Of a stretch of DNA of 64,000 nt, positions 1 through 64,000 are shown in pieces (position 1 is the first letter of the stretch; every line of letters starts with the position of its first letter). The DNA lies in the NCBI RefSeq assembly GCF_015221995.1, contig NZ_JADFFM010000001.1, forward strand, positions 2,914,001 through 2,978,000, written 5' to 3'. The translations under genes were made by a program, and so were the position numbers. The notes under the pieces are model-generated. The model had not been told where the DNA came from and ran no database searches. It saw only the letters and a list, made by a program, of their open reading frames with translations. Source of the stretch: Mucilaginibacter boryungensis. GTDB taxonomy: Bacteria; Bacteroidota; Bacteroidia; Sphingobacteriales; Sphingobacteriaceae.

Positions 1-955
1 CGCCAAAATAAGTCCCTAACCAAACAGACCCATCTTTTGCTGTACAAGCCGAGTAGATAGCTTTATCATTTAGCCGTTTGGGGTTATTATCGAAAGATTG
101 CTGGTAATTGACAGATTTTTTTAGTGTGGGGTCATATTCATATAAGCCGTTTTCCGTACCAATCATATATTTGCCGTCGTGGCCACGGGTAATTGCTCTT
201 ACGGTATTGCTTTCTGTACTCTCCTCATCTGTAAATTTAACTTTAGATAACTTTTTTGTGTCTTCATCAAGATAAAATAACCCGTAGTTAGTGCACAACC
301 AGTCTGCTTGTTTTTCGTGATAAATATTGAAAATTGTAAAATCTGTTCGTTTTAGTGCATTGATGTCGCCCTGTTTAATTGTTTCTAAAACCTTTCCGGT
401 CGTATCAATAATCGCAATCCTATTACCGGCGGCTAGTAAAAAATTACTGCCGGCTACAGGATTAACCGCAGTAACCAGTTTGCCATTAGCAGCAAGTAAA
501 TGTATGTTGCCATTTGAACCAATCCTGTAAAAACCGGAAGATGTACCTATATATATTGTTGAATTGATATTGGTGATACAAAGCACTGAAAAATGACCTT
601 TTATCCCCCGCATTGGCACAACTTTATCCTGTACCGGGTCATATATATACAAGCCATTATCGGTACCGATATAAATATTGTTTTTTAAGTTGAGCAGACA
701 GCTTATCCGGTTTGCCGAACTACCTGGCCGCGCGCTTTTTATATAATAGTTTTTTACCGTATAACTATCATAACGGTTCAAGCCCTCCCGGGTACCAAAC
801 CACATAAGGCCTTTTTGGTCTTGTATAATAGTATATACCGTGTTGTGCGAAAGTCCATTATCTGCAGTTATTTTTCTAAAGATGAAATCCTGACAAAATA
901 AATTGCTACTGTATAAACAAAACAGCAGTAAAAGCCGATAAAAGCACTTTTTCAT
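1..955 (-). CDS. Hybrid two-component system regulator, N-terminal propeller part (cut by window edge)
   Basis: Reading the minus strand from ATG at 955 gives an open frame of about 318 residues that continues past base 1. It opens with a signal peptide (MKKCFYRLLLLFCLYSSNLF), then DNGLSHNTVYTIIQDQKGLMW and WFGTREGLNRYD, the typical first repeats of the periplasmic two-component-regulator propeller, followed by more blades (IYIGTDNGLYIYDP, YMIGTENGLYEYDP, DGSVWLGTYFG). By family knowledge the missing part should hold the Y_Y_Y domain, histidine kinase, receiver and AraC-type DNA-binding domains. It is divergent from the PUL starting at 1203, so it probably senses that locus's glycan product. 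The domains beyond the propeller are inferred. Confidence 0.88.
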   Translation of the reverse strand, partial: MKKCFYRLLLLFCLYSSNLFCQDFIFRKITADNGLSHNTVYTIIQDQKGLMWFGTREGLNRYDSYTVKNYYIKSARPGSSANRISCLLNLKNNIYIGTDNGLYIYDPVQDKVVPMRGIKGHFSVLCITNINSTIYIGTSSGFYRIGSNGNIHLLAANGKLVTAVNPVAGSNFLLAAGNRIAIIDTTGKVLETIKQGDINALKRTDFTIFNIYHEKQADWLCTNYGLFYLDEDTKKLSKVKFTDEESTESNTVRAITRGHDGKYMIGTENGLYEYDPTLKKSVNYQQSFDNNPKRLNDKAIYSACTAKDGSVWLGTYFG

Positions 956-1202
956 ACACGTTTTTTAATTGGTTATTCAATATGTAAATTAATTTGCCAA
1001 TTACCAGCAACTAATTATCATCCTGTACAGATATGAACGTTTGTGCTGGATATTTTAACATTTGTCCTCATACGGCCTTTCATTTTAAAGTTAACATTGC
1101 TATTGTAAAACCTTTTGTTAACAAATAATACCAGTTATAATAAGTTGTTAAAGCGCAGTTCATAAAAAAGCTGCTGCCCATACTGGCCTAAAATAAATCT
1201 TG
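956..1202. promoter_or_regulatory. Divergent regulatory region with a 12-bp perfect palindrome
   Basis: This 247-bp AT-rich stretch separates the divergent regulator (start 955) from the PUL (start 1203), so it must hold both promoters. At 1114-1125 lies the perfect 12-bp palindrome TTTGTTAACAAA, a candidate operator. I found no clean Bacteroidota -7 element (TAnnTTTG) on either strand. Confidence 0.4.
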
Positions 1203-2447
1203 ATGAAATTAAAAATCATTGTTATTGCATTGATGTTTGCAGGCATGTGTAATTCATGCGGCAACAAGTCAAATCCGGAGCCTTCAACAGGCAATGGTGA
1301 CAACTCGCAAACGGCATCAACCCGCCCGGGTAAAAATTTTGATTTCACCTATAATATGGGTGTAAATTTAAACGAACAGGCTGCCCAGGCCGATTTGGAT
1401 GACCTGGCCGATACCAAAACGAAATGGGTACGCAGCTTTGTGGAAATGATAGATGTTTATAAAACCAATTCCATTGATACCAACCCTAATCTAAATACAT
1501 TTATCACATTTAAAGCCAAAGGATACAAAACCGTTCTCAACCTCAAATTTAATTTTGTGGCTAATGTGTTTCCGGCCGTAGGTTCAACAGATTGGAATAA
1601 TTACATCGCTTTTATTGACCAGGTACTTGCCAAGGCAATGCCTTATACAGATGTGCTTGTAGTAGGTAATGAACCTTTTATTGAAGCTGATCCATCTACC
1701 TGGAACGAACCTTTAAATTCTTTTTATAAGGCAGCCTGTGCGCGGGTATATAGTTATTTTACGTTGCATGGCATAGATAAGCCCATCTTTTTAGGATCCT
1801 TTGATATGATGTTTGCAAGTGCCCGCACTGGCAATACGGGTATACTTAACCTGCTCAACTTTGTAAAAAACACGAACTACCTATCGGGTGCAGATGTGCA
1901 TATCCATCATAACACCGATACTGAAATGATTAACGCCCTTAACTTTATGAGCAATGGGATAGGCGATGATCAAAAACTATTAGTAACTGAATTCTCGGCC
2001 AAAAACTATTTTAAATCTTATAATACCTCCAATATCGATCCTGCTTTTATTGCAGCGGCCAATGCCAGTACAACCGATCAGATCTTTCCGCCGCCGCCAG
2101 GTATTACCCAAAACTATCAATACATCGATTATGCGCTGAAAAATCCCCGGCCGGCAGAGGAATGGTATGCATTCTGGAAAAATTCGGCGTACCTCGAAAA
2201 CGAGAAAGGATACTTATGCACCGCAAATACCGATTTCAAATCGCATAGTAAGGTAGCGCTGGCTTTTTACGCACTCAGGCAATCTTATGGTGTTAATGTC
2301 GATTTTACCGCAACAACAGACCCCTGGGTAATGAATGGAATGTTCCTAAACCGTTCAGTGCAGCAGATAAACGGGCGTAACCAAAAATCATATAGTTTTC
2401 TTGATCAATTTGTGAGAATTGCCCAGGGACAGAACCCATGCCAATAA
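1203..2447 (+). CDS. Putative glycoside hydrolase lipoprotein (TIM-barrel, clan GH-A-like)
   Basis: The 414-residue product starts with a lipoprotein-type signal (cysteine after FAGM), so it is probably an outer-membrane lipoprotein. The body reads like a clan GH-A barrel: a strand ending VLVVGNEP, with Glu in the acid/base position after Asn, and a later strand LLVTEFSAKN with Glu in the nucleophile position. I cannot name the family. A TTG codon at 1200 extends the frame by one residue, but ATG at 1203 is the more natural start. It is the first gene of the PUL, 31 bp before susC, and probably makes the first cut of the polysaccharide at the cell surface. The substrate is not predictable from sequence alone. 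Confidence 0.6.
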   Translation: MKLKIIVIALMFAGMCNSCGNKSNPEPSTGNGDNSQTASTRPGKNFDFTYNMGVNLNEQAAQADLDDLADTKTKWVRSFVEMIDVYKTNSIDTNPNLNTFITFKAKGYKTVLNLKFNFVANVFPAVGSTDWNNYIAFIDQVLAKAMPYTDVLVVGNEPFIEADPSTWNEPLNSFYKAACARVYSYFTLHGIDKPIFLGSFDMMFASARTGNTGILNLLNFVKNTNYLSGADVHIHHNTDTEMINALNFMSNGIGDDQKLLVTEFSAKNYFKSYNTSNIDPAFIAAANASTTDQIFPPPPGITQNYQYIDYALKNPRPAEEWYAFWKNSAYLENEKGYLCTANTDFKSHSKVALAFYALRQSYGVNVDFTATTDPWVMNGMFLNRSVQQINGRNQKSYSFLDQFVRIAQGQNPCQ

Positions 2448-2478
2448 CCAATTTTTAAATAAACCTAAAATTTACAAT

Positions 2479-5400
2479 ATGAACCAATTATTTACTATTT
2501 GTATTAAGCCGGCGAAAAAGATGGCTTTACTCCTGCTGATGCTTCTATGCTCCGCCAGGATTTTTGCCCAGCAAATTGTCAGTGGTACGGTAACTTCGTC
2601 AAAAACAGGCGAAACACTGGTAGGTGTTACCGTTGTTATTAAAGGCAGTAACGTTGCCGTAACTACCAATAACAAGGGCAAATACAGTATAAAAACAGCT
2701 AATGCCAATGATGTGCTGACTTTCTCGTATGTAGGTTACCTTAACAAGGAAGTAGCTGTAAAGCAACAGCAAATTTTAGATGTTCAGTTAGACGAAGATG
2801 CCAAATCATTAAATGAAGTAGTGGTTGTAGGTTATGGCACCGCGCGAAAGAGCGACCTGACCGGTTCGGTTACTTCATTAAAAGCATCCGAATTAACCAA
2901 GGCAACTAATCTTAATGTGCAACAGGCTTTGCTGGGCCGCTCAGCAGGTGTACAGGTCTACCAAAAAAGCGGTGAACCCGGCGCTGCTATGAGCGTGCAG
3001 GTAAGAGGGATCACCTCTATTACCGGGAATAATGACCCATTATACGTCATTGACGGTATGCCGGTGAACGATGCAGTAGCTATAGGCGGTGCCGCACCAG
3101 CAGGGGCTACCAGTAACCCTAATAACCGGACTGCACTTAGCTCGCTTAATCCCGCAGATATCGCTTCGATCGAGATACTGAAGGATGCTTCTGCAACTGC
3201 AATCTACGGTTCGCGCGGTGCTAACGGTGTAGTGTTGATCAGCACAAAAAGAGGGACTTCAGGCAGGATCAACGTAGCTTACAATGTCACTTACGGTACC
3301 CAGCAGGCGGCGCATTTGCAACGTTTCATGACCGGGGATGAATATACTCAAGCCATTAACAGTATTATCGACCTGGGCGGTCTCAGCACAACCAAAGTAA
3401 CCGGGGCCAATGCTAATACCAATTGGCAGCAATTGCTGTTAAAAAAAGGGGTGATCCAATCGCACGATCTTTCTTTTAGCGGAGGTAGTGGAAATACAAA
3501 ATATTATATATCCGCAGGCTTTTTTAACCAGGAGGGTATTGAACTCAAGTCCGGTACCACGCGTTATAACGCCCGTGTCAATGTTGAAACATCTGAAGCT
3601 AATAAATATAGTGTAGGCATGAGCCTTACCACCTCCTATACACGCGATTTATACAATTCTACAGGCAACGGCTTAAACGATAACGCCAGCGCATTGTATA
3701 TGGCGCAAAATTATGACCCCACCGCGCCGGCTTATAACGCCGATGGCAGCTACGCCCGCTCACCGCTGATGGCGCCTATGGATAATCCTGTTGCAGTTAT
3801 CAACGGGCAGTATGGCGTGGGCGATACTTACCGAACTTTTGGCAATTTATATGCCGAATATTTCCTTATGCCATCATTATCCGTTAAAGCAAGAGCAGGA
3901 GCTGACTTAAATGATGCCCAACGTTATTACTGGATAGATCCCTCAACCTTAACTGGTGCATCATATAATGGTTATGCCGATGTGCGTGATGGCAAAAGGG
4001 CTTATTACCTGGCTGAAGGTACTATTAACTTTAACAAAACGTTTAACGAAGATCATCGCTTAAACGCGGTAGCAGGGACTACTTATGAGCGCTATACCTC
4101 TAGTTCACTGGTGTCTAATTCGCGGTCGTTTGCTTTGCCCGACCTAACCTATAACGGTTTGGGTACCGGCGATAATACACTGAACGGTGCAAGCGATGGC
4201 AGGCAGGAAAATATTCTGATCTCCTATCTTGCCCGGGCCAGCTATTCTTTCAAAAATAAATACCTGTTAACGGCATCTATCAGAGCTGATGGCTCGGCAC
4301 GCTTCGGCCAAAATAATCGGTTCGGTTACTTCCCTTCGGTAGCGGCGGCCTGGCGTATCCATGAGGAAAAATTCCTGAAAAACAGCAAAATCATCAGCGA
4401 TTTGAAGTTGCGTGGCAGCTTTGGTATTACAGGTAATCAGCCTAATGCAAATTATATTTACTATTCTACTTACTCATCGGGGCGTAATGCCGTATTTAAC
4501 GAAACGCGCACTTCCATATTGCAGCCCACCCGTAGTGCCAACCCCGACCTGCAATGGGAGTCGGCCCGGCAAATGGACATCGGGGTTGATTTTGGTTTAT
4601 TTAATTCACGACTAACCGGAACTATCGAATATTACAACCGCAAAACTTACAACCTGCTATACGATATACCACTGCCGTTAAGTACCGGTTTTGGCTCACG
4701 TACCGAGAACGTAGGCAGTATGCGTAATAGCGGGATGGAGTTTTCTGTGAAAGCCAACATTACGGATAACGGCGTATTTCGGATCGATGCTGGCGCCAAC
4801 CTTACCACACTTAAAAACACAGTGATCAGCCTGGGTTCGGTGCCGCAGTTTATCGGCAATGGGCCAGGTTCAATTGGCCAGGTAAGCATATTAAAACCAG
4901 GTAATTCGCTGGGGTCATTCTACGGCTATATTGTAGATGGTGTTTGGCAAAAAACCGACGATTTTACAAAAACGCAGGCTGGAGTGAGGCCCGGCGATCT
5001 GAAATACCGCGATATAGACGGGAATGGCGTCATTAATACCAACGACAGAGTTGTATTGGGTAAGTCGCTTCCCGATTTTTATTATGGGTTTAACCTCAAC
5101 GTAAGCTATAAGGCTTTAACACTTGATGCGTTCATAGAAGGACAGCAAGGCGGCAAAATGTTAAACAGCAGCCTGGTTGATGCTTATTACCCGGTTGATT
5201 ACCGTCGCAATAAACTTGCTATCCCTTATCTTAACCGCTGGACGCCAACCAACCCGACCGACGAATACCCCTCATTTTTGCCTAATGATGTGAGAGGTCA
5301 GCTTCAGGTAACCAACCGTACGGTAGAAGACGCATCTTACCTGCGGCTGCAATCGGTACGCTTAACTTTTAAGGTGCCTGTTTCAGCGCTGAAATTTGTG

Positions 5401-5565
5401 AAAGGTGTTAGCGTATTTGCAACCGGTCAAAACCTGTTTACGTTTACTAAATACACCGGATCAGACCCGGCAGCTAATGCATTAGGCGATAATGTACTGC
5501 GTATCGATTATAATACTTATCCGTTGACTAAAGTTTTCACCGCCGGACTTAACGTTCAGTTTTAA
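2479..5565 (+). CDS. SusC-family TonB-dependent outer-membrane transporter
   Basis: This 1028-residue protein has a signal peptide ending at IFAQ, a carboxypeptidase-like regulatory domain (about residues 30-110: GETLVGVTVVIKGS, FSYVGY), the SusC hallmark EVVVVGYGTARKSDLTGSV, a plug domain with YVIDGMPVND and ILKDASATAIYGSRGANGVV, and a beta-barrel ending in aromatic Phe. It imports oligosaccharides with the adjacent SusD using TonB energy. The frame is open upstream to a TTG at 2419 that overlaps the preceding gene, but ATG at 2479 gives a proper signal peptide and was chosen. susD follows after 20 bp. Confidence 0.95.
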   Translation: MNQLFTICIKPAKKMALLLLMLLCSARIFAQQIVSGTVTSSKTGETLVGVTVVIKGSNVAVTTNNKGKYSIKTANANDVLTFSYVGYLNKEVAVKQQQILDVQLDEDAKSLNEVVVVGYGTARKSDLTGSVTSLKASELTKATNLNVQQALLGRSAGVQVYQKSGEPGAAMSVQVRGITSITGNNDPLYVIDGMPVNDAVAIGGAAPAGATSNPNNRTALSSLNPADIASIEILKDASATAIYGSRGANGVVLISTKRGTSGRINVAYNVTYGTQQAAHLQRFMTGDEYTQAINSIIDLGGLSTTKVTGANANTNWQQLLLKKGVIQSHDLSFSGGSGNTKYYISAGFFNQEGIELKSGTTRYNARVNVETSEANKYSVGMSLTTSYTRDLYNSTGNGLNDNASALYMAQNYDPTAPAYNADGSYARSPLMAPMDNPVAVINGQYGVGDTYRTFGNLYAEYFLMPSLSVKARAGADLNDAQRYYWIDPSTLTGASYNGYADVRDGKRAYYLAEGTINFNKTFNEDHRLNAVAGTTYERYTSSSLVSNSRSFALPDLTYNGLGTGDNTLNGASDGRQENILISYLARASYSFKNKYLLTASIRADGSARFGQNNRFGYFPSVAAAWRIHEEKFLKNSKIISDLKLRGSFGITGNQPNANYIYYSTYSSGRNAVFNETRTSILQPTRSANPDLQWESARQMDIGVDFGLFNSRLTGTIEYYNRKTYNLLYDIPLPLSTGFGSRTENVGSMRNSGMEFSVKANITDNGVFRIDAGANLTTLKNTVISLGSVPQFIGNGPGSIGQVSILKPGNSLGSFYGYIVDGVWQKTDDFTKTQAGVRPGDLKYRDIDGNGVINTNDRVVLGKSLPDFYYGFNLNVSYKALTLDAFIEGQQGGKMLNSSLVDAYYPVDYRRNKLAIPYLNRWTPTNPTDEYPSFLPNDVRGQLQVTNRTVEDASYLRLQSVRLTFKVPVSALKFVKGVSVFATGQNLFTFTKYTGSDPAANALGDNVLRIDYNTYPLTKVFTAGLNVQF

Positions 5566-5585
5566 TCTTATTAACTATCACGATC

Positions 5586-7049
5586 ATGAAAAAGACATTG
5601 AAATATATCATACCCTTAGTTGCCGCCCTGCAGCTGGCTTCATGTAAAAATGCGCTTGACGTAGTTCCAAACTCGGAATTTTCGCCGGGTAACGTATTAA
5701 CTACCGAGGCGGGTATCCGCTCGCTGCTTTACTCGGCTTATGCTAATGCGCAATTGCAAACTAACTCGCGTTATTGGATCAACGACTCAGAAGACTGCAC
5801 CGATATAGGTTATAATACGGATGGTGCAGAAAACGGTCAGCTCATACAGATCATCAATTTTAACTGGACAGCTAACCTCGGTACCCTGGCGGCCGATATT
5901 TGGGCACCTTCTTACGCCTCTATCAGGGATGCCAATGGTGTAATAGAAAACATAGATAATGTAAACACCGCAGATGCTACTAAGAAACTGTACAAAGCCG
6001 AAGCGCGTGTCCTGCGTGCCAAAGCCTACGCTTTTCTGTACAGCTTTTTTGGCCCGGTACCGTTGAGAACATCCACTATCCAGTCGGGCGACCTTGCCCG
6101 GGCGAGCGACGACGTTATGAAAAGTTTTATTGAAACAGAGATCACCGAATCACTGGCCGACCTGCCTGATCCGGGGAAAGAAGCCGCCTTTGGACGTATT
6201 AATAAAGCTGTGGCGAACGGTATCCTGGCTAAATTTTTCCTTAATACCAAACAATGGCAAAAAGCTGCCGATGCCAGCCAGGCAATCATCAACTTCGGCT
6301 ATTATTCTTTATATCCGGTATTTGCAGACATGTTTCGTACTGCTAATGAACAGAATAAGGAAATGATATTGGTGTTGCAATGCCGTAATGAAACTGATTA
6401 TAGTAACTGGTACCAGTGCGGCGCGTTGCCGGTGGGATATAAAAGCAGCCCGCAGTTCCCTGGCTATACCTACGCTTCCACAATGTCTATTTTTGCAACG
6501 AACTACCGTTTACGCACAGCATTTGTAAGCTCGTACGATCCTGCTGATAAACGCTTGGCTACAATATGCACCAGTTATATCAATAACAGTAACGTTACCG
6601 TTAACATCCTGGCAAATGATAACGCCCGTTGTTTTAAGTATTGGGATAATGCACAGGTAGGCAATAACGCCGGGACTGATGTACCTATTATCCGTTATGC
6701 TGATATACTGCTTACCCGTACTGAGGCATTAAATGAGTTGAACGGTCCTACGACAGAGTGCTTCACGCTGATCAATCAGGTACGGGCCCGTGCAGGTGTT
6801 GCTAACCTCACCCTGGCCATTACACCCACCAAAGACGCTTTCCGCGATGCTATTTTACGTGAACGCGGCTGGGAGTTTGTAGGAGAAGGCAAACGCCGCG
6901 AGGACCTTATCCGCCAGGGTAAATTTCTTTCGTCGGCATTAACAAGGGGCATCCCGGCCGCAAACGTGACGGATAACAAACTGGTATTCCCTATACCACA
7001 ATCCGAAATTGATGCGAATAAACTTTGTGTTCAAAACCCTGGCTATTAA
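5586..7049 (+). CDS. SusD-family glycan-binding lipoprotein
   Basis: The 487-residue product begins with a lipoprotein signal (LQLASC, Cys20) and has the SusD helical tetratricopeptide-like fold signature: AEARVLRAKAYAFLYSFFGPVPL in the N-terminal half and, near the C-terminus, RYADILLTRTEALNE and ILRERGWEFVGEGKRREDLIRQGKF. It caps the SusC barrel and captures glycan at the cell surface. It closes a tightly spaced pair with the susC gene (20-bp gap) and precedes the locus's enzymes. Confidence 0.94.
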   Translation: MKKTLKYIIPLVAALQLASCKNALDVVPNSEFSPGNVLTTEAGIRSLLYSAYANAQLQTNSRYWINDSEDCTDIGYNTDGAENGQLIQIINFNWTANLGTLAADIWAPSYASIRDANGVIENIDNVNTADATKKLYKAEARVLRAKAYAFLYSFFGPVPLRTSTIQSGDLARASDDVMKSFIETEITESLADLPDPGKEAAFGRINKAVANGILAKFFLNTKQWQKAADASQAIINFGYYSLYPVFADMFRTANEQNKEMILVLQCRNETDYSNWYQCGALPVGYKSSPQFPGYTYASTMSIFATNYRLRTAFVSSYDPADKRLATICTSYINNSNVTVNILANDNARCFKYWDNAQVGNNAGTDVPIIRYADILLTRTEALNELNGPTTECFTLINQVRARAGVANLTLAITPTKDAFRDAILRERGWEFVGEGKRREDLIRQGKFLSSALTRGIPAANVTDNKLVFPIPQSEIDANKLCVQNPGY

Positions 7050-7119
7050 TTAAAAATTACCCTAAAAATTAAATTGCAGTTCAGTGCTGCATCTGTTTTT
7101 TATAAATAAATCATAAACG

Positions 7120-8175
7120 ATGAAAAATATCATACTTACCCTCCTTGCGCTACTTTCCGTGTTAAGTTTAAGGGCGCAATCAAGATGGAGTGCTGAGCAG
7201 GCCAATAACTGGTATAAACAGCAACAGTGGCCCCGCGGCTGCAACTACCAGCCAAGCAGCGCCGTTAACCAGCTCGAAATGTTCCAGGCGGCCACATTTG
7301 CCCCCCAGACCATTGACAGGGAATTGGGTTGGGCGCAGGAGCTTGGGTTTAATGCCATGCGGGTATTTTTGCACCACATCGCCTGGACGTCCGACAAAGA
7401 TGGCTTCAAAAAGCGTCTTAATCAATATCTTGATATTTCAGCCAGGCACGGTATCAAAACTATCCTGGTGTTTTTTGATGATTGCTGGAACGACGAGTAT
7501 CACGCCGGTAAACAGCCCGAACCTAAAACCGGCATCCATAACAGCGGCTGGGTGCGCGACCCGGGTACGGCTATCCGCAATAATCCCGATAGTTTGAAAA
7601 TGCTGGAAAGTTACGTGAAAGATATTATGATCATGCTGAAAGACGATAAGCGCGTTCTGCTCTGGGATTTGTATAATGAACCGGGAAACAACCAATATTT
7701 TAACAATAGCCTGCCTTTGCTTAAATCGGTTTTTAGCTGGGCTAAAGAAGTAAACCCGTCGCAACCCATTAGTGCGGGTGTATGGAATTGGGGCGATAAG
7801 TTTACGGAACTGAATAAGTTTCAACTGGAAAATTCGGATGTGATCACCTATCATAATTATGGATATATTGATGCGCACATGAAAAAGATAGCAGAATTAC
7901 AAAAATATGGGCGCCCTCTTATTTGTACCGAATATATGGCCCGTAAAAACGGCAGCCTGTTTCAAACGATTATGCCTATGCTGAAAAAAGAAAAAATTGG
8001 GGCTATTAACTGGGGCTTTATATCAGGTAAAACCAATACCATTTATGCCTGGGGTACGCCAATGCCCGACGGGAAGGAGCCTGAACTTTGGTTTCATGAC
8101 ATTTTAAGAAAAGACGGCACACCGTTTAGCGAGGTGGAGGTTAACACGATCAAAGCATTGACAGGCAAAAAATAG
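7120..8175 (+). CDS. Secreted GH5-like glycoside hydrolase
   Basis: The 351-residue protein has a cleavable signal peptide (MKNIILTLLALLSVLSLRAQ) and a single catalytic barrel. LLWDLYNEPGN carries the Asn-Glu acid/base pair of clan GH-A, and PLICTEYMAR carries the expected nucleophile Glu; FNAMRVFLHH near the N-terminus is the usual conserved Arg strand. Proteins of this shape are annotated as cellulase/mannanase/xylanase-like GH5 relatives; the exact subfamily cannot be assigned here. It lies 70 bp after susD in the same direction and is probably co-transcribed. Confidence 0.78.
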   Translation: MKNIILTLLALLSVLSLRAQSRWSAEQANNWYKQQQWPRGCNYQPSSAVNQLEMFQAATFAPQTIDRELGWAQELGFNAMRVFLHHIAWTSDKDGFKKRLNQYLDISARHGIKTILVFFDDCWNDEYHAGKQPEPKTGIHNSGWVRDPGTAIRNNPDSLKMLESYVKDIMIMLKDDKRVLLWDLYNEPGNNQYFNNSLPLLKSVFSWAKEVNPSQPISAGVWNWGDKFTELNKFQLENSDVITYHNYGYIDAHMKKIAELQKYGRPLICTEYMARKNGSLFQTIMPMLKKEKIGAINWGFISGKTNTIYAWGTPMPDGKEPELWFHDILRKDGTPFSEVEVNTIKALTGKK

Positions 8176-8237
8176 CCTAATTGCTCAACAGATGCGGTTC
8201 AATACAAACTGATTATTTCATGACCTAACTTAAAAAG

Positions 8238-9722
8238 ATGGAAATTATTAAACGCAACAACACACTGATGCTGGCTATTACCTTTATGATAGTATTGGGG
8301 ATTAGCGCCTGCGAAAAAAAAGCTGTTAATAGTAGTGATGGGATCAAACCATTAACGGATGCTGTACCGAATTTGAAGGTAAATGCTACTGTAACTATAA
8401 CCGCCAACATGGGTGCGAGCGGAGGCCCGGATGTAACTTATTTAAGGGGCATGGCCGCTGGTGGTAATGGCGGATTTACAGATTTAGTACCGGGTAACAG
8501 GCTTAGTATTGATGTTGACACCGCTGTTGGAATGAAAATAGTTAATGGGATAAGGAATATTTATAAAGAAACTGGTTTGGGTGAATTTTATAAAGATGCA
8601 GGGGGCGTATATCGCAATCAGCAAAGTACTACTTATACCGGATTGCTGAATTACGTGCATGGAATTATAACAGATCCGGCTAAAAAACTAATACAACTGA
8701 ATCAAATTGGCGGCACCCCGGATAATACAGCCAGTCCGTTATATGCCCTTGCCACCCAATATACAGACCCCGATGAAGATTATGTTCCATTACCAACTAT
8801 CGGCACTTCTATGACTGCATTTCAAAATAATTTTATAGCCTGGGCAAAGGGGGCCGATAGTGCAGTGGGTAGTGGCTACCATGCTATATGGATAGCCCAT
8901 CAGGAACCCGCACATACGTTGGGATATATCAACGGAATTGAAACTGATGCGGCTAAAGAGTTAAATATCCGGCGGTTTATAGACTATTGGAAGCCTATTG
9001 CTGCAGGGTTGAGAACAACTGGTGCCAAAGTCGGTGGGATACAGAACAACTCGGCAAATGCTAACCATTTTTACACATATTCTGTAAATTACCTGAAGCA
9101 ACAAAACGTTCAATTGGACTACCTTACTTTTCAGTTCTATCAGTGGGGCGACCGGGCCGACCTGGATTCGGCCATCGCGTCTTTAAATAATTATAATTTA
9201 AAATATCCCGGAACTAAGATGATTGTAAACAGGGGTATGTGGCTGTCTTGCTGTGCAACTAAGGATGAGGCCGTAAGTACCAGTAAAGGTTTGATTTATT
9301 ATTTACGTGGCGAAAGGAACTATATGGACTACGCTGATAAAATATATGCTCATATTTACGATGATAACCACACCGACCTGGCTTTAATGGAATTTAAGGT
9401 AGCTACCTGGCTGAATAATGTGATGTCGACCCTGAGGCGGCCGCTAACAGGTTTACCTGCAGGAGTGGATGGATTTTTAACAGGAGGGGTAAATAAAGCG
9501 ACAGCTGCTTTATGGAATACTTCGGCTACTACGCAAACGTTAAACCTGCAATTAAACAATACAAGCTTCACAACATCAAAAACACTTACGGTACATAAAG
9601 GCAGTGGCTCAAGTTACCTAACGCTAACCGGGGCGGGTGCCCCCGTTTGGAACAACACGACTAAAACCATTAGCCCTATCACGCTGGCTACAAACGAGTT
9701 TGTATTAATTACTCTGCAATAA
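8238..9722 (+). CDS. Glycosidase-like lipoprotein with atypical active site
   Basis: The 494-residue product starts with a lipoprotein signal (VLGISAC). Its middle looks like a glycoside hydrolase barrel: a strand ending HAIWIAHQEP, where the usual Asn-Glu-Pro is replaced by Gln-Glu-Pro, then LDYLTFQFYQWG and TKMIVNRGMW. In clan GH-A enzymes the last strand normally carries a catalytic Glu nucleophile; here I see Asn-Arg and no obvious Glu. The C-terminal ~90 residues form a Thr/Ser-rich beta domain like those capping GH39/GH30-type enzymes. It could be a divergent enzyme or a non-catalytic glycan-binding protein. Context (between a GH5-like gene and a sulfatase) supports a role in the same PUL. 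Confidence 0.55.
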   Translation: MEIIKRNNTLMLAITFMIVLGISACEKKAVNSSDGIKPLTDAVPNLKVNATVTITANMGASGGPDVTYLRGMAAGGNGGFTDLVPGNRLSIDVDTAVGMKIVNGIRNIYKETGLGEFYKDAGGVYRNQQSTTYTGLLNYVHGIITDPAKKLIQLNQIGGTPDNTASPLYALATQYTDPDEDYVPLPTIGTSMTAFQNNFIAWAKGADSAVGSGYHAIWIAHQEPAHTLGYINGIETDAAKELNIRRFIDYWKPIAAGLRTTGAKVGGIQNNSANANHFYTYSVNYLKQQNVQLDYLTFQFYQWGDRADLDSAIASLNNYNLKYPGTKMIVNRGMWLSCCATKDEAVSTSKGLIYYLRGERNYMDYADKIYAHIYDDNHTDLALMEFKVATWLNNVMSTLRRPLTGLPAGVDGFLTGGVNKATAALWNTSATTQTLNLQLNNTSFTTSKTLTVHKGSGSSYLTLTGAGAPVWNNTTKTISPITLATNEFVLITLQ

Positions 9723-9744
9723 TTATTTACTTATAAAAATAAAT

Positions 9745-11442
9745 ATGAAATGGATTTATTGGTGTTTGGTTTTAATAGGGTTGGTTTTTACGGCATTTTC
9801 TTTTAAGCAAACTGTTAAAACCCCGCCTTCCAAACAAAAACGCCCTAATATTATTGTGATTTTAGCCGACGACCTTGGTTATTCGGATATCGGCTGCTAT
9901 GGCGGCGAAGTGAAAACGCCTAATCTTGATTATCTGGCACAAAACGGCATCCGTTACACACAGTTTTATAATACTTCGCGTTGCTGCCCTACACGTGCAT
10001 CCCTACTTACAGGTTTATATAACCATCAGGCGGGCATTGGCAAAATGACCGATGCGGAAGATGCGCCAGGATATCAGGGCCATATTACTGAAAATACCAT
10101 CACCCTGGCCGAGTTACTTAAATTAGGGGGGTACCATACGGCGATGTCCGGGAAGTGGCATGTTTCTAATACCAATGGCCAGCCAAATAAACAAAAGCAA
10201 ATGGACTGGCTTAACCATCATAAAGATGACGGGGATTTTTCACCCCTCAGCCAATATCCTACCAGCCGCGGGTTTGAAAAATATTTTGGCACGATATGGG
10301 GGGTGGTTGATTATTATGATCCTTTTAGCCTGGTAAGCGGTACTACACCGATAAAAAGTGTTCCTAAAAGTTATTACCATACCGATGCTATCAATGATAC
10401 GGCGGTAGCTTATATCAAAGGCTATGCCCAATCTGAAAAACCATTTTTTTTGTACGTGGCCGAAAATGCACCGCACTGGCCGCTGATGGCAAAACCCGAA
10501 GATATTGCCAAATATAAAAATACCTATAAAGCAGGCTGGGATGCTATTCGGAAAGCTCGCTATCAAAAAATGATCAGCATCGGCCTCATCGACCCTAAAG
10601 TTACCAAACTTTCTGACCGGATAGGTACTAACCTAAGATGGGAAGATAATCCGGATAAAGATTGGGACGCGTCGGCCATGGCGGTTCATGCAGCCATGAT
10701 AGATTGCATGGATCAGGGTATTGGCCGTATCATCAATGCGCTTAAGCAAACGGGGCAACTTGATAATACATTGATTATTTTTCTATCCGATAACGGCGCA
10801 AGTGCAGAAAATTGTGCAAACTACGGCCCTGGTTTTGATCGCCCCGACCAGACCCGCGATGGACGGGCAATTGTTTATGCCACGAAGAAACAGGCGCCCC
10901 CCGGACCTGAAACCACTTATTCCTCTATCGGGCCACGTTGGGCTAATGTGGCTAATACCCCCTACCAGTATTGGAAAGAAGAATCATATGAAGGAGGGAT
11001 CCGTACGCCAATGATCGCTTTTTGGCCTAAAGGCATTACTGTTGGCAAGGGCGGTTTTAAAGATCAGGTTGGGCATGTGATGGATTTTATGAGCACATTT
11101 GCTGAACTGGCTGGTGTTAAATACCCGTCTATTTATAAAGGACACGCGGTGCCACCAACCAGCGGTATAAGCCTGGTCCCTGGTTTCAGTGGCAAAGCCT
11201 CGGCTGGTCATACCTCCCTGTTTAACGAGCATTTTGGCGCACGATATGCCCGTGTAGGAAATTGGAAGCTCACAGCCTTTAGTAAAGATACCGCCTGGCA
11301 CTTATTTAACCTAACTACCGATAAAACAGAAACCAATGATCTGGCTCAACAATATCCTGATAAAGTACATAAATTAGATAGTTTATGGCGTACTTGGGCT
11401 AAAACCCACCAGGTCTTCCCCAAACCGTCAAAAAGAAAATAA
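9745..11442 (+). CDS. S1-family sulfatase (arylsulfatase type)
   Basis: The 565-residue protein has an N-terminal hydrophobic signal, then RPNIIVILADDLGYSDIGCYG, whose Asp pair is the sulfatase metal site, and the C-x-P-x-R maturation motif at residues 80-84 (C80-C-P-T-R84) within TSRCCPTRASLLTG. Cys80 would be converted to formylglycine by a maturase not encoded in this window. Further family marks are SGKWHVS, APHWPLMAKPEDI and LIIFLSDNGA. The overall pattern resembles large S1_4-type arylsulfatases. It removes sulfate esters from a glycan and implies a sulfated polysaccharide or glycoprotein as the target of this PUL. It is the last gene of the plus-strand cluster. Confidence 0.93.
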   Translation: MKWIYWCLVLIGLVFTAFSFKQTVKTPPSKQKRPNIIVILADDLGYSDIGCYGGEVKTPNLDYLAQNGIRYTQFYNTSRCCPTRASLLTGLYNHQAGIGKMTDAEDAPGYQGHITENTITLAELLKLGGYHTAMSGKWHVSNTNGQPNKQKQMDWLNHHKDDGDFSPLSQYPTSRGFEKYFGTIWGVVDYYDPFSLVSGTTPIKSVPKSYYHTDAINDTAVAYIKGYAQSEKPFFLYVAENAPHWPLMAKPEDIAKYKNTYKAGWDAIRKARYQKMISIGLIDPKVTKLSDRIGTNLRWEDNPDKDWDASAMAVHAAMIDCMDQGIGRIINALKQTGQLDNTLIIFLSDNGASAENCANYGPGFDRPDQTRDGRAIVYATKKQAPPGPETTYSSIGPRWANVANTPYQYWKEESYEGGIRTPMIAFWPKGITVGKGGFKDQVGHVMDFMSTFAELAGVKYPSIYKGHAVPPTSGISLVPGFSGKASAGHTSLFNEHFGARYARVGNWKLTAFSKDTAWHLFNLTTDKTETNDLAQQYPDKVHKLDSLWRTWAKTHQVFPKPSKRK

Positions 11443-11936
11443 CTTAACCAGGTTTTGTGAACTCGTAGTGGTGCAGGTGCTAATAACTGGCCGATTAATA
11501 TCAGTAATTCAAAGAATGAAAGCAAATCACAACAATCATATTATCTAATTTTAAATACTATCTAAAAACATTAAAAATGGAATTAGGTGTTTGCCTGTAA
11601 TCTCCCCTCTCCGCAAAACGTCTCTTAATTAATTGATTTTCAATAGTTTTACTATTTAATTAAGAGACGTTCGTCTTCCTACCCAAATCATAAAAAACTG
11701 GTAATCAATTGCATTTGAGTTGGAACCCCTTTAACTTTCTGTATTAAAAAATAATTGGTTATCAATTATTAAATTTATTCTGAAGGATTATCTTCTCTAT
11801 AATACTCATCCGTTGCTTTGACGATAATATCGACGATTAAAAGAAGAAATCTATGTTCTTAACTTCTTCAGGCTTATTCATTATTGTTTTAATCTCGGGA
11901 TCTATGTTCTTAGATACTGTCCGGCTCAACTACTTT
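11443..11936. other. 494-bp convergent intergenic region
   Basis: No coding frame with convincing features is visible between the sulfatase and the convergent SGNH gene. The region is AT-rich and holds two perfect inverted repeats: a 16-bp stem (listed separately) and AATAATTG/CAATTATT at 11750-11757 and 11763-11770. No classical GC-rich terminator was seen. Confidence 0.5.
11617..11671. repeat. Perfect 16-bp inverted repeat with 23-nt loop
   Basis: Arms 11617-11632 (AACGTCTCTTAATTAA) and 11656-11671 are exact reverse complements separated by 23 nt. The stem is AT-rich and no T-run follows on either strand, so it is not a textbook terminator. It could be a bidirectional stop between convergent genes, an mRNA 3' stabiliser or the remnant of a small mobile element. 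Confidence 0.75.
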
Positions 11937-12689
11937 TCATTTAATTGCTGCCAGCCAGGCATGGGCCAATAAAGTAATACCCGCCATATTAGGATGAACA
12001 CCATCACGTGTCCAGTATGCCCCGGGGGCGGTTTTCATCGCCTTATCTATAACGGATTGAAAAGGAACGAATCCTGTATCATATTCTTCAGCTATTTCGC
12101 GTGCTGCCGCCTGGAATTCATAAAATTTAGGATACCATATGTCTGTCACCCGGTTTACCCCATTTACAGCATAAGGCTCACCTATAATGAGTTTTACATC
12201 AGGTAAGGCTTGTTTAGTACGATCAAGCAATTTTTTATAATCAGTCCGATAGGTTTCGATCGTCCCTTTATAGCCTGCGGTCATGGTATGCCAAAAATCA
12301 TTTACACCTACAAAAATGCTTAATACATTTGGTTTCAAGTCCAGGCAATCAGTGTCCCAACGGGCGGCAAGCTGGTAAACTTTATTCCCGCTAACCCCCT
12401 TATTATAAATTTGTAATTTCTTATCCGGATAATTAACAAGCAAACCCGATCCGGCTACCAAAGCATAACCGTTACCCATGCATCCAATATCATTGGGAAT
12501 CGTTTTTGTTTTGTCGCGCCCGGCATCAGTAATAGAATCTCCCTGAAAAAGTACAACATCATTAACATCCAAACGGATTTTCTTCCCCTCAGCTTCAGCA
12601 AAGGCAGCTGAGGCTATTTCAGGAAGAGTGAGACTGGCCAGGGTGCCAATCGCAGCATTCCGGATAAAAGAACGGCGGGTATTTTCCAT
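11937..12689 (-). CDS. SGNH/GDSL-family esterase with Tat-like signal
   Basis: The 250-residue protein opens with TRRSFIRNAAIGTLASLTLP, a twin-arginine-type signal, indicating export after folding. The SGNH blocks are present: FQGDSITDAG with nucleophile Ser52, GVNDFWHT with the block III Asn, and RDGVHPNMAG with the catalytic Asp/His. Such enzymes remove acetyl groups from sugars. It lies 22 bp downstream of the NanA-type aldolase gene in the same direction, so sialate or other sugar O-acetyl removal is a reasonable guess, but the substrate is inference from context. Confidence 0.87.
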   Translation of the reverse strand: MENTRRSFIRNAAIGTLASLTLPEIASAAFAEAEGKKIRLDVNDVVLFQGDSITDAGRDKTKTIPNDIGCMGNGYALVAGSGLLVNYPDKKLQIYNKGVSGNKVYQLAARWDTDCLDLKPNVLSIFVGVNDFWHTMTAGYKGTIETYRTDYKKLLDRTKQALPDVKLIIGEPYAVNGVNRVTDIWYPKFYEFQAAAREIAEEYDTGFVPFQSVIDKAMKTAPGAYWTRDGVHPNMAGITLLAHAWLAAIK

Positions 12690-12711
12690 ATTTAAGCTTT
12701 ATTGCAATTAA

Positions 12712-13653
12712 TTATTTATCTAAAACTACTGGTGAATTGCTTTCATCATATTGCTTAAGCAGGTTAAAAAAATCAATTTCTTCTAAACTTTCTTTTAGCA
12801 ACTTAAATTCAGGATCGGTTAAATCCACTAATGGAAGCCGGCATGGGCCTAAATCATAACCAAGCATTTTCATAATAGCCCGCTGGGCAGGTATAGGCGA
12901 AAATTTAAAAAGGATCCTGATCATTTGTACCATCTTAGCTTGTATAGCCCTTGCTTTTGAAATATCCCCGCTTCTAAATAAATTAATAATATCGTGATAA
13001 AAAGGTACTGCGAAATTATACGTACTTCCAATAGCACCCCTGGCTCCTACTGCTAACGCGCTTAAAAGCATTTCGTCGAATCCGGAAAGGATGTCAAATT
13101 TACCATTATCATAATCCAGACAAGATTGGTATTCATATAAGGTTGATGCTGTATATTTAATACCAGCCAGATTTGGGACTTTTTCTTTACAAGCATCCAG
13201 AAATTCGATCAGGTCAACATTTCCTGTAAATGCCGGTACATGGTAATAATAATAGGGTAAAGATGGGGCGGCTGATGCTATTTCAGCTATACAATTTACC
13301 AGGTTGTGTAAAGAGTTTGGCTTGAAGTAAAAAGCGGGAACCGATGAAATAGCGTCTGCACCTATAGATGCAGCATGTGCGGCAAGCTTTTTAGATTCAG
13401 TAACGGCAGTATGCCCTACATGAATAAATACAAGAATCCGGCCTTTTGCACTCATTACAAATTGCTCTGCTACCTGCATCCTTTCATTAATTGTCATATT
13501 TAGCCCTTCACCATTAGTGCCACATATAAATATCCCTTTTAACCCATCCGAAATCATTTTTTCAACAAGTAATGGGATCATTTTTAGGTTTAATGAGCCA
13601 TCGTTGTTAAATGGCGTAAAAACAGCTGCGATAAGTCCTTCAATTTTTCTCAT
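12712..13653 (-). CDS. nanA: N-acetylneuraminate lyase-type aldolase (DapA/NanA superfamily)
   Basis: The 313-residue barrel enzyme shows the class I aldolase signature: GTNGEGLNMT near residue 45, PYYYYHVPAFTGN with the catalytic Tyr, and AGIKYTAS with Schiff-base Lys166, almost the same position as Lys165 of E. coli NanA. From family knowledge, its N-terminus (EGLIAAVFTPF) and DEMLLSALAVGARGAIGSTYN resemble vertebrate-type N-acetylneuraminate lyases more than DapA. It would split sialic acid, or a related 3-deoxy-ulosonic acid, into pyruvate and an amino sugar in the cytoplasm. The frame extends to TTG at 13659, but ATG at 13653 was chosen. A 29-bp palindromic element lies 15 nt upstream of the start. 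Confidence 0.85.
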   Translation of the reverse strand: MRKIEGLIAAVFTPFNNDGSLNLKMIPLLVEKMISDGLKGIFICGTNGEGLNMTINERMQVAEQFVMSAKGRILVFIHVGHTAVTESKKLAAHAASIGADAISSVPAFYFKPNSLHNLVNCIAEIASAAPSLPYYYYHVPAFTGNVDLIEFLDACKEKVPNLAGIKYTASTLYEYQSCLDYDNGKFDILSGFDEMLLSALAVGARGAIGSTYNFAVPFYHDIINLFRSGDISKARAIQAKMVQMIRILFKFSPIPAQRAIMKMLGYDLGPCRLPLVDLTDPEFKLLKESLEEIDFFNLLKQYDESNSPVVLDK

Positions 13654-13667
13654 AATCAATAATGCTT

Positions 13668-13696
13668 ATATGTTATACATATATACAAATATGTAA
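13668..13696. promoter_or_regulatory. Candidate GntR operator, copy 1 of an identical 29-bp element
   Basis: This sequence is identical over 29 bases to 32380-32408. It contains alternating half-sites ATATGT, ACATAT, ATATGT, making two overlapping palindromes: ATATGT-tat-ACATAT and TACATAT-atacaa-ATATGTA. It lies 15 nt upstream of the aldolase start and within the region divergent from the GntR-type regulator. Repression by that regulator is the simplest reading (inference). Confidence 0.72.
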
Positions 13697-13830
13697 TTTA
13701 TTTTTGATAATTAATATTTTATTTAAAAGTTAGCGAGATATATTAGATTACAATTGATGCGCATTTAAATGTTCAATTTCATGCGTCTTTTAAGAGAGCC
13801 AGCGAGCCTTCGTTTAACAAAAGATAATAG

Positions 13831-13838
13831 TAAATTTG
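13831..13838 (+). promoter_or_regulatory. Candidate -7 promoter element of the GntR-type gene
   Basis: TAAATTTG matches the Bacteroidota -7 consensus TAnnTTTG and lies 29 bp upstream of the ATG at 13868. No clear -33 TTG was found at the expected distance. A single ACATAT half-site at 13860-13865 next to the start could allow autoregulation. Confidence 0.45.
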
Positions 13839-13867
13839 TAGCTTTATATACTACATAAAACATATTT

Positions 13868-14614
13868 ATGACTGATATTAATAAATCTGCCCCGAAGATT
13901 GAAAAAACAGGCAGTGAGCTTTTTGATCTGGAGCCCCTGGTTAGTATTAATATGACCGACCAGGTTGAAGATAAATTAAGGAATTATTTTATCCACAGAA
14001 AATTTAAAGCTGGTGATACACTGCCCAAAGAAATGGAATTGGCCGCGGCTTTAAATGTAAGCAGAACCATAGTACGCGAGGCCCTAAGCCGGTTAAAGAT
14101 GTTAGGGATGATTGAATCGCGCAAAAGAAGGGGTATGATACTAACCGAACCCGATATTTGGAGCGGTTTTATTAAGATCGTTGATTCTAAACTGCTCGGT
14201 GAACGGGCACTGAAAGAATTATTGGAATTACGTTTGGTAATTGAAATGGGGGTAAGCGAGCTATTGTTTTTACGAAGAAATGAGGCTGATTTAGACGCGC
14301 TCGAAAAAATCGTAATTATGGAGGAAGATAAGGCTAAAACCCCTGCTGATCATGCCATATACGACGTAGAATTTCATAAAATTTTATATCATATGTCGGG
14401 AAATGAAACTCTCTATAGATTTCAGAAAATGTTAGGCTATGTATTTAATTATATTGTAGGCGCTATGAGTACGGTAAATGAAAAAGATCGTGCGGTAACA
14501 GTGACACATAGAGACTTGCTTAATATTCTTAAAAATGGGGATCCAAGAACATTCCAAGATGCAATGCACAAACATTTAGCGCCTTATTATAAGTTTCTAT
14601 TATCGCCTAAATAA
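13868..14614 (+). CDS. GntR/FadR-family transcriptional regulator (FCD domain)
   Basis: The 248-residue protein has a winged helix (about residues 30-93: LPKEMELAAALNVSRTIVRE, then GMIESRKRRGMIL) and an all-helical FCD ligand domain (about 115-240). The FCD metal/ligand residues look intact: Asp166 and His170 in YDVEFHKILYH, His214 in THRDLL, and a final His in MHKHL. FCD regulators usually bind sugar acids or other carboxylates, which fits sialic or another ulosonic acid. The gene is divergent from the aldolase. A candidate operator lies in the shared intergenic region and again upstream of the 32281 operon. Confidence 0.92.
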   Translation: MTDINKSAPKIEKTGSELFDLEPLVSINMTDQVEDKLRNYFIHRKFKAGDTLPKEMELAAALNVSRTIVREALSRLKMLGMIESRKRRGMILTEPDIWSGFIKIVDSKLLGERALKELLELRLVIEMGVSELLFLRRNEADLDALEKIVIMEEDKAKTPADHAIYDVEFHKILYHMSGNETLYRFQKMLGYVFNYIVGAMSTVNEKDRAVTVTHRDLLNILKNGDPRTFQDAMHKHLAPYYKFLLSPK

Positions 14615-14713
14615 AAATTGGAAAATTTTTCAATATAAACCAAAATCAGATAAGGTGAGAACTCTATCTATAAAGTTTCAGTTATTTTATTGTTTAATGC
14701 TTCCAGTTTAAAC

Positions 14714-14998
14714 CTATTTATTGTTTATAAAAAAACTTTCCGTATTTAAAATAATACCTTGTTTCTTGCAAAACTCAAGAATAGCCCGCCGCCCGAACTT
14801 GCCTATTAAATGGATCCGATTTAAATCCTGATAGCTCAGCAGGGAAAGTTCAAAAACGGTATTAATACCAATATTCGACAATGCATTTTTTGTTAATGTC
14901 GTAAAACAGGTTAAATCCTTAATTAAAACGTCCTCCTGTTTATATTCAGCAACGGTTTCGTTCATGAGTAACATTGTAGTGTTATGATTTTGTAGCAT
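14714..14998 (-). CDS. Stand-alone RNA polymerase alpha-CTD-like protein
   Basis: This 94-residue protein is built around a helix-hairpin-helix segment, LTKNALSNIGINTVFELSLL followed by DLNRIHLIGKFGRRAILEFC. This is the pattern of the C-terminal domain of RNA polymerase alpha subunit (ALxxxGIxTVxxL...LxxIxxxGxKxxxEI). The alpha N-terminal dimerisation domain is absent, and the ~30 residues before the domain look like a short tail. It lies 34 bp after the last enzyme gene of the large operon, so it may be co-transcribed. It could bind UP-element DNA or a regulator, but the role is unknown. The fold call is by pattern only. Confidence 0.72.
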   Translation of the reverse strand: MLQNHNTTMLLMNETVAEYKQEDVLIKDLTCFTTLTKNALSNIGINTVFELSLLSYQDLNRIHLIGKFGRRAILEFCKKQGIILNTESFFINNK

Positions 14999-15032
14999 TA
15001 CCTTTATTACTAATTGTATTGATTTATTTGAA

Positions 15033-16454
15033 TTATTTTCGAGCTTTTAATATAAGATCGACTATAGGTGTAGGGTTTGGCAGGCTATGCGGATGATGGT
15101 GACCATTGGGCTTATGTATCACAGTGATATTACCACCCAATGCTTTTACTTTTTGTTCAAACGGCAGGGTATTTTCTTCCATAGGCACCGTTTCATCGGC
15201 ATCACCGCAAACATGCAGCATAGGATATTTGCCTTTTACTATTTTTTTAATTTTATCTATAGGGCTATTAGCAAAGGAAGCCACACCTTCTTCCGAAGTA
15301 ATTTGGTAATCCTTTTTGAAGGTTTCCCAATTGGTCGCACTGCCTGGCCCTTTACCTTTACCGCCCGGCCAGCTTTTTAAGTCGAGTACAGGATTATCGG
15401 CATAAACAAAAGCTACCTTTTTGGGATTTTCTGCTGCCCAATTATAAACGTATACCCCACCCCGGCTCATACCTTCCAGTACCCCTTTTTTAGCCAGGCC
15501 GGCTTTTCTTAATAGGGAATAGTAATCGTTCCATAGGCTAACTGCTTTTTCGTTGCCAAACAATTCAGCCACATCACAATATACTATATGATACCCCCGT
15601 TCCAATAAAGCAATTTCCACCTGTGGTTCAGTACCCCAAAACCTTGCACGCCAAATCCAGGAGTGATTTTTATCAGACCATTTAGGTTTAACTATTTTAC
15701 AGTTGCGACCGTTATATTTAAAATCGGCACATTGGTAGCCGTAAAACGAGGTAATCTTTTTTGCACTATCTATTTTGCTGAAAACATCATACTCTCTATC
15801 CTGCTTTTGCTTAACTAATTCGGCTAACCTATTGGCAATAATGGCCAAACCTCTTTGGTCGGGATGCACCTGATCGGGAAGGTACTGCGCTTTATCAATT
15901 AGCAATGAATGGAGATCGATAACTTCCAGATCCAGATCATACGCAACCTGCTGAATGTCGGGTATAATTTTCCTGGTGATTATCTGGTCCCATATTTGGG
16001 CGGTATCTGCCTTAAAAGAGGGTACCGGGAGCAGCAATACCACCCTTGGTTGCGAAGCAAGCTGGGTAAATGAACGCACAAAAGCTTTATAATCATCTAC
16101 AAACTCGTTCAAATAACCTCTGTTTATCAATTTGGTGTCGTTAGTGCCCAATTTAATAAACACAATATCCGGCTGGCTTTTTAAGGCATGCTGATATTGC
16201 TGCGTGTTCCAGTAAGGCGCATTCCCCTTACGGAGCAACGTAGTACCGCTTACGCCATAGTTAGTAACCTGATACTTTTCGCCTAATAAAGCTTGTAATT
16301 GTGCCGGGTAAGCATCTTTTGGTTGGTTATAACTGCCACGACCCAAAGTAATACTGTTACCAATGCAAGCTATTTTAATTTTAGACTGCCCAAAGCCCGG
16401 GCTTAGCCCCAAGCTAACTTGAATAAATAAAATAATTGATAATATATTTTTCAT
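15033..16454 (-). CDS. Two-domain esterase: SGNH hydrolase fused to alpha/beta hydrolase
   Basis: The 473-residue secreted protein (signal peptide to about residue 23) carries two different hydrolase folds. Residues ~25-215 are SGNH: IGNSITLG (Ser34), KLGTNDT (Asn105) and DQVHPDQRG (Asp/His194-197). Residues ~235-473 look like an alpha/beta hydrolase with nucleophile elbow GMSRGG (Ser330), an acid in HVCGDADETVP (around 418-420) and a His cluster at 452-454 (PNGHHHPHS). Both catalytic sets appear complete, so one polypeptide may remove two kinds of ester from the same glycan. It is the last carbohydrate gene of the operon; acetylated sialic acid or acetylated plant sugar are possible substrates. 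Confidence 0.82.
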   Translation of the reverse strand: MKNILSIILFIQVSLGLSPGFGQSKIKIACIGNSITLGRGSYNQPKDAYPAQLQALLGEKYQVTNYGVSGTTLLRKGNAPYWNTQQYQHALKSQPDIVFIKLGTNDTKLINRGYLNEFVDDYKAFVRSFTQLASQPRVVLLLPVPSFKADTAQIWDQIITRKIIPDIQQVAYDLDLEVIDLHSLLIDKAQYLPDQVHPDQRGLAIIANRLAELVKQKQDREYDVFSKIDSAKKITSFYGYQCADFKYNGRNCKIVKPKWSDKNHSWIWRARFWGTEPQVEIALLERGYHIVYCDVAELFGNEKAVSLWNDYYSLLRKAGLAKKGVLEGMSRGGVYVYNWAAENPKKVAFVYADNPVLDLKSWPGGKGKGPGSATNWETFKKDYQITSEEGVASFANSPIDKIKKIVKGKYPMLHVCGDADETVPMEENTLPFEQKVKALGGNITVIHKPNGHHHPHSLPNPTPIVDLILKARK

Positions 16455-16513
16455 TTGTACATTTTTTATATGATTATGTGTTGTGACGCCGGCACCAATC
16501 CATTATCCGGTAA

Positions 16514-18562
16514 TTATTTTAACATCCATATACAACTATCTTCCAGCTTTACATTTTGGTTTTGGGCAACCACCCTAACGGTGTTGCTACCATTTTTTAA
16601 TAAGATGTTATCCCATATCACCCTATGTAACGAATCGGCGCTCTTTCTTCCGAATGACACTCCGTTCAGAAATAGTTCGGCATCCGGAAAATTGGTATAC
16701 ACTTTTATAGCAGTTGCCGTTACCGTCCTGTCTGTAAACCTGCGTTCTGTTATATACACCATTGGCTCTGTGTTCCAATTGGCTTTATAGAAGTAAAAAG
16801 CGTCCTTTACAATTTTCCGGTCATAGGTAACTAAACCTTTGTCATTGATCCCATTATCATCACCTTCGTCTCTGATAGCAGAACCGAAATCTGCCAGCAC
16901 CCATATAAATTTACCCCATATATATTTCCTGGTGTTTAACTGCTCCCAATTCTTTTCATGGAATAAAGTTTGCCATTCTTCCGGGTGAAACTTACCTCCG
17001 GCACTTGGTCGCACTAACGGATAAGCGTGTTTGTAAGGACTTGCACCGGCCCCATACTCGCTAACGGCGATTGGTTTTAACGGATATTTGCGATGCATTT
17101 TATCTGCCCATTTGCCCAGATCATCAGGGACACCACCATACCAGCCATAGTATTTGTTCCAGGCAATCAGATCAGTTACCTCATTAAACGAATCATTATC
17201 CAAAAAGGAGGCACAGGTTGTCAGGCGGGTTGGATCTTCTTTTTTTGCAACTTTTTTTAATGCTGTTAAAAACGGAATTGGATCATCATAATCTAATTTC
17301 AACTCGTTAAACAAGCCCCAAAAACAGATTGACGGGTGGTTATAATTTTGTCTTATAAGCTCAACAAGTACGTCTTTAGCATGTTGTTGCAATAAAGGGT
17401 TGGCTATATACCCCGGCCCGGTATAACCCCCAGGGCCAACCAACGGGATCTCTGTCCATACGATGAGCCCGTTACGATCACACAGCTCATAAAAGTATTT
17501 TCCCTGGGGGTAATGGGTTAAACGTAAGGCTGTAGCACCAATTTTTTTTATTAAATTGATATCCGTGTCTTCATCAGCAGCAGTTAATGCCGAACCTTTA
17601 CCTTCAACATCTTCATGACGCCCCAGCCCATGTAAATCCAGATACTTCCCATTTAGAAAGAAGCCATTTTGTGCATCTACGGAAAAATATCGAAATCCTA
17701 TTTCTTCGTTCACGCTGTCCGATACTCTATTTCCGTCTAACAGCTCTACCCGGGCATGGTATAGGTAGGGATCTTCTTTACCGTTCCATAAATGGGGCTT
17801 ATCTATTAAAAGCTGCTGATAGGCTACCGAGTCATTGGTTATATCAGTAGTTTTTGTTAATACTTTGGCACCAGCGTTTGTAAACAGGGTTGTCCTAAGC
17901 TTTAACCCTTGATGATGCCCTTTTAATGAAAGTTTAACCTGGGCTTCAACCGCCGCACTTTGTTTGGAGACTCTCTTTTGAACAAAGTATACCCCTGAAG
18001 AAGCATGATCCAGCGGACTGATGCAGTTCTTTTCTTTTATCAAAAGAGCAACGGGCCGATGAATGCCACCATAAACGTTAAAATCTCCGGATAAGGGCAA
18101 TACATCCATGCGGTAGGCATTACTTACCTGTACAGTAATGGTATTTTCCTGATTAAATACTAATTGATCTGTAATTTCAAAACAGAACCGGGTGTAGCCG
18201 CCCTTGTGCTCTCCTGTAAATTTTTGATTTATAAAAACATCGGCAACTGAATTTGCACCTTCGAAATAAAGAAAAACCCGCTTGTTTGCCCATTCGGGTT
18301 TTAAAAAAAGCTTTTTGATATATGTTCCTGATTGCCGCGTATAATTCATTTTACCTGCCTTAGCTTCATTGGCATTCCAGGTATGGGGTAAAGTTACCTT
18401 AGATAAATTGGGCTTGGGGCGAACGTCGTAAGTGAAATAAAAACTCCAGTTATCATTCAACGGGATACTTCCATCAGGATTTCTATCCTGGGCATATACC
18501 CTTATCCTGGCTATCATTAGCGCCGAGATAAGGATATAAATAAACAGAAGTTTCTTTCCCAT
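16514..18562 (-). CDS. Glycoside hydrolase family 2 enzyme (beta-galactosidase-like)
   Basis: The 682-residue protein has a signal peptide starting MGKKLLF and the GH2 domain order: sugar-binding jelly roll (IPLNDNWSFYF, TLPHTWNANEA, VADVFINQKFTGEHKGGYTR), an immunoglobulin-like domain (PHLWNGKEDPYLY), then the barrel with acid/base Glu in FWGLFNEL and nucleophile Glu in IAVSEYGAGA. An upstream in-frame ATG at 18640 overlaps the symporter gene, but ATG at 18562 gives a normal signal peptide. GH2 enzymes release beta-linked galactose, mannose or glucuronate; with GH29 and sialidase-like neighbours, beta-galactosidase is the most natural guess. Confidence 0.88.
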   Translation of the reverse strand: MGKKLLFIYILISALMIARIRVYAQDRNPDGSIPLNDNWSFYFTYDVRPKPNLSKVTLPHTWNANEAKAGKMNYTRQSGTYIKKLFLKPEWANKRVFLYFEGANSVADVFINQKFTGEHKGGYTRFCFEITDQLVFNQENTITVQVSNAYRMDVLPLSGDFNVYGGIHRPVALLIKEKNCISPLDHASSGVYFVQKRVSKQSAAVEAQVKLSLKGHHQGLKLRTTLFTNAGAKVLTKTTDITNDSVAYQQLLIDKPHLWNGKEDPYLYHARVELLDGNRVSDSVNEEIGFRYFSVDAQNGFFLNGKYLDLHGLGRHEDVEGKGSALTAADEDTDINLIKKIGATALRLTHYPQGKYFYELCDRNGLIVWTEIPLVGPGGYTGPGYIANPLLQQHAKDVLVELIRQNYNHPSICFWGLFNELKLDYDDPIPFLTALKKVAKKEDPTRLTTCASFLDNDSFNEVTDLIAWNKYYGWYGGVPDDLGKWADKMHRKYPLKPIAVSEYGAGASPYKHAYPLVRPSAGGKFHPEEWQTLFHEKNWEQLNTRKYIWGKFIWVLADFGSAIRDEGDDNGINDKGLVTYDRKIVKDAFYFYKANWNTEPMVYITERRFTDRTVTATAIKVYTNFPDAELFLNGVSFGRKSADSLHRVIWDNILLKNGSNTVRVVAQNQNVKLEDSCIWMLK

Positions 18563-18573
18563 ATTTATATTAT

Positions 18574-21117
18574 TCAATTGCTTTGGTCTGATTTTTTCTC
18601 TGGCAGCAGAACACTGAATAAGTACCCTGTGGCTACGCATAATAATATTGCTAAAACCGGATATAAGAAGAAGTTCATAACATTAGCTGCCTGTATAAAA
18701 TAGAGTGCTGCAGAACTAACGATAAAACCTATTAATATTCCGTTACCATTGATCTTGGGAAAAAATATACCGGCTACAAACATCCCTGCCAGGCAACCGC
18801 CAAACAAACCGATAATTTTTAAATACTGGTCGAAAATGGAGGCATCCTGACGGGTGACCAGGTAAATAGCGATCATACAGCCTAATACGCCTAATACCAA
18901 AGTAGCCTTTCTGGCAAAGGCAAAGCATTCCTTATCCGTGCTGTTTGATTTATATGGTTTATAAAAATCTGTAGTGATCACCGTCGCGATAGAGTTCATG
19001 CTCGAACCGATGGTTGACATGGTTGCTGCAAACAATCCCGCGATTACTAGCCCGGATAAACCCGCAGGAAGTTGATGAGAAATAAACCATGGGAATACAT
19101 CATCGGTTCGCCCGTGAGGGTTTAGCATAGTTGGATTGTGACGATAATAAACCCAAAGCGCTGTACCCACGCTAAAAAAGATCAATGATGCCGGAATAAC
19201 TAATATAGCATTGGTATAAATTGATCGCCTGGCTTCCTTTTCGGTAGCGGTTGTTAAATATCGTTGGACAACAACCTGATCGGAGGAATAAGTAACCAAC
19301 TGAGTAAGAAACCCGCCAATAAAAACAACCCATAAAACCGGCTCCATATGGTTCCAGCTTAGTATTCCTACTCTCAATTTGTTATGGGTTGCCGCTTCTT
19401 TTATAATTTGCGTCATCCCGCCATCTACGGAATGTGCTATAAAAACCAGGGTTAATAAGGCCCCGCCAAGTAGTACGCCCACCTGCATTACTTCCGTCCA
19501 GATAACTGCTTCTATGCCCCCCGATATACTATAGGCTGTGGTAATTATGCTTGTACCAATGATGCATAACCATATATCTACACCGGTAACGGTACTTAGT
19601 ACTAACGCGGGTAAATAAATAACGATGCCCAAGCGGCTGATCTGGAAGATGACGAAATTTAAACTTCCTAAAAATTTAACCTTTGCATTAAATCTAATTC
19701 CAAGATATTCATATACGCTGGTTATTTTTAATTTTCTGAAGTAAGGCAGATAAAAGTAAATAATAACCGGAGCAACCGCTACGATCATTAAGTTGCTTAA
19801 CAGATAAATCCAATCGGTAGCATAGGCCTTAGCGGGTATGGCTATAAATGTTAAAGCGCTTAGCTTTGAACCGAAAATACTTAAGCCTGCCGCCCACCAG
19901 GGAATTTTATTACCGCCAAGGAAAAATTCACTCGTGGTATTCTTCATATTCCGGGATACAACAACACTTATTGCTATTACCAATAAAAAGTATATCCCAA
20001 CAACAGTCCAGTCTAATAATTTGAAAGCACCTGCAGGCTGTACAGGAGAAACTATTAATACATTTGGGGTACGTGTTGCCGGCCTAACCTCGCCACCCGG
20101 AAATACCGTGCTACCACTCCAGGTAACCGCGGCCGTTGTTACCGGCGCCCAAAGATTAATATGATTATTTTCTTTAGGGAAAGATGGTATTTTGCCGAGT
20201 ACAGACCAGGTATCGGTCACGATATTATAATCCCATATTTTAGTCGAAAAACCCGGATGCGCATCTTTTAACGCTCCCATTTTAGGAGCAAGGAGACCAT
20301 TATCACCACCAAAAATCAGTAAGTGCGTTTGGCCGGATGAATTAGCCGGCGATGGCGCTGCAGCCACAGATTCGGGTACGGAGGCGATTTTTTTCCAGCC
20401 ATGTATCGCTGAATAGCAATACGCATCCGAAAGGTATTTTCTTTTACCATCAATTAACTCAACCCCGCTAAAAAGATAAAAGTTTCCTTCCTGTGTGCCC
20501 GCCACACTTAACATGCGCGATGGGCCGGACCAGGAAGGGAGTACTTTCCAGGTATTAGCTTTTGACGACAGATCAAGCGACCAAAATATACGCTCTGTAG
20601 CAGTTGAGCCCGGGTCTTTAATCCCTCCCGCCATATATACCACATTCCCAATAACCACTCCCGCCGAATTGGCAATAGCGCCTGGCAACGGCGGCAATTT
20701 ATCTAACTGAATTTGGCCGTTGATGTATTTTAGGATAAAGGCATCGGCATAATTGTCTTTGCTATTGCTTCCTCCTAAACAAATTAAATTGCCATTCCAT
20801 GTAATAGATACACCATATCCCAGCGGTCTTGGTAATTTGCCTGCTTCTTTCCATTTACCGTTGGGTTTATCCAACACGAAAACTTTATCGGTATAAACTT
20901 TAGACGCGCCCGTCCATGGCTTACCCCCGTTGGGAAAATTTGATCCTCCCGCTACTACCAATACGCCATTAGATACGCCGGCAAAAGACCCTGCAAAGCC
21001 AACTGGGTCTGGTATAGGTGGTAATTTATCCCATTTCAAAAAAGATTGCCCCAGCACATTTGTATTAAAAATGACAGCTATTAAACCTATTAATAATTTC
21101 AAGAAATATCTTTTCAT
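18574..21117 (-). CDS. NanM-type kelch mutarotase fused to sodium:solute symporter
   Basis: The 847-residue protein starts with a signal peptide, then a kelch beta-propeller of about 340 residues (repeats such as NGVLVVAGGSNFPNGGKPW, NLICLGGSNS, VVYMAGGIKD, LLIFGGDNG) like N-acetylneuraminate epimerase NanM. From about residue 370 it continues as a sodium:solute symporter with many membrane helices (SEFFLGGNKIPWWAAGLSIFGS, SSDQVVVQRYLTTATEKEAR, AATMSTIGSSMNS). The propeller would sit in the periplasm and hand the right anomer to the transporter. Such propeller-SSS joins in sialic acid loci are known to me from Bacteroidota, but the substrate here is inferred. Confidence 0.86.
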   Translation of the reverse strand: MKRYFLKLLIGLIAVIFNTNVLGQSFLKWDKLPPIPDPVGFAGSFAGVSNGVLVVAGGSNFPNGGKPWTGASKVYTDKVFVLDKPNGKWKEAGKLPRPLGYGVSITWNGNLICLGGSNSKDNYADAFILKYINGQIQLDKLPPLPGAIANSAGVVIGNVVYMAGGIKDPGSTATERIFWSLDLSSKANTWKVLPSWSGPSRMLSVAGTQEGNFYLFSGVELIDGKRKYLSDAYCYSAIHGWKKIASVPESVAAAPSPANSSGQTHLLIFGGDNGLLAPKMGALKDAHPGFSTKIWDYNIVTDTWSVLGKIPSFPKENNHINLWAPVTTAAVTWSGSTVFPGGEVRPATRTPNVLIVSPVQPAGAFKLLDWTVVGIYFLLVIAISVVVSRNMKNTTSEFFLGGNKIPWWAAGLSIFGSKLSALTFIAIPAKAYATDWIYLLSNLMIVAVAPVIIYFYLPYFRKLKITSVYEYLGIRFNAKVKFLGSLNFVIFQISRLGIVIYLPALVLSTVTGVDIWLCIIGTSIITTAYSISGGIEAVIWTEVMQVGVLLGGALLTLVFIAHSVDGGMTQIIKEAATHNKLRVGILSWNHMEPVLWVVFIGGFLTQLVTYSSDQVVVQRYLTTATEKEARRSIYTNAILVIPASLIFFSVGTALWVYYRHNPTMLNPHGRTDDVFPWFISHQLPAGLSGLVIAGLFAATMSTIGSSMNSIATVITTDFYKPYKSNSTDKECFAFARKATLVLGVLGCMIAIYLVTRQDASIFDQYLKIIGLFGGCLAGMFVAGIFFPKINGNGILIGFIVSSAALYFIQAANVMNFFLYPVLAILLCVATGYLFSVLLPEKKSDQSN

Positions 21118-21147
21118 GTCTGTTTATCCGATTACGGCCAATCAGTA

Positions 21148-22302
21148 TTATCTACGAGCTATCTTTTTAGCCATTTTATCTGTTTCAGACAATTTGAACC
21201 TTACACTGATAATTGAATTTTTATTGGGGCCGGGCCTGTACTTGATATAGGTAGTAGTTACAAATGTATTGTCGGGCAGTTGCTCCAGGCCAGCATATCC
21301 GCAATCGTAACTATTGTAGCTGTGTAATAGTTTAATACGATACTGGCCTGCGCGGCCTTTAATAATATCATCATAGGTACCTACCCAGGCTACAAAATGG
21401 TCTTTCGTTGGGCTTAGCGGACCAACATCCCTAAACGTAACCACTAATCTTCCGTCTTTGGCATAATGCGGATTATGCCTGTCGCCAAATAACCCGGGGG
21501 TTGTTTCCTTTGCTTCAGACCAATGCTTGCCCTCATCATTGCTAACCATATATAGCGCGCCCAGTTTACGCGCGTTTTCCCTAAGCAAACACAGCAGTTG
21601 TTTACCATCAGGCGATCTGATAATGCCTGGTTCGCTTGGGCTTAGTCCGGGTATCTTGAGTACGATCTCCCATGGCGACCAGGTAAAACCACCATCTGCG
21701 GAGATGCTTTGGCCAATTAAATTCCCTTTTTCATCGGTAGCGCCAGGAGGTTTTATGTTAGCCTGGGCCAGCAATTTTTTGCCACCTTCAATCGGTATAA
21801 CGCTGGAAAACGGTACAATGGTAGTTAACCCGATACCTTTCATTGGCGTCCATGTTTTGCCGTCATCTTCAGAATATGATTCGTTAATTGTTCGTTCAGG
21901 CCCCCGTACAGCAAATACAAATAAGCGATAATGTCCATCGGGGCCAGGCAAACGATAAATTGTCGGGGCGTTATATACCTTTGTCCAATTATCCGGTGTA
22001 TTTAATAACGGACTCCAGGTTTTTCCGCCATCATCGCTCCTTTTCATCGGTCCGCAAGGGCCTGCATGCCCATGTGTCCATACACAAAATATGGTTTTTC
22101 CATCAGGCATCAGTACAGTTGAAGGATGACCCTGATAAACGTCCGGCGTTCCGCTCTCAACAATAACCTGTCTCGAAGTATCAGCGGAGAGATCTATGGT
22201 CGGGATAGTTACATGTCTATCTTTAACCGTATCTACCTGGGCTACACAACTGTTAGCTATATATAGTAAAGGTAGTAGTAAATAAATAAATATAGTTTTC
22301 AT
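21148..22302 (-). CDS. BNR-repeat sialidase-like exo-glycosidase
   Basis: The 384-residue product has a signal peptide (MKTIFIYLLLPLLYIANSCVAQ; the Cys may be lipidated) and a beta-propeller with at least four Asp-box repeats: SDDGGKTWSP, SEDDGKTWTP, SADGGFTWSP and SNDEGKHWSE. It resembles exo-alpha-sialidases (GH33-like), but I do not see the classical F/Y-R-I-P motif near the N-terminus; the matching place reads VYQGHPSTVLMPDG. It could release sialic acid or another ulosonic acid such as Kdo or Dha. An open extension to 22377 overlaps the upstream gene and was rejected. It starts 4 bp after the GH127-like gene. Confidence 0.78.
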   Translation of the reverse strand: MKTIFIYLLLPLLYIANSCVAQVDTVKDRHVTIPTIDLSADTSRQVIVESGTPDVYQGHPSTVLMPDGKTIFCVWTHGHAGPCGPMKRSDDGGKTWSPLLNTPDNWTKVYNAPTIYRLPGPDGHYRLFVFAVRGPERTINESYSEDDGKTWTPMKGIGLTTIVPFSSVIPIEGGKKLLAQANIKPPGATDEKGNLIGQSISADGGFTWSPWEIVLKIPGLSPSEPGIIRSPDGKQLLCLLRENARKLGALYMVSNDEGKHWSEAKETTPGLFGDRHNPHYAKDGRLVVTFRDVGPLSPTKDHFVAWVGTYDDIIKGRAGQYRIKLLHSYNSYDCGYAGLEQLPDNTFVTTTYIKYRPGPNKNSIISVRFKLSETDKMAKKIARR

Positions 22303-22306
22303 AGGT

Positions 22307-24145
22307 TTACTTTTTTCTCCAGGGGTTTTGCATCGAATCCTTGCGTTGAAGGTCTGTGGCATTTTTATCTGTGGCATATGTTATGCTTAAAAGTAAATAT
22401 CCATGACGGTCAAACGTCAATTCGGAGATCGGGCGCAAAACAGTTTGATATGATGACGGATACCCACCGTGTTGATAATTAATACTCAGATAGGTATCGG
22501 AAAGGAATGATACCTTTTCTAAATTATGATGTATATTGTTTTTGATTAACGTTACTGACTTACTATACAAAATATTATTGTTTGGTTCCGCAGTAAAATC
22601 AGGGTCGGCTTTATCATCGACACCCAAAATATAAGGGCCATAGTGCAAAACGCCTTTGATAGTACCCTTGATTTCCGAAATCGGGATATTTTCTCCAGAA
22701 GCAGTTATAATCGCTTTTTTCAGTAAAAAACCAATGCTGATCCGATCATCTGCTTTGATCGCTCTATTAAAGGAAATATATCCGTTTGCAATATTGGGGA
22801 CCTCCTTTTTGCCGTTAATGTAGCAAACGGCATTTGATGCCCAGCCCGGCATTCTGAATAGTATTTGTTTATTGATTTGACGTATTTGAAATTGATAAAA
22901 CAAGGTATCGCCTGCTTTTTTAAATCTTTGTATAGCGATATCCGCGTCCTTACTTTTATAATTAACATCCAGGTACAGGTCGACTTTGATTTTTGAAGAA
23001 GCGTTGTTAATGATATAGTTTTGCTGTACATCATACAACGCCCTTAAACCATGCATTGTACAACACCACCAGGCTGCATGTAAATAATGGGGTTCGGAGC
23101 CGGTTTCCGTAATGATATGGTGCCCAAAATCACCTGTATAATACTGATTGAAAAAAAGCGCATTAAATAGTGCTAACTCACCTTTTTCAAGATATTTTAC
23201 TTCGCCTGTGACTTTATAAAGCCCTAATGACAAACGCACAAAATCAGCGGTTGAACAACCTTCATCACGCTCGATCGCGTCTTTTCCAAAATATTCTCTT
23301 ACGCTACCGAATATAGTATAGTCCCCTGATGCAATAAGGTTATCATAAGCATTTTTTACATAGGTTAGATCAGCGGCATTTTTATCATAATCATACAACA
23401 TCAATACGCCCCTTAAAGTGGTCAAATACCCATGGCTATGTTGTTTACCACGATCTGGAAGCAATTTGTATGCTTTTGATGCTTGTTCAGAATATTTATG
23501 ATCTCCTGTTAATTGAGATAGTGTTACTAAACCTTCAATAAATTGAGTTACACATATAATTCCTGTGGCGCCGAAGCCATCCAGCCTTTTAACAATTTCG
23601 GGAGCAGCACAAACGCCATAAGCTTTTATGAAAAAATCGCCTAACTTCACTGCTGCTGCTAAAACTTCTTTATCATGATAACGGTTATAATAGGCCAATA
23701 ACCCTACTAACATACGTCCGTTACCCCATAACAAGGCCATGTGCTGTTTTCCGATCTGATCTTCTGAAAATATAAGTCGCTGGTCGCCAAATCTGCCATC
23801 TGGCCCTTGGTATTTAATGGCATCTTTTACTAATTGATGAAGGTTTACTTTCGTCCTATTTTCGCCCATTAAAGACATTACTTCAATATATCTCCCGGAA
23901 AGATCCCCACTGAAATTATAAAACCTTCTTGCATTATCGTGTTCGATGTTTACATCGGCCAAAATGAATTTTTCAGTAAATACAGGCTTATATACATTTT
24001 CCGTTAACCGTCTATAAGCCATATTTATGCGGTAGGCTAATTCGCCGGCTGCGCGGCCGTTAACCTGCGCTATCCCATAGGTGGCATGTATAAACATCAA
24101 TAATGCCATACCAATAACCCTTCTTTTTATTTGCTTCATGCTCAT
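22307..24145 (-). CDS. GH127-like (DUF1680) beta-L-arabinofuranosidase-family enzyme
   Basis: The 612-residue secreted protein shows the (alpha/alpha)6-barrel pattern of DUF1680/GH127 enzymes. The zinc-cysteine active site appears intact: Glu295 and Cys297 in RDEGCSTADF, and Cys361-Cys362 in AAWWCCTMHG, matching the Glu/Cys/Cys/Cys set (E338, C340, C417, C418) of Bifidobacterium HypBA1, where one Cys is the nucleophile. GH127 removes beta-L-arabinofuranose, though relatives act on other sugars. The C-terminus forms beta domains (FRMPGWASNAVCYING). It sits in the middle of the operon between GH29 and the sialidase-like gene, with gaps of only 10 and 4 bp. Confidence 0.82.
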   Translation of the reverse strand: MSMKQIKRRVIGMALLMFIHATYGIAQVNGRAAGELAYRINMAYRRLTENVYKPVFTEKFILADVNIEHDNARRFYNFSGDLSGRYIEVMSLMGENRTKVNLHQLVKDAIKYQGPDGRFGDQRLIFSEDQIGKQHMALLWGNGRMLVGLLAYYNRYHDKEVLAAAVKLGDFFIKAYGVCAAPEIVKRLDGFGATGIICVTQFIEGLVTLSQLTGDHKYSEQASKAYKLLPDRGKQHSHGYLTTLRGVLMLYDYDKNAADLTYVKNAYDNLIASGDYTIFGSVREYFGKDAIERDEGCSTADFVRLSLGLYKVTGEVKYLEKGELALFNALFFNQYYTGDFGHHIITETGSEPHYLHAAWWCCTMHGLRALYDVQQNYIINNASSKIKVDLYLDVNYKSKDADIAIQRFKKAGDTLFYQFQIRQINKQILFRMPGWASNAVCYINGKKEVPNIANGYISFNRAIKADDRISIGFLLKKAIITASGENIPISEIKGTIKGVLHYGPYILGVDDKADPDFTAEPNNNILYSKSVTLIKNNIHHNLEKVSFLSDTYLSINYQHGGYPSSYQTVLRPISELTFDRHGYLLLSITYATDKNATDLQRKDSMQNPWRKK

Positions 24146-24155
24146 TGATATGAAT

Positions 24156-25826
24156 TTATTTAATCACAAAAGTTTTTACATCGCCCTGTATAGTGATATC
24201 CGGATGCATTACAACTGCCCTAAACTCGTACTGTTTGTTTTTTTGCAACCCTTTTAACGGAATGACATAATCGCCTTCATTATTTTTTTTAATATACGCG
24301 GTGCTGTTCCATTCGGTACTATACAAATTTTCCGCGAAGCCGCCATACAAGCGGTATTCGAAACCAACACTTACCTCAGGCACCCTGCCTTTTTTAATCA
24401 GACTGCCTTTTAACATCACCTCATCATTTTGTATCACAACATCGCCGGTTACAATAATAGGTGGATCAAGCGCCGGTTCAATACCTTCCAACTTAATGGT
24501 GATGGGATCAGGCCATTTATTGTTATCATATATCCGCTGGGCCCTGACTACCGACAAGTGAAGGCCATCGGCTTTTTGCTCAAAACGGCACGACGCGTCT
24601 TCCTTATTCCGGTATTCTATAACCTGGCTATTTTGACCAAGTACCGATATTTTAGTTGACGCGGTTGATCTGACAGATTTGAGTATAATTTCCTTACGCT
24701 CGCCCAGGGCCCAATTGGGTTGTTTGGTTACAATGGCATATACCGTCTTTTTATCTTTTGATGCCGTAAACCAAATGTTATTTTCACGTACAATTATCCA
24801 TGGACGCACATTTTGTATGGCTTCAGCATTTATAAAGTTCCAGGCAGCCATTTCTCTCAAGTTAACCTCCTCTTCGTATGGGATGTAACCGTCGGGATGC
24901 GGCCCCACGTTTAAAAGAAAATTCCCTCCTTTTGCACGTGCTTCAATTAGTAATTCAATTAGCTTTCCGCCTGTTTTTATATTATCGTTAGTTGGCTTGT
25001 AATTCCATTGTGTCCCCATCGTAATACATGATTCCCAAAATTGATCCAGGGCCACACCTGGCAATGTTTGTTCGGGCGTGTTAATCGCGCCTCTTGTTAT
25101 AACCACATTTGGCTGAAGCGTCCAGGCAACCTCTTTACAGGGTTCTTTAGGTTCACCATCAATAAACAAAACATCTATTTTGCCGTAATTGGTAAAAAGT
25201 TCGGTAGTTTGTTGTTTCACCAATGCTTTATAGGCCTTTAATTCGCTTTCTTTAAACTTAATATCACCACGCTTAATTAATATTTTATGGTCGTACAAAA
25301 ACTTAAAATCTTCCGGCGAATAATAAATTCCCACGGCTAAACCCGCCTTACGCACGCCTTCCACATATTGTTTTAGCAAATCTTTGCCATAGGGTGTATG
25401 CATGATATTAAAATCGGTTGATTTTGTATCCCAAAAACAAAAGCCCGAATGGTGTTTTACCGTAAAAACGATATACCGCATGCCTGCTAATTTGGCCAGT
25501 TTGGCTATCTCATAAGCATTAAATTTATATGGATCAAAAGTTTTGGGTAATTCATTATAATATCGACGTAAATAATCATCAGATGCGCCAACCAATGAAT
25601 GACTGATGGTTATACCCAACTGGGCATCGACATTAAAATGTATAAACATCCCAAAACCTTTATCGCGTAACCATTCCTGTCGCTGCGGATTATTTCTGTT
25701 GCCAGAAAATTTATTATCATCTGTCTCCTTTTGCGCAAACCCTTTTAATGTACAGCAGCCGATAAACAGAACACTGATATAAAATTTAATCCGATGCATA
25801 TATTGGGATGTTATATTAAAAACCAT
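24156..25826 (-). CDS. GH29 alpha-L-fucosidase
   Basis: The 556-residue product has a signal sequence and the GH29 barrel: EWLRDKGFGMFIHFN, GMRYIVFTVKHHSGFCFWDT, and DVLFIDGEP, whose second Asp (residue 223) is the expected nucleophile. GNFLLNVGPHPDGYIP is the typical GH29 closing motif. A C-terminal beta domain of about 100 residues follows. It would remove alpha-linked L-fucose from a glycan. ATG at 25799 gives a shorter, more usual signal peptide (MHRIKFYISVLFIGCC) and may be the true start; the Cys pair could make it a lipoprotein. The gap to susD is 12 bp. Confidence 0.92.
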   Translation of the reverse strand: MVFNITSQYMHRIKFYISVLFIGCCTLKGFAQKETDDNKFSGNRNNPQRQEWLRDKGFGMFIHFNVDAQLGITISHSLVGASDDYLRRYYNELPKTFDPYKFNAYEIAKLAKLAGMRYIVFTVKHHSGFCFWDTKSTDFNIMHTPYGKDLLKQYVEGVRKAGLAVGIYYSPEDFKFLYDHKILIKRGDIKFKESELKAYKALVKQQTTELFTNYGKIDVLFIDGEPKEPCKEVAWTLQPNVVITRGAINTPEQTLPGVALDQFWESCITMGTQWNYKPTNDNIKTGGKLIELLIEARAKGGNFLLNVGPHPDGYIPYEEEVNLREMAAWNFINAEAIQNVRPWIIVRENNIWFTASKDKKTVYAIVTKQPNWALGERKEIILKSVRSTASTKISVLGQNSQVIEYRNKEDASCRFEQKADGLHLSVVRAQRIYDNNKWPDPITIKLEGIEPALDPPIIVTGDVVIQNDEVMLKGSLIKKGRVPEVSVGFEYRLYGGFAENLYSTEWNSTAYIKKNNEGDYVIPLKGLQKNKQYEFRAVVMHPDITIQGDVKTFVIK

Positions 25827-25838
25827 AAAAAATCGCGA

Positions 25839-27308
25839 CTATTTATATCCTGGGTTCTGTTTGATGTTTTGCGGGTTTGTGTCAATCTGCTGTTGCGGAA
25901 TGGGGAATAATCTGTTATGCGTATCTATCTGTACAAGTACACCGTTGTTGGTAATGTTATATTTTGTGAAATATGCATTCATTACGGTTTCCAAAGTATT
26001 GGTACGGACAAGATCAAAAAAGCGTAAGCTTTCAAATGCAAACTCTATCCTTCGTTCTTTTAAAATAGCCGTTCTTAAATCAGACTGACTAATTGTTAAG
26101 GGTTTAGCAGGCAGATTAGTACGCGGCGTTGTTCTAACTTTATTCAGGTAAACTACACCACCTCCCGGGTTCCCTGCTTCGTTTAAACACTCGGCATACA
26201 TTAACAGCACATCTGAATAGCGAAGGATCGGAAAATCGACGCTGGTGTCGTTGGCTAATAAGATAGCCGGATCAAGATATTTGTTGACATGCGGCAACGC
26301 CGAGGTTACTGTACCTACGGTTATTGTCATGGATTCGGTTGCGGCCTTTCTGGCGTCATTAGGTTCAAATGCCTGATCAAGATCTGTTGTAGGCAGATTA
26401 TACCCCTGGCCGCCAATAGGCTGTAGCTGCGTACCCATTGGAATAAAATTGACGTGCGCGGCCCTACCCTGGCTTGGCGTAAAGCCCCGTGAATATTGGA
26501 TAGAAAAAATTATCTCTTTGTTATTGCCATTATTATATTTAAAAACATCCGCATAATTGCTCAGAAAGCCATAAATGCTGGCGGTATTATCAATAATATT
26601 TTTTAAAACAGGCGCGGCATCTGTGAATTTTCCCTGGAAGAGATAGACCCGGCCAAGCATTCCCAATGCAGCCCATTTAGTAGCCCTTCCTATATCGGCG
26701 CCTGTGTAGGTTGATGGCAATGCCGTTGAAGCATCTGTTAAGTCTTGCTGAATCTGCGCATAAACCTTTGCTTCGTCCGTTCTTGGATAAGCATACGTTT
26801 CGTCAGGTGAACTTAATTCTTTTACGATCAATGGTACGTCACCGAAAGTCTGAACCAGTGAAAAATAAAAGTAAGCTCTCAGGAACTTAGCTTCACCTAT
26901 TATCCTGGTTTTTAAGATAGGGTCGTTAAATGTAACACCATCTATTCTGTTTAAAAGGATGTTGGCCCGGCTAATGCCTTTGTACAATGATGTCCAGCGC
27001 GTATTCAACACGGTTGATGATACGGTAACGGATGGCTCTATATCAAAAAAGTTAAAATCGCAAACGCCCGATAGGCATGTACCAGCACCTGGTTCAGCAT
27101 CATCTGTAGTAATATCACCTACCATATAATCTGAGGCATTTGTCAATTGTAATACGGCATATATCGCATTATCCGCATTAATGATATCCTGTTGTGTGTT
27201 GTAAAACTCATCAGTAGTTCCACTTGTAGTGGGCTGAAGATTAAGAAAATCTCTTTTGCAGCATACAAAAAGCATGGTGCATATCAATATTGTAAGTTTC
27301 TTTTTCAT
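25839..27308 (-). CDS. SusD-family glycan-binding lipoprotein
   Basis: The 489-residue protein has a lipoprotein signal (TMLFVCCKRDFLNLQP), the N-terminal helix set with IIGEAKFLRAYFYFSLVQTFGDVPL and, at the C-terminus, RYSDVLLMYAECLNEAGN and ILKERRIEFAFESLRFFDLVR, both SusD signatures. It pairs with the susC gene 17 bp upstream and presents the glycan of the sialic-acid-like island to the transporter. Confidence 0.94.
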   Translation of the reverse strand: MKKKLTILICTMLFVCCKRDFLNLQPTTSGTTDEFYNTQQDIINADNAIYAVLQLTNASDYMVGDITTDDAEPGAGTCLSGVCDFNFFDIEPSVTVSSTVLNTRWTSLYKGISRANILLNRIDGVTFNDPILKTRIIGEAKFLRAYFYFSLVQTFGDVPLIVKELSSPDETYAYPRTDEAKVYAQIQQDLTDASTALPSTYTGADIGRATKWAALGMLGRVYLFQGKFTDAAPVLKNIIDNTASIYGFLSNYADVFKYNNGNNKEIIFSIQYSRGFTPSQGRAAHVNFIPMGTQLQPIGGQGYNLPTTDLDQAFEPNDARKAATESMTITVGTVTSALPHVNKYLDPAILLANDTSVDFPILRYSDVLLMYAECLNEAGNPGGGVVYLNKVRTTPRTNLPAKPLTISQSDLRTAILKERRIEFAFESLRFFDLVRTNTLETVMNAYFTKYNITNNGVLVQIDTHNRLFPIPQQQIDTNPQNIKQNPGYK

Positions 27309-27325
27309 AACAATGTGTACTTAAA

Positions 27326-30300
27326 TTAAAATGAAAGATTGATACCAAATGTAACCGAGCGGCTAAGTGGATAGGAACCGTAATCGAGCCCTATTCCCTT
27401 AACGCCTTCGCCATATTGGTTTACTTCCGGGTTATAGCCAATGTATTTAGAAAACGTATATAGATTTTGCCCCGTAGCATATATTTTCAATGCGCTTATG
27501 CCCAGTTTTTTCAAAACGCTGGGTTTCACGGTATACCCCAACGATATATTACGGATCCTTAAATAGCTACCATCAAATAAATATCGTTGTACATTTGATG
27601 GAGCAAGGCCGATCGAGCCAATTCTGGGGTAGTTACCATCACCAGGTTCTGCTTCAGATTTCCAACGGTTAAGTACAGATACTGCTAATTGATTAAAGAT
27701 AAGCTGGTTTGTACCTACAAACCTCGACCCTAAATAGTAAATATCTCCTCCCTGAACACCCTGCAACTGGATACTCAGGTCGAAATTTTTATAAGTAAAC
27801 GTGTTGGTAATTCCATAAGAAAAATCCGGAGTTGGATTACCTAAAATAATCTGATCTGCCGGACTGATCACACCATCGTGATTAGTGTCCACAAACTTAG
27901 TATCACCGGGACCTGCCGCGGCCGAAAATTTCATTTGAGGATTAGCATCTACATCGGCCTGATTTTGAAATATGCCCGCTGTAGGATAACCATAAAATAC
28001 GGCGAAGGGCTGGCCAACCTGGATAAGTTGAGTTACTGTGTTTTCACTGTTGGTGATAATAGATGCATCATCATCACCTAACTTAAGGACCTTGTTTTTA
28101 TTAAATGAGAAATTCAGGCTGGTGCTCCAGCTAAACTGCTTTCCGTTAATATTGGTGGTTCTCAAATCAAGTTCAAGCCCTTTGTTTTCTACGTTACCTA
28201 TATTACCGGTATAGGTATTAAATCCTGAATTACCAGGGATTGGCCTGCTGTATAACAGATCTGAGGTAACCCTGCGATAGATATCGGCACTTAAGTAAAT
28301 CCTGTTCTTTAATAATCCTATATCAACCCCACCCCCTAATTGTTTGTTGGTTTCCCACGTTAAATTGGGGTTCGAAAAATTATTGGGTGCATAGCCCGTA
28401 GCTATCGCCCCATCGCCTGCGCCAAAATTATAATTTGAGGCAGCCAACACACTTTGCCATGCATAATTACCGATTGAAAAATTACCGGTTACACCGTATG
28501 ATCCTCTTAATTTTAATTCACTTATGGTACTTACATTTTTAAAAAAGTCTTCTTCAGAAATTCGCCATGCTGCTGAAACAGAAGGGAATGTACCCCATTG
28601 ATGTTGAGGCGCGAAACGGCTGGTACCATCGCGCCTAAAAGAAGCGGTTAAAATATATTTGTATTTATAATCATAATTTAACCTGGCTAAATAACTAATT
28701 AAACTCCAGGCCTGGCTGCTCAGTGAACCGCTAATAATAGAAGCCCCTTTAACATTTTTTACAAGATCATTAGCAAAAGTACCGCTTTGCCCTGTAAGCA
28801 CTGTGGCGTCGGAATTACTTGCTTGTATGGAATAAACAGCGGTAGCATTTAAATGATGGTTATCGTAAAAGGTTTTATTATAACTAATTTGGTTATCCCA
28901 GGTATAATTACTGGCTGTCAGCCTGTTATCGGTGCTGGCAATATTGGCGATATTACCACTTTTCATCTCAGGGATATTTACCCCTACGGTAGCGGTACTC
29001 ACGGTTGATGGTCTGTAAAAAAGCGTTGCAGCATTTTTATAGTCGCCGCCAAAACTCATTCTATACACCAGGTTCTTAATTGGGGTAAATTCAAGATAGG
29101 CGATACCTTGCACCCGGTATGTATTACTGTAGTTTAAGTAATTAGGGTCTTCTAACTTTTGCAGCGGAGATGTAATTGCTACGCTGCCGGTAAACGTTTT
29201 GGAACCTAATGTTTGCCCGTAGGTGCCATCCTCAAATTTGGCCGGAATAGTTGGCGGCATCATCAAGGCAGACAGTAAGGTGGCGCCATCACCCATTGAA
29301 CCATTAAAATGACCATCGGTAGCCCTTAGGTTCTCTATCCCGTAGGTAGGGGCAATATTAAAGCCAGCCTTCAAATATTTATTCAAAGTCATGTTAACAT
29401 TTGCCCTGAAAGCATAGCGTTTTAGATCGGTTGCTTTTAATATTCCCTGGTTAGCGTAATAATTCCCTGAGATGTAGTAATTCATTTTATCACTGCCACC
29501 TTGTGCACCTACCTGATAATTGGATGTCACGGCGGTTCTGAAGATTTCGCCCTGCCAATCTGTATTGGCTATCGCATCCGGGTTATCGTATATAGGTAAA
29601 TACCTGTAAGCTGTCGGCCTGCTTGCATTGGGTGTAGCCGGATTTCCGCCACTCGCCAGCCAGGTGTATTGAAAGCCTTCTTTTTCAAATTGGATATATT
29701 GATCTTTGTTTAATACCTGCATTTTCTTGGTGGCCTCGCTTGCGCTGGTATAAAAAGAGAAATCGAATTTAGTTTTTTTAGCCGATCCTTTTTTGGTGGT
29801 AATAATAATCACCCCGTTCCCCCCGCGCGAGCCATAAATAGCTGCCGATGCGGCATCTTTAAGCACATCAATTTTGGCTATATCATTTGGGTTTATGGAG
29901 TTAATATCACTTGCGTCTTCAAGAGGTAAACCGTCTACAACATACAATGGCGCGTTACTTGCATTTACTGAACCGGTTCCACGGATCCTGACTGTGGGAT
30001 TATCTCCGGGCCGGCCGGATCCCTGCCTTACTTCGACGCCAGGCATCTGGCCTTCCAGCGCATTTAAAACATTCCCCGTTACCTGTTTCTCAATTTGCGC
30101 GGCAGTTACCGAGGATATGGAATTGCTAACAGTCAGTTTTTGTTGCGTTCCATACCCCACTACCACAACCTCGTTTAACGATTTATTATCAGCAACTAAG
30201 GTTACATTATAGGTTAGCGCATTTTTAATAATTACTTCTTTACTGATATATCCAATAGATGAAAATACTAACGTGCCATTCAATGTCTTTAGATTTAACT

Positions 30301-30514
30301 TAAACAAGCCGTTTTCATTGGTGACGGTTACCATGTTTGTGCCTTTTACCTTAACGCTAACACCAGGTAGCGGCAGGCCGTCTTCGCCGGTAACTATTCC
30401 GCTAATGGAAATATCCAGGTGATAAAAACTGGCCTGCGGTTTATTTTCAAACAAGGCCCCATGTGCATTTATACTAAAAGCACATAGCAGTAATAAAATG
30501 TAAAGATTTCTCAT
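27326..30514 (-). CDS. SusC-family TonB-dependent outer-membrane transporter
   Basis: The 1062-residue protein has a signal peptide, a carboxypeptidase-like regulatory domain (VTGEDGLPLPGVSVKVKGTN), EVVVVGYGTQQKLTVSNSI, plug motifs YVVDGLPLEDASDINSINPN and VLKDAASAAIYGSRGGNGV, and a beta-barrel ending with a terminal Phe. It is the second gene of the 32281 operon, 51 bp after the beta-helix gene and 17 bp before susD. It should import the oligosaccharides trimmed by the operon's surface enzymes. Confidence 0.95.
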   Translation of the reverse strand: MRNLYILLLLCAFSINAHGALFENKPQASFYHLDISISGIVTGEDGLPLPGVSVKVKGTNMVTVTNENGLFKLNLKTLNGTLVFSSIGYISKEVIIKNALTYNVTLVADNKSLNEVVVVGYGTQQKLTVSNSISSVTAAQIEKQVTGNVLNALEGQMPGVEVRQGSGRPGDNPTVRIRGTGSVNASNAPLYVVDGLPLEDASDINSINPNDIAKIDVLKDAASAAIYGSRGGNGVIIITTKKGSAKKTKFDFSFYTSASEATKKMQVLNKDQYIQFEKEGFQYTWLASGGNPATPNASRPTAYRYLPIYDNPDAIANTDWQGEIFRTAVTSNYQVGAQGGSDKMNYYISGNYYANQGILKATDLKRYAFRANVNMTLNKYLKAGFNIAPTYGIENLRATDGHFNGSMGDGATLLSALMMPPTIPAKFEDGTYGQTLGSKTFTGSVAITSPLQKLEDPNYLNYSNTYRVQGIAYLEFTPIKNLVYRMSFGGDYKNAATLFYRPSTVSTATVGVNIPEMKSGNIANIASTDNRLTASNYTWDNQISYNKTFYDNHHLNATAVYSIQASNSDATVLTGQSGTFANDLVKNVKGASIISGSLSSQAWSLISYLARLNYDYKYKYILTASFRRDGTSRFAPQHQWGTFPSVSAAWRISEEDFFKNVSTISELKLRGSYGVTGNFSIGNYAWQSVLAASNYNFGAGDGAIATGYAPNNFSNPNLTWETNKQLGGGVDIGLLKNRIYLSADIYRRVTSDLLYSRPIPGNSGFNTYTGNIGNVENKGLELDLRTTNINGKQFSWSTSLNFSFNKNKVLKLGDDDASIITNSENTVTQLIQVGQPFAVFYGYPTAGIFQNQADVDANPQMKFSAAAGPGDTKFVDTNHDGVISPADQIILGNPTPDFSYGITNTFTYKNFDLSIQLQGVQGGDIYYLGSRFVGTNQLIFNQLAVSVLNRWKSEAEPGDGNYPRIGSIGLAPSNVQRYLFDGSYLRIRNISLGYTVKPSVLKKLGISALKIYATGQNLYTFSKYIGYNPEVNQYGEGVKGIGLDYGSYPLSRSVTFGINLSF

Positions 30515-30565
30515 TTAATTATATGGTTATTGGTTTGGTAATCACTATTAACTCTCAGCTCTCCG

Positions 30566-32281
30566 TCACTCAGTGACTATTACGTTTCCATCCGACTTGG
30601 CAAAAAAGTAAAAGGTCCCACGCGTAGCATTTATAGGCTGAGCATATAGTCTATTGCCCGCAATAGTGAATTTAAATGATGGATGATTAGCGCTTGCCCC
30701 GTTCAAAAGACCAAGGCTTGAAATTACAACAGCCACTTGTGCCGAGCCTGATGTGGCCTTATTTACTAATAAGAAATAGTTGGATGTATTAGCGTTGGAA
30801 CTACTGGAATTTTTTACTGTAATATTTATAGTACCCCCATAGGTAATGGAACTTAATCCGGCATCGTAAAGCCCTATTACATTTACTTTGTTCGTGTCCG
30901 GAAATGCTACCGATCTTGTAACATAACTTTCAGCACCAAAAGACCCCATTACATCATATTTTGTTACAATGGCTGCCTTGTTGGTACTTTTCAAATTAAT
31001 AATATTGTTAAAAAGGTTTTTTTCAGCAAGCCGGGTTAACGAATTGCCAGCTTTAATGATGTAGTGATTTATTAATGATAGGTCTTGCGTTCCAAAATAA
31101 TTGGCGAATGTATTTGCATAATTAATGTTGTTTCCGGCTACGTTTACCGCGCCATAGGTTGTACTATCTATCTCTACTACGTTTCCCGAAAAGCTATCGA
31201 TAGCATTGCCGTTTACATTAATGATAAAGTCGGTTATTGTGCCGGTAGCTTTAACAACGCTGTAAACCCCCTTTTGCCCAGACCATGCAAAATTATTTCC
31301 GGTAACATTCAAAGCTTTACAATTTTGAACCAGGATAGGTTCCTCCCCAGATTCAAAGAAATTGTTATTGTTGACAATTACCCAGTCGGATTGGTTATCA
31401 ATTTGTAAATGATGCTTTTTATTTACTCTTCTAACAGCATCTGAAGGAAAGAAAATTACATTATTCTCATATTTTAATCCGTCTATTCCGTTACAATACA
31501 CGGCAGTGATCAAAGCATCATTAGCGACGTTGCCCGAAAAAGTGCAATCATTGGTTGCCTGCCAGGTTGCAGATGGATCCCTGTCTACGTAAAAACAATA
31601 ATTAACACCATTAAAGAAATTTGCCTTAGTAATTTCTATAAGGCCATTGTGATGAACTGCGGTACCTTCTGGTTTTACATAAATAGCTTTATCGCAGCCA
31701 TTAAAAACATTGCCGCTAATTTCTAACTTACGGCAGTTCTTTATCTGAATTGCATTACCTGTTGTAGAAAATGTGAGACCCGTGATAACCGAATTATAAT
31801 CGCGTGCCGTGTTATCGCCTACGTTTATTGTGCCCAACAATTTGGCTTTATTCCCAGTGATAATAAAATCTGTTGTACTAATAGTTACCGATGTAAAATT
31901 ATAAGTCCCACTATTAAAACTTATCGTTTGAAACGGTTTCGCATCATTAAAGCATGATTGGATAGCTAAACTATCGTTAGTAACGCCATCCCCTTTTGCA
32001 CCATACCAGTTCACATAAATAGGCCCTGAATAGATCCGTTTCCACCTCTTTCCCGATGCGTCTACTAAAACTGTCGCGGTATTATCGGCACTAACAACGT
32101 CAATAGTATCTCGGTACCAATTTCCGGTTCCGTAATCGGTAGAGGCTGCCTGAGTATAATTTGAGCTCGTTAAAGCTCTGATTTGACTAATTGTCCCAGT
32201 GAATACTTTGCAGGTATCAATTTTGGCAAATGCTGAATTGTACAGAAGTGCCAAAGTAAATAGAATGAATAGGTTTTTCAT
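30566..32281 (-). CDS. Secreted right-handed beta-helix protein (pectate-lyase-3 / tailspike-like)
   Basis: The 571-residue protein has a signal peptide (to about residue 19), then VNWYGAKGDGVTNDSLAIQS around residue 90, the start motif of pectate-lyase-3/tailspike beta-helices, followed by about 300 residues of Asn-rich beta-helix rungs (LEISGNVFNGCDKAIYV, ALNVTGNNFAWSGQKGVY, VNVAGNNINYANTF). The last ~90 residues form a separate beta domain that resembles phage tail-fibre tips (TYGGTINITVKNSSSSN, GTFYFFAKSDGN). It could be a polysaccharide lyase or hydrolase acting first on the polymer, or a binding protein. It heads the operon, directly after the candidate GntR operator. Confidence 0.72.
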   Translation of the reverse strand: MKNLFILFTLALLYNSAFAKIDTCKVFTGTISQIRALTSSNYTQAASTDYGTGNWYRDTIDVVSADNTATVLVDASGKRWKRIYSGPIYVNWYGAKGDGVTNDSLAIQSCFNDAKPFQTISFNSGTYNFTSVTISTTDFIITGNKAKLLGTINVGDNTARDYNSVITGLTFSTTGNAIQIKNCRKLEISGNVFNGCDKAIYVKPEGTAVHHNGLIEITKANFFNGVNYCFYVDRDPSATWQATNDCTFSGNVANDALITAVYCNGIDGLKYENNVIFFPSDAVRRVNKKHHLQIDNQSDWVIVNNNNFFESGEEPILVQNCKALNVTGNNFAWSGQKGVYSVVKATGTITDFIINVNGNAIDSFSGNVVEIDSTTYGAVNVAGNNINYANTFANYFGTQDLSLINHYIIKAGNSLTRLAEKNLFNNIINLKSTNKAAIVTKYDVMGSFGAESYVTRSVAFPDTNKVNVIGLYDAGLSSITYGGTINITVKNSSSSNANTSNYFLLVNKATSGSAQVAVVISSLGLLNGASANHPSFKFTIAGNRLYAQPINATRGTFYFFAKSDGNVIVTE

Positions 32282-32324
32282 AAACAGTGGTTATATGGTT
32301 AGCAAAATGGTTAACGACTTTATT

Positions 32325-32355
32325 ATATCATACCCCTTAATAGGGGTTATGATAT
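32325..32355 (-). promoter_or_regulatory. Inverted repeat in the leader of the operon
   Basis: Arms 32325-32337 (ATATCATACCCCT) and 32342-32355 pair with one bulged base around loop TAAT. It lies 44-74 nt upstream of the ATG at 32281 and on the start-codon side of the candidate operator, so it is probably transcribed and could form a leader hairpin or be a second protein site. Confidence 0.5.
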
Positions 32356-32379
32356 ATATTTATAATTGGTAGTATGTAA

Positions 32380-32408
32380 ATATGTTATACATATATACAA
32401 ATATGTAA
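32380..32408. promoter_or_regulatory. Candidate GntR operator, copy 2 of the 29-bp element
   Basis: Identical to 13668-13696, in the same orientation relative to the minus-strand gene it precedes; it lies 99 nt upstream of the start at 32281. Extra half-site-like sequences flank it (GTATGTAA before, ACATGT after), suggesting a longer binding array than at copy 1. Confidence 0.72.
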
Positions 32409-32554
32409 CATGTAATTATGATTTGCAAATTTTTGTTCATAATTTTTATAATACGTATAATGTGTGGAGAATCCGCTCACATTGATTACCTGATAGCCTA
32501 ACGTTCCGCACCAAGTGGAAAGAATTGATAGACCGTCTCAAATTAAGCTACTGC

Positions 32555-32585
32555 CTATAATGACTGGGTTTAACCCCCTTTATAG
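32555..32585 (-). terminator. Hairpin after the hybrid two-component regulator gene
   Basis: CTATAA/TTATAG outer arms and GGGTT/AACCC inner arms form a stem just downstream of the regulator's stop codon at 32594. No T-run follows on the minus strand, so termination is only a possibility. Confidence 0.4.
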
Positions 32586-32593
32586 TTTCATGC

Positions 32594-35500
32594 CTACTCA
32601 CTTTGCTTCTTATATTCTTTTGGTAGCATACCCATTACTTCCTTAAAACGGTGTGCAAAATATTTAGTATCACTTATGCCTACCATATGCGATATTTCTT
32701 TTATGGAATATTGCCGTGTTTCAATCAGCCTGGCGGCGTGGTTTATTTTCACGGTGCGGATATATTCCACGGGGCTTTGGCCGGTGAGGCTTTTCAACTT
32801 CTTCACAAACACAGTGCGGCTCATGGGCATTATCGATATCAGGTCATCAACTGAAAAGGTGGGGTTACTGATGTTCTTTTCTATTTCCTGCTTTATTTTT
32901 ATAAGAAAGCTTTCGTTAAGGTCAACGATCCGCAATTGCGATTTGCCGGCTACTTTGGCTTGTACGGTCGCTGTATTTTTTTCATCAGGGGTACTATATA
33001 GTCGTTTACGCTGTTCCATCATCGTCTTAATGCGCGAGCGGAGCAATTTAGCCGTGAAAGGTTTGGTCATAAACGCGTCAGCCCCACGTTCGTAGGCAGC
33101 TATTTCAGTATCGGGGTCGGTTTTAGCTGTTAAGAATATCAGCGGGATATGGCTGGTTAATGGATGATCACGTAATGCTTTCAGAAAGGCAAAACCATCC
33201 ATTTTAGGCATCATAATATCGCTCACAATAAAGTCGGGCACCTCCTTCAGGACAATTGCCAGCGCAGCTTCGCCATTATTGGCTTGTAATACTTTATAAT
33301 CTGCGCTCAACAAACCCGATAGATATTGCCGCAAATCATCATCATCTTCAATTAATAAAAGTGTATCAATTTGTGGGTTTGTTTTTTGGTCGGGTGATTT
33401 ATCAGCTTTAACAATAATATCCGGTTTGATGACTGCGTCTGTAATTACAATATTTTCAAGCCGGGCAAAGTGGGCTGCGCCGGTCAAAAACAAAATAGTA
33501 AAGGTACTGCCTATATTTTGCTGGCTTTCCACTTTTATCTCGGCCCCATGGCGGTCTACTATTTCTTTTACAATTGATAAACCTATGCCGGTGCTTGGCT
33601 TTGTTTTATCCGGGTTATGCGAAACAAAGCGGCTAAATAATTCCCTGATAATTTCATTGTTCATCCCCGTCCCATAATCTTTTACCTGTACAGCAACTTT
33701 ATCATTCGCCTGGAATATATTTATCTCTATAACTCCCCCTTTAGGCGTGTACTTAACTGCGTTTGATAACAGGTTGAACATCATTTTTTCCAGGCTATCA
33801 GGATCTAACCAAACACTTTTCCCCCTACTTTCATCATTAACCTTTAGGGTGATACCGTGCAGGCCCGCTGTGTTTGTAAAATCTCCGGCTATTGCTGCAA
33901 TCTGTTCGCCAATGGCTATTTCACGCACTAACAAAAGCTGATTTTGTATTTTCCTGAAGTCCAGTATCTGGTTAACAAGCCGCAGCATCCGTTGCGAGTT
34001 CTTTAATACCAACTGCAAGCGGTCTTTTACCGACCGGTTTACCCCTTCTTCTTCCAGTAATTGTTCAACGGGTGAAACGATCATCGTCAGTGGGGTACGC
34101 AGCTCGTGCGAAATATCGGTAAAGAAATTGGTCTTCATTTCGGTTTGCTCCTTTTCAAGCAGCAAGCGGTCTTTCAGCCTGTAAAAAGTAATGATCCATC
34201 TGGATACGAAAAACACAAGGGATAAACCCGCAAGTAGGTATAAAATAATGGCCCACCACGTTTGCCAAATGGCCGGCACAATGGTTATAGGCAGCTGATG
34301 TTCATTATTGATCCAAAGCCCTTTGCTGTTGGTTGAGCGGACATGAAATACATAATTGCCCGGCGAAAGATTAATATAATTAACACTCCGTTCACGGGTG
34401 TCTATCCAATCGTTGTCTACACCATCAAGCTTATATTGATATCTCATCTGCCGGGTGTAGCTCATGTCCAAAGCGGCAAAAGATAGGGTAATAAAATTTT
34501 GTTTGCTATTCAGTATCAAGGCCCTCATGTCATCGATATGACTTGCAAGTGGCGAGGCATTGCCAATAGGCACATCATGATTAGCGATACGGAAGCCCGT
34601 GATAGCCATATAAGGATTAAAAGCATCGGCTTTTAATTTTGCGGTATTAATACTAATAAAACCGCCGGTAGTGCCCAGTATAAGGTTGCCCGTGCTGGTG
34701 TTGATATTGCCACCCTCTGAAAAGTTATCGCCTTTTATCAAGCGGGCAATGTCGTAGTGGTTTTCGAATGTATTTCTTACCGGATCGAAGCGCATCAGGT
34801 TAGCTTCACAAACTATCCAAAGCCTATGCTGCTCATCTTCCTTTATTTGCTGGATTAGGTCAGAAACTACTCCATTTTTTGTCGAGTAATTAAAAAAACG
34901 CGTAGGGAAACCTTTCTTGTCTTTATTTACCACTTTATCAAAACCACCACCAAAAGTGGCAATATAGATATCGCCATTGCTTGTTGTGCAGATATCGTAA
35001 ATATCATTTGCGCCAAGCCCGGCGTTTGTGGGGCTTCGTTTATAATGCCGTATTTCATCCAACTTGTTCAGGGCAGTATTGGGTGTAATCACGAACAAGC
35101 CCAGGGTAGCCCCAACATACAATTTGCCCGCGCGGTCTTCGGCAATGCTACGGATATGATATGCTGCATTGATGGGGTAGTTTTTGAACTGATTTTTAAA
35201 ATTGTAAAAACGCCCATCAACATGGTTATCTGCCAGGTTTAGCCCACCTGCATAAGTACCTATCCATACCCGGTTCCGGCTATCCACAAATACACGGTAA
35301 ACCCGATTATCCGTAAGGCTGTATGGATCGGCTTTGTTGGTAACATAGTGCAATACTTTAAATTTTTTCCCCCAACCATCAGGCACCAATTTATAAACCC
35401 CTTCTCCTTTTGTGCCTATCCATATATTGCTTTCGGCGTCCTCTATCATAGAATAGGCCATTCCACCCAGTGGTTTCCCTGTGCCTATTACACCATCGCC

Positions 35501-36925
35501 GGTAATTATGCCCAGCTTTTGCCAACCGGAATTATAAATGGTGATAGTGCCGTCTTTAGTAGCTATCCACACCCGGTGATGACTATCTTCCAGCATACTT
35601 CGAACATTATTGTTGCCTTTTGGATTTACAACCGACAATGTAAACGCAGGGTCATTCAAAATTAGTTTTTCAATACCCTGCGACCGGGTACTGAGCCACA
35701 GGTTTCCCTGCTTGTCAGAAAAGCCGGCGTATAGCATCGATGAAAACAAATTGGCATCGGCAGGGCGCATATCAGCTACCGGGATAAGTTTGTCCGTCAA
35801 CGGATCATATAAAACAAATCCCCCGCCCGATGAGTGTATCCAAAGATGATGGTTAATATCTTCCCATATTAAAAATTTAAGCGTAACCAGGTTATCATTT
35901 CTGGCTGCTGTTTTTATGGGGTAGTATTTAACGGTTCCGGTTTTTGTATTGAAACAAGTAACGCCACCTGTGCCTGTTTCAATCCAGGCATTTTTACGTG
36001 TATCGATGTAGCAGGACTTGATAACGGTGTTAACATTATCAGCCGAGGGGGATATAGCATATCTTTTCAAATTTCCCGTGGTGGCATCATAGCTAAAAAA
36101 ATCGCTTTTAGCAGAACAAATGAGTAAATGCTGCTCATCAATTTTTTTCAGGGAGCCGATAATAGAATGTGACCCAGTGGTAAGCAAGCGAAATTCATTA
36201 TTCCCTTTATTAAAGATATAGATATTGCCGTCACGAGATCCAAACCATATTTCATTACCTAATTCTACTGCGCTAAAAAAGTTAACCCCGTTGGTAAAAT
36301 AGGAACGTTGCGACTTCAGGTCGGGCGAAAACTGGAAGAGGCCATTATCGGTCAGTATCCATGATCGTTTTTCCTTATCTTCGAATACTTCACGTACCTG
36401 GTCATCTATGTGCTTATCGTTACCGATGTTGAACAGCATGGGTTTAAAGACGGTATCTTTAAAACAAATGCACCCCTCGTTATTGCTTACCAGCCATACC
36501 TTACCAGATGCAGTGGGGATAACCTTGGATACGTGAAAGGGATTGTTTTTAAATTGCGGAAACCAACGGATATTTGAAAAAGTTTCAAGCCGTGGGTCAA
36601 AACGATATATATCATTATCATGTGTTTGTGTCCATATATAACCGTGTTTATCAAGGTATAATTTATCAAACCTATTGCCTCGCATTAAGCGGGTGTCTTC
36701 TTTGTTAAGGATATAGGAACGAAACGTCGCCCCGTCAAACTTACTGATACCATCCCATGTTGAGAACCACATAAAACCCTTTTGGTCCTGCAATATGTCC
36801 ATTACCGTTTTTTGCGGCAGGCCATCTTCAATACCATAATGCTGTACGCTCAATTTAGGCTGAGCGGCAATGTTTTGGACATTCTGTAGAATCAACAGGG
36901 CGCTAAGTACCAGGATTATTCTCAT
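32594..36925 (-). CDS. Hybrid two-component system regulator (propeller-kinase-receiver-AraC)
   Basis: The 1443-residue protein has the full HTCS order: signal peptide, about 14 propeller repeats (QDQKGFMWFSTWDGISKFDG, NIWIGTKGEGVYKL, RVWIGTYAGGLNLA), a Y_Y_Y domain near residues 790-850, one membrane helix near 870-890 (IILYLLAGLSLVFFVSRWI), a HisKA domain with His940 in ISHELRTPLT, an ATPase domain (NLLSNAVKYTPKGG, DYGTGMNN), a receiver with phospho-acceptor Asp1236 (VSDIMMPKMDG) and a C-terminal AraC helix-turn-helix (FSVDDLISIMPMSRTVFVKK). It diverges from the SusC/SusD pair at 37569, its likely target, and senses a periplasmic glycan fragment. Confidence 0.96.
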   Translation of the reverse strand: MRIILVLSALLILQNVQNIAAQPKLSVQHYGIEDGLPQKTVMDILQDQKGFMWFSTWDGISKFDGATFRSYILNKEDTRLMRGNRFDKLYLDKHGYIWTQTHDNDIYRFDPRLETFSNIRWFPQFKNNPFHVSKVIPTASGKVWLVSNNEGCICFKDTVFKPMLFNIGNDKHIDDQVREVFEDKEKRSWILTDNGLFQFSPDLKSQRSYFTNGVNFFSAVELGNEIWFGSRDGNIYIFNKGNNEFRLLTTGSHSIIGSLKKIDEQHLLICSAKSDFFSYDATTGNLKRYAISPSADNVNTVIKSCYIDTRKNAWIETGTGGVTCFNTKTGTVKYYPIKTAARNDNLVTLKFLIWEDINHHLWIHSSGGGFVLYDPLTDKLIPVADMRPADANLFSSMLYAGFSDKQGNLWLSTRSQGIEKLILNDPAFTLSVVNPKGNNNVRSMLEDSHHRVWIATKDGTITIYNSGWQKLGIITGDGVIGTGKPLGGMAYSMIEDAESNIWIGTKGEGVYKLVPDGWGKKFKVLHYVTNKADPYSLTDNRVYRVFVDSRNRVWIGTYAGGLNLADNHVDGRFYNFKNQFKNYPINAAYHIRSIAEDRAGKLYVGATLGLFVITPNTALNKLDEIRHYKRSPTNAGLGANDIYDICTTSNGDIYIATFGGGFDKVVNKDKKGFPTRFFNYSTKNGVVSDLIQQIKEDEQHRLWIVCEANLMRFDPVRNTFENHYDIARLIKGDNFSEGGNINTSTGNLILGTTGGFISINTAKLKADAFNPYMAITGFRIANHDVPIGNASPLASHIDDMRALILNSKQNFITLSFAALDMSYTRQMRYQYKLDGVDNDWIDTRERSVNYINLSPGNYVFHVRSTNSKGLWINNEHQLPITIVPAIWQTWWAIILYLLAGLSLVFFVSRWIITFYRLKDRLLLEKEQTEMKTNFFTDISHELRTPLTMIVSPVEQLLEEEGVNRSVKDRLQLVLKNSQRMLRLVNQILDFRKIQNQLLLVREIAIGEQIAAIAGDFTNTAGLHGITLKVNDESRGKSVWLDPDSLEKMMFNLLSNAVKYTPKGGVIEINIFQANDKVAVQVKDYGTGMNNEIIRELFSRFVSHNPDKTKPSTGIGLSIVKEIVDRHGAEIKVESQQNIGSTFTILFLTGAAHFARLENIVITDAVIKPDIIVKADKSPDQKTNPQIDTLLLIEDDDDLRQYLSGLLSADYKVLQANNGEAALAIVLKEVPDFIVSDIMMPKMDGFAFLKALRDHPLTSHIPLIFLTAKTDPDTEIAAYERGADAFMTKPFTAKLLRSRIKTMMEQRKRLYSTPDEKNTATVQAKVAGKSQLRIVDLNESFLIKIKQEIEKNISNPTFSVDDLISIMPMSRTVFVKKLKSLTGQSPVEYIRTVKINHAARLIETRQYSIKEISHMVGISDTKYFAHRFKEVMGMLPKEYKKQSE

Positions 36926-37002
36926 TGTTAACTATTACTCAAATGTAACATTTTCACTTACCGGCACTTTCACGGACTGTGACGGTTACCAATAAAAGGG
37001 GT

Positions 37003-37031
37003 TATTTTGACCGATTTGGTAGGTCAAAATA
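37003..37031. promoter_or_regulatory. 10-bp inverted repeat TATTTTGACC/GGTCAAAATA
   Basis: Arms 37003-37012 and 37022-37031 are exact reverse complements with a 9-bp spacer, about one helical turn apart. It lies 78 bp upstream of the regulator's start codon. It is a candidate binding site for the HTCS AraC domain or another dimeric factor. Confidence 0.55.
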
Positions 37032-37419
37032 GCGCGGTATGGGTTGTTTAGCGCTCATAGACCGAATGATTAGTTTATGATGATAAAGATTTGCGACAAG
37101 ACTACAATTAGTTAATAATCAAATAATTATAAAATACAAAATACATTTATCGCCTCGTTCTATTCATCCAAACCGTCATCTTTTCTGAATCAATTTTCTA
37201 TTATTTGGATTTTTCTTAAAAAATCGAATAATAGTTTAAATGTCAGCAAACAATTGAAAATCAACTATTTATAATTATTGTGATAAAATCGTACAATAAG
37301 AAGATAAATCAAGACATACTGTCGTGTAGCAGCCCGTCGATATTTGTTTCAATAAGCGGTTATCTAACTGCTGCCAATTACTAATCAACCGATCATTCAA
37401 CCGGTTTAAAATTTCAGGT

Positions 37420-37474
37420 CAGGTACACACCTGATAAATGATTTTTTATTAAGATCATTTATACTGTGTACCTG
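37420..37474 (+). promoter_or_regulatory. Composite 19-bp stem-loop upstream of susC
   Basis: Outer arms CAGGTACACA (37420-37429) and TGTGTACCTG (37465-37474), and inner arms ATAAATGAT (37434-37442) and ATCATTTAT (37454-37462), are perfect complements around an 11-nt loop, with only short unpaired bases between them. Each outer arm can also form its own small hairpin (CAGGT-ACAC-ACCTG and TGTAC-CT-GTACA), so alternative structures are possible. It lies 94 nt before the susC start and could be a leader RNA element or an operator. Confidence 0.6.
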
Positions 37475-37568
37475 TACAAATTTAATAACCCTTAATGATG
37501 CCCGCTACCTGGCAGCAGCGCAATAAAGCTTGGATTTTAATTCATAACCAATTATTAAATTTTAATCT

Positions 37569-40500
37569 ATGAAGGTAAATTTACAAAACAAGGATGCCCT
37601 AAAATCATCTTACAGGCCAGGGCTGGTTTTACTAATTTTTTTGTTGGTGTTTATGGCGGAAAGCCATGCAGCTACACCAACGGCTAATCCTCAAAAAGCC
37701 TGGCTCATCCCCCGCAATCTTGCTGACATCATTGTTAAAGGTACGGTTGCTGACAGTAAAGGCCTGGGGATTCCCGGGGCCACGGTTAAGAATAAAGCTA
37801 CCGGCAAATCTGTGGCGACGGATGCTAATGGCGATTTCTCTATTGCGGCCACATCGGGTAACGATGTGCTGGTAATCAGCTTTGTCGGTTACAAAACGCA
37901 GGAGATAACTATCGGCAACCGTAGCAGCATTAAAATTACGTTAGCAGAGGAAAGCACTTTACTTAACGAGGTGGTGGCCGTTGGTTTCGGTGCTCAAAGA
38001 AAACGTGACCTTACGGGTTCGGTGGTTTCGGTTAAAGCTGCTGACATTACTGCCCGTCCGGGTCCGAACCCTATCGAGTCGTTACAAGGCAGGGTTGCGG
38101 GTTTAGATATCACGCGCAGTTCGGGACAAGCTGGTGCCGGCGTTAACCTGCAATTGCGTGGTACACGTTCATTTACCGCCAGCGGCAACCCGCTTTTTAT
38201 CATTAATGGTTTACCCGGCGATTATGCAACCCTGAACGCTAATGATATAGAATCAATAGAGGTATTAAAAGATGCTTCATCTACCGCGGTTTATGGCTCG
38301 GCAGGTGCAAACGGTGTAGTTATTATTACCACAAAAAGCGGGAAAGATGGCAAAATGAATATCGACTTGAACAGCTATTACGGCTACAACGGTTTTTCCA
38401 TCACACCAAAAATACGCACCGGCGAAGATTATCTACAAGCCAAGCGCGATGCCTACTCTTATGTGTACGATGCAGCTAATAGCAAATGGACAACCACTGG
38501 TGCGCTTTGGCAATCGCCGGCCGATGATGCGACCATTTTTGGTGCCCAAAGGTATGCGTTGTATCAACAAGGGCAGTTTGTTGACTGGGCAAAAGAATTT
38601 TTACAGAAAGATGCCGCCACACAAGATTATAGCCTGGCAGTCTCCGGTGGTAATAAGAACACAAAAGCCTATGTATCTTTCAACTTACAGGATGAAAAAG
38701 GTCAGTATAAAGGAGATGATTACAAAAACTATTCAACGAGTATCCGCATAGACCACAGGGCAAAAGACTGGATATCTATCGGTACGAACCTACAGGCTTC
38801 CTATGTGATCAGGAATAAAGCCCAGGATAAACTGGAAAACGCGCTGGTTACCGACCCGCTGGTAAGGCCATACAATGTGGATGGAACACTCAATACCGAT
38901 TTGGGTAACAACGTTTATAACCTGCTGCTTAACTACCAACCGGGTGTATATGCTAATCTTGATAACAATACTAAGGTATTCTTTAATCCTTACGTGGAAC
39001 TGCGCCCGGTAAAAGGTTTAACAGTCCTTTCGCGTGCAGGTGTACATATGGATTATTCGAACACATACCAGTTTAATGGTATAGGCTCTGTTGCTTATGT
39101 ATACAATAATGCCAACATTGCTAAAGCCAGTATCGATCAAAACCGTTACATAGGCCTGCAATGGGAAAACGTTTTAACTTACAATTTAAAGCTGGCGCAA
39201 AAGCATGAACTGACGTTCACAGGTGTTACTTCATATTATTATAATCAAAATACCAACACCCAAATGAACCAAAGTAATATCACCTCAAATAATTTTGAAT
39301 GGTACAAGTTTACGGGTGACCAAAACAGTACAGCCATTTCCTCTTATACTATGTCTAAAACATTTGGTTTGGTAGGGCGTGTTAACTACTCCTATTTAGG
39401 GAAATATCTCTTCCAGGCTTCAATTCGCCGCGATGGGGCTTCTGTTTTATATTCTACCAACCGTTGGGATAACTTCCCGGCCCTTTCTGCAGGTTGGAGA
39501 ATTTCGGAAGAAAAATTCATGGCGTTCTCAAGGCCCTGGCTTGATAACTTGAAGCTTCGCGCAAGCTGGGGCATTGCCGGTACAGCTAAAATTGATCCGT
39601 ATAGTTCGGTTTCAAATGTGGAAAGCAACAATGCATCATTAGGTGGCACTACAGTACCTATTTACCGCAGTTCACCATTCCTTACCAACCCCGACCTGCA
39701 CTGGGAAAAATCGCACAATACCAATATAGGCTTAGATGCGAACCTATTTAATAACCGTATTGACCTGGCGGTAGATTATTACATCACAAATACCGATGGC
39801 GTAATTTACAGCGTATCCGAACCAAGCATTTATGGCACTTATAAACCCGGCGTGCAATATCAAACCTACCTTAATATTGCGCAAACCAATAATAAAGGTT
39901 TTGAAGTTGCCCTGAATACCCGCAACATCGTCACCAAAGATTTTGAATGGAGTTCCAACCTGACTTATTCAATAAACAGGGAGAGCATCCTTAAAATAGT
40001 TGGTGGGTTATCTAACAACATTGCTAATACCAACACGCCTTATACGCTTAGTATTGGCCAACCGGTAAATTCCTTCTTCAACTACAAACTGGATGGGGTT
40101 TGGCAAATAGGGGAAGAAGTTGATGCTGCAGCATTTGGCAAACGCCCCGGCGATTTGAAAGTAAATGTTCCCGGTATGACACACGTCGCCCCAGGCGTAT
40201 ATTCAAAACAAGCCGCCGATGGTACAACAACTTACTATTATGCTAACCTTGCATTGGCTAAACCATTTAATTCAGCTCTGACGGCTGCATCAGCAGTTTA
40301 TAATTACAGTTCTGTTGATTACCAAACGGTGGGTCACAACAGCCCTAACTGGTCGCTTGGTTTTCAAAACCAGTTTAAGTATAAAAACTTTGACTTGACT
40401 GTATACGCTTATATGCGCTGGGGACAAACCATCAGTTACAACATGATGGGCTGGTATCAACCTAATAGCTTCGCAACCAATGCCAGTCCTTCGCGTACGT

Positions 40501-40838
40501 TCCCGGTTTATTTCAACTATTGGACACCGACTAATCCATCTAACGATTTCCCGGTAATGAATTACCTGGCGACCAGTACAACAATGGTAGGTTTTTCAGG
40601 CTTGAACTATGTAGATGGTTCATTCTTCAAGATCAAAAACATCACGCTTGGTTATACACTGCCTACAAACTGGGCAAAAAAGATCTTCATACAGCGGTTA
40701 CGTATTTATAGCACTGTTACCAACCCATTAATTATTGCGAAAAGCCATTTGCTAAAACAATACGACCCGGAAATGAACGGCTCGCTGGCGTATCCATTAA
40801 CCAAACAGGTTGTATTTGGCTTAAACGTGACACTTTAA
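37569..40838 (+). CDS. SusC-family TonB-dependent outer-membrane transporter
   Basis: The 1089-residue protein has a long N-terminal signal (hydrophobic core LVLLIFLLVFMAESHA), a carboxypeptidase-like domain (DSKGLGIPGATVKNKATG, ISFVGYKTQEI), the hallmark EVVAVGFGAQRKRDLTGSV, plug motifs FIINGLPGDYATLNANDIES and VLKDASSTAVYGSAGANGV, and a barrel ending LTKQVVFGLNVTL. It is divergent from the complete HTCS regulator and paired with the SusD gene 51 bp downstream. No glycosidase gene follows, so its enzymes must lie elsewhere or it takes up free small molecules. Confidence 0.94.
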   Translation: MKVNLQNKDALKSSYRPGLVLLIFLLVFMAESHAATPTANPQKAWLIPRNLADIIVKGTVADSKGLGIPGATVKNKATGKSVATDANGDFSIAATSGNDVLVISFVGYKTQEITIGNRSSIKITLAEESTLLNEVVAVGFGAQRKRDLTGSVVSVKAADITARPGPNPIESLQGRVAGLDITRSSGQAGAGVNLQLRGTRSFTASGNPLFIINGLPGDYATLNANDIESIEVLKDASSTAVYGSAGANGVVIITTKSGKDGKMNIDLNSYYGYNGFSITPKIRTGEDYLQAKRDAYSYVYDAANSKWTTTGALWQSPADDATIFGAQRYALYQQGQFVDWAKEFLQKDAATQDYSLAVSGGNKNTKAYVSFNLQDEKGQYKGDDYKNYSTSIRIDHRAKDWISIGTNLQASYVIRNKAQDKLENALVTDPLVRPYNVDGTLNTDLGNNVYNLLLNYQPGVYANLDNNTKVFFNPYVELRPVKGLTVLSRAGVHMDYSNTYQFNGIGSVAYVYNNANIAKASIDQNRYIGLQWENVLTYNLKLAQKHELTFTGVTSYYYNQNTNTQMNQSNITSNNFEWYKFTGDQNSTAISSYTMSKTFGLVGRVNYSYLGKYLFQASIRRDGASVLYSTNRWDNFPALSAGWRISEEKFMAFSRPWLDNLKLRASWGIAGTAKIDPYSSVSNVESNNASLGGTTVPIYRSSPFLTNPDLHWEKSHNTNIGLDANLFNNRIDLAVDYYITNTDGVIYSVSEPSIYGTYKPGVQYQTYLNIAQTNNKGFEVALNTRNIVTKDFEWSSNLTYSINRESILKIVGGLSNNIANTNTPYTLSIGQPVNSFFNYKLDGVWQIGEEVDAAAFGKRPGDLKVNVPGMTHVAPGVYSKQAADGTTTYYYANLALAKPFNSALTAASAVYNYSSVDYQTVGHNSPNWSLGFQNQFKYKNFDLTVYAYMRWGQTISYNMMGWYQPNSFATNASPSRTFPVYFNYWTPTNPSNDFPVMNYLATSTTMVGFSGLNYVDGSFFKIKNITLGYTLPTNWAKKIFIQRLRIYSTVTNPLIIAKSHLLKQYDPEMNGSLAYPLTKQVVFGLNVTL

Positions 40839-40889
40839 GTATAAGATTTGATAACGGAAAGACCAATGATAAATCATAAAAAAATTAGC

Positions 40890-42956
40890 ATGAAAAATCA
40901 AAATATAAAGCGGACACTGTTTAGTTGCGGTTTATGCTTACTTATTACACTGTTCACACCTTCGTGCAAGAAGTTGGACGAGTTTAACCCTACTTCCCTA
41001 TCGGAAGATAACGTATTGAAAGATTTTGCAGGCTGGAAAGCCTACCAATCTAATTGCTACACCGGCCTTTGGGGCTCACTGATAGGCCTTCAATACGGTT
41101 TAACATCAGAATTGGGTACCGACTTATGGACATTCCCTTTTGCCAACCACAACCAATATAAGGATATAATGGCTTATGAAGCTTTCACTACCAGTTCGGG
41201 CATTATCAAGAATGTGTGGGATTTTGCATGGGGATCAATTGAGGACTGCAATAAAACTATTGGCCTGTCAACCCAATTAAAAGATGGTGCTGCCAATGCA
41301 AACGACATCAAGATATTAGTAGCTGAGGCTAAATGCCTAAGAGCTTACTACTATTCGGTAATTGTGGCTCAGTTTGGTGCCGTTCCGTTGATCACTACAA
41401 ACGATCCGGTAAAAACGTTAAGCCCTAAACGTAATACTATTGCAGAAATTTATGCGCAGATCATCTCTGATTTAACCACGGCCGCTCAAGATTTGCCGGT
41501 AACACCGTACCAAAACAACGCCGGTCGCGTTACTAAAAAGGCCGCGCTTGGCTTGCTGGCCCGCGCTTATGCACAAGGCGGTGGTGAGGGATTAACCGAA
41601 AACGGAAAATCATACTGGCAACGTGCTAAAGAGGTTGCAGATGACCTGATCACTAACAAAGGCGCTTATGGGGCGGCTATGTATGATGATTTTGCTAAAG
41701 TGTTTGCTTCAGCTAACAACAGGAACAATGCCGAGGCTTTATTCACAGCTTACGGCCTTAACCCTTACGATCCATCGTACGATGTGTTCACCGGTAATAC
41801 TAAACCAAACCTCTACCTGCACTATTATCCAAAATTTGACGATGCGTTCGGGACCGCTGATATTTTTAAAAGAGGTGTTAACTCCAATACTTCTAACGGA
41901 TATTACGGCAGATTGAACCAGCAATTCGTAGCCCCTACCAAATATCTTATCAACTGCTTCAACGCCACCTACGATAAACGCTGGGAGAATACTTTTGTAA
42001 CAGCGTTCACAAATTATTCGGGCGTACAGGCCATCAACAGTCTTGGTACAGGCGCCCCTGCTCCGGCCAACGTTACCTACGCAGCTGCAACAGTTACGCT
42101 TACCGCGGCTATGTGTACCAAATATGGTATTGATGCCTCGCATGTTGGGGAAAAAATATATCCTTATATTGATGTAAACGCCCGTAACGCTTCACAAAAT
42201 GCTACCTGGCAGTATATACCTTCAGTGTGGCCGAGTGGTAATTTGGGTAATACATCATCTTTGGTTACCGTTGCTAATGCGAACGTACACCCGTACCCAC
42301 TGAGCCCGACTGAAGACAGGTTCTTCGCTTATTTAAGTAAAGACCCGCTTACCGCCGCAGATAAGAAACTCCGCCGGTATGTAACTGTTAACATTGATGA
42401 CCTGTTCGACCCATCGGACGCTACCGGCAGTACTTATAAAGCGGTAGTTTCAACTAACGGCCTGCCAAACTCGGCCCTCGCAAATCTTTTCCCTGCCATG
42501 ATGAAGTTTAATCACAACTTCGACGGTGGATGGCTGGGCGGTAACTTCCAGCAAAAATTAGGTAATATCATGGTGATGCGTATGGCCGAGGTTTATCTTA
42601 TTGCCGCTGAAGCCACATTCCATGGTGCGACTGGCGGATCAACCGCAGTACAGGATTTAAACGTGTTACGTCAACGTGCCTGCCGCAACCCTGCCGATTT
42701 TAACCCAGGTACAGGCATGCAGTTAACTACAGCTACCCTGAACGACGTTTTTGATGAATACGCGCGTGAGCTTTGCGGCGAGTTTAACCGCTGGGCCTTG
42801 TTAAAACGTGAAAAAGCCTTTGAAACACGTTTGGCAGCTTATAACAATACAGCGTTTGTAAACTTTGTTCCGTCAAGGCATTACAACCGCCCTATTCCAT
42901 TCACATTCCTTAATCAGATCAACAACGCGTCTGAGTTTGGTACTAATGGTTATTAA
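40890..42956 (+). CDS. Large SusD-family lipoprotein
   Basis: The 688-residue product is long for SusD (commonly about 500-600). It has a lipoprotein signal (ITLFTPSCKK), the SusD core AEAKCLRAYYYSVIVAQFGAVPL and GRVTKKAALGLLARAYAQ, and a C-terminal part with RMAEVYLIAAEATFHG and a divergent YARELCGEFNRWALLKREKAF in place of the usual ERRxEF motif. Frame extensions to TTG at 40848 and ATG at 40866 exist; ATG at 40890 gives the proper signal peptide. Insertions in the central part (about residues 290-500) may form an extra ligand-binding surface. Confidence 0.9.
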   Translation: MKNQNIKRTLFSCGLCLLITLFTPSCKKLDEFNPTSLSEDNVLKDFAGWKAYQSNCYTGLWGSLIGLQYGLTSELGTDLWTFPFANHNQYKDIMAYEAFTTSSGIIKNVWDFAWGSIEDCNKTIGLSTQLKDGAANANDIKILVAEAKCLRAYYYSVIVAQFGAVPLITTNDPVKTLSPKRNTIAEIYAQIISDLTTAAQDLPVTPYQNNAGRVTKKAALGLLARAYAQGGGEGLTENGKSYWQRAKEVADDLITNKGAYGAAMYDDFAKVFASANNRNNAEALFTAYGLNPYDPSYDVFTGNTKPNLYLHYYPKFDDAFGTADIFKRGVNSNTSNGYYGRLNQQFVAPTKYLINCFNATYDKRWENTFVTAFTNYSGVQAINSLGTGAPAPANVTYAAATVTLTAAMCTKYGIDASHVGEKIYPYIDVNARNASQNATWQYIPSVWPSGNLGNTSSLVTVANANVHPYPLSPTEDRFFAYLSKDPLTAADKKLRRYVTVNIDDLFDPSDATGSTYKAVVSTNGLPNSALANLFPAMMKFNHNFDGGWLGGNFQQKLGNIMVMRMAEVYLIAAEATFHGATGGSTAVQDLNVLRQRACRNPADFNPGTGMQLTTATLNDVFDEYARELCGEFNRWALLKREKAFETRLAAYNNTAFVNFVPSRHYNRPIPFTFLNQINNASEFGTNGY

Positions 42957-43297
42957 GAATTATAAGATCGATGTGATCAGCCTTTAAAACGATGCGACTA
43001 ATACAGGGCTTTATCGCCCGTATTAGTTTCATATTTATATTGGTTAGGGCCTGTAATTTTGCAGGCCCTTTATAGTTACATCTTAATATGATATACTCCA
43101 ATATAGCAACTCTCATAAAACACATTGTTTTATGAGCTTCATTGATCCGATCTACGTTGATAAATTCTTGACCTTTATATATCAAGCTAAGTAACAGTAA
43201 AACTGTTTTTAAAGGGTTAAAGAGGGTAATATTTATAACTATAGTGAACATTATTGTAATAAGTATGTTGCATAATAAACTATAAGTTAATTTTATT
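42957..43297. other. 341-bp intergenic region with three hairpins
   Basis: No gene was seen. It contains two terminator-like hairpins after susD (listed separately) and a perfect 10-bp inverted repeat with a 5-nt loop at 43112-43136 (arms CTCATAAAAC and GTTTTATGAG). The last lies about 160 bp before the start of the Thr/Pro-rich protein gene and has no T-run, so it may be regulatory. Confidence 0.55.
42997..43069 (+). terminator. Two consecutive terminator-like hairpins after susD
   Basis: The first stem pairs 42997-43009 with 43016-43027 (GGGC/GCCC core, one bulge). The second pairs AGGGCCTG 43046-43053 with CAGGCCCT 43062-43069 and is followed by TT. They lie 40-113 bp after the susD stop and probably end the transcript. 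Confidence 0.6.
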
Positions 43298-43861
43298 ATG
43301 AAAAAGATCAGTTTAATATTAGCCATGGCTGGAATTATTTGGATAGTTCAGCCGGCTCGTGCTCAAAGCAACGACACAACCAAAAACAAAATCGAACTTA
43401 AAAAGAAAATTAAAACAGGGGTTCATGGCCGCCAGGTTACTAAAATTAAAATGGAAGGCAAAGGCACGCCAGGCAGCATAAGCGATGCGACTTCAAGCGC
43501 AGTATCGGGCAAACCGGTTACGCATGTAACCGTAACACCACCGCCGCCACCAGCACCTACACCAGCACCAGAACCGGTAGCCACGCCGCCTGCTGACCCT
43601 AAAGTAATTGTAGTTACCCCACCAAAACCGGAAAAACCTGCTGAAACTACAACCACTGTAACTACCACAACTGAATCAAAGCCAGCTGTAGTTGCTGCTA
43701 AGAGTACAACAACTACTCACAGGACAACAGCAGCCCGGACAGTGCATAGGACCACACCAGTTAGGCGTACAACCGTCTACAAAAAACCGGCTACTGCACC
43801 TACCATAAAAACCACTACAACTACTACCATTAAAAAAACTCCGGCTCCAGATGGTAATTAA
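43298..43861 (+). CDS. Secreted Thr/Pro-rich low-complexity protein
   Basis: The 187-residue protein has a signal peptide (MKKISLILAMAGIIWIVQPARAQ), a short Lys-rich segment (IELKKKIKTGVHGRQVTKIK), a Pro-rich stretch (TPPPPPAPTPAPEP) and a C-terminal half of Thr runs separated by Lys/Arg/Val. No enzyme motif is visible. Such regions are usually extended linkers or cell-wall/envelope spacers, and Thr clusters might be glycosylated or phosphorylated. It is convergent with the kinase/PBP operon across a strong terminator. Function unknown. Confidence 0.7.
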   Translation: MKKISLILAMAGIIWIVQPARAQSNDTTKNKIELKKKIKTGVHGRQVTKIKMEGKGTPGSISDATSSAVSGKPVTHVTVTPPPPPAPTPAPEPVATPPADPKVIVVTPPKPEKPAETTTTVTTTTESKPAVVAAKSTTTTHRTTAARTVHRTTPVRRTTVYKKPATAPTIKTTTTTTIKKTPAPDGN

Positions 43862-43901
43862 TTTTTTTGCCTTACGAGTAACATCTGGATAACAGGTATA
43901 G

Positions 43902-43940
43902 AAAAGAGGTCCTATAGTTGAAACTATAGGACCTCTTTTT
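43902..43940. terminator. Strong bidirectional terminator
   Basis: An 18-bp perfect inverted repeat (43902-43919 with 43922-43939, core GAGGTCCTATAGTT) begins with an A-run and ends with a T-run, so it can terminate transcription from both sides. It lies exactly between two convergent genes. Confidence 0.9.
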
Positions 43941-43976
43941 TAATACAATATTTTTAGCATACAATGCGTGCGATAC

Positions 43977-45281
43977 TTAAAAAATTCCAAGGAACTTTTT
44001 CCGCCGGTGTTTCTTCTTAGTTTCTGCCACTGGTTTGGCTTTTATTCTATTTGCTTTTTTTATACTATCAATAATACGGGCCTCAATTTCAGCGGTGTGC
44101 CTGGATGGCGGCAAATATGGACGCAACATATATGGCTTATAAGCGGCTGCGGTAGTGCGGGCCGAAACGTAAACTGTTTTTTGAGAAAGCAACCCGTAAA
44201 GGGTTGTACCAATAAGGATAATAATTAATACTATCGCGCCAATAATTACATTTTTTGAAACGTTTATGGTGGTTTTATGCAAAATAGCGGCAGCCTCCTG
44301 CTGCTGCAACAATTGCGTTTGCAGCATTTCATTTTCGGTTTTTAATACTACTATATTGTTATCGGTATTGCCTGCAGAAGTACTGTTTTGAATTATTGTA
44401 TTTTGCAGTTCCATGCCATTGTTAAACCGGTTGGCGGGTAATTTTTCCAGGCATTTATAAACAATATTCAACAGCCAGCCGGGTACCTGCATTTCATGCT
44501 GGCGCTGTTCATCTGTCCAGCTTTCCGGCAGATTTTGCCTTCTAAGTTCCAGCAGGTCCGGTACGGGTGCCTCCATATGGGCAATCATTACGGTATTGCG
44601 TGCTGTTTCTCCGTTATCATGCAACGGAAATGGTACGCGCCCTGTAAGCAATTCATAAAGTACAACACCGTAGCTGTAAATATCTGTTTGAAACAGCATT
44701 TGGCCCTCGTTTTGTTCGGGTGCCATAAACTCGATGGCCCCGGCATGGCGCATGCTGCTGCGCCGCTCTTCATCCGACATAACGGATAACCCAAAATCCA
44801 ATAACACGTAATTACCCGTATGGATATTGAACTTTACATTGTTGCTTTTAATATCGCCATGCTTAATCCCTACTTTATGGCAATGTGCTAAAGCGCTGGC
44901 TAACTGATCGGCTAACTTAATCACCTCCTTTATCGTAAATACCCTATCGTGCGGCTCGGCAAGCAGTTCGGCAAGATCGGGCCCCTCAATATACTCCATT
45001 TCAATAAATGGCAGCGATCCGCTTTCGGTGATGCCCGAACTTAGTATCTTCACCACATTGGGATTGGGCACCTCATTTACTTTTTTTAACTTTTCAACCT
45101 CGTTTAAAAAGTTTCGATAGTTCTTATCATCGGTATCTTCTGTAAAAATTGGTGTTGGCAAAAGCTTTACCGCGCTTAATATGGGGCCCATCCTGCGGCC
45201 TTTATATACAGAGCCCTGACCACCGGTGCGTAGCGCCCCCATGTTTTCAAGCCCCTCCATTATGGTAAATACTTTGCTCAT
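43977..45281 (-). CDS. Membrane Ser/Thr protein kinase (copy 1, basic tail)
   Basis: The 434-residue protein has an N-terminal kinase domain (residues ~10-295): glycine loop RTGGQGSVYKG, Lys39 in SAVKLL, catalytic loop HGDIKSNN (Asp143, Asn148) and DFG at 162-164. The usual Arg before the catalytic Asp is Gly, making it a non-RD kinase. A short coiled segment (about 310-335) and one membrane helix (344-365) follow, then an outside tail that ends very basic (KKKHRRKKFLGIF). No PASTA repeats are present. It is the last gene of the operon, 5 bp after the FHA gene, and is a close paralogue of the kinase at 52824-54167. It probably phosphorylates proteins read by the FHA partners. Confidence 0.92.
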   Translation of the reverse strand: MSKVFTIMEGLENMGALRTGGQGSVYKGRRMGPILSAVKLLPTPIFTEDTDDKNYRNFLNEVEKLKKVNEVPNPNVVKILSSGITESGSLPFIEMEYIEGPDLAELLAEPHDRVFTIKEVIKLADQLASALAHCHKVGIKHGDIKSNNVKFNIHTGNYVLLDFGLSVMSDEERRSSMRHAGAIEFMAPEQNEGQMLFQTDIYSYGVVLYELLTGRVPFPLHDNGETARNTVMIAHMEAPVPDLLELRRQNLPESWTDEQRQHEMQVPGWLLNIVYKCLEKLPANRFNNGMELQNTIIQNSTSAGNTDNNIVVLKTENEMLQTQLLQQQEAAAILHKTTINVSKNVIIGAIVLIIILIGTTLYGLLSQKTVYVSARTTAAAYKPYMLRPYLPPSRHTAEIEARIIDSIKKANRIKAKPVAETKKKHRRKKFLGIF

Positions 45282-45286
45282 CAGGG

Positions 45287-46069
45287 TTATTTTACCTTTT
45301 TATAGCTAAATTCTATCACTGCTGTCTCGCCAAGGATCACCTGGTCCCCCTCTTCAAGCTGATGCCCAATTTGGCTTGAATGCAGCTTAATCAGCGTACC
45401 TGTAGCGGACGAACGTACTTTAATCTTATTGCCCGGAGGAATGCCGCCTTCATCCGCAAAAAGCATAAAACAGCCCTTCTCATTATTCCATTCCAGGTGG
45501 GCATGCTGCCTGCTGATATATTTGTTGGCTTCATTATCAACATCACCGGGAAAAGAGATATGGTTAGTCCTGAAAAAGCCACCCTCAACCTGGGCCTTTT
45601 TTTCGCGGCCTATGTTTAGTTTGCCATCCTGGGATGTAATATGGTATTGGGGCTTTTCTGCTACGCCGTTTAATACGCGTATATATGCATCGCCTGTTTT
45701 TTGAATGGTATGATCCTTTGTACGGATAAATATAGCAGCGTTTATTTCATTAAATTTGACTGCTTCAGGCGGGAACTCATCGTTGAAATTGATCTCCAAT
45801 GCCCAATTATCCGGAAGGCCTAAGTCAAAGTCGTCCGCAATACGTTGTATTTCTTCCTTAAACTTGTCTGGTTCATCCTGATAGACTGCAGATTCGTACA
45901 TGTGCTTATCTGTAGCGGGTGGCGCAATAAACAAATTGATCCCCTTAATATTGCGGCCCTCGCCGCCTTCGGCTTTTTGCAGCTCTTCTTTTACAGCGCG
46001 CAGCAAAGAATCCCTCACGCCCTTTACATCTGTTGGATTATTATTGCTTTGACCAAATATATTGAACAT
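45287..46069 (-). CDS. FHA-domain phosphothreonine-binding protein
   Basis: The 260-residue cytoplasmic protein has an N-terminal region of unknown fold (about residues 1-120; a helix RDSLLRAVKEELQKAEG, then LALEINFND-like strands) and a C-terminal FHA domain (about 145-258) with the key binding residues: LNIGREK (Gly-Arg) and YISRQHAHLEW (Ser-x-x-His). FHA domains bind phosphothreonine, so it likely docks on the kinase, its substrate or the SEDS-PBP protein. The N-terminal plus FHA layout recalls actinobacterial FhaA, though I could not confirm homology. A GTG at 46072 precedes ATG 46069, which was chosen. Neighbour gaps are 15 and 5 bp. Confidence 0.87.
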   Translation of the reverse strand: MFNIFGQSNNNPTDVKGVRDSLLRAVKEELQKAEGGEGRNIKGINLFIAPPATDKHMYESAVYQDEPDKFKEEIQRIADDFDLGLPDNWALEINFNDEFPPEAVKFNEINAAIFIRTKDHTIQKTGDAYIRVLNGVAEKPQYHITSQDGKLNIGREKKAQVEGGFFRTNHISFPGDVDNEANKYISRQHAHLEWNNEKGCFMLFADEGGIPPGNKIKVRSSATGTLIKLHSSQIGHQLEEGDQVILGETAVIEFSYKKVK

Positions 46070-46084
46070 CACTTTTTATGTTAA

Positions 46085-49000
46085 TTAGTTTTCGGTTGTA
46101 GTGTCTGGTGCTGTCATTTGTTCGGGTTCGGTTGACATTTTTGATTTGGAATTGGGGTCCGCTTGTTCTTTTTCAGGAACAATACTTTTGATATACCCTT
46201 TTTTAATCAGGAACGGAATAACATGTTTACCTGCCAAATGCACAGCATCGGCCGACCCCTTTGTTGATTCGATACGGATACACACCACGATGTTGCCGGG
46301 GCTTTTAACCATTGGCGCAAAAAACACGTACCAACCATCGTTAATACTTTCTTTTTTCCAGATCCGCTCGGGAGTACCGGTTTTACCCGCAACGCTCAGT
46401 CCTAATATGGGTACCTTTGGCGCGCTCTGCTCTATCATATACTGCGTCAGCAATGAAGTATACTGCGGGTCATTAGCCAGCTTTATACTGCCTTTAACGG
46501 GCTGTACAGTATCACTAACCTTCAATACAAAACGGTTAGCAACTAATTCGCCATTATTAGCCACGCCCGATACCAGCCTGGCCACAGCAGCCGGTGTAGC
46601 TATTAACTCACCCTGGCCCCAGGCCATACCTGAGATCCCTTTGGCACGAGTACGCCGGATGTTGTTAGGATCGTACCGCGGTTTGGTATTAAACTCTGTT
46701 TTTCGCCAAAGTTCCAGCCATTTCTCTTCCTGTCCGGCATTGTCTGGTTGTTTCCCATAAAAATAGCCGCCAACGCCATGTAGAAACATCCCGGTTTTTA
46801 AATAAAGGGCAGCCATATCTTCCTGCAAATGCTCCTGATTAGCTAACTTAATAAAGTACACATTGTTTGATTTGGCTATAGCCCTCTCTAATGTGATCAC
46901 GCCAGTCTCATCCGGCTCTATCCCTTTAGTGCGGATACGTTCCCACATCGCTACATTGAATTTTTTATTTGCCGCTTCCAAACCAAGTTTATTAAACGCG
47001 GCCATGGCAGTTAATACTTTAGCGGTCGAGCCGGGCTGGGTGGCGTATGTGAAGCCCAGGTCGCTGGTAGTCATCCATTGCGAAAGCTTATTCTGTTCGT
47101 TCACCGGCATGGTCAGTTGGTCCCAGTTATGCACCGGCGGCAGCGGATAAACCGCTGATGCCAGCACATCGCCGGTGTTGGGCATCATAATTACTACCGA
47201 TACCCGGTTATCATATAATGAAGTATCGGTAGCTATAGACTTTTGGATACTGGTTTGCAAATTGGCATCTACGGTTAACTGCACATCGCGGTTACGCTTT
47301 TTAAAGGCTTCAACCTCGCTGCTGTTAATCCCGGCTATCAATAGCGGCGCCAGCGCGCTGTAATCCTTTTTGCTTACCGACATTTCTTTCACCCCGCGCG
47401 GCAAAAAACGGTCTTCCTGGTAGCGGCTGGCGTGGGTGTTATAATTGGCTATAGGCATTTTAAACCCGCGTAACTCGGCCGCGTGCTCATATTCGGCAAA
47501 GTAACCATTGGTGCTGCCATTAAATACCCCGGTGTTAACGTCGCCTACCCAAAAGAACATCTGCTCCTCAAACGGATAGTAACGCGTTACACGCTTGTGC
47601 ATGGCCGAATCAAGGTTATAATTACTAATACCCGATGTATCCAACAGCTTCCGCTGTTGCTGTATCAACTGCGGATTGCTGGTAGCCAAAACTCGTCCTT
47701 CCCTATCATATAAAGTGCCCGCCTGAAGTTTATTCATTAAAATAGCAATGCGCGGATTGTAGCTAAACATCCTGCCCCCGCTACGGTCGGCCACCAGCGA
47801 TGGTTTTACTATCCATTTGGCATTATTAAACAAATAGCGCGATACATTAACCGTAAGCAGCAGTATACCAATACAAGCCATTATTAACGCTGGCACCAGG
47901 TTTCTGTCCTGCTGTTTAGTAATAAAACTCATTTGCACAGGTGTGCCTTTTACTTTCGATGCTGACAATAGGAAACCAGCGGCTAAAAAATTGACAACCA
48001 ACGATGAACCGCCATAACTTTGAAATGGCAGCGATACGCCCGATAATGGTAAAGCACCCGTTGAACCGCCTGCTATTAGCAAAAACTGCACAAACGTACA
48101 TATGCCAATACCGGCGCACAAGTAGAATAAAAACGGCGTACCCGTTTGCCGGCCTATAATAATAGCCCGGTGAAGGTACAGCAGGAATATCAGAAAGATG
48201 CATATAATACCCGTCCAACCAAATTCCTCGCCAATTGATGGCAGTATCATATCGGTATGTGCCTCTGGGATGGTTTTGGCAAAGCCTTCGCCAATACCCT
48301 GGCCGGTAATGCCGCCACTTGCCATTGCCCAAAGGCCATTAGCTACCTGATCACCACCGTAAACTTCATTATCCCAGGCGTTTTGCCAAATGGCTTTCCT
48401 ATCAACTAAACGTTGTACAGGGCCGGGTATTAGTTTATCCAGATGCGGGATTTTATCAATGGTTAAAAACCCTGCGATAATGATCAAAGCCATAATAGCC
48501 GATTCGCTAAGCTGCTTACGTTTCAGCAACGTTACTGCAACCAACATGGCTACAGTTAGCAAGGCCGAAAGCCATACGTTTTTAAATATCCAGGTAACCA
48601 GTACATAAAAAATTACCGATGCGGCCATAAACATAAAATCACCACGCGCGAAGGAGAACAGGATAATAAATGTAAAGCAGATAACGATAGCCGGCCCTAA
48701 GTCGCCCAGCATCAGGAACAGAAAAAGGGCAATGCCTATGGCTATTACTGCAAATGAAAAAAACGAGAAACGTTTTTTCCAACTGGCATATTCGCTAATA
48801 AATTTTTCGTTGGTAGCAAAAAAGCCCGCCAGGAAAACGATCACTAAATATTTTACAATTTCGCTGGGCTGAAAACCAAACAGGTTTACTTTAACGCCAC
48901 TACCTTCCGGCCCTGATCCAAAACGAATAGTTAAGGCCAGCAATCCGATAGCTATAATGATCCATGGCCAGCCATTGGCCGCTTTGCGATTATTTTTAAA

Positions 49001-50230
49001 TACCAATAACCTGTACAGATTGGAATCGACCGTAAACCTGCGTAAATTAAATAGCAGCATTAACATCATCGCAAAAAAGCCCATACCCAGGTACATTAAC
49101 GAATCCTTAACGAGGAACCTGTCGCGTAATGGATCCTGCAGGCTTAATAAGGTTAGAAAGGACAAACCTGTAAGCACCATGATAAACGGTAGTATCAACT
49201 GATCGGCCGTACTAAATTTCCAGCTGAGCAATAAATGGGCGAGTGCAAAGCATCCAAAAAAGCAGCCTGCAACCACCATGAACCAAAAGTTAAATTCGGC
49301 TGGTGTACGGATCATAAAGGCTTTTTCTTTTTTCAGGATACTGAAATCACGGGTTGATAATAACCTGATGGTATGGGGCGAACGTGAGAAGTTGAATATC
49401 TCATCATTATCCAGGTTTTCGGTACCTGAAGATCGCCCGAATTGATACCCGGGCTGTAACGGTAAAACTTCGAATGCCTTACCGGCAGGGAGATTTTTAA
49501 ACATATAATTTCCCCTATCGTCGGTGCGCGCAAAGGCAGTTAAGGTTTGCAGATGAGTTTTTTTTTGCTCATCTAATATATACTCCTTTTTAAAACCCGG
49601 CCCCTGCTCAATCTTTTTATTTAACTGGTCGGCTTCCTCGTCATTATAAGTACTGTCCTGGGGCAATATCATTTGCAGCCGGACCAGCACACCGGCAACA
49701 GGCAGTTTCTTTTCAAGCACCGTCCCGCTTATGGCCTTACCATCCATGCCCACATCGGTAACAGCCGGCAAAACGGGTGGTTTAGCTTTTTCCTGGACGA
49801 AACGTAAGGAATCGTCACCTGTATAACCAAGTAACGACCGCGAAACCAGCACACGCTGCTGAAACGACTTACCCCCTTTGGCCATTGCTTCATCAGCATC
49901 AACATAAAATTTCTTTTTATTGATATCACCAATGTTTTCAAACCTGTCCCCCGCCTTTACACGATCTCCGATCACTTTTTCTATCAGGTCGATATCGCGT
50001 TTATCTTCAAAATAATATCCTTTTTCAAGCAGCGTGCGGATGTTTCTTGCCGGGTTTTTCGCATTCAGGTTCACCATCGAGCCATCCTGCATGCGCCTAT
50101 CCACATCGGTAAAGTTTTTTTGTTCGATATAAAATAGCCGGACAAACAACAGCCCTAATACTGCTGCAATTACCAACAGGAACACGCGTTCTTTTTTCCT
50201 GCTAACAGACGCTGGTATTTCTTGTTCCAT
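46085..50230 (-). CDS. SEDS (RodA/FtsW) glycosyltransferase fused to penicillin-binding transpeptidase
   Basis: This 1381-residue protein joins two normally separate cell-wall enzymes. A first membrane helix (15-36) leads into an extracytoplasmic region (about 37-310) with a carboxypeptidase-regulatory-like beta fold near 165-290 (TDDRGNYMFKNLPAGKAFEV). Next comes a multi-helix SEDS polymerase (about 313-775) with FGFQPSEIVKYL (Glu457), MLGDLGPAIVI, EAHTDMILPSIGEEFGWTG and GVSLPFQSYGGSS. A further helix near 785-805 acts as the PBP anchor, followed by a class B-like PBP whose transpeptidase motifs are complete: S1068-T-A-K1071, S1121-N-N and K1283-T-G. It should polymerise and cross-link glycan in one chain. 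Its ATG overlaps the PP2C stop (TAATG), implying translational coupling. Confidence 0.93.
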   Translation of the reverse strand: MEQEIPASVSRKKERVFLLVIAAVLGLLFVRLFYIEQKNFTDVDRRMQDGSMVNLNAKNPARNIRTLLEKGYYFEDKRDIDLIEKVIGDRVKAGDRFENIGDINKKKFYVDADEAMAKGGKSFQQRVLVSRSLLGYTGDDSLRFVQEKAKPPVLPAVTDVGMDGKAISGTVLEKKLPVAGVLVRLQMILPQDSTYNDEEADQLNKKIEQGPGFKKEYILDEQKKTHLQTLTAFARTDDRGNYMFKNLPAGKAFEVLPLQPGYQFGRSSGTENLDNDEIFNFSRSPHTIRLLSTRDFSILKKEKAFMIRTPAEFNFWFMVVAGCFFGCFALAHLLLSWKFSTADQLILPFIMVLTGLSFLTLLSLQDPLRDRFLVKDSLMYLGMGFFAMMLMLLFNLRRFTVDSNLYRLLVFKNNRKAANGWPWIIIAIGLLALTIRFGSGPEGSGVKVNLFGFQPSEIVKYLVIVFLAGFFATNEKFISEYASWKKRFSFFSFAVIAIGIALFLFLMLGDLGPAIVICFTFIILFSFARGDFMFMAASVIFYVLVTWIFKNVWLSALLTVAMLVAVTLLKRKQLSESAIMALIIIAGFLTIDKIPHLDKLIPGPVQRLVDRKAIWQNAWDNEVYGGDQVANGLWAMASGGITGQGIGEGFAKTIPEAHTDMILPSIGEEFGWTGIICIFLIFLLYLHRAIIIGRQTGTPFLFYLCAGIGICTFVQFLLIAGGSTGALPLSGVSLPFQSYGGSSLVVNFLAAGFLLSASKVKGTPVQMSFITKQQDRNLVPALIMACIGILLLTVNVSRYLFNNAKWIVKPSLVADRSGGRMFSYNPRIAILMNKLQAGTLYDREGRVLATSNPQLIQQQRKLLDTSGISNYNLDSAMHKRVTRYYPFEEQMFFWVGDVNTGVFNGSTNGYFAEYEHAAELRGFKMPIANYNTHASRYQEDRFLPRGVKEMSVSKKDYSALAPLLIAGINSSEVEAFKKRNRDVQLTVDANLQTSIQKSIATDTSLYDNRVSVVIMMPNTGDVLASAVYPLPPVHNWDQLTMPVNEQNKLSQWMTTSDLGFTYATQPGSTAKVLTAMAAFNKLGLEAANKKFNVAMWERIRTKGIEPDETGVITLERAIAKSNNVYFIKLANQEHLQEDMAALYLKTGMFLHGVGGYFYGKQPDNAGQEEKWLELWRKTEFNTKPRYDPNNIRRTRAKGISGMAWGQGELIATPAAVARLVSGVANNGELVANRFVLKVSDTVQPVKGSIKLANDPQYTSLLTQYMIEQSAPKVPILGLSVAGKTGTPERIWKKESINDGWYVFFAPMVKSPGNIVVCIRIESTKGSADAVHLAGKHVIPFLIKKGYIKSIVPEKEQADPNSKSKMSTEPEQMTAPDTTTEN

Positions 50231-51669
50231 TATTTTTGTTTGTGGGTTACCGGTATGGAATCAACTTTAAATATTTGCGCCGGGATACTTCCACTGGTGT
50301 ATTTACCTTTAATAGTAAATAAATTTTTAATGGCGTTGGTACAGTTGATGAACCTTATATTTTTTAATAGCAGCGCATTGTTGTAGGCCGTAACACCTGT
50401 TTGAAAATTACTGACAGCAAGGCTATCCAGCATAACCAATTTACATTTAGGCGAAAGGGTAAATGCCGCACCTTTATAGCCACTATCACTTTGTAGCCGG
50501 ATATCGCCTTTGGTTTTAATAAACAAAGTGTCTTTATTTATCTTAATGGGCTGACTAATAATGATAGGCGCAGTAAAAGCAGTATCGGAAAGGAGTAATA
50601 AGTTGCCTTTCAAGCCATCGATAGCATTTTGCAGCTTAACTTCTAATTTACTTAAAGGCCTCCTGATTGGCTGTGGGGCGGGTTTCGTCGCTGGTTCTGA
50701 ATCGGCTTTACGCTGGCTGAATTGCCAAATAGTTGTTGACAAAAACACTAAAGCAAGGAGAGCGAATATCACTGCAACCCAATTACTTCGTTTAGCAGGA
50801 ACCACATGTTGCTGCCCGGTTGTTGAAACAGGTGTTTTAATAATCATTGGCTCAGCTATATCGGGCCGTTCATTTTTTTTTTGATTACCTGTCGGCATAG
50901 TCGCGTTATGTGTTGTTGTTTGCTTGCTGTTCTTTACAAGGACAACAGTTATATTATCTTTTCCGCCGTTATTATTTGCTGCTGCTATCAATTCACGGCA
51001 TTTATCTTTTAAGCCGTTGCTATTGTTAAGTATATTACTCATCTCGGATTTACTAACCATATCGGTTAATCCATCGCTACAAAGCAAAAGCATGTCGCCG
51101 GGTAAAAAAGGTGACTGTCCTGTTTCGATATATTCCGTGTCGCGGCCTAAATTAGCTTCAAAACCAAGCGCCTTATTAATTTCATTGCGCTTTGGATGTG
51201 TCATAGCAGCTTTTTCATCCAAGCGGCCAGAATCTTCTAAAAAACCAACAAACGATTGATCGCGGGAGATTTTTACCAGTGACTGATCGCGCAACAGATA
51301 TAGACGGGTGTCGCCCACATGCACGTAATAAAATTGATTTTGTTCAACATCTACCAGCGCCAGGGTGGCTACACAGGCCATACTTTCGTGTTCTTTTACC
51401 TGCTTTTTTTCGTCTAATATTTTTTGGTTGGCCAGGTTAAAACAGTCTATCATCATCGGGATCACCTCGCCCGATGGTTTGCCAAGCCTTTGCAATATAG
51501 ATTCGCGGGCCAAAGCGGCCGCAATTTCTCCGCCTGAATAGCCACCCACACCATCAATAACGCAGGCAATAATAAATTTGCCGTTAGCACTTTGCTGCGC
51601 GATAAAGGTATCCTCGTTATTTTTTCGCTCGTTACCGATATCGGTTAAGCCATAAAACTGATCAGTCAT
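50230..51669 (-). CDS. PP2C-type Ser/Thr phosphatase with extracytoplasmic beta-helix-like domain
   Basis: The 479-residue protein has a cytoplasmic PP2C domain (1-245) with all metal motifs: RKNNEDTF (Asp20), IDGVGG (Asp39, Gly40), HVGDTRLY, CSDGLTD (Asp198) and GGKDNITVV (Asp237). A linker and one membrane helix (296-316) follow, then about 160 residues outside that look like a short right-handed beta-helix (IRLQSDSGYKGAAFTLSPKC, LAVSNFQTGVTAYNNALLLK). By analogy with PstP it reverses the neighbouring kinases. The outside domain may sense the envelope, a job usually given to kinase PASTA domains. Translation is coupled to the SEDS-PBP gene and overlaps the small ORF upstream. Confidence 0.92.
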   Translation of the reverse strand: MTDQFYGLTDIGNERKNNEDTFIAQQSANGKFIIACVIDGVGGYSGGEIAAALARESILQRLGKPSGEVIPMMIDCFNLANQKILDEKKQVKEHESMACVATLALVDVEQNQFYYVHVGDTRLYLLRDQSLVKISRDQSFVGFLEDSGRLDEKAAMTHPKRNEINKALGFEANLGRDTEYIETGQSPFLPGDMLLLCSDGLTDMVSKSEMSNILNNSNGLKDKCRELIAAANNNGGKDNITVVLVKNSKQTTTHNATMPTGNQKKNERPDIAEPMIIKTPVSTTGQQHVVPAKRSNWVAVIFALLALVFLSTTIWQFSQRKADSEPATKPAPQPIRRPLSKLEVKLQNAIDGLKGNLLLLSDTAFTAPIIISQPIKINKDTLFIKTKGDIRLQSDSGYKGAAFTLSPKCKLVMLDSLAVSNFQTGVTAYNNALLLKNIRFINCTNAIKNLFTIKGKYTSGSIPAQIFKVDSIPVTHKQK

Positions 51670-51760
51670 TGGTTTTGCGCGAGTTTTTAATATCGTAAAA
51701 ATGAGTTATTAATAACAATACAACTATAACCAGTAACCCGGCGGACAATACTTGCGACAT
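51662..51760 (-). CDS. 32-residue single-pass membrane peptide
   Basis: Between the FHA-like gene (stop at 51765) and the PP2C gene (start 51669) lies an ATG-to-TGA frame of 32 codons. It encodes one hydrophobic helix (VLSAGLLVIVVLLLITHFY) with a charged C-terminal tail (DIKNSRKTND). It starts 4 bp after the upstream stop and overlaps the PP2C start by 8 bp, the packing expected for a real operon gene. Likely a small membrane subunit or regulator of the complex; function unknown. The alternative is a chance frame that merely fills a gap. Confidence 0.6.
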   Translation of the reverse strand: MSQVLSAGLLVIVVLLLITHFYDIKNSRKTND

Positions 51761-51764
51761 AGGC

Positions 51765-52715
51765 TTATGATTTAAAAATATTGACCCCTATAATCCCGTT
51801 TAGTAATATTTTTGAATTTACAGGCAATTCGACCCACGATGGTGAGTTAACATCGCTTCTTTGTACCTCATTTTCGTTTAGTATGGTACGTTCACCAAAT
51901 GATGCCAGATAAAATTTCCCGTCAGATTTATTATACCTGATATGCAAATGCGGGGTGTTTACCCATTCAGTCGGGATTTTAAAGATATTACTATCTTCAC
52001 GTTCCTCTTCATCCCCTGATACAATGATCTCGTCATCCTGCATTAAATATTCCACCTTTTTACCCGCAAATTGTTTTTCGGGCAGTATGGTTTCAAACCG
52101 TGCAAAACTCTTCTTCCTGTTATCTGCCGGGGCGTCCTCATCATAATCCAGGTCATCAATATAAGGCAGCTCGTAATAGCCTTCGCTATAATAATTAAAC
52201 CCCTTCAATACGTCCTGACTTACATCAAACGTTTGGGCTATGCCTGTTTGCCGCGGAATAAACGTAACCCTTAAATTTTCCTCCTTTTTGGTACTGCCAG
52301 GTAACAATTTACCTATAAAGCCAATATCGCCCCGCTGATAATCGGGATGAGAAACTATACGGAAAACCCATTTAGAGCTTGATGGCACTACAGTTTTACC
52401 CGCCGCACGGTACTGCTTTAGCTGTTCATAAAATTTCTTAACCGTTTCATTTACAATCAGCCCGAAAATACCCTGCTTATTATTCATAAACTCCTGGTAA
52501 TCATCGGGGTTAAAGCTAATAATGTATTCGTGATAAAAAACGATACGTTCGGCGAAAGAAAGCTGACGGATGGAATCGTTAAATTTATCAATTACATAGT
52601 TGTAAACATCATCCGGCGTAAGTGTTTGCTGCTTTTTTGACTTTGAGGTATTTTCACTGGTTAAAAACCAGTCCTGTATCCCCATACGTTGCCAGATAGA
52701 AGTTTTAGGTTCCAT
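51765..52715 (-). CDS. Putative degenerate FHA-like operon protein
   Basis: The 316-residue protein has no signal peptide or membrane helix. Residues ~30-105 are helical (DDVYNYVIDKFNDSIRQLSF), the middle is mixed and acidic (DDLDYDEDAPAD, SGDEEERED), and the last ~70 residues match the tail of an FHA fold (SDGKFYLASFGERTILNENE, WVELPVNSKILLNGIIGVNI). The phosphothreonine-binding Gly-Arg and Ser-x-x-His pairs are not visible, so it may bind without phosphate or be a scaffold. It lies 108 bp downstream of the first kinase gene and is followed after 4 bp by the small membrane ORF. The FHA-like call is by pattern only. Confidence 0.62.
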   Translation of the reverse strand: MEPKTSIWQRMGIQDWFLTSENTSKSKKQQTLTPDDVYNYVIDKFNDSIRQLSFAERIVFYHEYIISFNPDDYQEFMNNKQGIFGLIVNETVKKFYEQLKQYRAAGKTVVPSSSKWVFRIVSHPDYQRGDIGFIGKLLPGSTKKEENLRVTFIPRQTGIAQTFDVSQDVLKGFNYYSEGYYELPYIDDLDYDEDAPADNRKKSFARFETILPEKQFAGKKVEYLMQDDEIIVSGDEEEREDSNIFKIPTEWVNTPHLHIRYNKSDGKFYLASFGERTILNENEVQRSDVNSPSWVELPVNSKILLNGIIGVNIFKS

Positions 52716-52823
52716 GTATATTTAATCTCGGGTTAATAGTGTTTAAACATTGTAATTAACAGGTTCCCTGGACAGATGTTTGAACTATTCATTTTTATTA
52801 ATTAGTGGATACCGTTAAATCAT

Positions 52824-54167
52824 TCAATTATTATCAGGCTGTACTTCTGTACTATCAACCTCCGTGCTATCCGGCTCAGTTGAATTTTTACGCCTGTTTT
52901 TTTCAATATCAGCCTGAATCCCCGCCTTTACAACCGAATCCTGAAGCCGTTTTTTTTCGCGTTGGGCAACAGCATTATTATTTTGTGTGGCTATACTATC
53001 GGCAACCCGGGTTGAGTCGGCTTGCTGTTGTGTGGTCAATATTTCGTTTTGTTTTGGCGCCTTCTTATTATTAAACAACGCATAACCTGTAAACGCCATA
53101 AAACCAATCAATAAGATCATCAATCCCCAAAAAACAGGTTTAGATATCAGCATCATGTTGCTGTCAATCTCGTTATCAACATAGCCGGTATCAACAACCA
53201 CCTCTGCTTCCTGGTTCGTTACAGCTTCGGTAGTTTCTTCTGGTTCTTCCCAACGGATATCAGCAATGCTGTTTTCTATAATGGCATCATGCAATTCCAT
53301 ACCATTAGCGTAACGGTTATCGGGAGATTTTTCCAGGCATTTATAAACTAATTTCAGCAGCCATCCGGGTACCTTCATTTCATGGTCGCGTTGTTTTTTG
53401 GACCAACTGGCGGGGAGGTTTTGTTTGCGCAGTTTCATTAAATCGGGCACCGGCGATTCCATATGGGCTACCATTACGGTGTTGCGTGCAGTTTCTCCAT
53501 TATCTTTTAAAGGAAAGGGTACCGTGCCGGCCAATAGTTCATATAAAATAACGCCGTAACTGTATACATCTGTTTGAAACAGCATTTTTCCTTCATTCTG
53601 CTCGGGGGCCATAAATTCAATAGCGCCGGCATGGCGCATGCTGCTGCGGCGTTCCTCGTCGGACATGATAGACAGGCCAAAATCTAACAGCACGTAATTG
53701 CCTGAATGAATGTTGAACTTTACGTTATTGCTTTTAATATCCCCATGCTTAACGCCAACCCCATGGCAATGGGCCAGCGCGCAGGCTAACTGATCGGCCA
53801 GTTTAACCACATCTTTTAGGGCGAAGATCTTATCATGCGGCTCTGCCAGTAGTTCACCCAGGTCAGGCCCTTCAATAAATTCCATTTCTATAAACGGGAA
53901 CGAACCGCTTTCGGTAATACCCGAGTTAAGTATTTTAACTACATTGGGGTTGGGTACCTCGTTTACCTTTTTTAACTTCTCAACTTCATTCAAAAAGTTA
54001 CGGTAATTCTTATCATCGGTACTTTCGCTATATATAGGTGTGGGCAAAATTTTTACGGCGGTAATGATAGGCCCTATACGCCGCCCTTTGTATACAGAAC
54101 CCTGGCCGCCGGTGCGCAATGCACCCATATTTTCCAGGCCTTCTGTTATTGTAAATACTTTGCTCAT
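52824..54167 (-). CDS. Membrane Ser/Thr protein kinase (copy 2, acidic tail)
   Basis: The 447-residue protein is the first gene of the operon and a paralogue of the kinase at 43977-45281: the first 100 residues differ at only 11 positions by direct comparison, and similarity drops after about residue 290. It keeps RTGGQGSVYKG, the lysine of the AVK motif, HGDIKSNN and DFG, and is also non-RD. A longer acidic linker (EEPEETTEAVTNQEAEVVV) leads to a membrane helix (343-365) and a coiled, Gln/Asp-rich outside tail ending STEVDSTEVQPDNN. The acidic end contrasts with the basic tail of copy 1. No PASTA or sensor domain is present. Confidence 0.92.
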   Translation of the reverse strand: MSKVFTITEGLENMGALRTGGQGSVYKGRRIGPIITAVKILPTPIYSESTDDKNYRNFLNEVEKLKKVNEVPNPNVVKILNSGITESGSFPFIEMEFIEGPDLGELLAEPHDKIFALKDVVKLADQLACALAHCHGVGVKHGDIKSNNVKFNIHSGNYVLLDFGLSIMSDEERRSSMRHAGAIEFMAPEQNEGKMLFQTDVYSYGVILYELLAGTVPFPLKDNGETARNTVMVAHMESPVPDLMKLRKQNLPASWSKKQRDHEMKVPGWLLKLVYKCLEKSPDNRYANGMELHDAIIENSIADIRWEEPEETTEAVTNQEAEVVVDTGYVDNEIDSNMMLISKPVFWGLMILLIGFMAFTGYALFNNKKAPKQNEILTTQQQADSTRVADSIATQNNNAVAQREKKRLQDSVVKAGIQADIEKNRRKNSTEPDSTEVDSTEVQPDNN

Positions 54168-54211
54168 GCCTTTAATAACTGTTAATTCGCATTTAACTTA
54201 TGGAAGCATAA

Positions 54212-54219
54212 CAAAAATA
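54212..54219 (-). promoter_or_regulatory. Candidate -7 promoter element of the kinase/SEDS-PBP operon
   Basis: On the minus strand TATTTTTG matches the Bacteroidota TAnnTTTG -7 element, 44 bp upstream of the first kinase start at 54167. No clear -33 TTG was seen. The remainder of the 149-bp gap to the DUF1015 gene shows nothing else. Confidence 0.5.
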
Positions 54220-54316
54220 ATGTGGTTTATGTTCAGCCTGTTCATAAGTTATCGCAGAATAAATATAAAGATTTCTCTAAGAGTGCTGTGTACTAAATAG
54301 GTACGAAATCGAATCC

Positions 54317-55567
54317 TTAGGCCATATTACTATTTCCTTCCTGATCATTCCGGCCATGGCGGTGTATTAATAAACCGAAAGGGATTTTCGGATTTATCCA
54401 TGTAGACTTTGGCGGCAGTATTTCGCCCGCGTTAGCTACCCGTATCAGGTCTTCGGGTGTTATTGGGCTTAATGTAAATACAATTGCATCCGGGTGTTCC
54501 TTGCAAATAAGCCCGATCTGTTCAAATGCACGCGGCCCACCTGCACATTTAAGTCGTGGGTCTGACTTTGGATCAAAAATCCCAAACACTGGCCCAAAAA
54601 CCAGCTCCTGCAAAAGTGAAGCGTCAAGACTGGCCGCTACTGCCTTGTCCGCATAGTACTCGGGTTTAACTGTTAATCGAAACCATTGATCAGCGATACA
54701 CATGCCTATCTGGCGTTGCTCGTTTGGTTTTACCGGGTGGTTCCACGCCTCCTGTACATAAAAACATTTCCCAAGCAAACTAAAAAAGGTTGGGATATCT
54801 ATCGCTTTGTCGGGCACAATTACCCGGTGAAATTCCAGTATTTGTAACTGGTTAAAAGACAGAAACAAGGCGGAAAGCTCATTAAACACCGGTACATTTT
54901 TAGCTCTTTGCTCTGTAGCCAGCATGGTAGCAGCACTTAGCCTATGATGGCCATCGGCCATATAAACATGTTGAATAGCGTTAAAAGCATTTATCACGGT
55001 GCTGACTAAAGCGGCATCAGTTATCCTCCATATCCGATGAAGTACATGATCGTTTCCCAGCGTGAAATCGGGTTCCAGGTTTTTTGCATGTTTGATAACC
55101 TGATCTATCTGCAGATTTGGCGCATAGGTTAGTAAGACCGGGCTACCCTCTATGCCTGTGTTGTCGCGATAATTTTTTATCCGGCGTACGCTATCATCAA
55201 AAGTAAGTTCGTGGACCTTAATCTTTTCATGCTCACTCAGCACATACAGCGCCCAGATACCTGTTTGGGAAATACCCAGGCTGGTTGTTTCATAAATATA
55301 TATCCCTTCGCTATCATCTTGCTTTAGTTGTCCGGCATTTAACAAGCTGTTTATCGCCGTCCTGATACCGTGATAAGCTTCCATTTGCCCCGCCGCAGTC
55401 TCGGGTCTTTGCCGGGCTGCGGTTTCCAATAAGTTCTTCAGGGGAAGAACAATCGGACCTTCCGTACCATGCAAAGCTACAGATTCAGCTTGCGGGCTTG
55501 TAAAAACCAACCGATCTGCATATTTGGGGTTTGGGCGAATAGCGCGAAAGGGCTTAATAACAGTCAT
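54317..55567 (-). CDS. DUF1015-family protein
   Basis: The 416-residue cytoplasmic protein matches the DUF1015 pattern: IKPFRAIRPNP at the start, HVYMADGHHRLSAATMLA in the middle (a ParB/serine-kinase-like H-H-R motif) and ILPPKSTWINPKIPFGLLIH at the end. Some H-H-R-type relatives are free serine kinases, and DUF1015 genes often sit with serine biosynthesis genes in Bacteroidota, but none are nearby here. It lies between the kinase operon and GH42 with about 100-150 bp on each side, so it is probably a separate unit. Biochemical function unproven. Confidence 0.85.
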   Translation of the reverse strand: MTVIKPFRAIRPNPKYADRLVFTSPQAESVALHGTEGPIVLPLKNLLETAARQRPETAAGQMEAYHGIRTAINSLLNAGQLKQDDSEGIYIYETTSLGISQTGIWALYVLSEHEKIKVHELTFDDSVRRIKNYRDNTGIEGSPVLLTYAPNLQIDQVIKHAKNLEPDFTLGNDHVLHRIWRITDAALVSTVINAFNAIQHVYMADGHHRLSAATMLATEQRAKNVPVFNELSALFLSFNQLQILEFHRVIVPDKAIDIPTFFSLLGKCFYVQEAWNHPVKPNEQRQIGMCIADQWFRLTVKPEYYADKAVAASLDASLLQELVFGPVFGIFDPKSDPRLKCAGGPRAFEQIGLICKEHPDAIVFTLSPITPEDLIRVANAGEILPPKSTWINPKIPFGLLIHRHGRNDQEGNSNMA

Positions 55568-55671
55568 TTAGCTTCATTTTTTTTGAGCTGATAAGCAGTC
55601 ACTACCGGCTCACATTACCGTATACAGATAACTTTTAACAAGCACGCAGATAATATGTTGGAACGTATCTG

Positions 55672-57804
55672 TTATTCCTGCCAAACTATTACATCGGCTG
55701 GTTTTAGCAATGGTGTCCCTATTAAAATTTTAGCTTTAGCTGATAACGGCACTGCATAGGGTTTTGGCGAATAGTTTACCCCTACCCAAAAGCCATCACG
55801 CCATTCCAGTATTACACCATCGGGTAAATTGCGTACCGGAATGCCCGCACGCTGATAAACTTTTTGCAACACGGCTTTTTCCAAACTGCCATCATCTGTA
55901 TCGGGCCCTACATAGGTTATTGTGCCCTTACCCAGTTTGCGCGACATTACTGCTGCCCTGCCTGCATAGTATTGGTTTGTATAGTTTGCCCAAACTTCGG
56001 TTCCCGCGTCAGGGGTTATAATATCGGCCCAGTTGTTCCATTTAAAGTTTTGATTATTCATTTTTATGGTACCAATTACAGTATCAGGCAACAGGTCATA
56101 AAAAGATATCTTGCCGCCTATCAGCTTGTAAATGGGTTCGGCAAACTTCATTTCCCATAGTTTAGCATTACGGTCTTTTTGCCCTGTACGGGTCGTCAAT
56201 ATCAGGTGGCCCCCATTTTCTACGTAGGTAGTCCAGCGGGCTACTAAATTGGCATCCAGTAACTGGTACGATGGCGCTATCATTACCGGATACTTAGAGA
56301 AATCTTTATCCTCGGTAATCACATCTACAGGCACGCCCAACTGTTTAAGGGCATTGTAATAATGCAGCATATGCTTTTCAAAGCTCCACTGGTTACTTTG
56401 GGGCTGGTTATCTTCTTCCCAACGGTTATCGGGGTTATAAAGCACGGCTGTTAAACGCGCCGCATGCTCTTTGGGCATCTGCGCATTGGGATTATATGAT
56501 TTTTTAAGGCTTTTTAGTTCATTGATCACTTTAATATATTCTAATCCGCTGGTACTTGGAGTAACACCATCAGGGCCAATAATACCGTAGTGATATTGTT
56601 CGCCGCCAATTAAAGGTTGTTTAAAGCGATAGTTACACACAAATTTATTGCCGCCGGCAAAGGCATGCCATATCCACATGCGCACCACACCGGGCATAGG
56701 CTGTGGGTTAAACTTGCCCCAATTAACCTGGCCTGGCTGCAATTCCATTACGCCCGTTGTTCCGTTAATAGACCGGAACAGATCGTTTGAAAAAGCAATG
56801 CTGGTTGATGACCCCATACGAAAGCCTTGCGGGCCAATGCCTTTGTCATATCCGGCAACCAGGTATTTTGTATAAGTGTTAAAATCCAGACTGGTAATTT
56901 TTGTGGGGTCGACAGGTGGTTCGCCCGGCATAAGGTTGGTGGTTATCCATTGCTCGGGTGCAATGTACTTGCGCAGTATTTTGTACTGCATAGCCAAAAA
57001 ATCGTTCACTTCGTCGTTGCTGAAACGTTTAAAATCTAACACCGCACTCGGGTTAGGCTGCGCTATTAATTCCTTACCGTTCGGGATGCGCACCTGATCA
57101 AAGTCACTATAGACAAGGCTCCAAAAAGCGGTCCCCCATGTTTTATTTAGGTTGGCTATAGTGCCATATTTTGCTTTTAGCCACTTGCGGAAACTTATTT
57201 GTGCTGCCGGGCTATAGTCATATTGGCCATAATGCGATGGTTCGTTATCCAATTGCCAGCCCCATATGCGTTTATCATTAGCAAAATGTTTAGCTACAGC
57301 TTCAACCATTTTGCTCACATATTGACGATAAACCGGACTTGACCATGATATTTGCTGCCGTGATCCATGCTGCATAGTGATACCCATATCGTTCACCATT
57401 AATATTTCCGGGTGCTTCTCGGCAAGCCAGGCCGGTGGTGTAGGGCTTGATGTGCACATAATGACTTTAATACCATTAGCCCTTGCCAAATCTACCGCTT
57501 CATCAATCCATTTAAAATCAAACTTACCTTCTTCGGGCTCAATAAACGCCCAGGCAAACTCGCCAAAATGGGTAAAATCGAATCCAACTTCGGCCATTTT
57601 TTTCAGGTCGCGCGCCCAATACTCATGTGGCCATTGCTCGGGATAGTAATATGACCCGATGGGCATCAGGTCGCTTTTATTAAAGAAGTTTTTTGTTTGT
57701 GCTTGTGAGCTATTTATTTCAAAAAGAAACAACGCTGCAAGTAGCAGGGCACATTTAAATATATTTCCGGCAGCGGAAAACAGGGCATAGTAATTTTTCT
57801 TCAT
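55672..57804 (-). CDS. GH42-family beta-galactosidase-like enzyme
   Basis: The 710-residue secreted protein has a signal peptide (ALLLAALFLFEINSSQAQ) and the GH42 layout: YYPEQWPHEYWARDLKKMAE at the start of the barrel, acid/base Glu in GWQLDNEPSHYGQYD, nucleophile Glu in GVMELQPGQVNWG, then a trimerisation-type domain (YPVMIAPSYQLLDANL, GGHLILTTRTG) and a small C-terminal beta domain. GH42 enzymes release beta-galactose; secreted Bacteroidota forms can act on plant or algal galactans. An upstream ATG at 57846 would give a poorer signal. It lies downstream of a SusC/SusD pair but past a terminator. Confidence 0.9.
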   Translation of the reverse strand: MKKNYYALFSAAGNIFKCALLLAALFLFEINSSQAQTKNFFNKSDLMPIGSYYYPEQWPHEYWARDLKKMAEVGFDFTHFGEFAWAFIEPEEGKFDFKWIDEAVDLARANGIKVIMCTSSPTPPAWLAEKHPEILMVNDMGITMQHGSRQQISWSSPVYRQYVSKMVEAVAKHFANDKRIWGWQLDNEPSHYGQYDYSPAAQISFRKWLKAKYGTIANLNKTWGTAFWSLVYSDFDQVRIPNGKELIAQPNPSAVLDFKRFSNDEVNDFLAMQYKILRKYIAPEQWITTNLMPGEPPVDPTKITSLDFNTYTKYLVAGYDKGIGPQGFRMGSSTSIAFSNDLFRSINGTTGVMELQPGQVNWGKFNPQPMPGVVRMWIWHAFAGGNKFVCNYRFKQPLIGGEQYHYGIIGPDGVTPSTSGLEYIKVINELKSLKKSYNPNAQMPKEHAARLTAVLYNPDNRWEEDNQPQSNQWSFEKHMLHYYNALKQLGVPVDVITEDKDFSKYPVMIAPSYQLLDANLVARWTTYVENGGHLILTTRTGQKDRNAKLWEMKFAEPIYKLIGGKISFYDLLPDTVIGTIKMNNQNFKWNNWADIITPDAGTEVWANYTNQYYAGRAAVMSRKLGKGTITYVGPDTDDGSLEKAVLQKVYQRAGIPVRNLPDGVILEWRDGFWVGVNYSPKPYAVPLSAKAKILIGTPLLKPADVIVWQE

Positions 57805-58070
57805 GGTTGATATTGAGGGTTTATTTTGGCAATTGCAAGTTAACATTACTTTTCAAATCTTACTAAATAGCGTGCGCTGAGAAATCAATTATTGCACTGT
57901 TGTTCACTAATTTAATGTCTCTCCCCGAACCAAATTGGCGTCACCTATACCCATAAAAAAACAGATCATCAAGCGCCTCTCCTCCTGAATATGGATAAGC
58001 ACCCGACGATCTGTATGTTTTTAATGCATTAATAAGCTACAATAACTTATAGCTTGTTAATTTACCCGGC
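57805..58070. other. 266-bp gap between susD and GH42
   Basis: This gap holds the terminator listed next and presumably a promoter for the GH42 gene, although no clean TAnnTTTG element was found. No small gene was seen. Confidence 0.45.
57954..58014 (-). terminator. Intrinsic terminator after susD (minus strand)
   Basis: On the minus strand ACAGATCGTC (58014-58005) pairs with GATGATCTGT (57970-57961), allowing one G-T pair, and is followed directly by seven T residues (57960-57954). The loop is long (34 nt) and may hold further pairing. It lies 57 bp after the susD stop. Confidence 0.68.
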
Positions 58071-59630
58071 TTAAAAAGCATAACCCGGGTTTTGCACCAA
58101 TTGGCTTGGGTTTAAATCAATTTCGGGTTTTGGTATCGGGAACAAAAATTTATACGGCTGAATATCGAAAGCTGATGCTGGCAGGAAAGTATAAGTTGTT
58201 TTAGCTTTTGCCGCATAAGCCTGCATAATAGCTAAACCTTTACTGCTGCGCTGCAGATCATGAAAACGCTTATTCTCGAAAGCAAGTTCAACCCGTCTTT
58301 CATGCAAAATAATATCACGTAATGTTGCCTGGTCTGTTGCCGTAATGTTGTGCAGGGCATCACCAAAGGCACGCGCACGCACCGCGTTTAAAGCAGTCAA
58401 CGGAGATTTTCCTTGCTCGTTTTGTGCTTCGGCCAGCAATAAAAGTGCTTCAGAATAACGATATATTGGCCAGTTATCATTTGTATTATTAGTGGTTGTG
58501 AATGGTGGGTGAAGGTACTTTTTAACATACGGCACACCAACCTTACCTGCAGCGGGGGTATAACCAACTACACTTTTATTGGCCGATATGACCAGATAAT
58601 AACTGGCATCATATGCACCTTCAGCAATACCAATTGTTGCATCAAGACGCTTATCACCTGTTTCATAGGTACTAATCAAATCAAACGAAGGGGAGTTCCA
58701 CCCGCCGGTACTTGTAGTGTTTGTAGCCGGTGCGCCGGTAACAACTGTGGTAGTGGTTGTACGCGGAAAAAACTGGTAAAAAAAGTTGCTTGGCTGTGTG
58801 CCCACAGCAGTACCCTCCAGGTATTGAATTTCGAATAATGATTCTTTACTGTTTTTGTTGGTAGTTAAAAATGCATCAGTATAATTAGTATTCAAGCCAT
58901 AGCCCATTGCTGGCAACGTGTTTAGCAATGTCTCCGCTTCTGCATATTTTTTTAACGTAACATCTATATCGGCCAGTAGCATAGTTGCCGAACCTTTAGT
59001 AGCTTCTCCTGTTTGCGGAAACTTTGCCGGGGGCAATAATTCACTTATAGCATCATTGGCATCCTTAACTATTTGAGTGTAAACCTGATCAACAGTAGCA
59101 CGGGGCAAATAAGCGTCTTCCGCTTTTTTTACTTCATGTAATGATAATGGCACACCACCAAATAAACGCACCAGTTTAAAATAGTTCCAGGCACGTAAAA
59201 ATTTTGCTTGCCCGTCTACACTGGCTTTAACGGCTGTGCTTGCAGCGTTTGCCAAAGGTATACGGTCGATTATAGTGTTACACCTGGCAATGGTATTATA
59301 GCAGTGGTAATAAACGGCGTTAACATAATCGTTATTGGCATCGTTATTCCAGTCTGATACGTTTTCACGATATACATTGGCGGTTCCGCGGTTATTAGGG
59401 ATGGGTTGATAATGCGAATTATCCGACCGCATTTCAGAGGTAAAATAATCGTTAACCAGCAGGTCGCGCATAGGTACATAAGCACCAGCCATCGCTAGTT
59501 TCAACTGCGCGTCTGTTTGATAGTAGGTATCGGGCGACGGCGTATCTAAAGGATTTAAATCTATAAAGCTTTTTTTACATGCCGATGTTGTCAGCAATAA
59601 CATGCTAAGTAATATATATGTCTTTTTCAT
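58071..59630 (-). CDS. SusD-family glycan-binding lipoprotein
   Basis: The 519-residue protein has a lipoprotein signal (LLLTTSACKKSFIDLNPLDT), the SusD segments GQAKFLRAWNYFKLVRLFGGVPL and RYSEALLLLAEAQNEQGKSP, and the C-terminal ILHERRVELAFENKRFHDLQR. It is 17 bp downstream of the susC gene and forms the surface capture unit with it. Confidence 0.94.
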   Translation of the reverse strand: MKKTYILLSMLLLTTSACKKSFIDLNPLDTPSPDTYYQTDAQLKLAMAGAYVPMRDLLVNDYFTSEMRSDNSHYQPIPNNRGTANVYRENVSDWNNDANNDYVNAVYYHCYNTIARCNTIIDRIPLANAASTAVKASVDGQAKFLRAWNYFKLVRLFGGVPLSLHEVKKAEDAYLPRATVDQVYTQIVKDANDAISELLPPAKFPQTGEATKGSATMLLADIDVTLKKYAEAETLLNTLPAMGYGLNTNYTDAFLTTNKNSKESLFEIQYLEGTAVGTQPSNFFYQFFPRTTTTTVVTGAPATNTTSTGGWNSPSFDLISTYETGDKRLDATIGIAEGAYDASYYLVISANKSVVGYTPAAGKVGVPYVKKYLHPPFTTTNNTNDNWPIYRYSEALLLLAEAQNEQGKSPLTALNAVRARAFGDALHNITATDQATLRDIILHERRVELAFENKRFHDLQRSSKGLAIMQAYAAKAKTTYTFLPASAFDIQPYKFLFPIPKPEIDLNPSQLVQNPGYAF

Positions 59631-59647
59631 GATATACTTTTTTTAAT

Positions 59648-62600
59648 TTATTTAAAGGTTGTTGTAAGGCCTACAGAAAATGTACGTGGCACGGGATAAG
59701 CATTTTCATCTATACCAATACCCGCAGTTGCATCAAGCCCTGATAAGCCGATCTCGGGATTAGACCCCGAATACCCTGTTATAATAAATGCTTGCTGTAC
59801 TGATGCATAAACCCTTAGATTTTTTAACGCCCAATTATTTTTCAGCTTAAAATTGTAACCTACCGAAATGTTTTTAGCCGTAAGATATGAACCATCTTCT
59901 ATCCATTGCGAATTGACAGACCGGCCTATAGCAGTGGTCCCGGTTTTAGTACGTGGGTATATACCTGAGCCCGGGTCGGCTTCAGATCTCCAATGATCTA
60001 AGGCAGCAGCAAGTGGCACCCTTGAACCATCCATGTTAGTTAAATATGCCCATTTCGATGCTGCTAATATTTTACCGCCCACCTGTCCGGACATTGAAAT
60101 GCTCATATCCCAGTTTTTATAAGCAAATGTGTTGGTTAAACCAAAAGTAAAACTTGGTGTAGGATCGCCTATAAAAGTACGGTCGTTTACATCATCAATA
60201 ACACCGTCACCATTCAAATCTTTCATTTTAATGGTGCCTATATCAGAACTCCCGTTTGGTGCCGCTGCTGTAACCTGGTATTTAGCTGAGTTGGCCAGAT
60301 CGGCAGCATCTTTATATAGCCCAAGGAAAACAAAGCCGTAAAACTCGCCTAAATGGTGACCTTCCTGGTTACGGTAATAATCGGATGTTACCGTATTGTT
60401 TCTGCGTAAGTAACCCGGAGATATTAAGCTTTTTACCAGGTTGCGTTGAATAGCAATATTCAGGTTAGTATTCCATTTCAATACCCCTTTTGTATTTATA
60501 GTATTAACGGTAAATTCATGTCCCCAAAACTCAAGCTGGCCCACATTATACTGAATAGTGGTAAAGCCCGATGACCTTGGTAAAGGGCGGCCTAATATCA
60601 GGTTATCTGACAGTTTGTGATAATAATCATAATTAAATGACACGCGGTTATTGAACAGTCCTAATTCAAAACCAAGGTCGAATTGCTTATTGCGCTCCCA
60701 TTGAAGATCAGAGTTCCCCAAAACGTTTATGGCTTCACCAGGTACTACTGCACCATTTAAGTAATAATTAGCTTTACCAAGTTGTGTGATGGCGGTATAA
60801 TTACCAAAATCGTTATTACCTGTTATGCCGTAGCTGGCACGGATCTTTAAAAAGTCTATCTTCTTAAATTTAGCCATAAAACTTTCATCGCTTATAATCC
60901 AGCCGGCTGATACCGCAGGGAAATAGCCATATTTTTGGTTTTCACCAAACCTTGAAGAGCCATCGCGGCGAACTGACCCCTGCAACAGGTATTTACCTTT
61001 ATAATTATAGTTTAAGCGGCCAATGGCAGATAGTAATGAATACTGTGAGGCACTGCTTGAGCCTGCAGTAATGCTGGACGCGGCAGTCAAATATCCGATA
61101 TCATCTGTAGGATAACCGGTTCCGCTGATGCTATTGCTTTTTGAATCAAATTTTTGAGCTGAATAACCTACAAGCGCTTCTATATGATGATCGGTAAAAA
61201 AGGTTTTTTCATAATTCAGGTTTGCTTCGGCGGTATATGAATAATTATCTACAGAACTGCTTATACCTGTACTTAAATTTGGCAAAGTGGGAACCGAGTT
61301 ATTAGCTACCTGTGGCGTAAAATTATTACGAGTTTCAGCACCTTTATCAATACCGATATTGGTTTTTAAACTTAACCCGGGCAAAAACTGATAATTTAAA
61401 TAGCCATTACCTAAAATCCTTGTAGTGATATAATCATCGCGGCTTTCTTTTAATTGGGCAACGGGGTTAATATAAGCCACCATACCTGGCGAATAGGCGC
61501 CAATTGCATATGTACCGTCCGCGTTGTACGCCGGCAAAATCGGGCTCGATTCAAAAACCCTTTCATAAAACCCACCCACACCGTCGGATGTTAACCGGTT
61601 GTTATGATCCAGCCTGTAGCTTGGCGCAATATTAAAGCCAATTTTCACCTTGTTATTCGCTATGCTTAGCTCCTGGTTCACCCGTAGCGATAGTAATTTG
61701 GTACCCGTATTTATTACCACGCCATCTTGCGCCTGATACCCAAGAATAACAGTTGAAGATGATTTTTCCCTGGCCGATTGAACGTTTAAGGTATAACTTT
61801 GAATAGGTGCCGATTGAGTAGTTAAGTTAAACCAATTGGTCCCTTCGCCATATCTGGATACATCCCCCTTATATACATCCGGGTAGCCGGTGCCTGCGGG
61901 ATTTAAACCCTCATATTTCACAGCATCATCATAATGCTCTTGCATAAATAACGCCCATTGCTGACCATTCATGATTTTTGGCACTGTACCCCTATCTATT
62001 TTTTGGATACCAACGTTGCTGCTAAATTCAATTTTAGACTCGCCAGCTTTTGCATGTTTAGTGGTAATTAAAACGACCCCGTTAGCCGCGCGCGAGCCAT
62101 ATAAAGAAGTAGCCGATGCGTCTTTCAATACCGTGAACGACTCTATTTCGTCAGGGTTGATGTTGTTTACGCTACCGGTTACAGGTAAACCATCTATTAC
62201 ATAAAGCGGTTGATAGCCAGTTGCAAAAGAGGCCGCACCCCGTATGCGAACAGCAATTCCCCTGCCTGGCTGGCCACTGGATAAAGCGATATCAACACCA
62301 GGTACTTTGCCTTGTAACTGTTGTGTAAACTGCACTACCGGCATATCAGATAACCCTTCGGCATTAATTTGAGATGCTGATCCGGTTATTTCCCTGGCAC
62401 GTTGTTTACCGTAGCTTACAGTTACTTCTTCCAGTCCGGTTACCAATGGCTTCAATTTAACATTAATTGTAGTTTGGTTCTCTATAGTTATTTCGCGGGT
62501 TGCATATCCTACAGATTTAAATACTAACACAGCACCGGTTGATGCCTTGATGGAATAGTTGCCGTTCACATCAGTAGCGGCACCTATAGATGTACCTTTA

Positions 62601-62767
62601 ACAAGGATTGACACGCCCGGAATGCCTTCGTCCTTATCGTCGGTAACCTTTCCTTTTATTACACTTCCGCTCTGCTGGGCAAAAGCTACATTTAGCAATA
62701 GGCATAAAAGCAAACATATTGCCCAAAGCCTGTTGCAAGTAAATTTTTGGTAAAATTTTCTTTTCAT
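59648..62767 (-). CDS. SusC-family TonB-dependent outer-membrane transporter
   Basis: The 1039-residue protein has a signal peptide (LWAICLLLCLLLNVAFAQ), a carboxypeptidase-like domain (DDKDEGIPGVSILVKGTSIG, FKSVGYATREI), EEVTVSYGKQRAREITGSAS in the hallmark position, plug motifs YVIDGLPVTGSVNNINPDEI and LKDASATSLYGSRAANGVV, and a barrel ending VGLTTTFK; the last residue is Lys rather than the common aromatic. It pairs with the SusD gene; the nearby GH42 and sugar isomerase suggest a galactose-, fucose- or arabinose-containing glycan. Confidence 0.94.
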   Translation of the reverse strand: MKRKFYQKFTCNRLWAICLLLCLLLNVAFAQQSGSVIKGKVTDDKDEGIPGVSILVKGTSIGAATDVNGNYSIKASTGAVLVFKSVGYATREITIENQTTINVKLKPLVTGLEEVTVSYGKQRAREITGSASQINAEGLSDMPVVQFTQQLQGKVPGVDIALSSGQPGRGIAVRIRGAASFATGYQPLYVIDGLPVTGSVNNINPDEIESFTVLKDASATSLYGSRAANGVVLITTKHAKAGESKIEFSSNVGIQKIDRGTVPKIMNGQQWALFMQEHYDDAVKYEGLNPAGTGYPDVYKGDVSRYGEGTNWFNLTTQSAPIQSYTLNVQSAREKSSSTVILGYQAQDGVVINTGTKLLSLRVNQELSIANNKVKIGFNIAPSYRLDHNNRLTSDGVGGFYERVFESSPILPAYNADGTYAIGAYSPGMVAYINPVAQLKESRDDYITTRILGNGYLNYQFLPGLSLKTNIGIDKGAETRNNFTPQVANNSVPTLPNLSTGISSSVDNYSYTAEANLNYEKTFFTDHHIEALVGYSAQKFDSKSNSISGTGYPTDDIGYLTAASSITAGSSSASQYSLLSAIGRLNYNYKGKYLLQGSVRRDGSSRFGENQKYGYFPAVSAGWIISDESFMAKFKKIDFLKIRASYGITGNNDFGNYTAITQLGKANYYLNGAVVPGEAINVLGNSDLQWERNKQFDLGFELGLFNNRVSFNYDYYHKLSDNLILGRPLPRSSGFTTIQYNVGQLEFWGHEFTVNTINTKGVLKWNTNLNIAIQRNLVKSLISPGYLRRNNTVTSDYYRNQEGHHLGEFYGFVFLGLYKDAADLANSAKYQVTAAAPNGSSDIGTIKMKDLNGDGVIDDVNDRTFIGDPTPSFTFGLTNTFAYKNWDMSISMSGQVGGKILAASKWAYLTNMDGSRVPLAAALDHWRSEADPGSGIYPRTKTGTTAIGRSVNSQWIEDGSYLTAKNISVGYNFKLKNNWALKNLRVYASVQQAFIITGYSGSNPEIGLSGLDATAGIGIDENAYPVPRTFSVGLTTTFK

Positions 62768-63122
62768 AATTAGTAATTGGTTGATTTAAAAGATTTTAAT
62801 TCTTTTTGGATTATAATTGGTAGCACTAAATTATTTTTATACAATTTAAAAACTGTCATGCACTGTTATGATTTGGCAATAATTAATAAGTTTTTTAAAT
62901 ATATTTTAATTATAATAAACTATATATTTCAATATTTTTAAACTATTTAAAACAAAAAGCACAGTACACAAGAGTAACCAAGCATACAAATCAATCATAA
63001 ACATTAGCGGCAATGATACTACCGATGTATTACCTTAGGTTTACTTTAATGTTAAGAATGAAATAAAAGAATTTTTAATAATTTTTAATTCATTTTATTA
63101 TAAAATGTTCTTTTTGGGAGCA
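62768..63122. promoter_or_regulatory. 355-bp very AT-rich region upstream of susC
   Basis: The stretch should hold the susC promoter and the 3' end of the isomerase gene transcript. It is strongly AT-rich around 62870-62960. A near-perfect palindrome CATTTTAT-T-ATAAAATG (63091-63107) lies just after the isomerase stop. No gene was seen, and no clear -7 element. Confidence 0.4.
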
Positions 63123-64000
63123 TTAACAAACTTGCACTACATCCATATTTAGCAATTGCCCCAGCTTGATGATTTTAGAAGCGATATGCCCTACCCCTAC
63201 CGCACAATGGTGCGCAGGGCCATAGCTATTCCAGTTGTTAGTGAATTTCCTTGCCCCTATACTGAATTTATAGCGGCTATTAGTATTACCTATTTCCAGT
63301 ATGGGCCCGGCTACCGATTCGCCTTCGGCTACCAGCAGCATTAATTTGCCTTGTTGCTCCACCACCGAGAGTAAGGTTACCGGCCCATTCTTCACCGACA
63401 TTTCTACTGATAGCCCCCGGCCTACTTTACCATGATATACTTTTAATGGGCGCACCTTGGTTTTGCCTTCGGCAATCTGGATATGGCCCGGACCATCATG
63501 CCCCATCAACACCACATCAGCTGCAAAATCCATGGCGTAATACTCCGTAAATGAACCGCCAGCACCGAAGCTGTCCATTATCTTCATGGCCTGGGCATTC
63601 TTTATTTCGTATTCACCTGCCACGGGGATATTATTGGCGGTAAGCAAGCTATTGCCTAAGATGATAGAACTGATAGTGTCTTCATTATCTGCACTACCCG
63701 TACCTTTATAATAATAAGCCATGGATCCTAACTGGTATTTGACTACCAGCAGATCTAACGCTACCGATGTTTTTGCGGCGCGTTCCAGTTCTTCGTGCAA
63801 ACAATCTGCCTGTACATCAAATTGTTCATGAAATAATTGTACCCTCTCTGCAATTTGCTGCGGTGTGACCGATCTTCGCATTTCGGCCAGTTCGTCTACT
63901 TCAAGCAACTCTATATGGCCACCAAAGGTGGCGTATTGCAGTGTAAGATCGCTGTAAATATCCAGCATGCCGCTATAATAATGACCCATGCAGCCCAAGC
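63123..64000 (-). CDS. L-fucose/L-arabinose isomerase-family protein, C-terminal part (cut by window edge)
   Basis: About 292 residues of a protein whose start lies beyond base 64000 are visible. The frame is open to the edge; the first in-frame initiators seen (TTG at 63998, ATG at 63989) are internal. ADVVLMGHDGPGHIQIAEGK and the end NTNSRYKFSIGARKFTNNWN followed by GPAHHCAVGVGHIA fit the C-terminal half of fucose/arabinose isomerase-like enzymes, where Glu/His residues bind a metal ion. It would isomerise a free aldose to a ketose in the cytoplasm, feeding on sugar released by the neighbouring PUL. The specific sugar cannot be told. Confidence 0.75.
   Translation of the reverse strand, partial: LGCMGHYYSGMLDIYSDLTLQYATFGGHIELLEVDELAEMRRSVTPQQIAERVQLFHEQFDVQADCLHEELERAAKTSVALDLLVVKYQLGSMAYYYKGTGSADNEDTISSIILGNSLLTANNIPVAGEYEIKNAQAMKIMDSFGAGGSFTEYYAMDFAADVVLMGHDGPGHIQIAEGKTKVRPLKVYHGKVGRGLSVEMSVKNGPVTLLSVVEQQGKLMLLVAEGESVAGPILEIGNTNSRYKFSIGARKFTNNWNSYGPAHHCAVGVGHIASKIIKLGQLLNMDVVQVC

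Follow-up and report, generated by a model that had tools for sequence, protein, structure and literature searches.

A conserved operon joining Ser/Thr kinases, a PP2C phosphatase and FHA proteins to a SEDS-PBP fusion, probably a diderm variant of the actinobacterial wall-growth module

The window analysed here, a stretch of 64,000 nucleotides from the Bacteroidota species Mucilaginibacter boryungensis, contains a minus-strand unit of seven genes (43977-54167) that places phosphorylation signalling proteins beside a cell-wall synthase. This raises the question of whether the locus encodes a phospho-controlled synthase related to that of Actinobacteria or a chance assembly of common domains. 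A preliminary description had recognised two kinases, a PP2C phosphatase, an FHA protein, a degenerate FHA-like protein, a small membrane peptide and a SEDS-PBP fusion, and all seven ORFs were found with unchanged positions. The features are as follows.

52824..54167, minus strand: Hanks Ser/Thr kinase A, 447 aa (Pfam PF00069, 1.9e-34; hydropathy; motifs)
51765..52715, minus strand: FhaA-like protein, here FHL, 316 aa (predicted-structure model, profile comparisons, pocket alignment)
51662..51760, minus strand: micropeptide, 32 aa, with one TM helix (ORF, hydropathy, conservation, selection)
50230..51669, minus strand: PP2C phosphatase, 479 aa (PF13672, 1.3e-12; Asp retained; hydropathy)
46085..50230, minus strand: SEDS-PBP fusion, 1381 aa (PF01098, 4.6e-43, and PF00905, 3.8e-25, in a single ORF)
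45287..46072, minus strand: FHA protein, 261 aa (PF00498 barely above its cut-off; pocket residues)
43977..45281, minus strand: Hanks Ser/Thr kinase B, 434 aa (Pfam kinase match; hydropathy)
43902..43939, no strand assigned: inverted repeat directly beyond kinase B (seen by eye; not reported by the consensus terminator scan)

The tight packing with two overlaps that had been described holds for this unit, as intergenic distances from kinase A to kinase B are 108, 4, -8, -1, 12 and 5 nt, the micropeptide overlapping the PP2C start by 8 nt. The only wide gap, of 108 nt, lies between kinase A and the FHL gene. The inverted repeat faces a convergent ORF (43298-43861) and is likely a bidirectional terminator. 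Consensus scans found promoter-like sites no commoner than chance (26 versus 24.7 in shuffles) and terminator-like sites close to it (16 versus 12.8). A TAnnTTTG box lies 52 nt upstream of kinase A, and we gave it no weight as evidence.

Because the gene set and its order recur through Bacteroidota and Acidobacteriota (95 loci), the operon is not a chance assembly. Among 72 untruncated, de-duplicated loci from Bacteroidota, in which Rhodothermia are counted, and from Acidobacteriota, a set from which an identical second copy on the same contig was dropped (L108, matching L102), all four partner families (FhaA-like, FHA, PP2C and Ser/Thr kinase) were present in 64, so that the proposed co-occurrence stands and the genes are not scattered in those loci; none of 15 control loci with canonical FtsW or RodA had any partner family. 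The remaining eight loci are short of one to three partner families. In L046-L048 neither kinase nor PP2C is present, and the FHA gene, the FhaA-like gene and the fusion are still together; in L122 and L082 the fusion is almost alone. The only FHA match of L122 is to a partial ORF some 7.5 kb from the fusion, where the locus ends, so FHA is truly close to the fusion in 71 of 72. Given such loci, phospho-control may not be universal. Within the genus Mucilaginibacter, the fusion was found in 101 of 149 genomes and the FhaA-like gene in 99, its carriers being a subset of the fusion carriers; the two exceptions are genomes 65% and 63% complete, and among the good genomes of the genus both genes occur in 82 of 117. 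The operon is also carried by a Spirosoma plasmid. The earlier reading had not noticed that the operon reaches Rhodothermia and Acidobacteriota or that a plasmid carries it.

At the centre of the operon, the SEDS and transpeptidase Pfam domains do lie on one chain, as proposed for the two synthases. The protein is laid out as a TM helix, a periplasmic helical and transthyretin-like domain (~40-305), the SEDS polymerase and the transpeptidase, with catalytic residues at Asp660 (SEDS) and at S1068xxK, S1121xN and K1283TG (transpeptidase). The SEDS Asp and the PBP Ser and Lys are conserved in 95 of 95 fusion loci; SxN is kept in 94 (one gap), and in KTG the K and G are kept in 92 (three gaps) and the T in 91, with one S. 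All 95 retained loci have SEDS and PBP in one ORF, a count to be read knowing that locus choice favours fused forms. In one genome, Roseithermus, PP2C is additionally joined to the synthase in a single 1387-aa reading frame. Scores of the fusion against the NCBIfam FtsW and RodA models fall far under their cut-offs. For the periplasmic part, CarboxypepD_reg matched 13 of 17 rows at E up to 0.1 (best 3.3e-7; window 0.017), and a fold search with the N-terminal model returned only low-TM matches (pilins, dioxygenases); on account of these two results we call the predicted domain transthyretin-like and nothing more specific.

We then placed the two halves of the fusion in phylogenies, using 21 chosen loci and the window out of the 95. 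The fusion SEDS grouped with RodA of the actinobacterial operon (support 100/99), on a side of the split, in a tree without a true root, that comprises 22 fusion, five actinobacterial and one clostridial rows; four of the five actinobacterial rows were seen in the operon, and Embleya was not. Approximately unbiased (AU) tests rejected the placement of fusion SEDS with canonical RodA (p 0.0026) and with FtsW (p 0.00033), and did not reject a group of fusions and actinobacteria alone (p 0.35). The main split was the same in a tree using only half of the SEDS part for eight fusion rows. Judged by these trees, the SEDS part of the fusion is akin to RodA of the actinobacterial operon. The fusion PBP forms its own long-branched clade with no supported tie to PbpA, PBP2 or FtsI, and this tree does not back up the kinship seen for SEDS.

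The two kinases are close relatives, with 83% identity across the first 302 residues. Kinase A has a kinase domain at 18-287, an HGD (non-RD) catalytic loop, a TM helix at ~338-366 and a short outside tail; by hydropathy, kinase B has a TM helix at ~337-368 and a basic tail outside. As had been noted, they lack PASTA domains, which were absent from all 28 kinases scanned, the window's two among them, in a scan that left out the kinases of L049, L050 and L128 (three of the 29 listed). The catalytic Asp is present in 114 of 114 kinases, and most kinases are of the non-RD type, so control through the activation loop may differ. The PP2C protein has a catalytic domain at ~9-246 with its metal-binding Asp retained, a TM helix at ~292-318 and, by hydropathy, an outside domain of ~160 residues; it matched NF033484 at 4.7e-61, under the cut-off of that model. 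An anti-phage kinase system was considered with PADLOC and rejected, as the whole set was unmatched: kinases A and B matched numerous kinase models, PD-T4-6 and mad6 among them, and PP2C one weak model, with zero matches for the fusion, the FHA protein and FHL.

The 261-aa FHA protein scores 20.9 bits against a PF00498 cut-off of 20.7, and its pocket residues R156, S187 and H190 are intact; all 21 aligned rows keep R, S and H. Its N-terminal part was considered as a second FhaA_N and rejected (profile support of only 0.3-0.6%). FHL in the window had no Pfam match, neither to FhaA_N (PF12401) nor to FHA; the model nonetheless predicts an N-terminal alpha/beta domain and a C-terminal FHA fold (residues ~200-316) with R and S of the pocket replaced by G and N and H kept, which agrees with its description as a degenerate FHA-like protein. 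This loss of the phosphothreonine pocket is lineage-dependent. With an E limit of 1, FhaA_N was found in 11 of the 27 FHL rows (best 8.6e-6) and FHA in 17 (best 1e-13), and acidobacterial rows carry both. The FHL N-terminal profile matched acidobacterial rows at 96.8%, whereas direct matches to four actinobacterial FhaA were weak (7.9% for Bacteroidota, 30.6% for Acidobacteria). In the whole-genome search FhaA_N was above cut-off in two of nine, one being Nocardia. None of the VIA rows for FHL spans the N-terminal domain, and they have no bearing on it. These profiles suggest that FHL is tied to actinobacterial FhaA through acidobacterial relatives as intermediates. Thus, the likeness to the pknB-pstP-rodA-pbpA-fha locus pointed out initially extends beyond resemblance for SEDS, by tree and AU tests, and probably, via intermediates, for the FhaA-like protein.

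The gene of the micropeptide, whose product is 27-35 aa long across loci, is conserved and under purifying selection. It lies between the FhaA-like gene and PP2C, the place of FhaB, a parallel of position only. We rejected its derivation from the N-terminal TM helix of FhaB, as its scores to two FhaB segments were unexceptional against 150 other TM segments, being equalled by 41% of them for the window peptide and by 8.7% at best (Roseithermus).

The host genome also has complete canonical FtsW/FtsI and RodA/PBP2 sets, located away from the operon, in agreement with the suggestion that this is an extra synthase set; the fusion is the third SEDS system of the host. We read the operon as a diderm variant, previously undescribed, of the FhaA-FhaB-PstP-RodA-PbpA-PknA-PknB module of Actinobacteria. 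It probably specifies an accessory synthase of peptidoglycan that is controlled by Ser/Thr phosphorylation, both the activity and the control of the synthase being what we infer from sequence. The SEDS half (Asp660) would polymerise lipid II and the transpeptidase half cross-link it within the same chain. The kinases, anchored by one TM helix and having no PASTA sensors, would phosphorylate threonines of themselves and their partners; the intact FHA protein would read phosphothreonine and then recruit or switch the synthase, with FHL as a scaffold whose phosphothreonine reading was lost in the window's lineage. The membrane PP2C would reset the system, the micropeptide may be an in-membrane subunit or regulator, and the phosphatase and the fusion, with their outside domains, have probably taken over sensing from PASTA kinases.

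Other readings of the locus have to be weighed against this one. The kinases and phosphatase might act cell-wide as a stand-alone signalling unit, as PstP/PknB in mycobacteria, with the fusion merely one co-regulated gene: the operon holds two of the three Hanks kinases of the host genome, one of its two PP2C_2 matches and its only FHA match, and knockdown of the PstP operon in M. smegmatis altered phosphorylation globally (PMC6554272). We consider this improbable, as the FHA protein, FhaA-like gene and fusion stay linked even in loci that have lost or never had kinase and PP2C (L046-L048), kinase genes vary in position around the core, and the Roseithermus PP2C is fused to the synthase. Convergent assembly, in which common domains were brought together twice, would fit a PBP half without proven special kinship to PbpA; it is quite unlikely in view of the SEDS tree and AU tests, the FhaA_N and FHA matches together in acidobacterial FHL rows, and the order FhaA-x-PP2C-SEDS-PBP common to both operon types.

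A phospho-controlled accessory synthase could serve on several occasions. It is possible, if doubtful, that it is a back-up for stress or antibiotics, as PBP2a is for transpeptidation, with kinases sensing wall damage; this is compatible with our preferred reading and names its occasion. Patchy presence in the genus, plasmid carriage and the canonical sets alongside are in keeping with it, and PBP2a entries rank among the top PDB matches for the PBP half; however, MrdA and PbpA score nearly as high, and the PBP tree shows no clear relative of this half. Some SEDS pairs serve a single life stage, and a third SEDS set in addition to those for growth points to a particular time or site of use. 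One such role would be developmental, with wall synthesis in resting cells or cysts comparable to that by SpoVE-SpoVD in spores; the two SpoVE rows stand apart from fusion SEDS in the tree, and we regard this role as very unlikely. More speculatively, and on balance unlikely, the operon might be a mobile, self-contained third peptidoglycan machine of Gram-negatives, with a one-chain synthase switched by phosphorylation rather than by MreBCD/FtsZ and a micropeptide subunit activating it like MreC or FtsN-type proteins.

New here are a conserved, selected micropeptide, kinases without PASTA, the Spirosoma plasmid copy and the PP2C-synthase fusion in one genome. If the preferred reading of a phospho-controlled accessory synthase is correct, kinase-controlled wall synthesis, as it occurs in Actinobacteria and in some Firmicutes, would extend to Bacteroidota and Acidobacteriota. 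The compact natural SEDS-PBP chain would offer a test bed for how polymerisation is coupled to cross-linking and for the phospho-control of that coupling, and the micropeptide a short, testable candidate SEDS regulator. As the genus contains carrier and non-carrier species, the role is open to comparison and deletion with canonical growth machines untouched.

Among known systems, the actinobacterial fhaA-fhaB-pstP-rodA-pbpA-pknA-pknB operon shares the linked FHA, PP2C, SEDS, bPBP and Hanks kinase genes, the core order of FhaA, small TM-bearing gene, PP2C, SEDS and PBP (taken from Actinomyces L186 by annotation, Tsukamurella L184, annotated without PP2C, and Nocardia L138 by profiles), the grouping of SEDS parts and a probable FhaA_N link through relatives. 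Two reports connect that locus with the growth of the wall and with the control of this growth by phosphorylation (PMC6554272, PMC11898655). It differs in that rodA and pbpA are separate there and fused here, while here the kinases lack PASTA and lie elsewhere in the gene order, a micropeptide without FHA takes FhaB's place, one additional FHA gene is present, the host keeps its own RodA/PBP2, and the FhaA-like pocket is lost in the window's lineage. In a clostridial FHA-FtsW/RodA-PBP cluster (Monoglobus, L188) FHA likewise adjoins SEDS and PBP, and its SEDS lies with the fusions in the main split, whereas the genes are separate and its incomplete gene table contains no PP2C or kinase. With RodA-PBP2 and FtsW-FtsI the fusion shares both enzyme families and their catalytic residues; it differs from them in joining the two in one chain, in carrying an additional periplasmic domain, in its separate tree position and in coexisting with both in the host. 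Within the open PMC literature, we recognised no paper on a natural SEDS-PBP fusion or on the operon outside Actinobacteria and Firmicutes. An engineered RodA-(GGGS)3-PBP2 fusion of E. coli, active as a polymerase both in vivo and in vitro (PMC6207328), likewise joins SEDS and then PBP in a single polypeptide; as described there, it is man-made, with no N-terminal domain and no kinases, whereas the fusion described here is natural and conserved.

The seven genes of the operon share one strand and are separated, from kinase A to kinase B, by 108, 4, -8, -1, 12 and 5 nt, which bears out the tight packing and two overlaps of the preliminary description.

43977-54167, minus strand, operon, in order from 54167 to 43977: kinase A, FhaA-like protein (FHL, 316 aa), membrane peptide (32 aa), PP2C phosphatase, SEDS-PBP fusion (1381 aa), FHA protein, kinase B
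43902-43939, inverted repeat past kinase B, found by eye

In the fusion, a SEDS domain precedes a transpeptidase within one protein, whose closest counterparts among the named loci are two from Mucilaginibacter (84.5% and 80.5% similar). No Pfam match was obtained for the 316-aa FHL. Kinases A and B have one transmembrane (TM) segment apiece and no PASTA match, and their 83% identity over 302 residues suggests that they arose by duplication.

To evaluate conservation, we annotated 95 loci (second copies L052, L086 and L108 among them) with profiles started from the window's proteins. The commonest gene orders, with STK denoting a Ser/Thr kinase, were as follows:

FHL-PP2C-STK-SEDS:PBP-FHA, 23 of 95 loci, the commonest
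FHL-PP2C-SEDS:PBP-FHA-STK, 14 of 95 loci
FHL-PP2C-STK-STK-SEDS:PBP-FHA, 13 of 95 loci
STK-FHL-PP2C-SEDS:PBP-FHA-STK, 8 of 95 loci, the order of the window

The listed profile matches all lay on the strand of the fusion, with the PP2C of L051 as the one exception. The genes, which had been proposed to occur together, were not scattered: among 72 untruncated, de-duplicated loci we detected FHA in 72, FHL in 69, PP2C in 66 and a kinase in 66, and all four partner families in 64. Eight loci were incomplete, with L082 and L122 lacking FHL, PP2C and STK (the FHA match of L122 is 7.5 kb from the fusion), L097 lacking FHL, L046-L048 lacking PP2C and STK, L060 lacking PP2C, and L045 lacking STK. As a control, the same profiles gave none of the four partners at 15 canonical FtsW/RodA loci of carrier genomes (0/15), and neither the neighbouring DUF1015 gene of the window nor the one at 55672-57846 had a match in L036-L050 (flanks of ~5 kb). 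The operon thus exists as described, and most loci keep it together as a unit.

Some partners are also joined in frame. At a Roseithermus locus (L049, 7753-11916; L052 is from the same genome), PP2C, SEDS and PBP form one 1387-aa frame, a three-enzyme chain seen in one genome only, and in an acidobacterial MAG (L070, 7809-12092) the FHA protein follows the SEDS-PBP fusion in frame (1427 aa, a single assembly). These gene fusions, each from a single assembly, would be extra links between operon partners.

Between FHL and PP2C, a short ORF (20-70 codons) that encodes a strongly hydrophobic stretch was found at 67 of 80 loci (65/78 without two duplicates), compared to 1.7% of mononucleotide-shuffled gaps; the control gap before FHA, which is shorter (median 7 vs 64 nt), held none in 88. 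A search of 20 further genomes of the genus recovered such an ORF with an HF motif, correctly oriented, in all 20, and in 14 equal-length copies 69% of single-base codon changes were synonymous, against 23% expected under random change (pairs not independent). The HF directly follows the TM in most Bacteroidota copies and acidobacterial copies differ; the peptide is too short for homology between the phyla to count as proven.

The catalytic residues of the synthase are preserved. In all 95 fusion ORFs the SEDS catalytic Asp is D and the transpeptidase S and K are kept; SxN is present in 94 (one gap), and in the KTG motif K and G are present in 92 (three gaps), with T in 91 and S in one. This Asp is known to be needed in the SEDS family: in E. 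coli RodA, D262A blocks polymerisation (PMC6207328). Residues 1-345 of the fusion were modelled (mean pLDDT 87) as a TM helix, a helical part, a beta-sandwich and the next TM, and CarboxypepD_reg matched 13 of 17 rows at E up to 0.1 (best 3.3e-7, window's 0.017). Past its catalytic domain, the PP2C extends by 186-384 residues in 64 of 83 cases, enough for a TM and an outside domain like those of the window's PP2C, and by 1-107 residues in 17; the remaining two are the Roseithermus chain. The described absence of PASTA domains extended to all 28 operon kinases scanned, one of which had an FHA match, taken from its C-terminal sequence to be L044 12615-14042. The residue before the kinase catalytic Asp was G in 71, R in 42 and N in 1 of 114 operon kinases; because most are therefore non-RD, control other than by activation-loop phosphorylation is suggested.

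The protein earlier called degenerate FHA-like most likely represents a divergent form of FhaA, with an FHA fold in its model at ~200-316 (Foldseek 8.1e-7; VIA Z up to 14.3). With an E limit of 1, FHA matched 17 of 27 FHL rows (best 1e-13) and FhaA_N 11 of 27 (best 8.6e-6), and the window's FHL matched neither; in whole-genome searches FhaA_N exceeded the cut-off in 2 of 9 genomes (Nocardia and G541). The N-terminal domain of the window type matched the acidobacterial one with a profile probability of 96.8% (E 2.3e-10) against 0.1% in the negative control, compared to 7.9% directly to four actinobacterial FhaA and 30.6% from the acidobacterial profile to the same four, so the link to FhaA goes via intermediates and is not proven in one step. 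The pocket decays by lineage: rows from Acidobacteria, Rhodothermia and the Spirosoma type have R and S intact, whereas among rows of the window's type, whose own FHL has G and N there, all nine others have R to G and eight have S to N (L093 keeps S); L044 has K and Q instead. For the partner FHA protein, 21 of 21 rows retain R, S and H.

Across the phylum, 15 of 395 sampled genomes encode the fusion as a single long frame (the alignment spans most of the query in 10, and 5 are more distant), and it was found in 6 of 247 Acidobacteriota genomes. In the window's genus, it occurred in 101 of 149 genomes and FHL in 99, all of them also in the fusion list; the two fusion genomes without FHL, G457 and G464, are 65% and 63% complete, and among good genomes each search recovered 82 of 117. 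Fusion and FHL shared a contig in 97 of 99 genomes, ~1.5-1.7 kb apart by coordinates, and lay on two contigs in G493 (680 contigs) and G525 (600 contigs); in G420 the fusion is broken into two frames. Of 526 stretches confirmed in a named-species scan the best 80 were kept, a choice that favours long fused hits and may under-count unfused relatives; these came from Pedobacter, Mucilaginibacter, Spirosoma, Larkinella, Fibrella, Chitinophagaceae, one Flavobacterium, Rhodothermales (Bacteroidota in the grouping used here, their own phylum in NCBI) and Acidobacteria. In both SEDS and PBP trees, Chitinophagaceae fusions fall in two places (L093 and L116 with Sphingobacteriaceae, L090 and L100 with the Spirosoma type) and the Flavobacterium fusion L122 groups with Cytophagales, placements that make transfer between families likely. 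In Spirosoma oryzicola, a 137-kb plasmid (L137, NZ_CP089545.1) carries the six large genes and a micropeptide ORF, its fusion annotated merely as "FtsW/RodA/SpoVE family cell cycle protein":

10729-21285, plasmid operon: FHL, micropeptide ORF, PP2C, two kinases, fusion, FHA

Pedobacter panaciterrae O48 has identical fusion genes (L102/L108) ~120 kb apart on one contig in opposite orientation, with FHL split in one copy, which reflects either duplication or an assembly effect.

Separate canonical sets are present elsewhere in the 4.88-Mb host genome, in line with the extra wall synthesis system initially proposed; names derive from scores, neighbours and SEDS/PBP trees:

C1:772 kb, FtsW
C1:766 kb, FtsI
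C2:655-657 kb, RodA adjoining PBP2
C2:471 kb and C2:234 kb, two further transpeptidases besides the fusion

Two of the host's three Hanks kinases and its sole FHA match (E up to 1) are in the operon, which is therefore an extra SEDS system with most of the host's kinase-PP2C-FHA apparatus. The third kinase (C2:1665456) and the one remaining PP2C_2 match (C2:1664165) are neighbours and make up a small kinase-phosphatase pair of their own (G000:C2:1664165-1666082). Nine other carriers were searched for SEDS proteins: the five isolates or single-contig genomes (G030, G269, G543, G544, G545) carry two canonical SEDS proteins apiece in addition to the fusion, and four Acidobacteria MAGs have 1-3 canonical copies, full or partial. 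Two of these MAGs, G541 and G542, each encode two different fusion genes, all with SEDS and PBP in one frame. Because carriers keep canonical systems and about one third of the genus lacks the operon, we favour a role in stress rather than basal growth. In the proposed mechanism the fusion would use lipid II, with putative kinase phosphorylation targets, presumed FHA binding, and a conjectural micropeptide role and trigger.

In the SEDS tree (47 rows), the 22 fusions form a single clade, and a 100/99 branch places them with five actinobacterial RodA (L138, L184, L185 and L186 were seen in the operon, and L187 from Embleya was not) and with one FHA-linked SEDS protein from a clostridium, opposite the RodA and FtsW of the host itself. 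Constraining the fusion to group with either canonical RodA or FtsW was rejected (p 0.0026 and 0.00033, respectively), and grouping it with actinobacteria without the clostridial row was not (p 0.35). In the PBP tree (41 rows), the fusions form one long-branched clade whose placement relative to PbpA, PBP2 and FtsI is not settled.

The actinobacterial operon has the order FhaA (DUF3662 + FHA), FhaB, PP2C, RodA, PbpA, kinase and PASTA kinase, as seen in Actinomyces L186, Tsukamurella L184 (PP2C missing from a partial table) and, by profiles, Nocardia L138 (FhaB not identified); the same cluster is described in PMC6554272 and PMC11898655. The "plasmid" records NZ_LT559118.1, NZ_LN868939.1 and NZ_LR134456.1 (11.85-Mb Nonomuraea; Nocardia and Tsukamurella, both with the rodA-pbpA operon) resemble chromosomes or chromosome pieces. 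What sets the operon apart is that it offers a direct way to test phospho-control of a SEDS-PBP synthase made as one chain. It is not categorically new: as far as the open-access literature searched shows, it is a diderm variant, not described before, of a control module that is already known.
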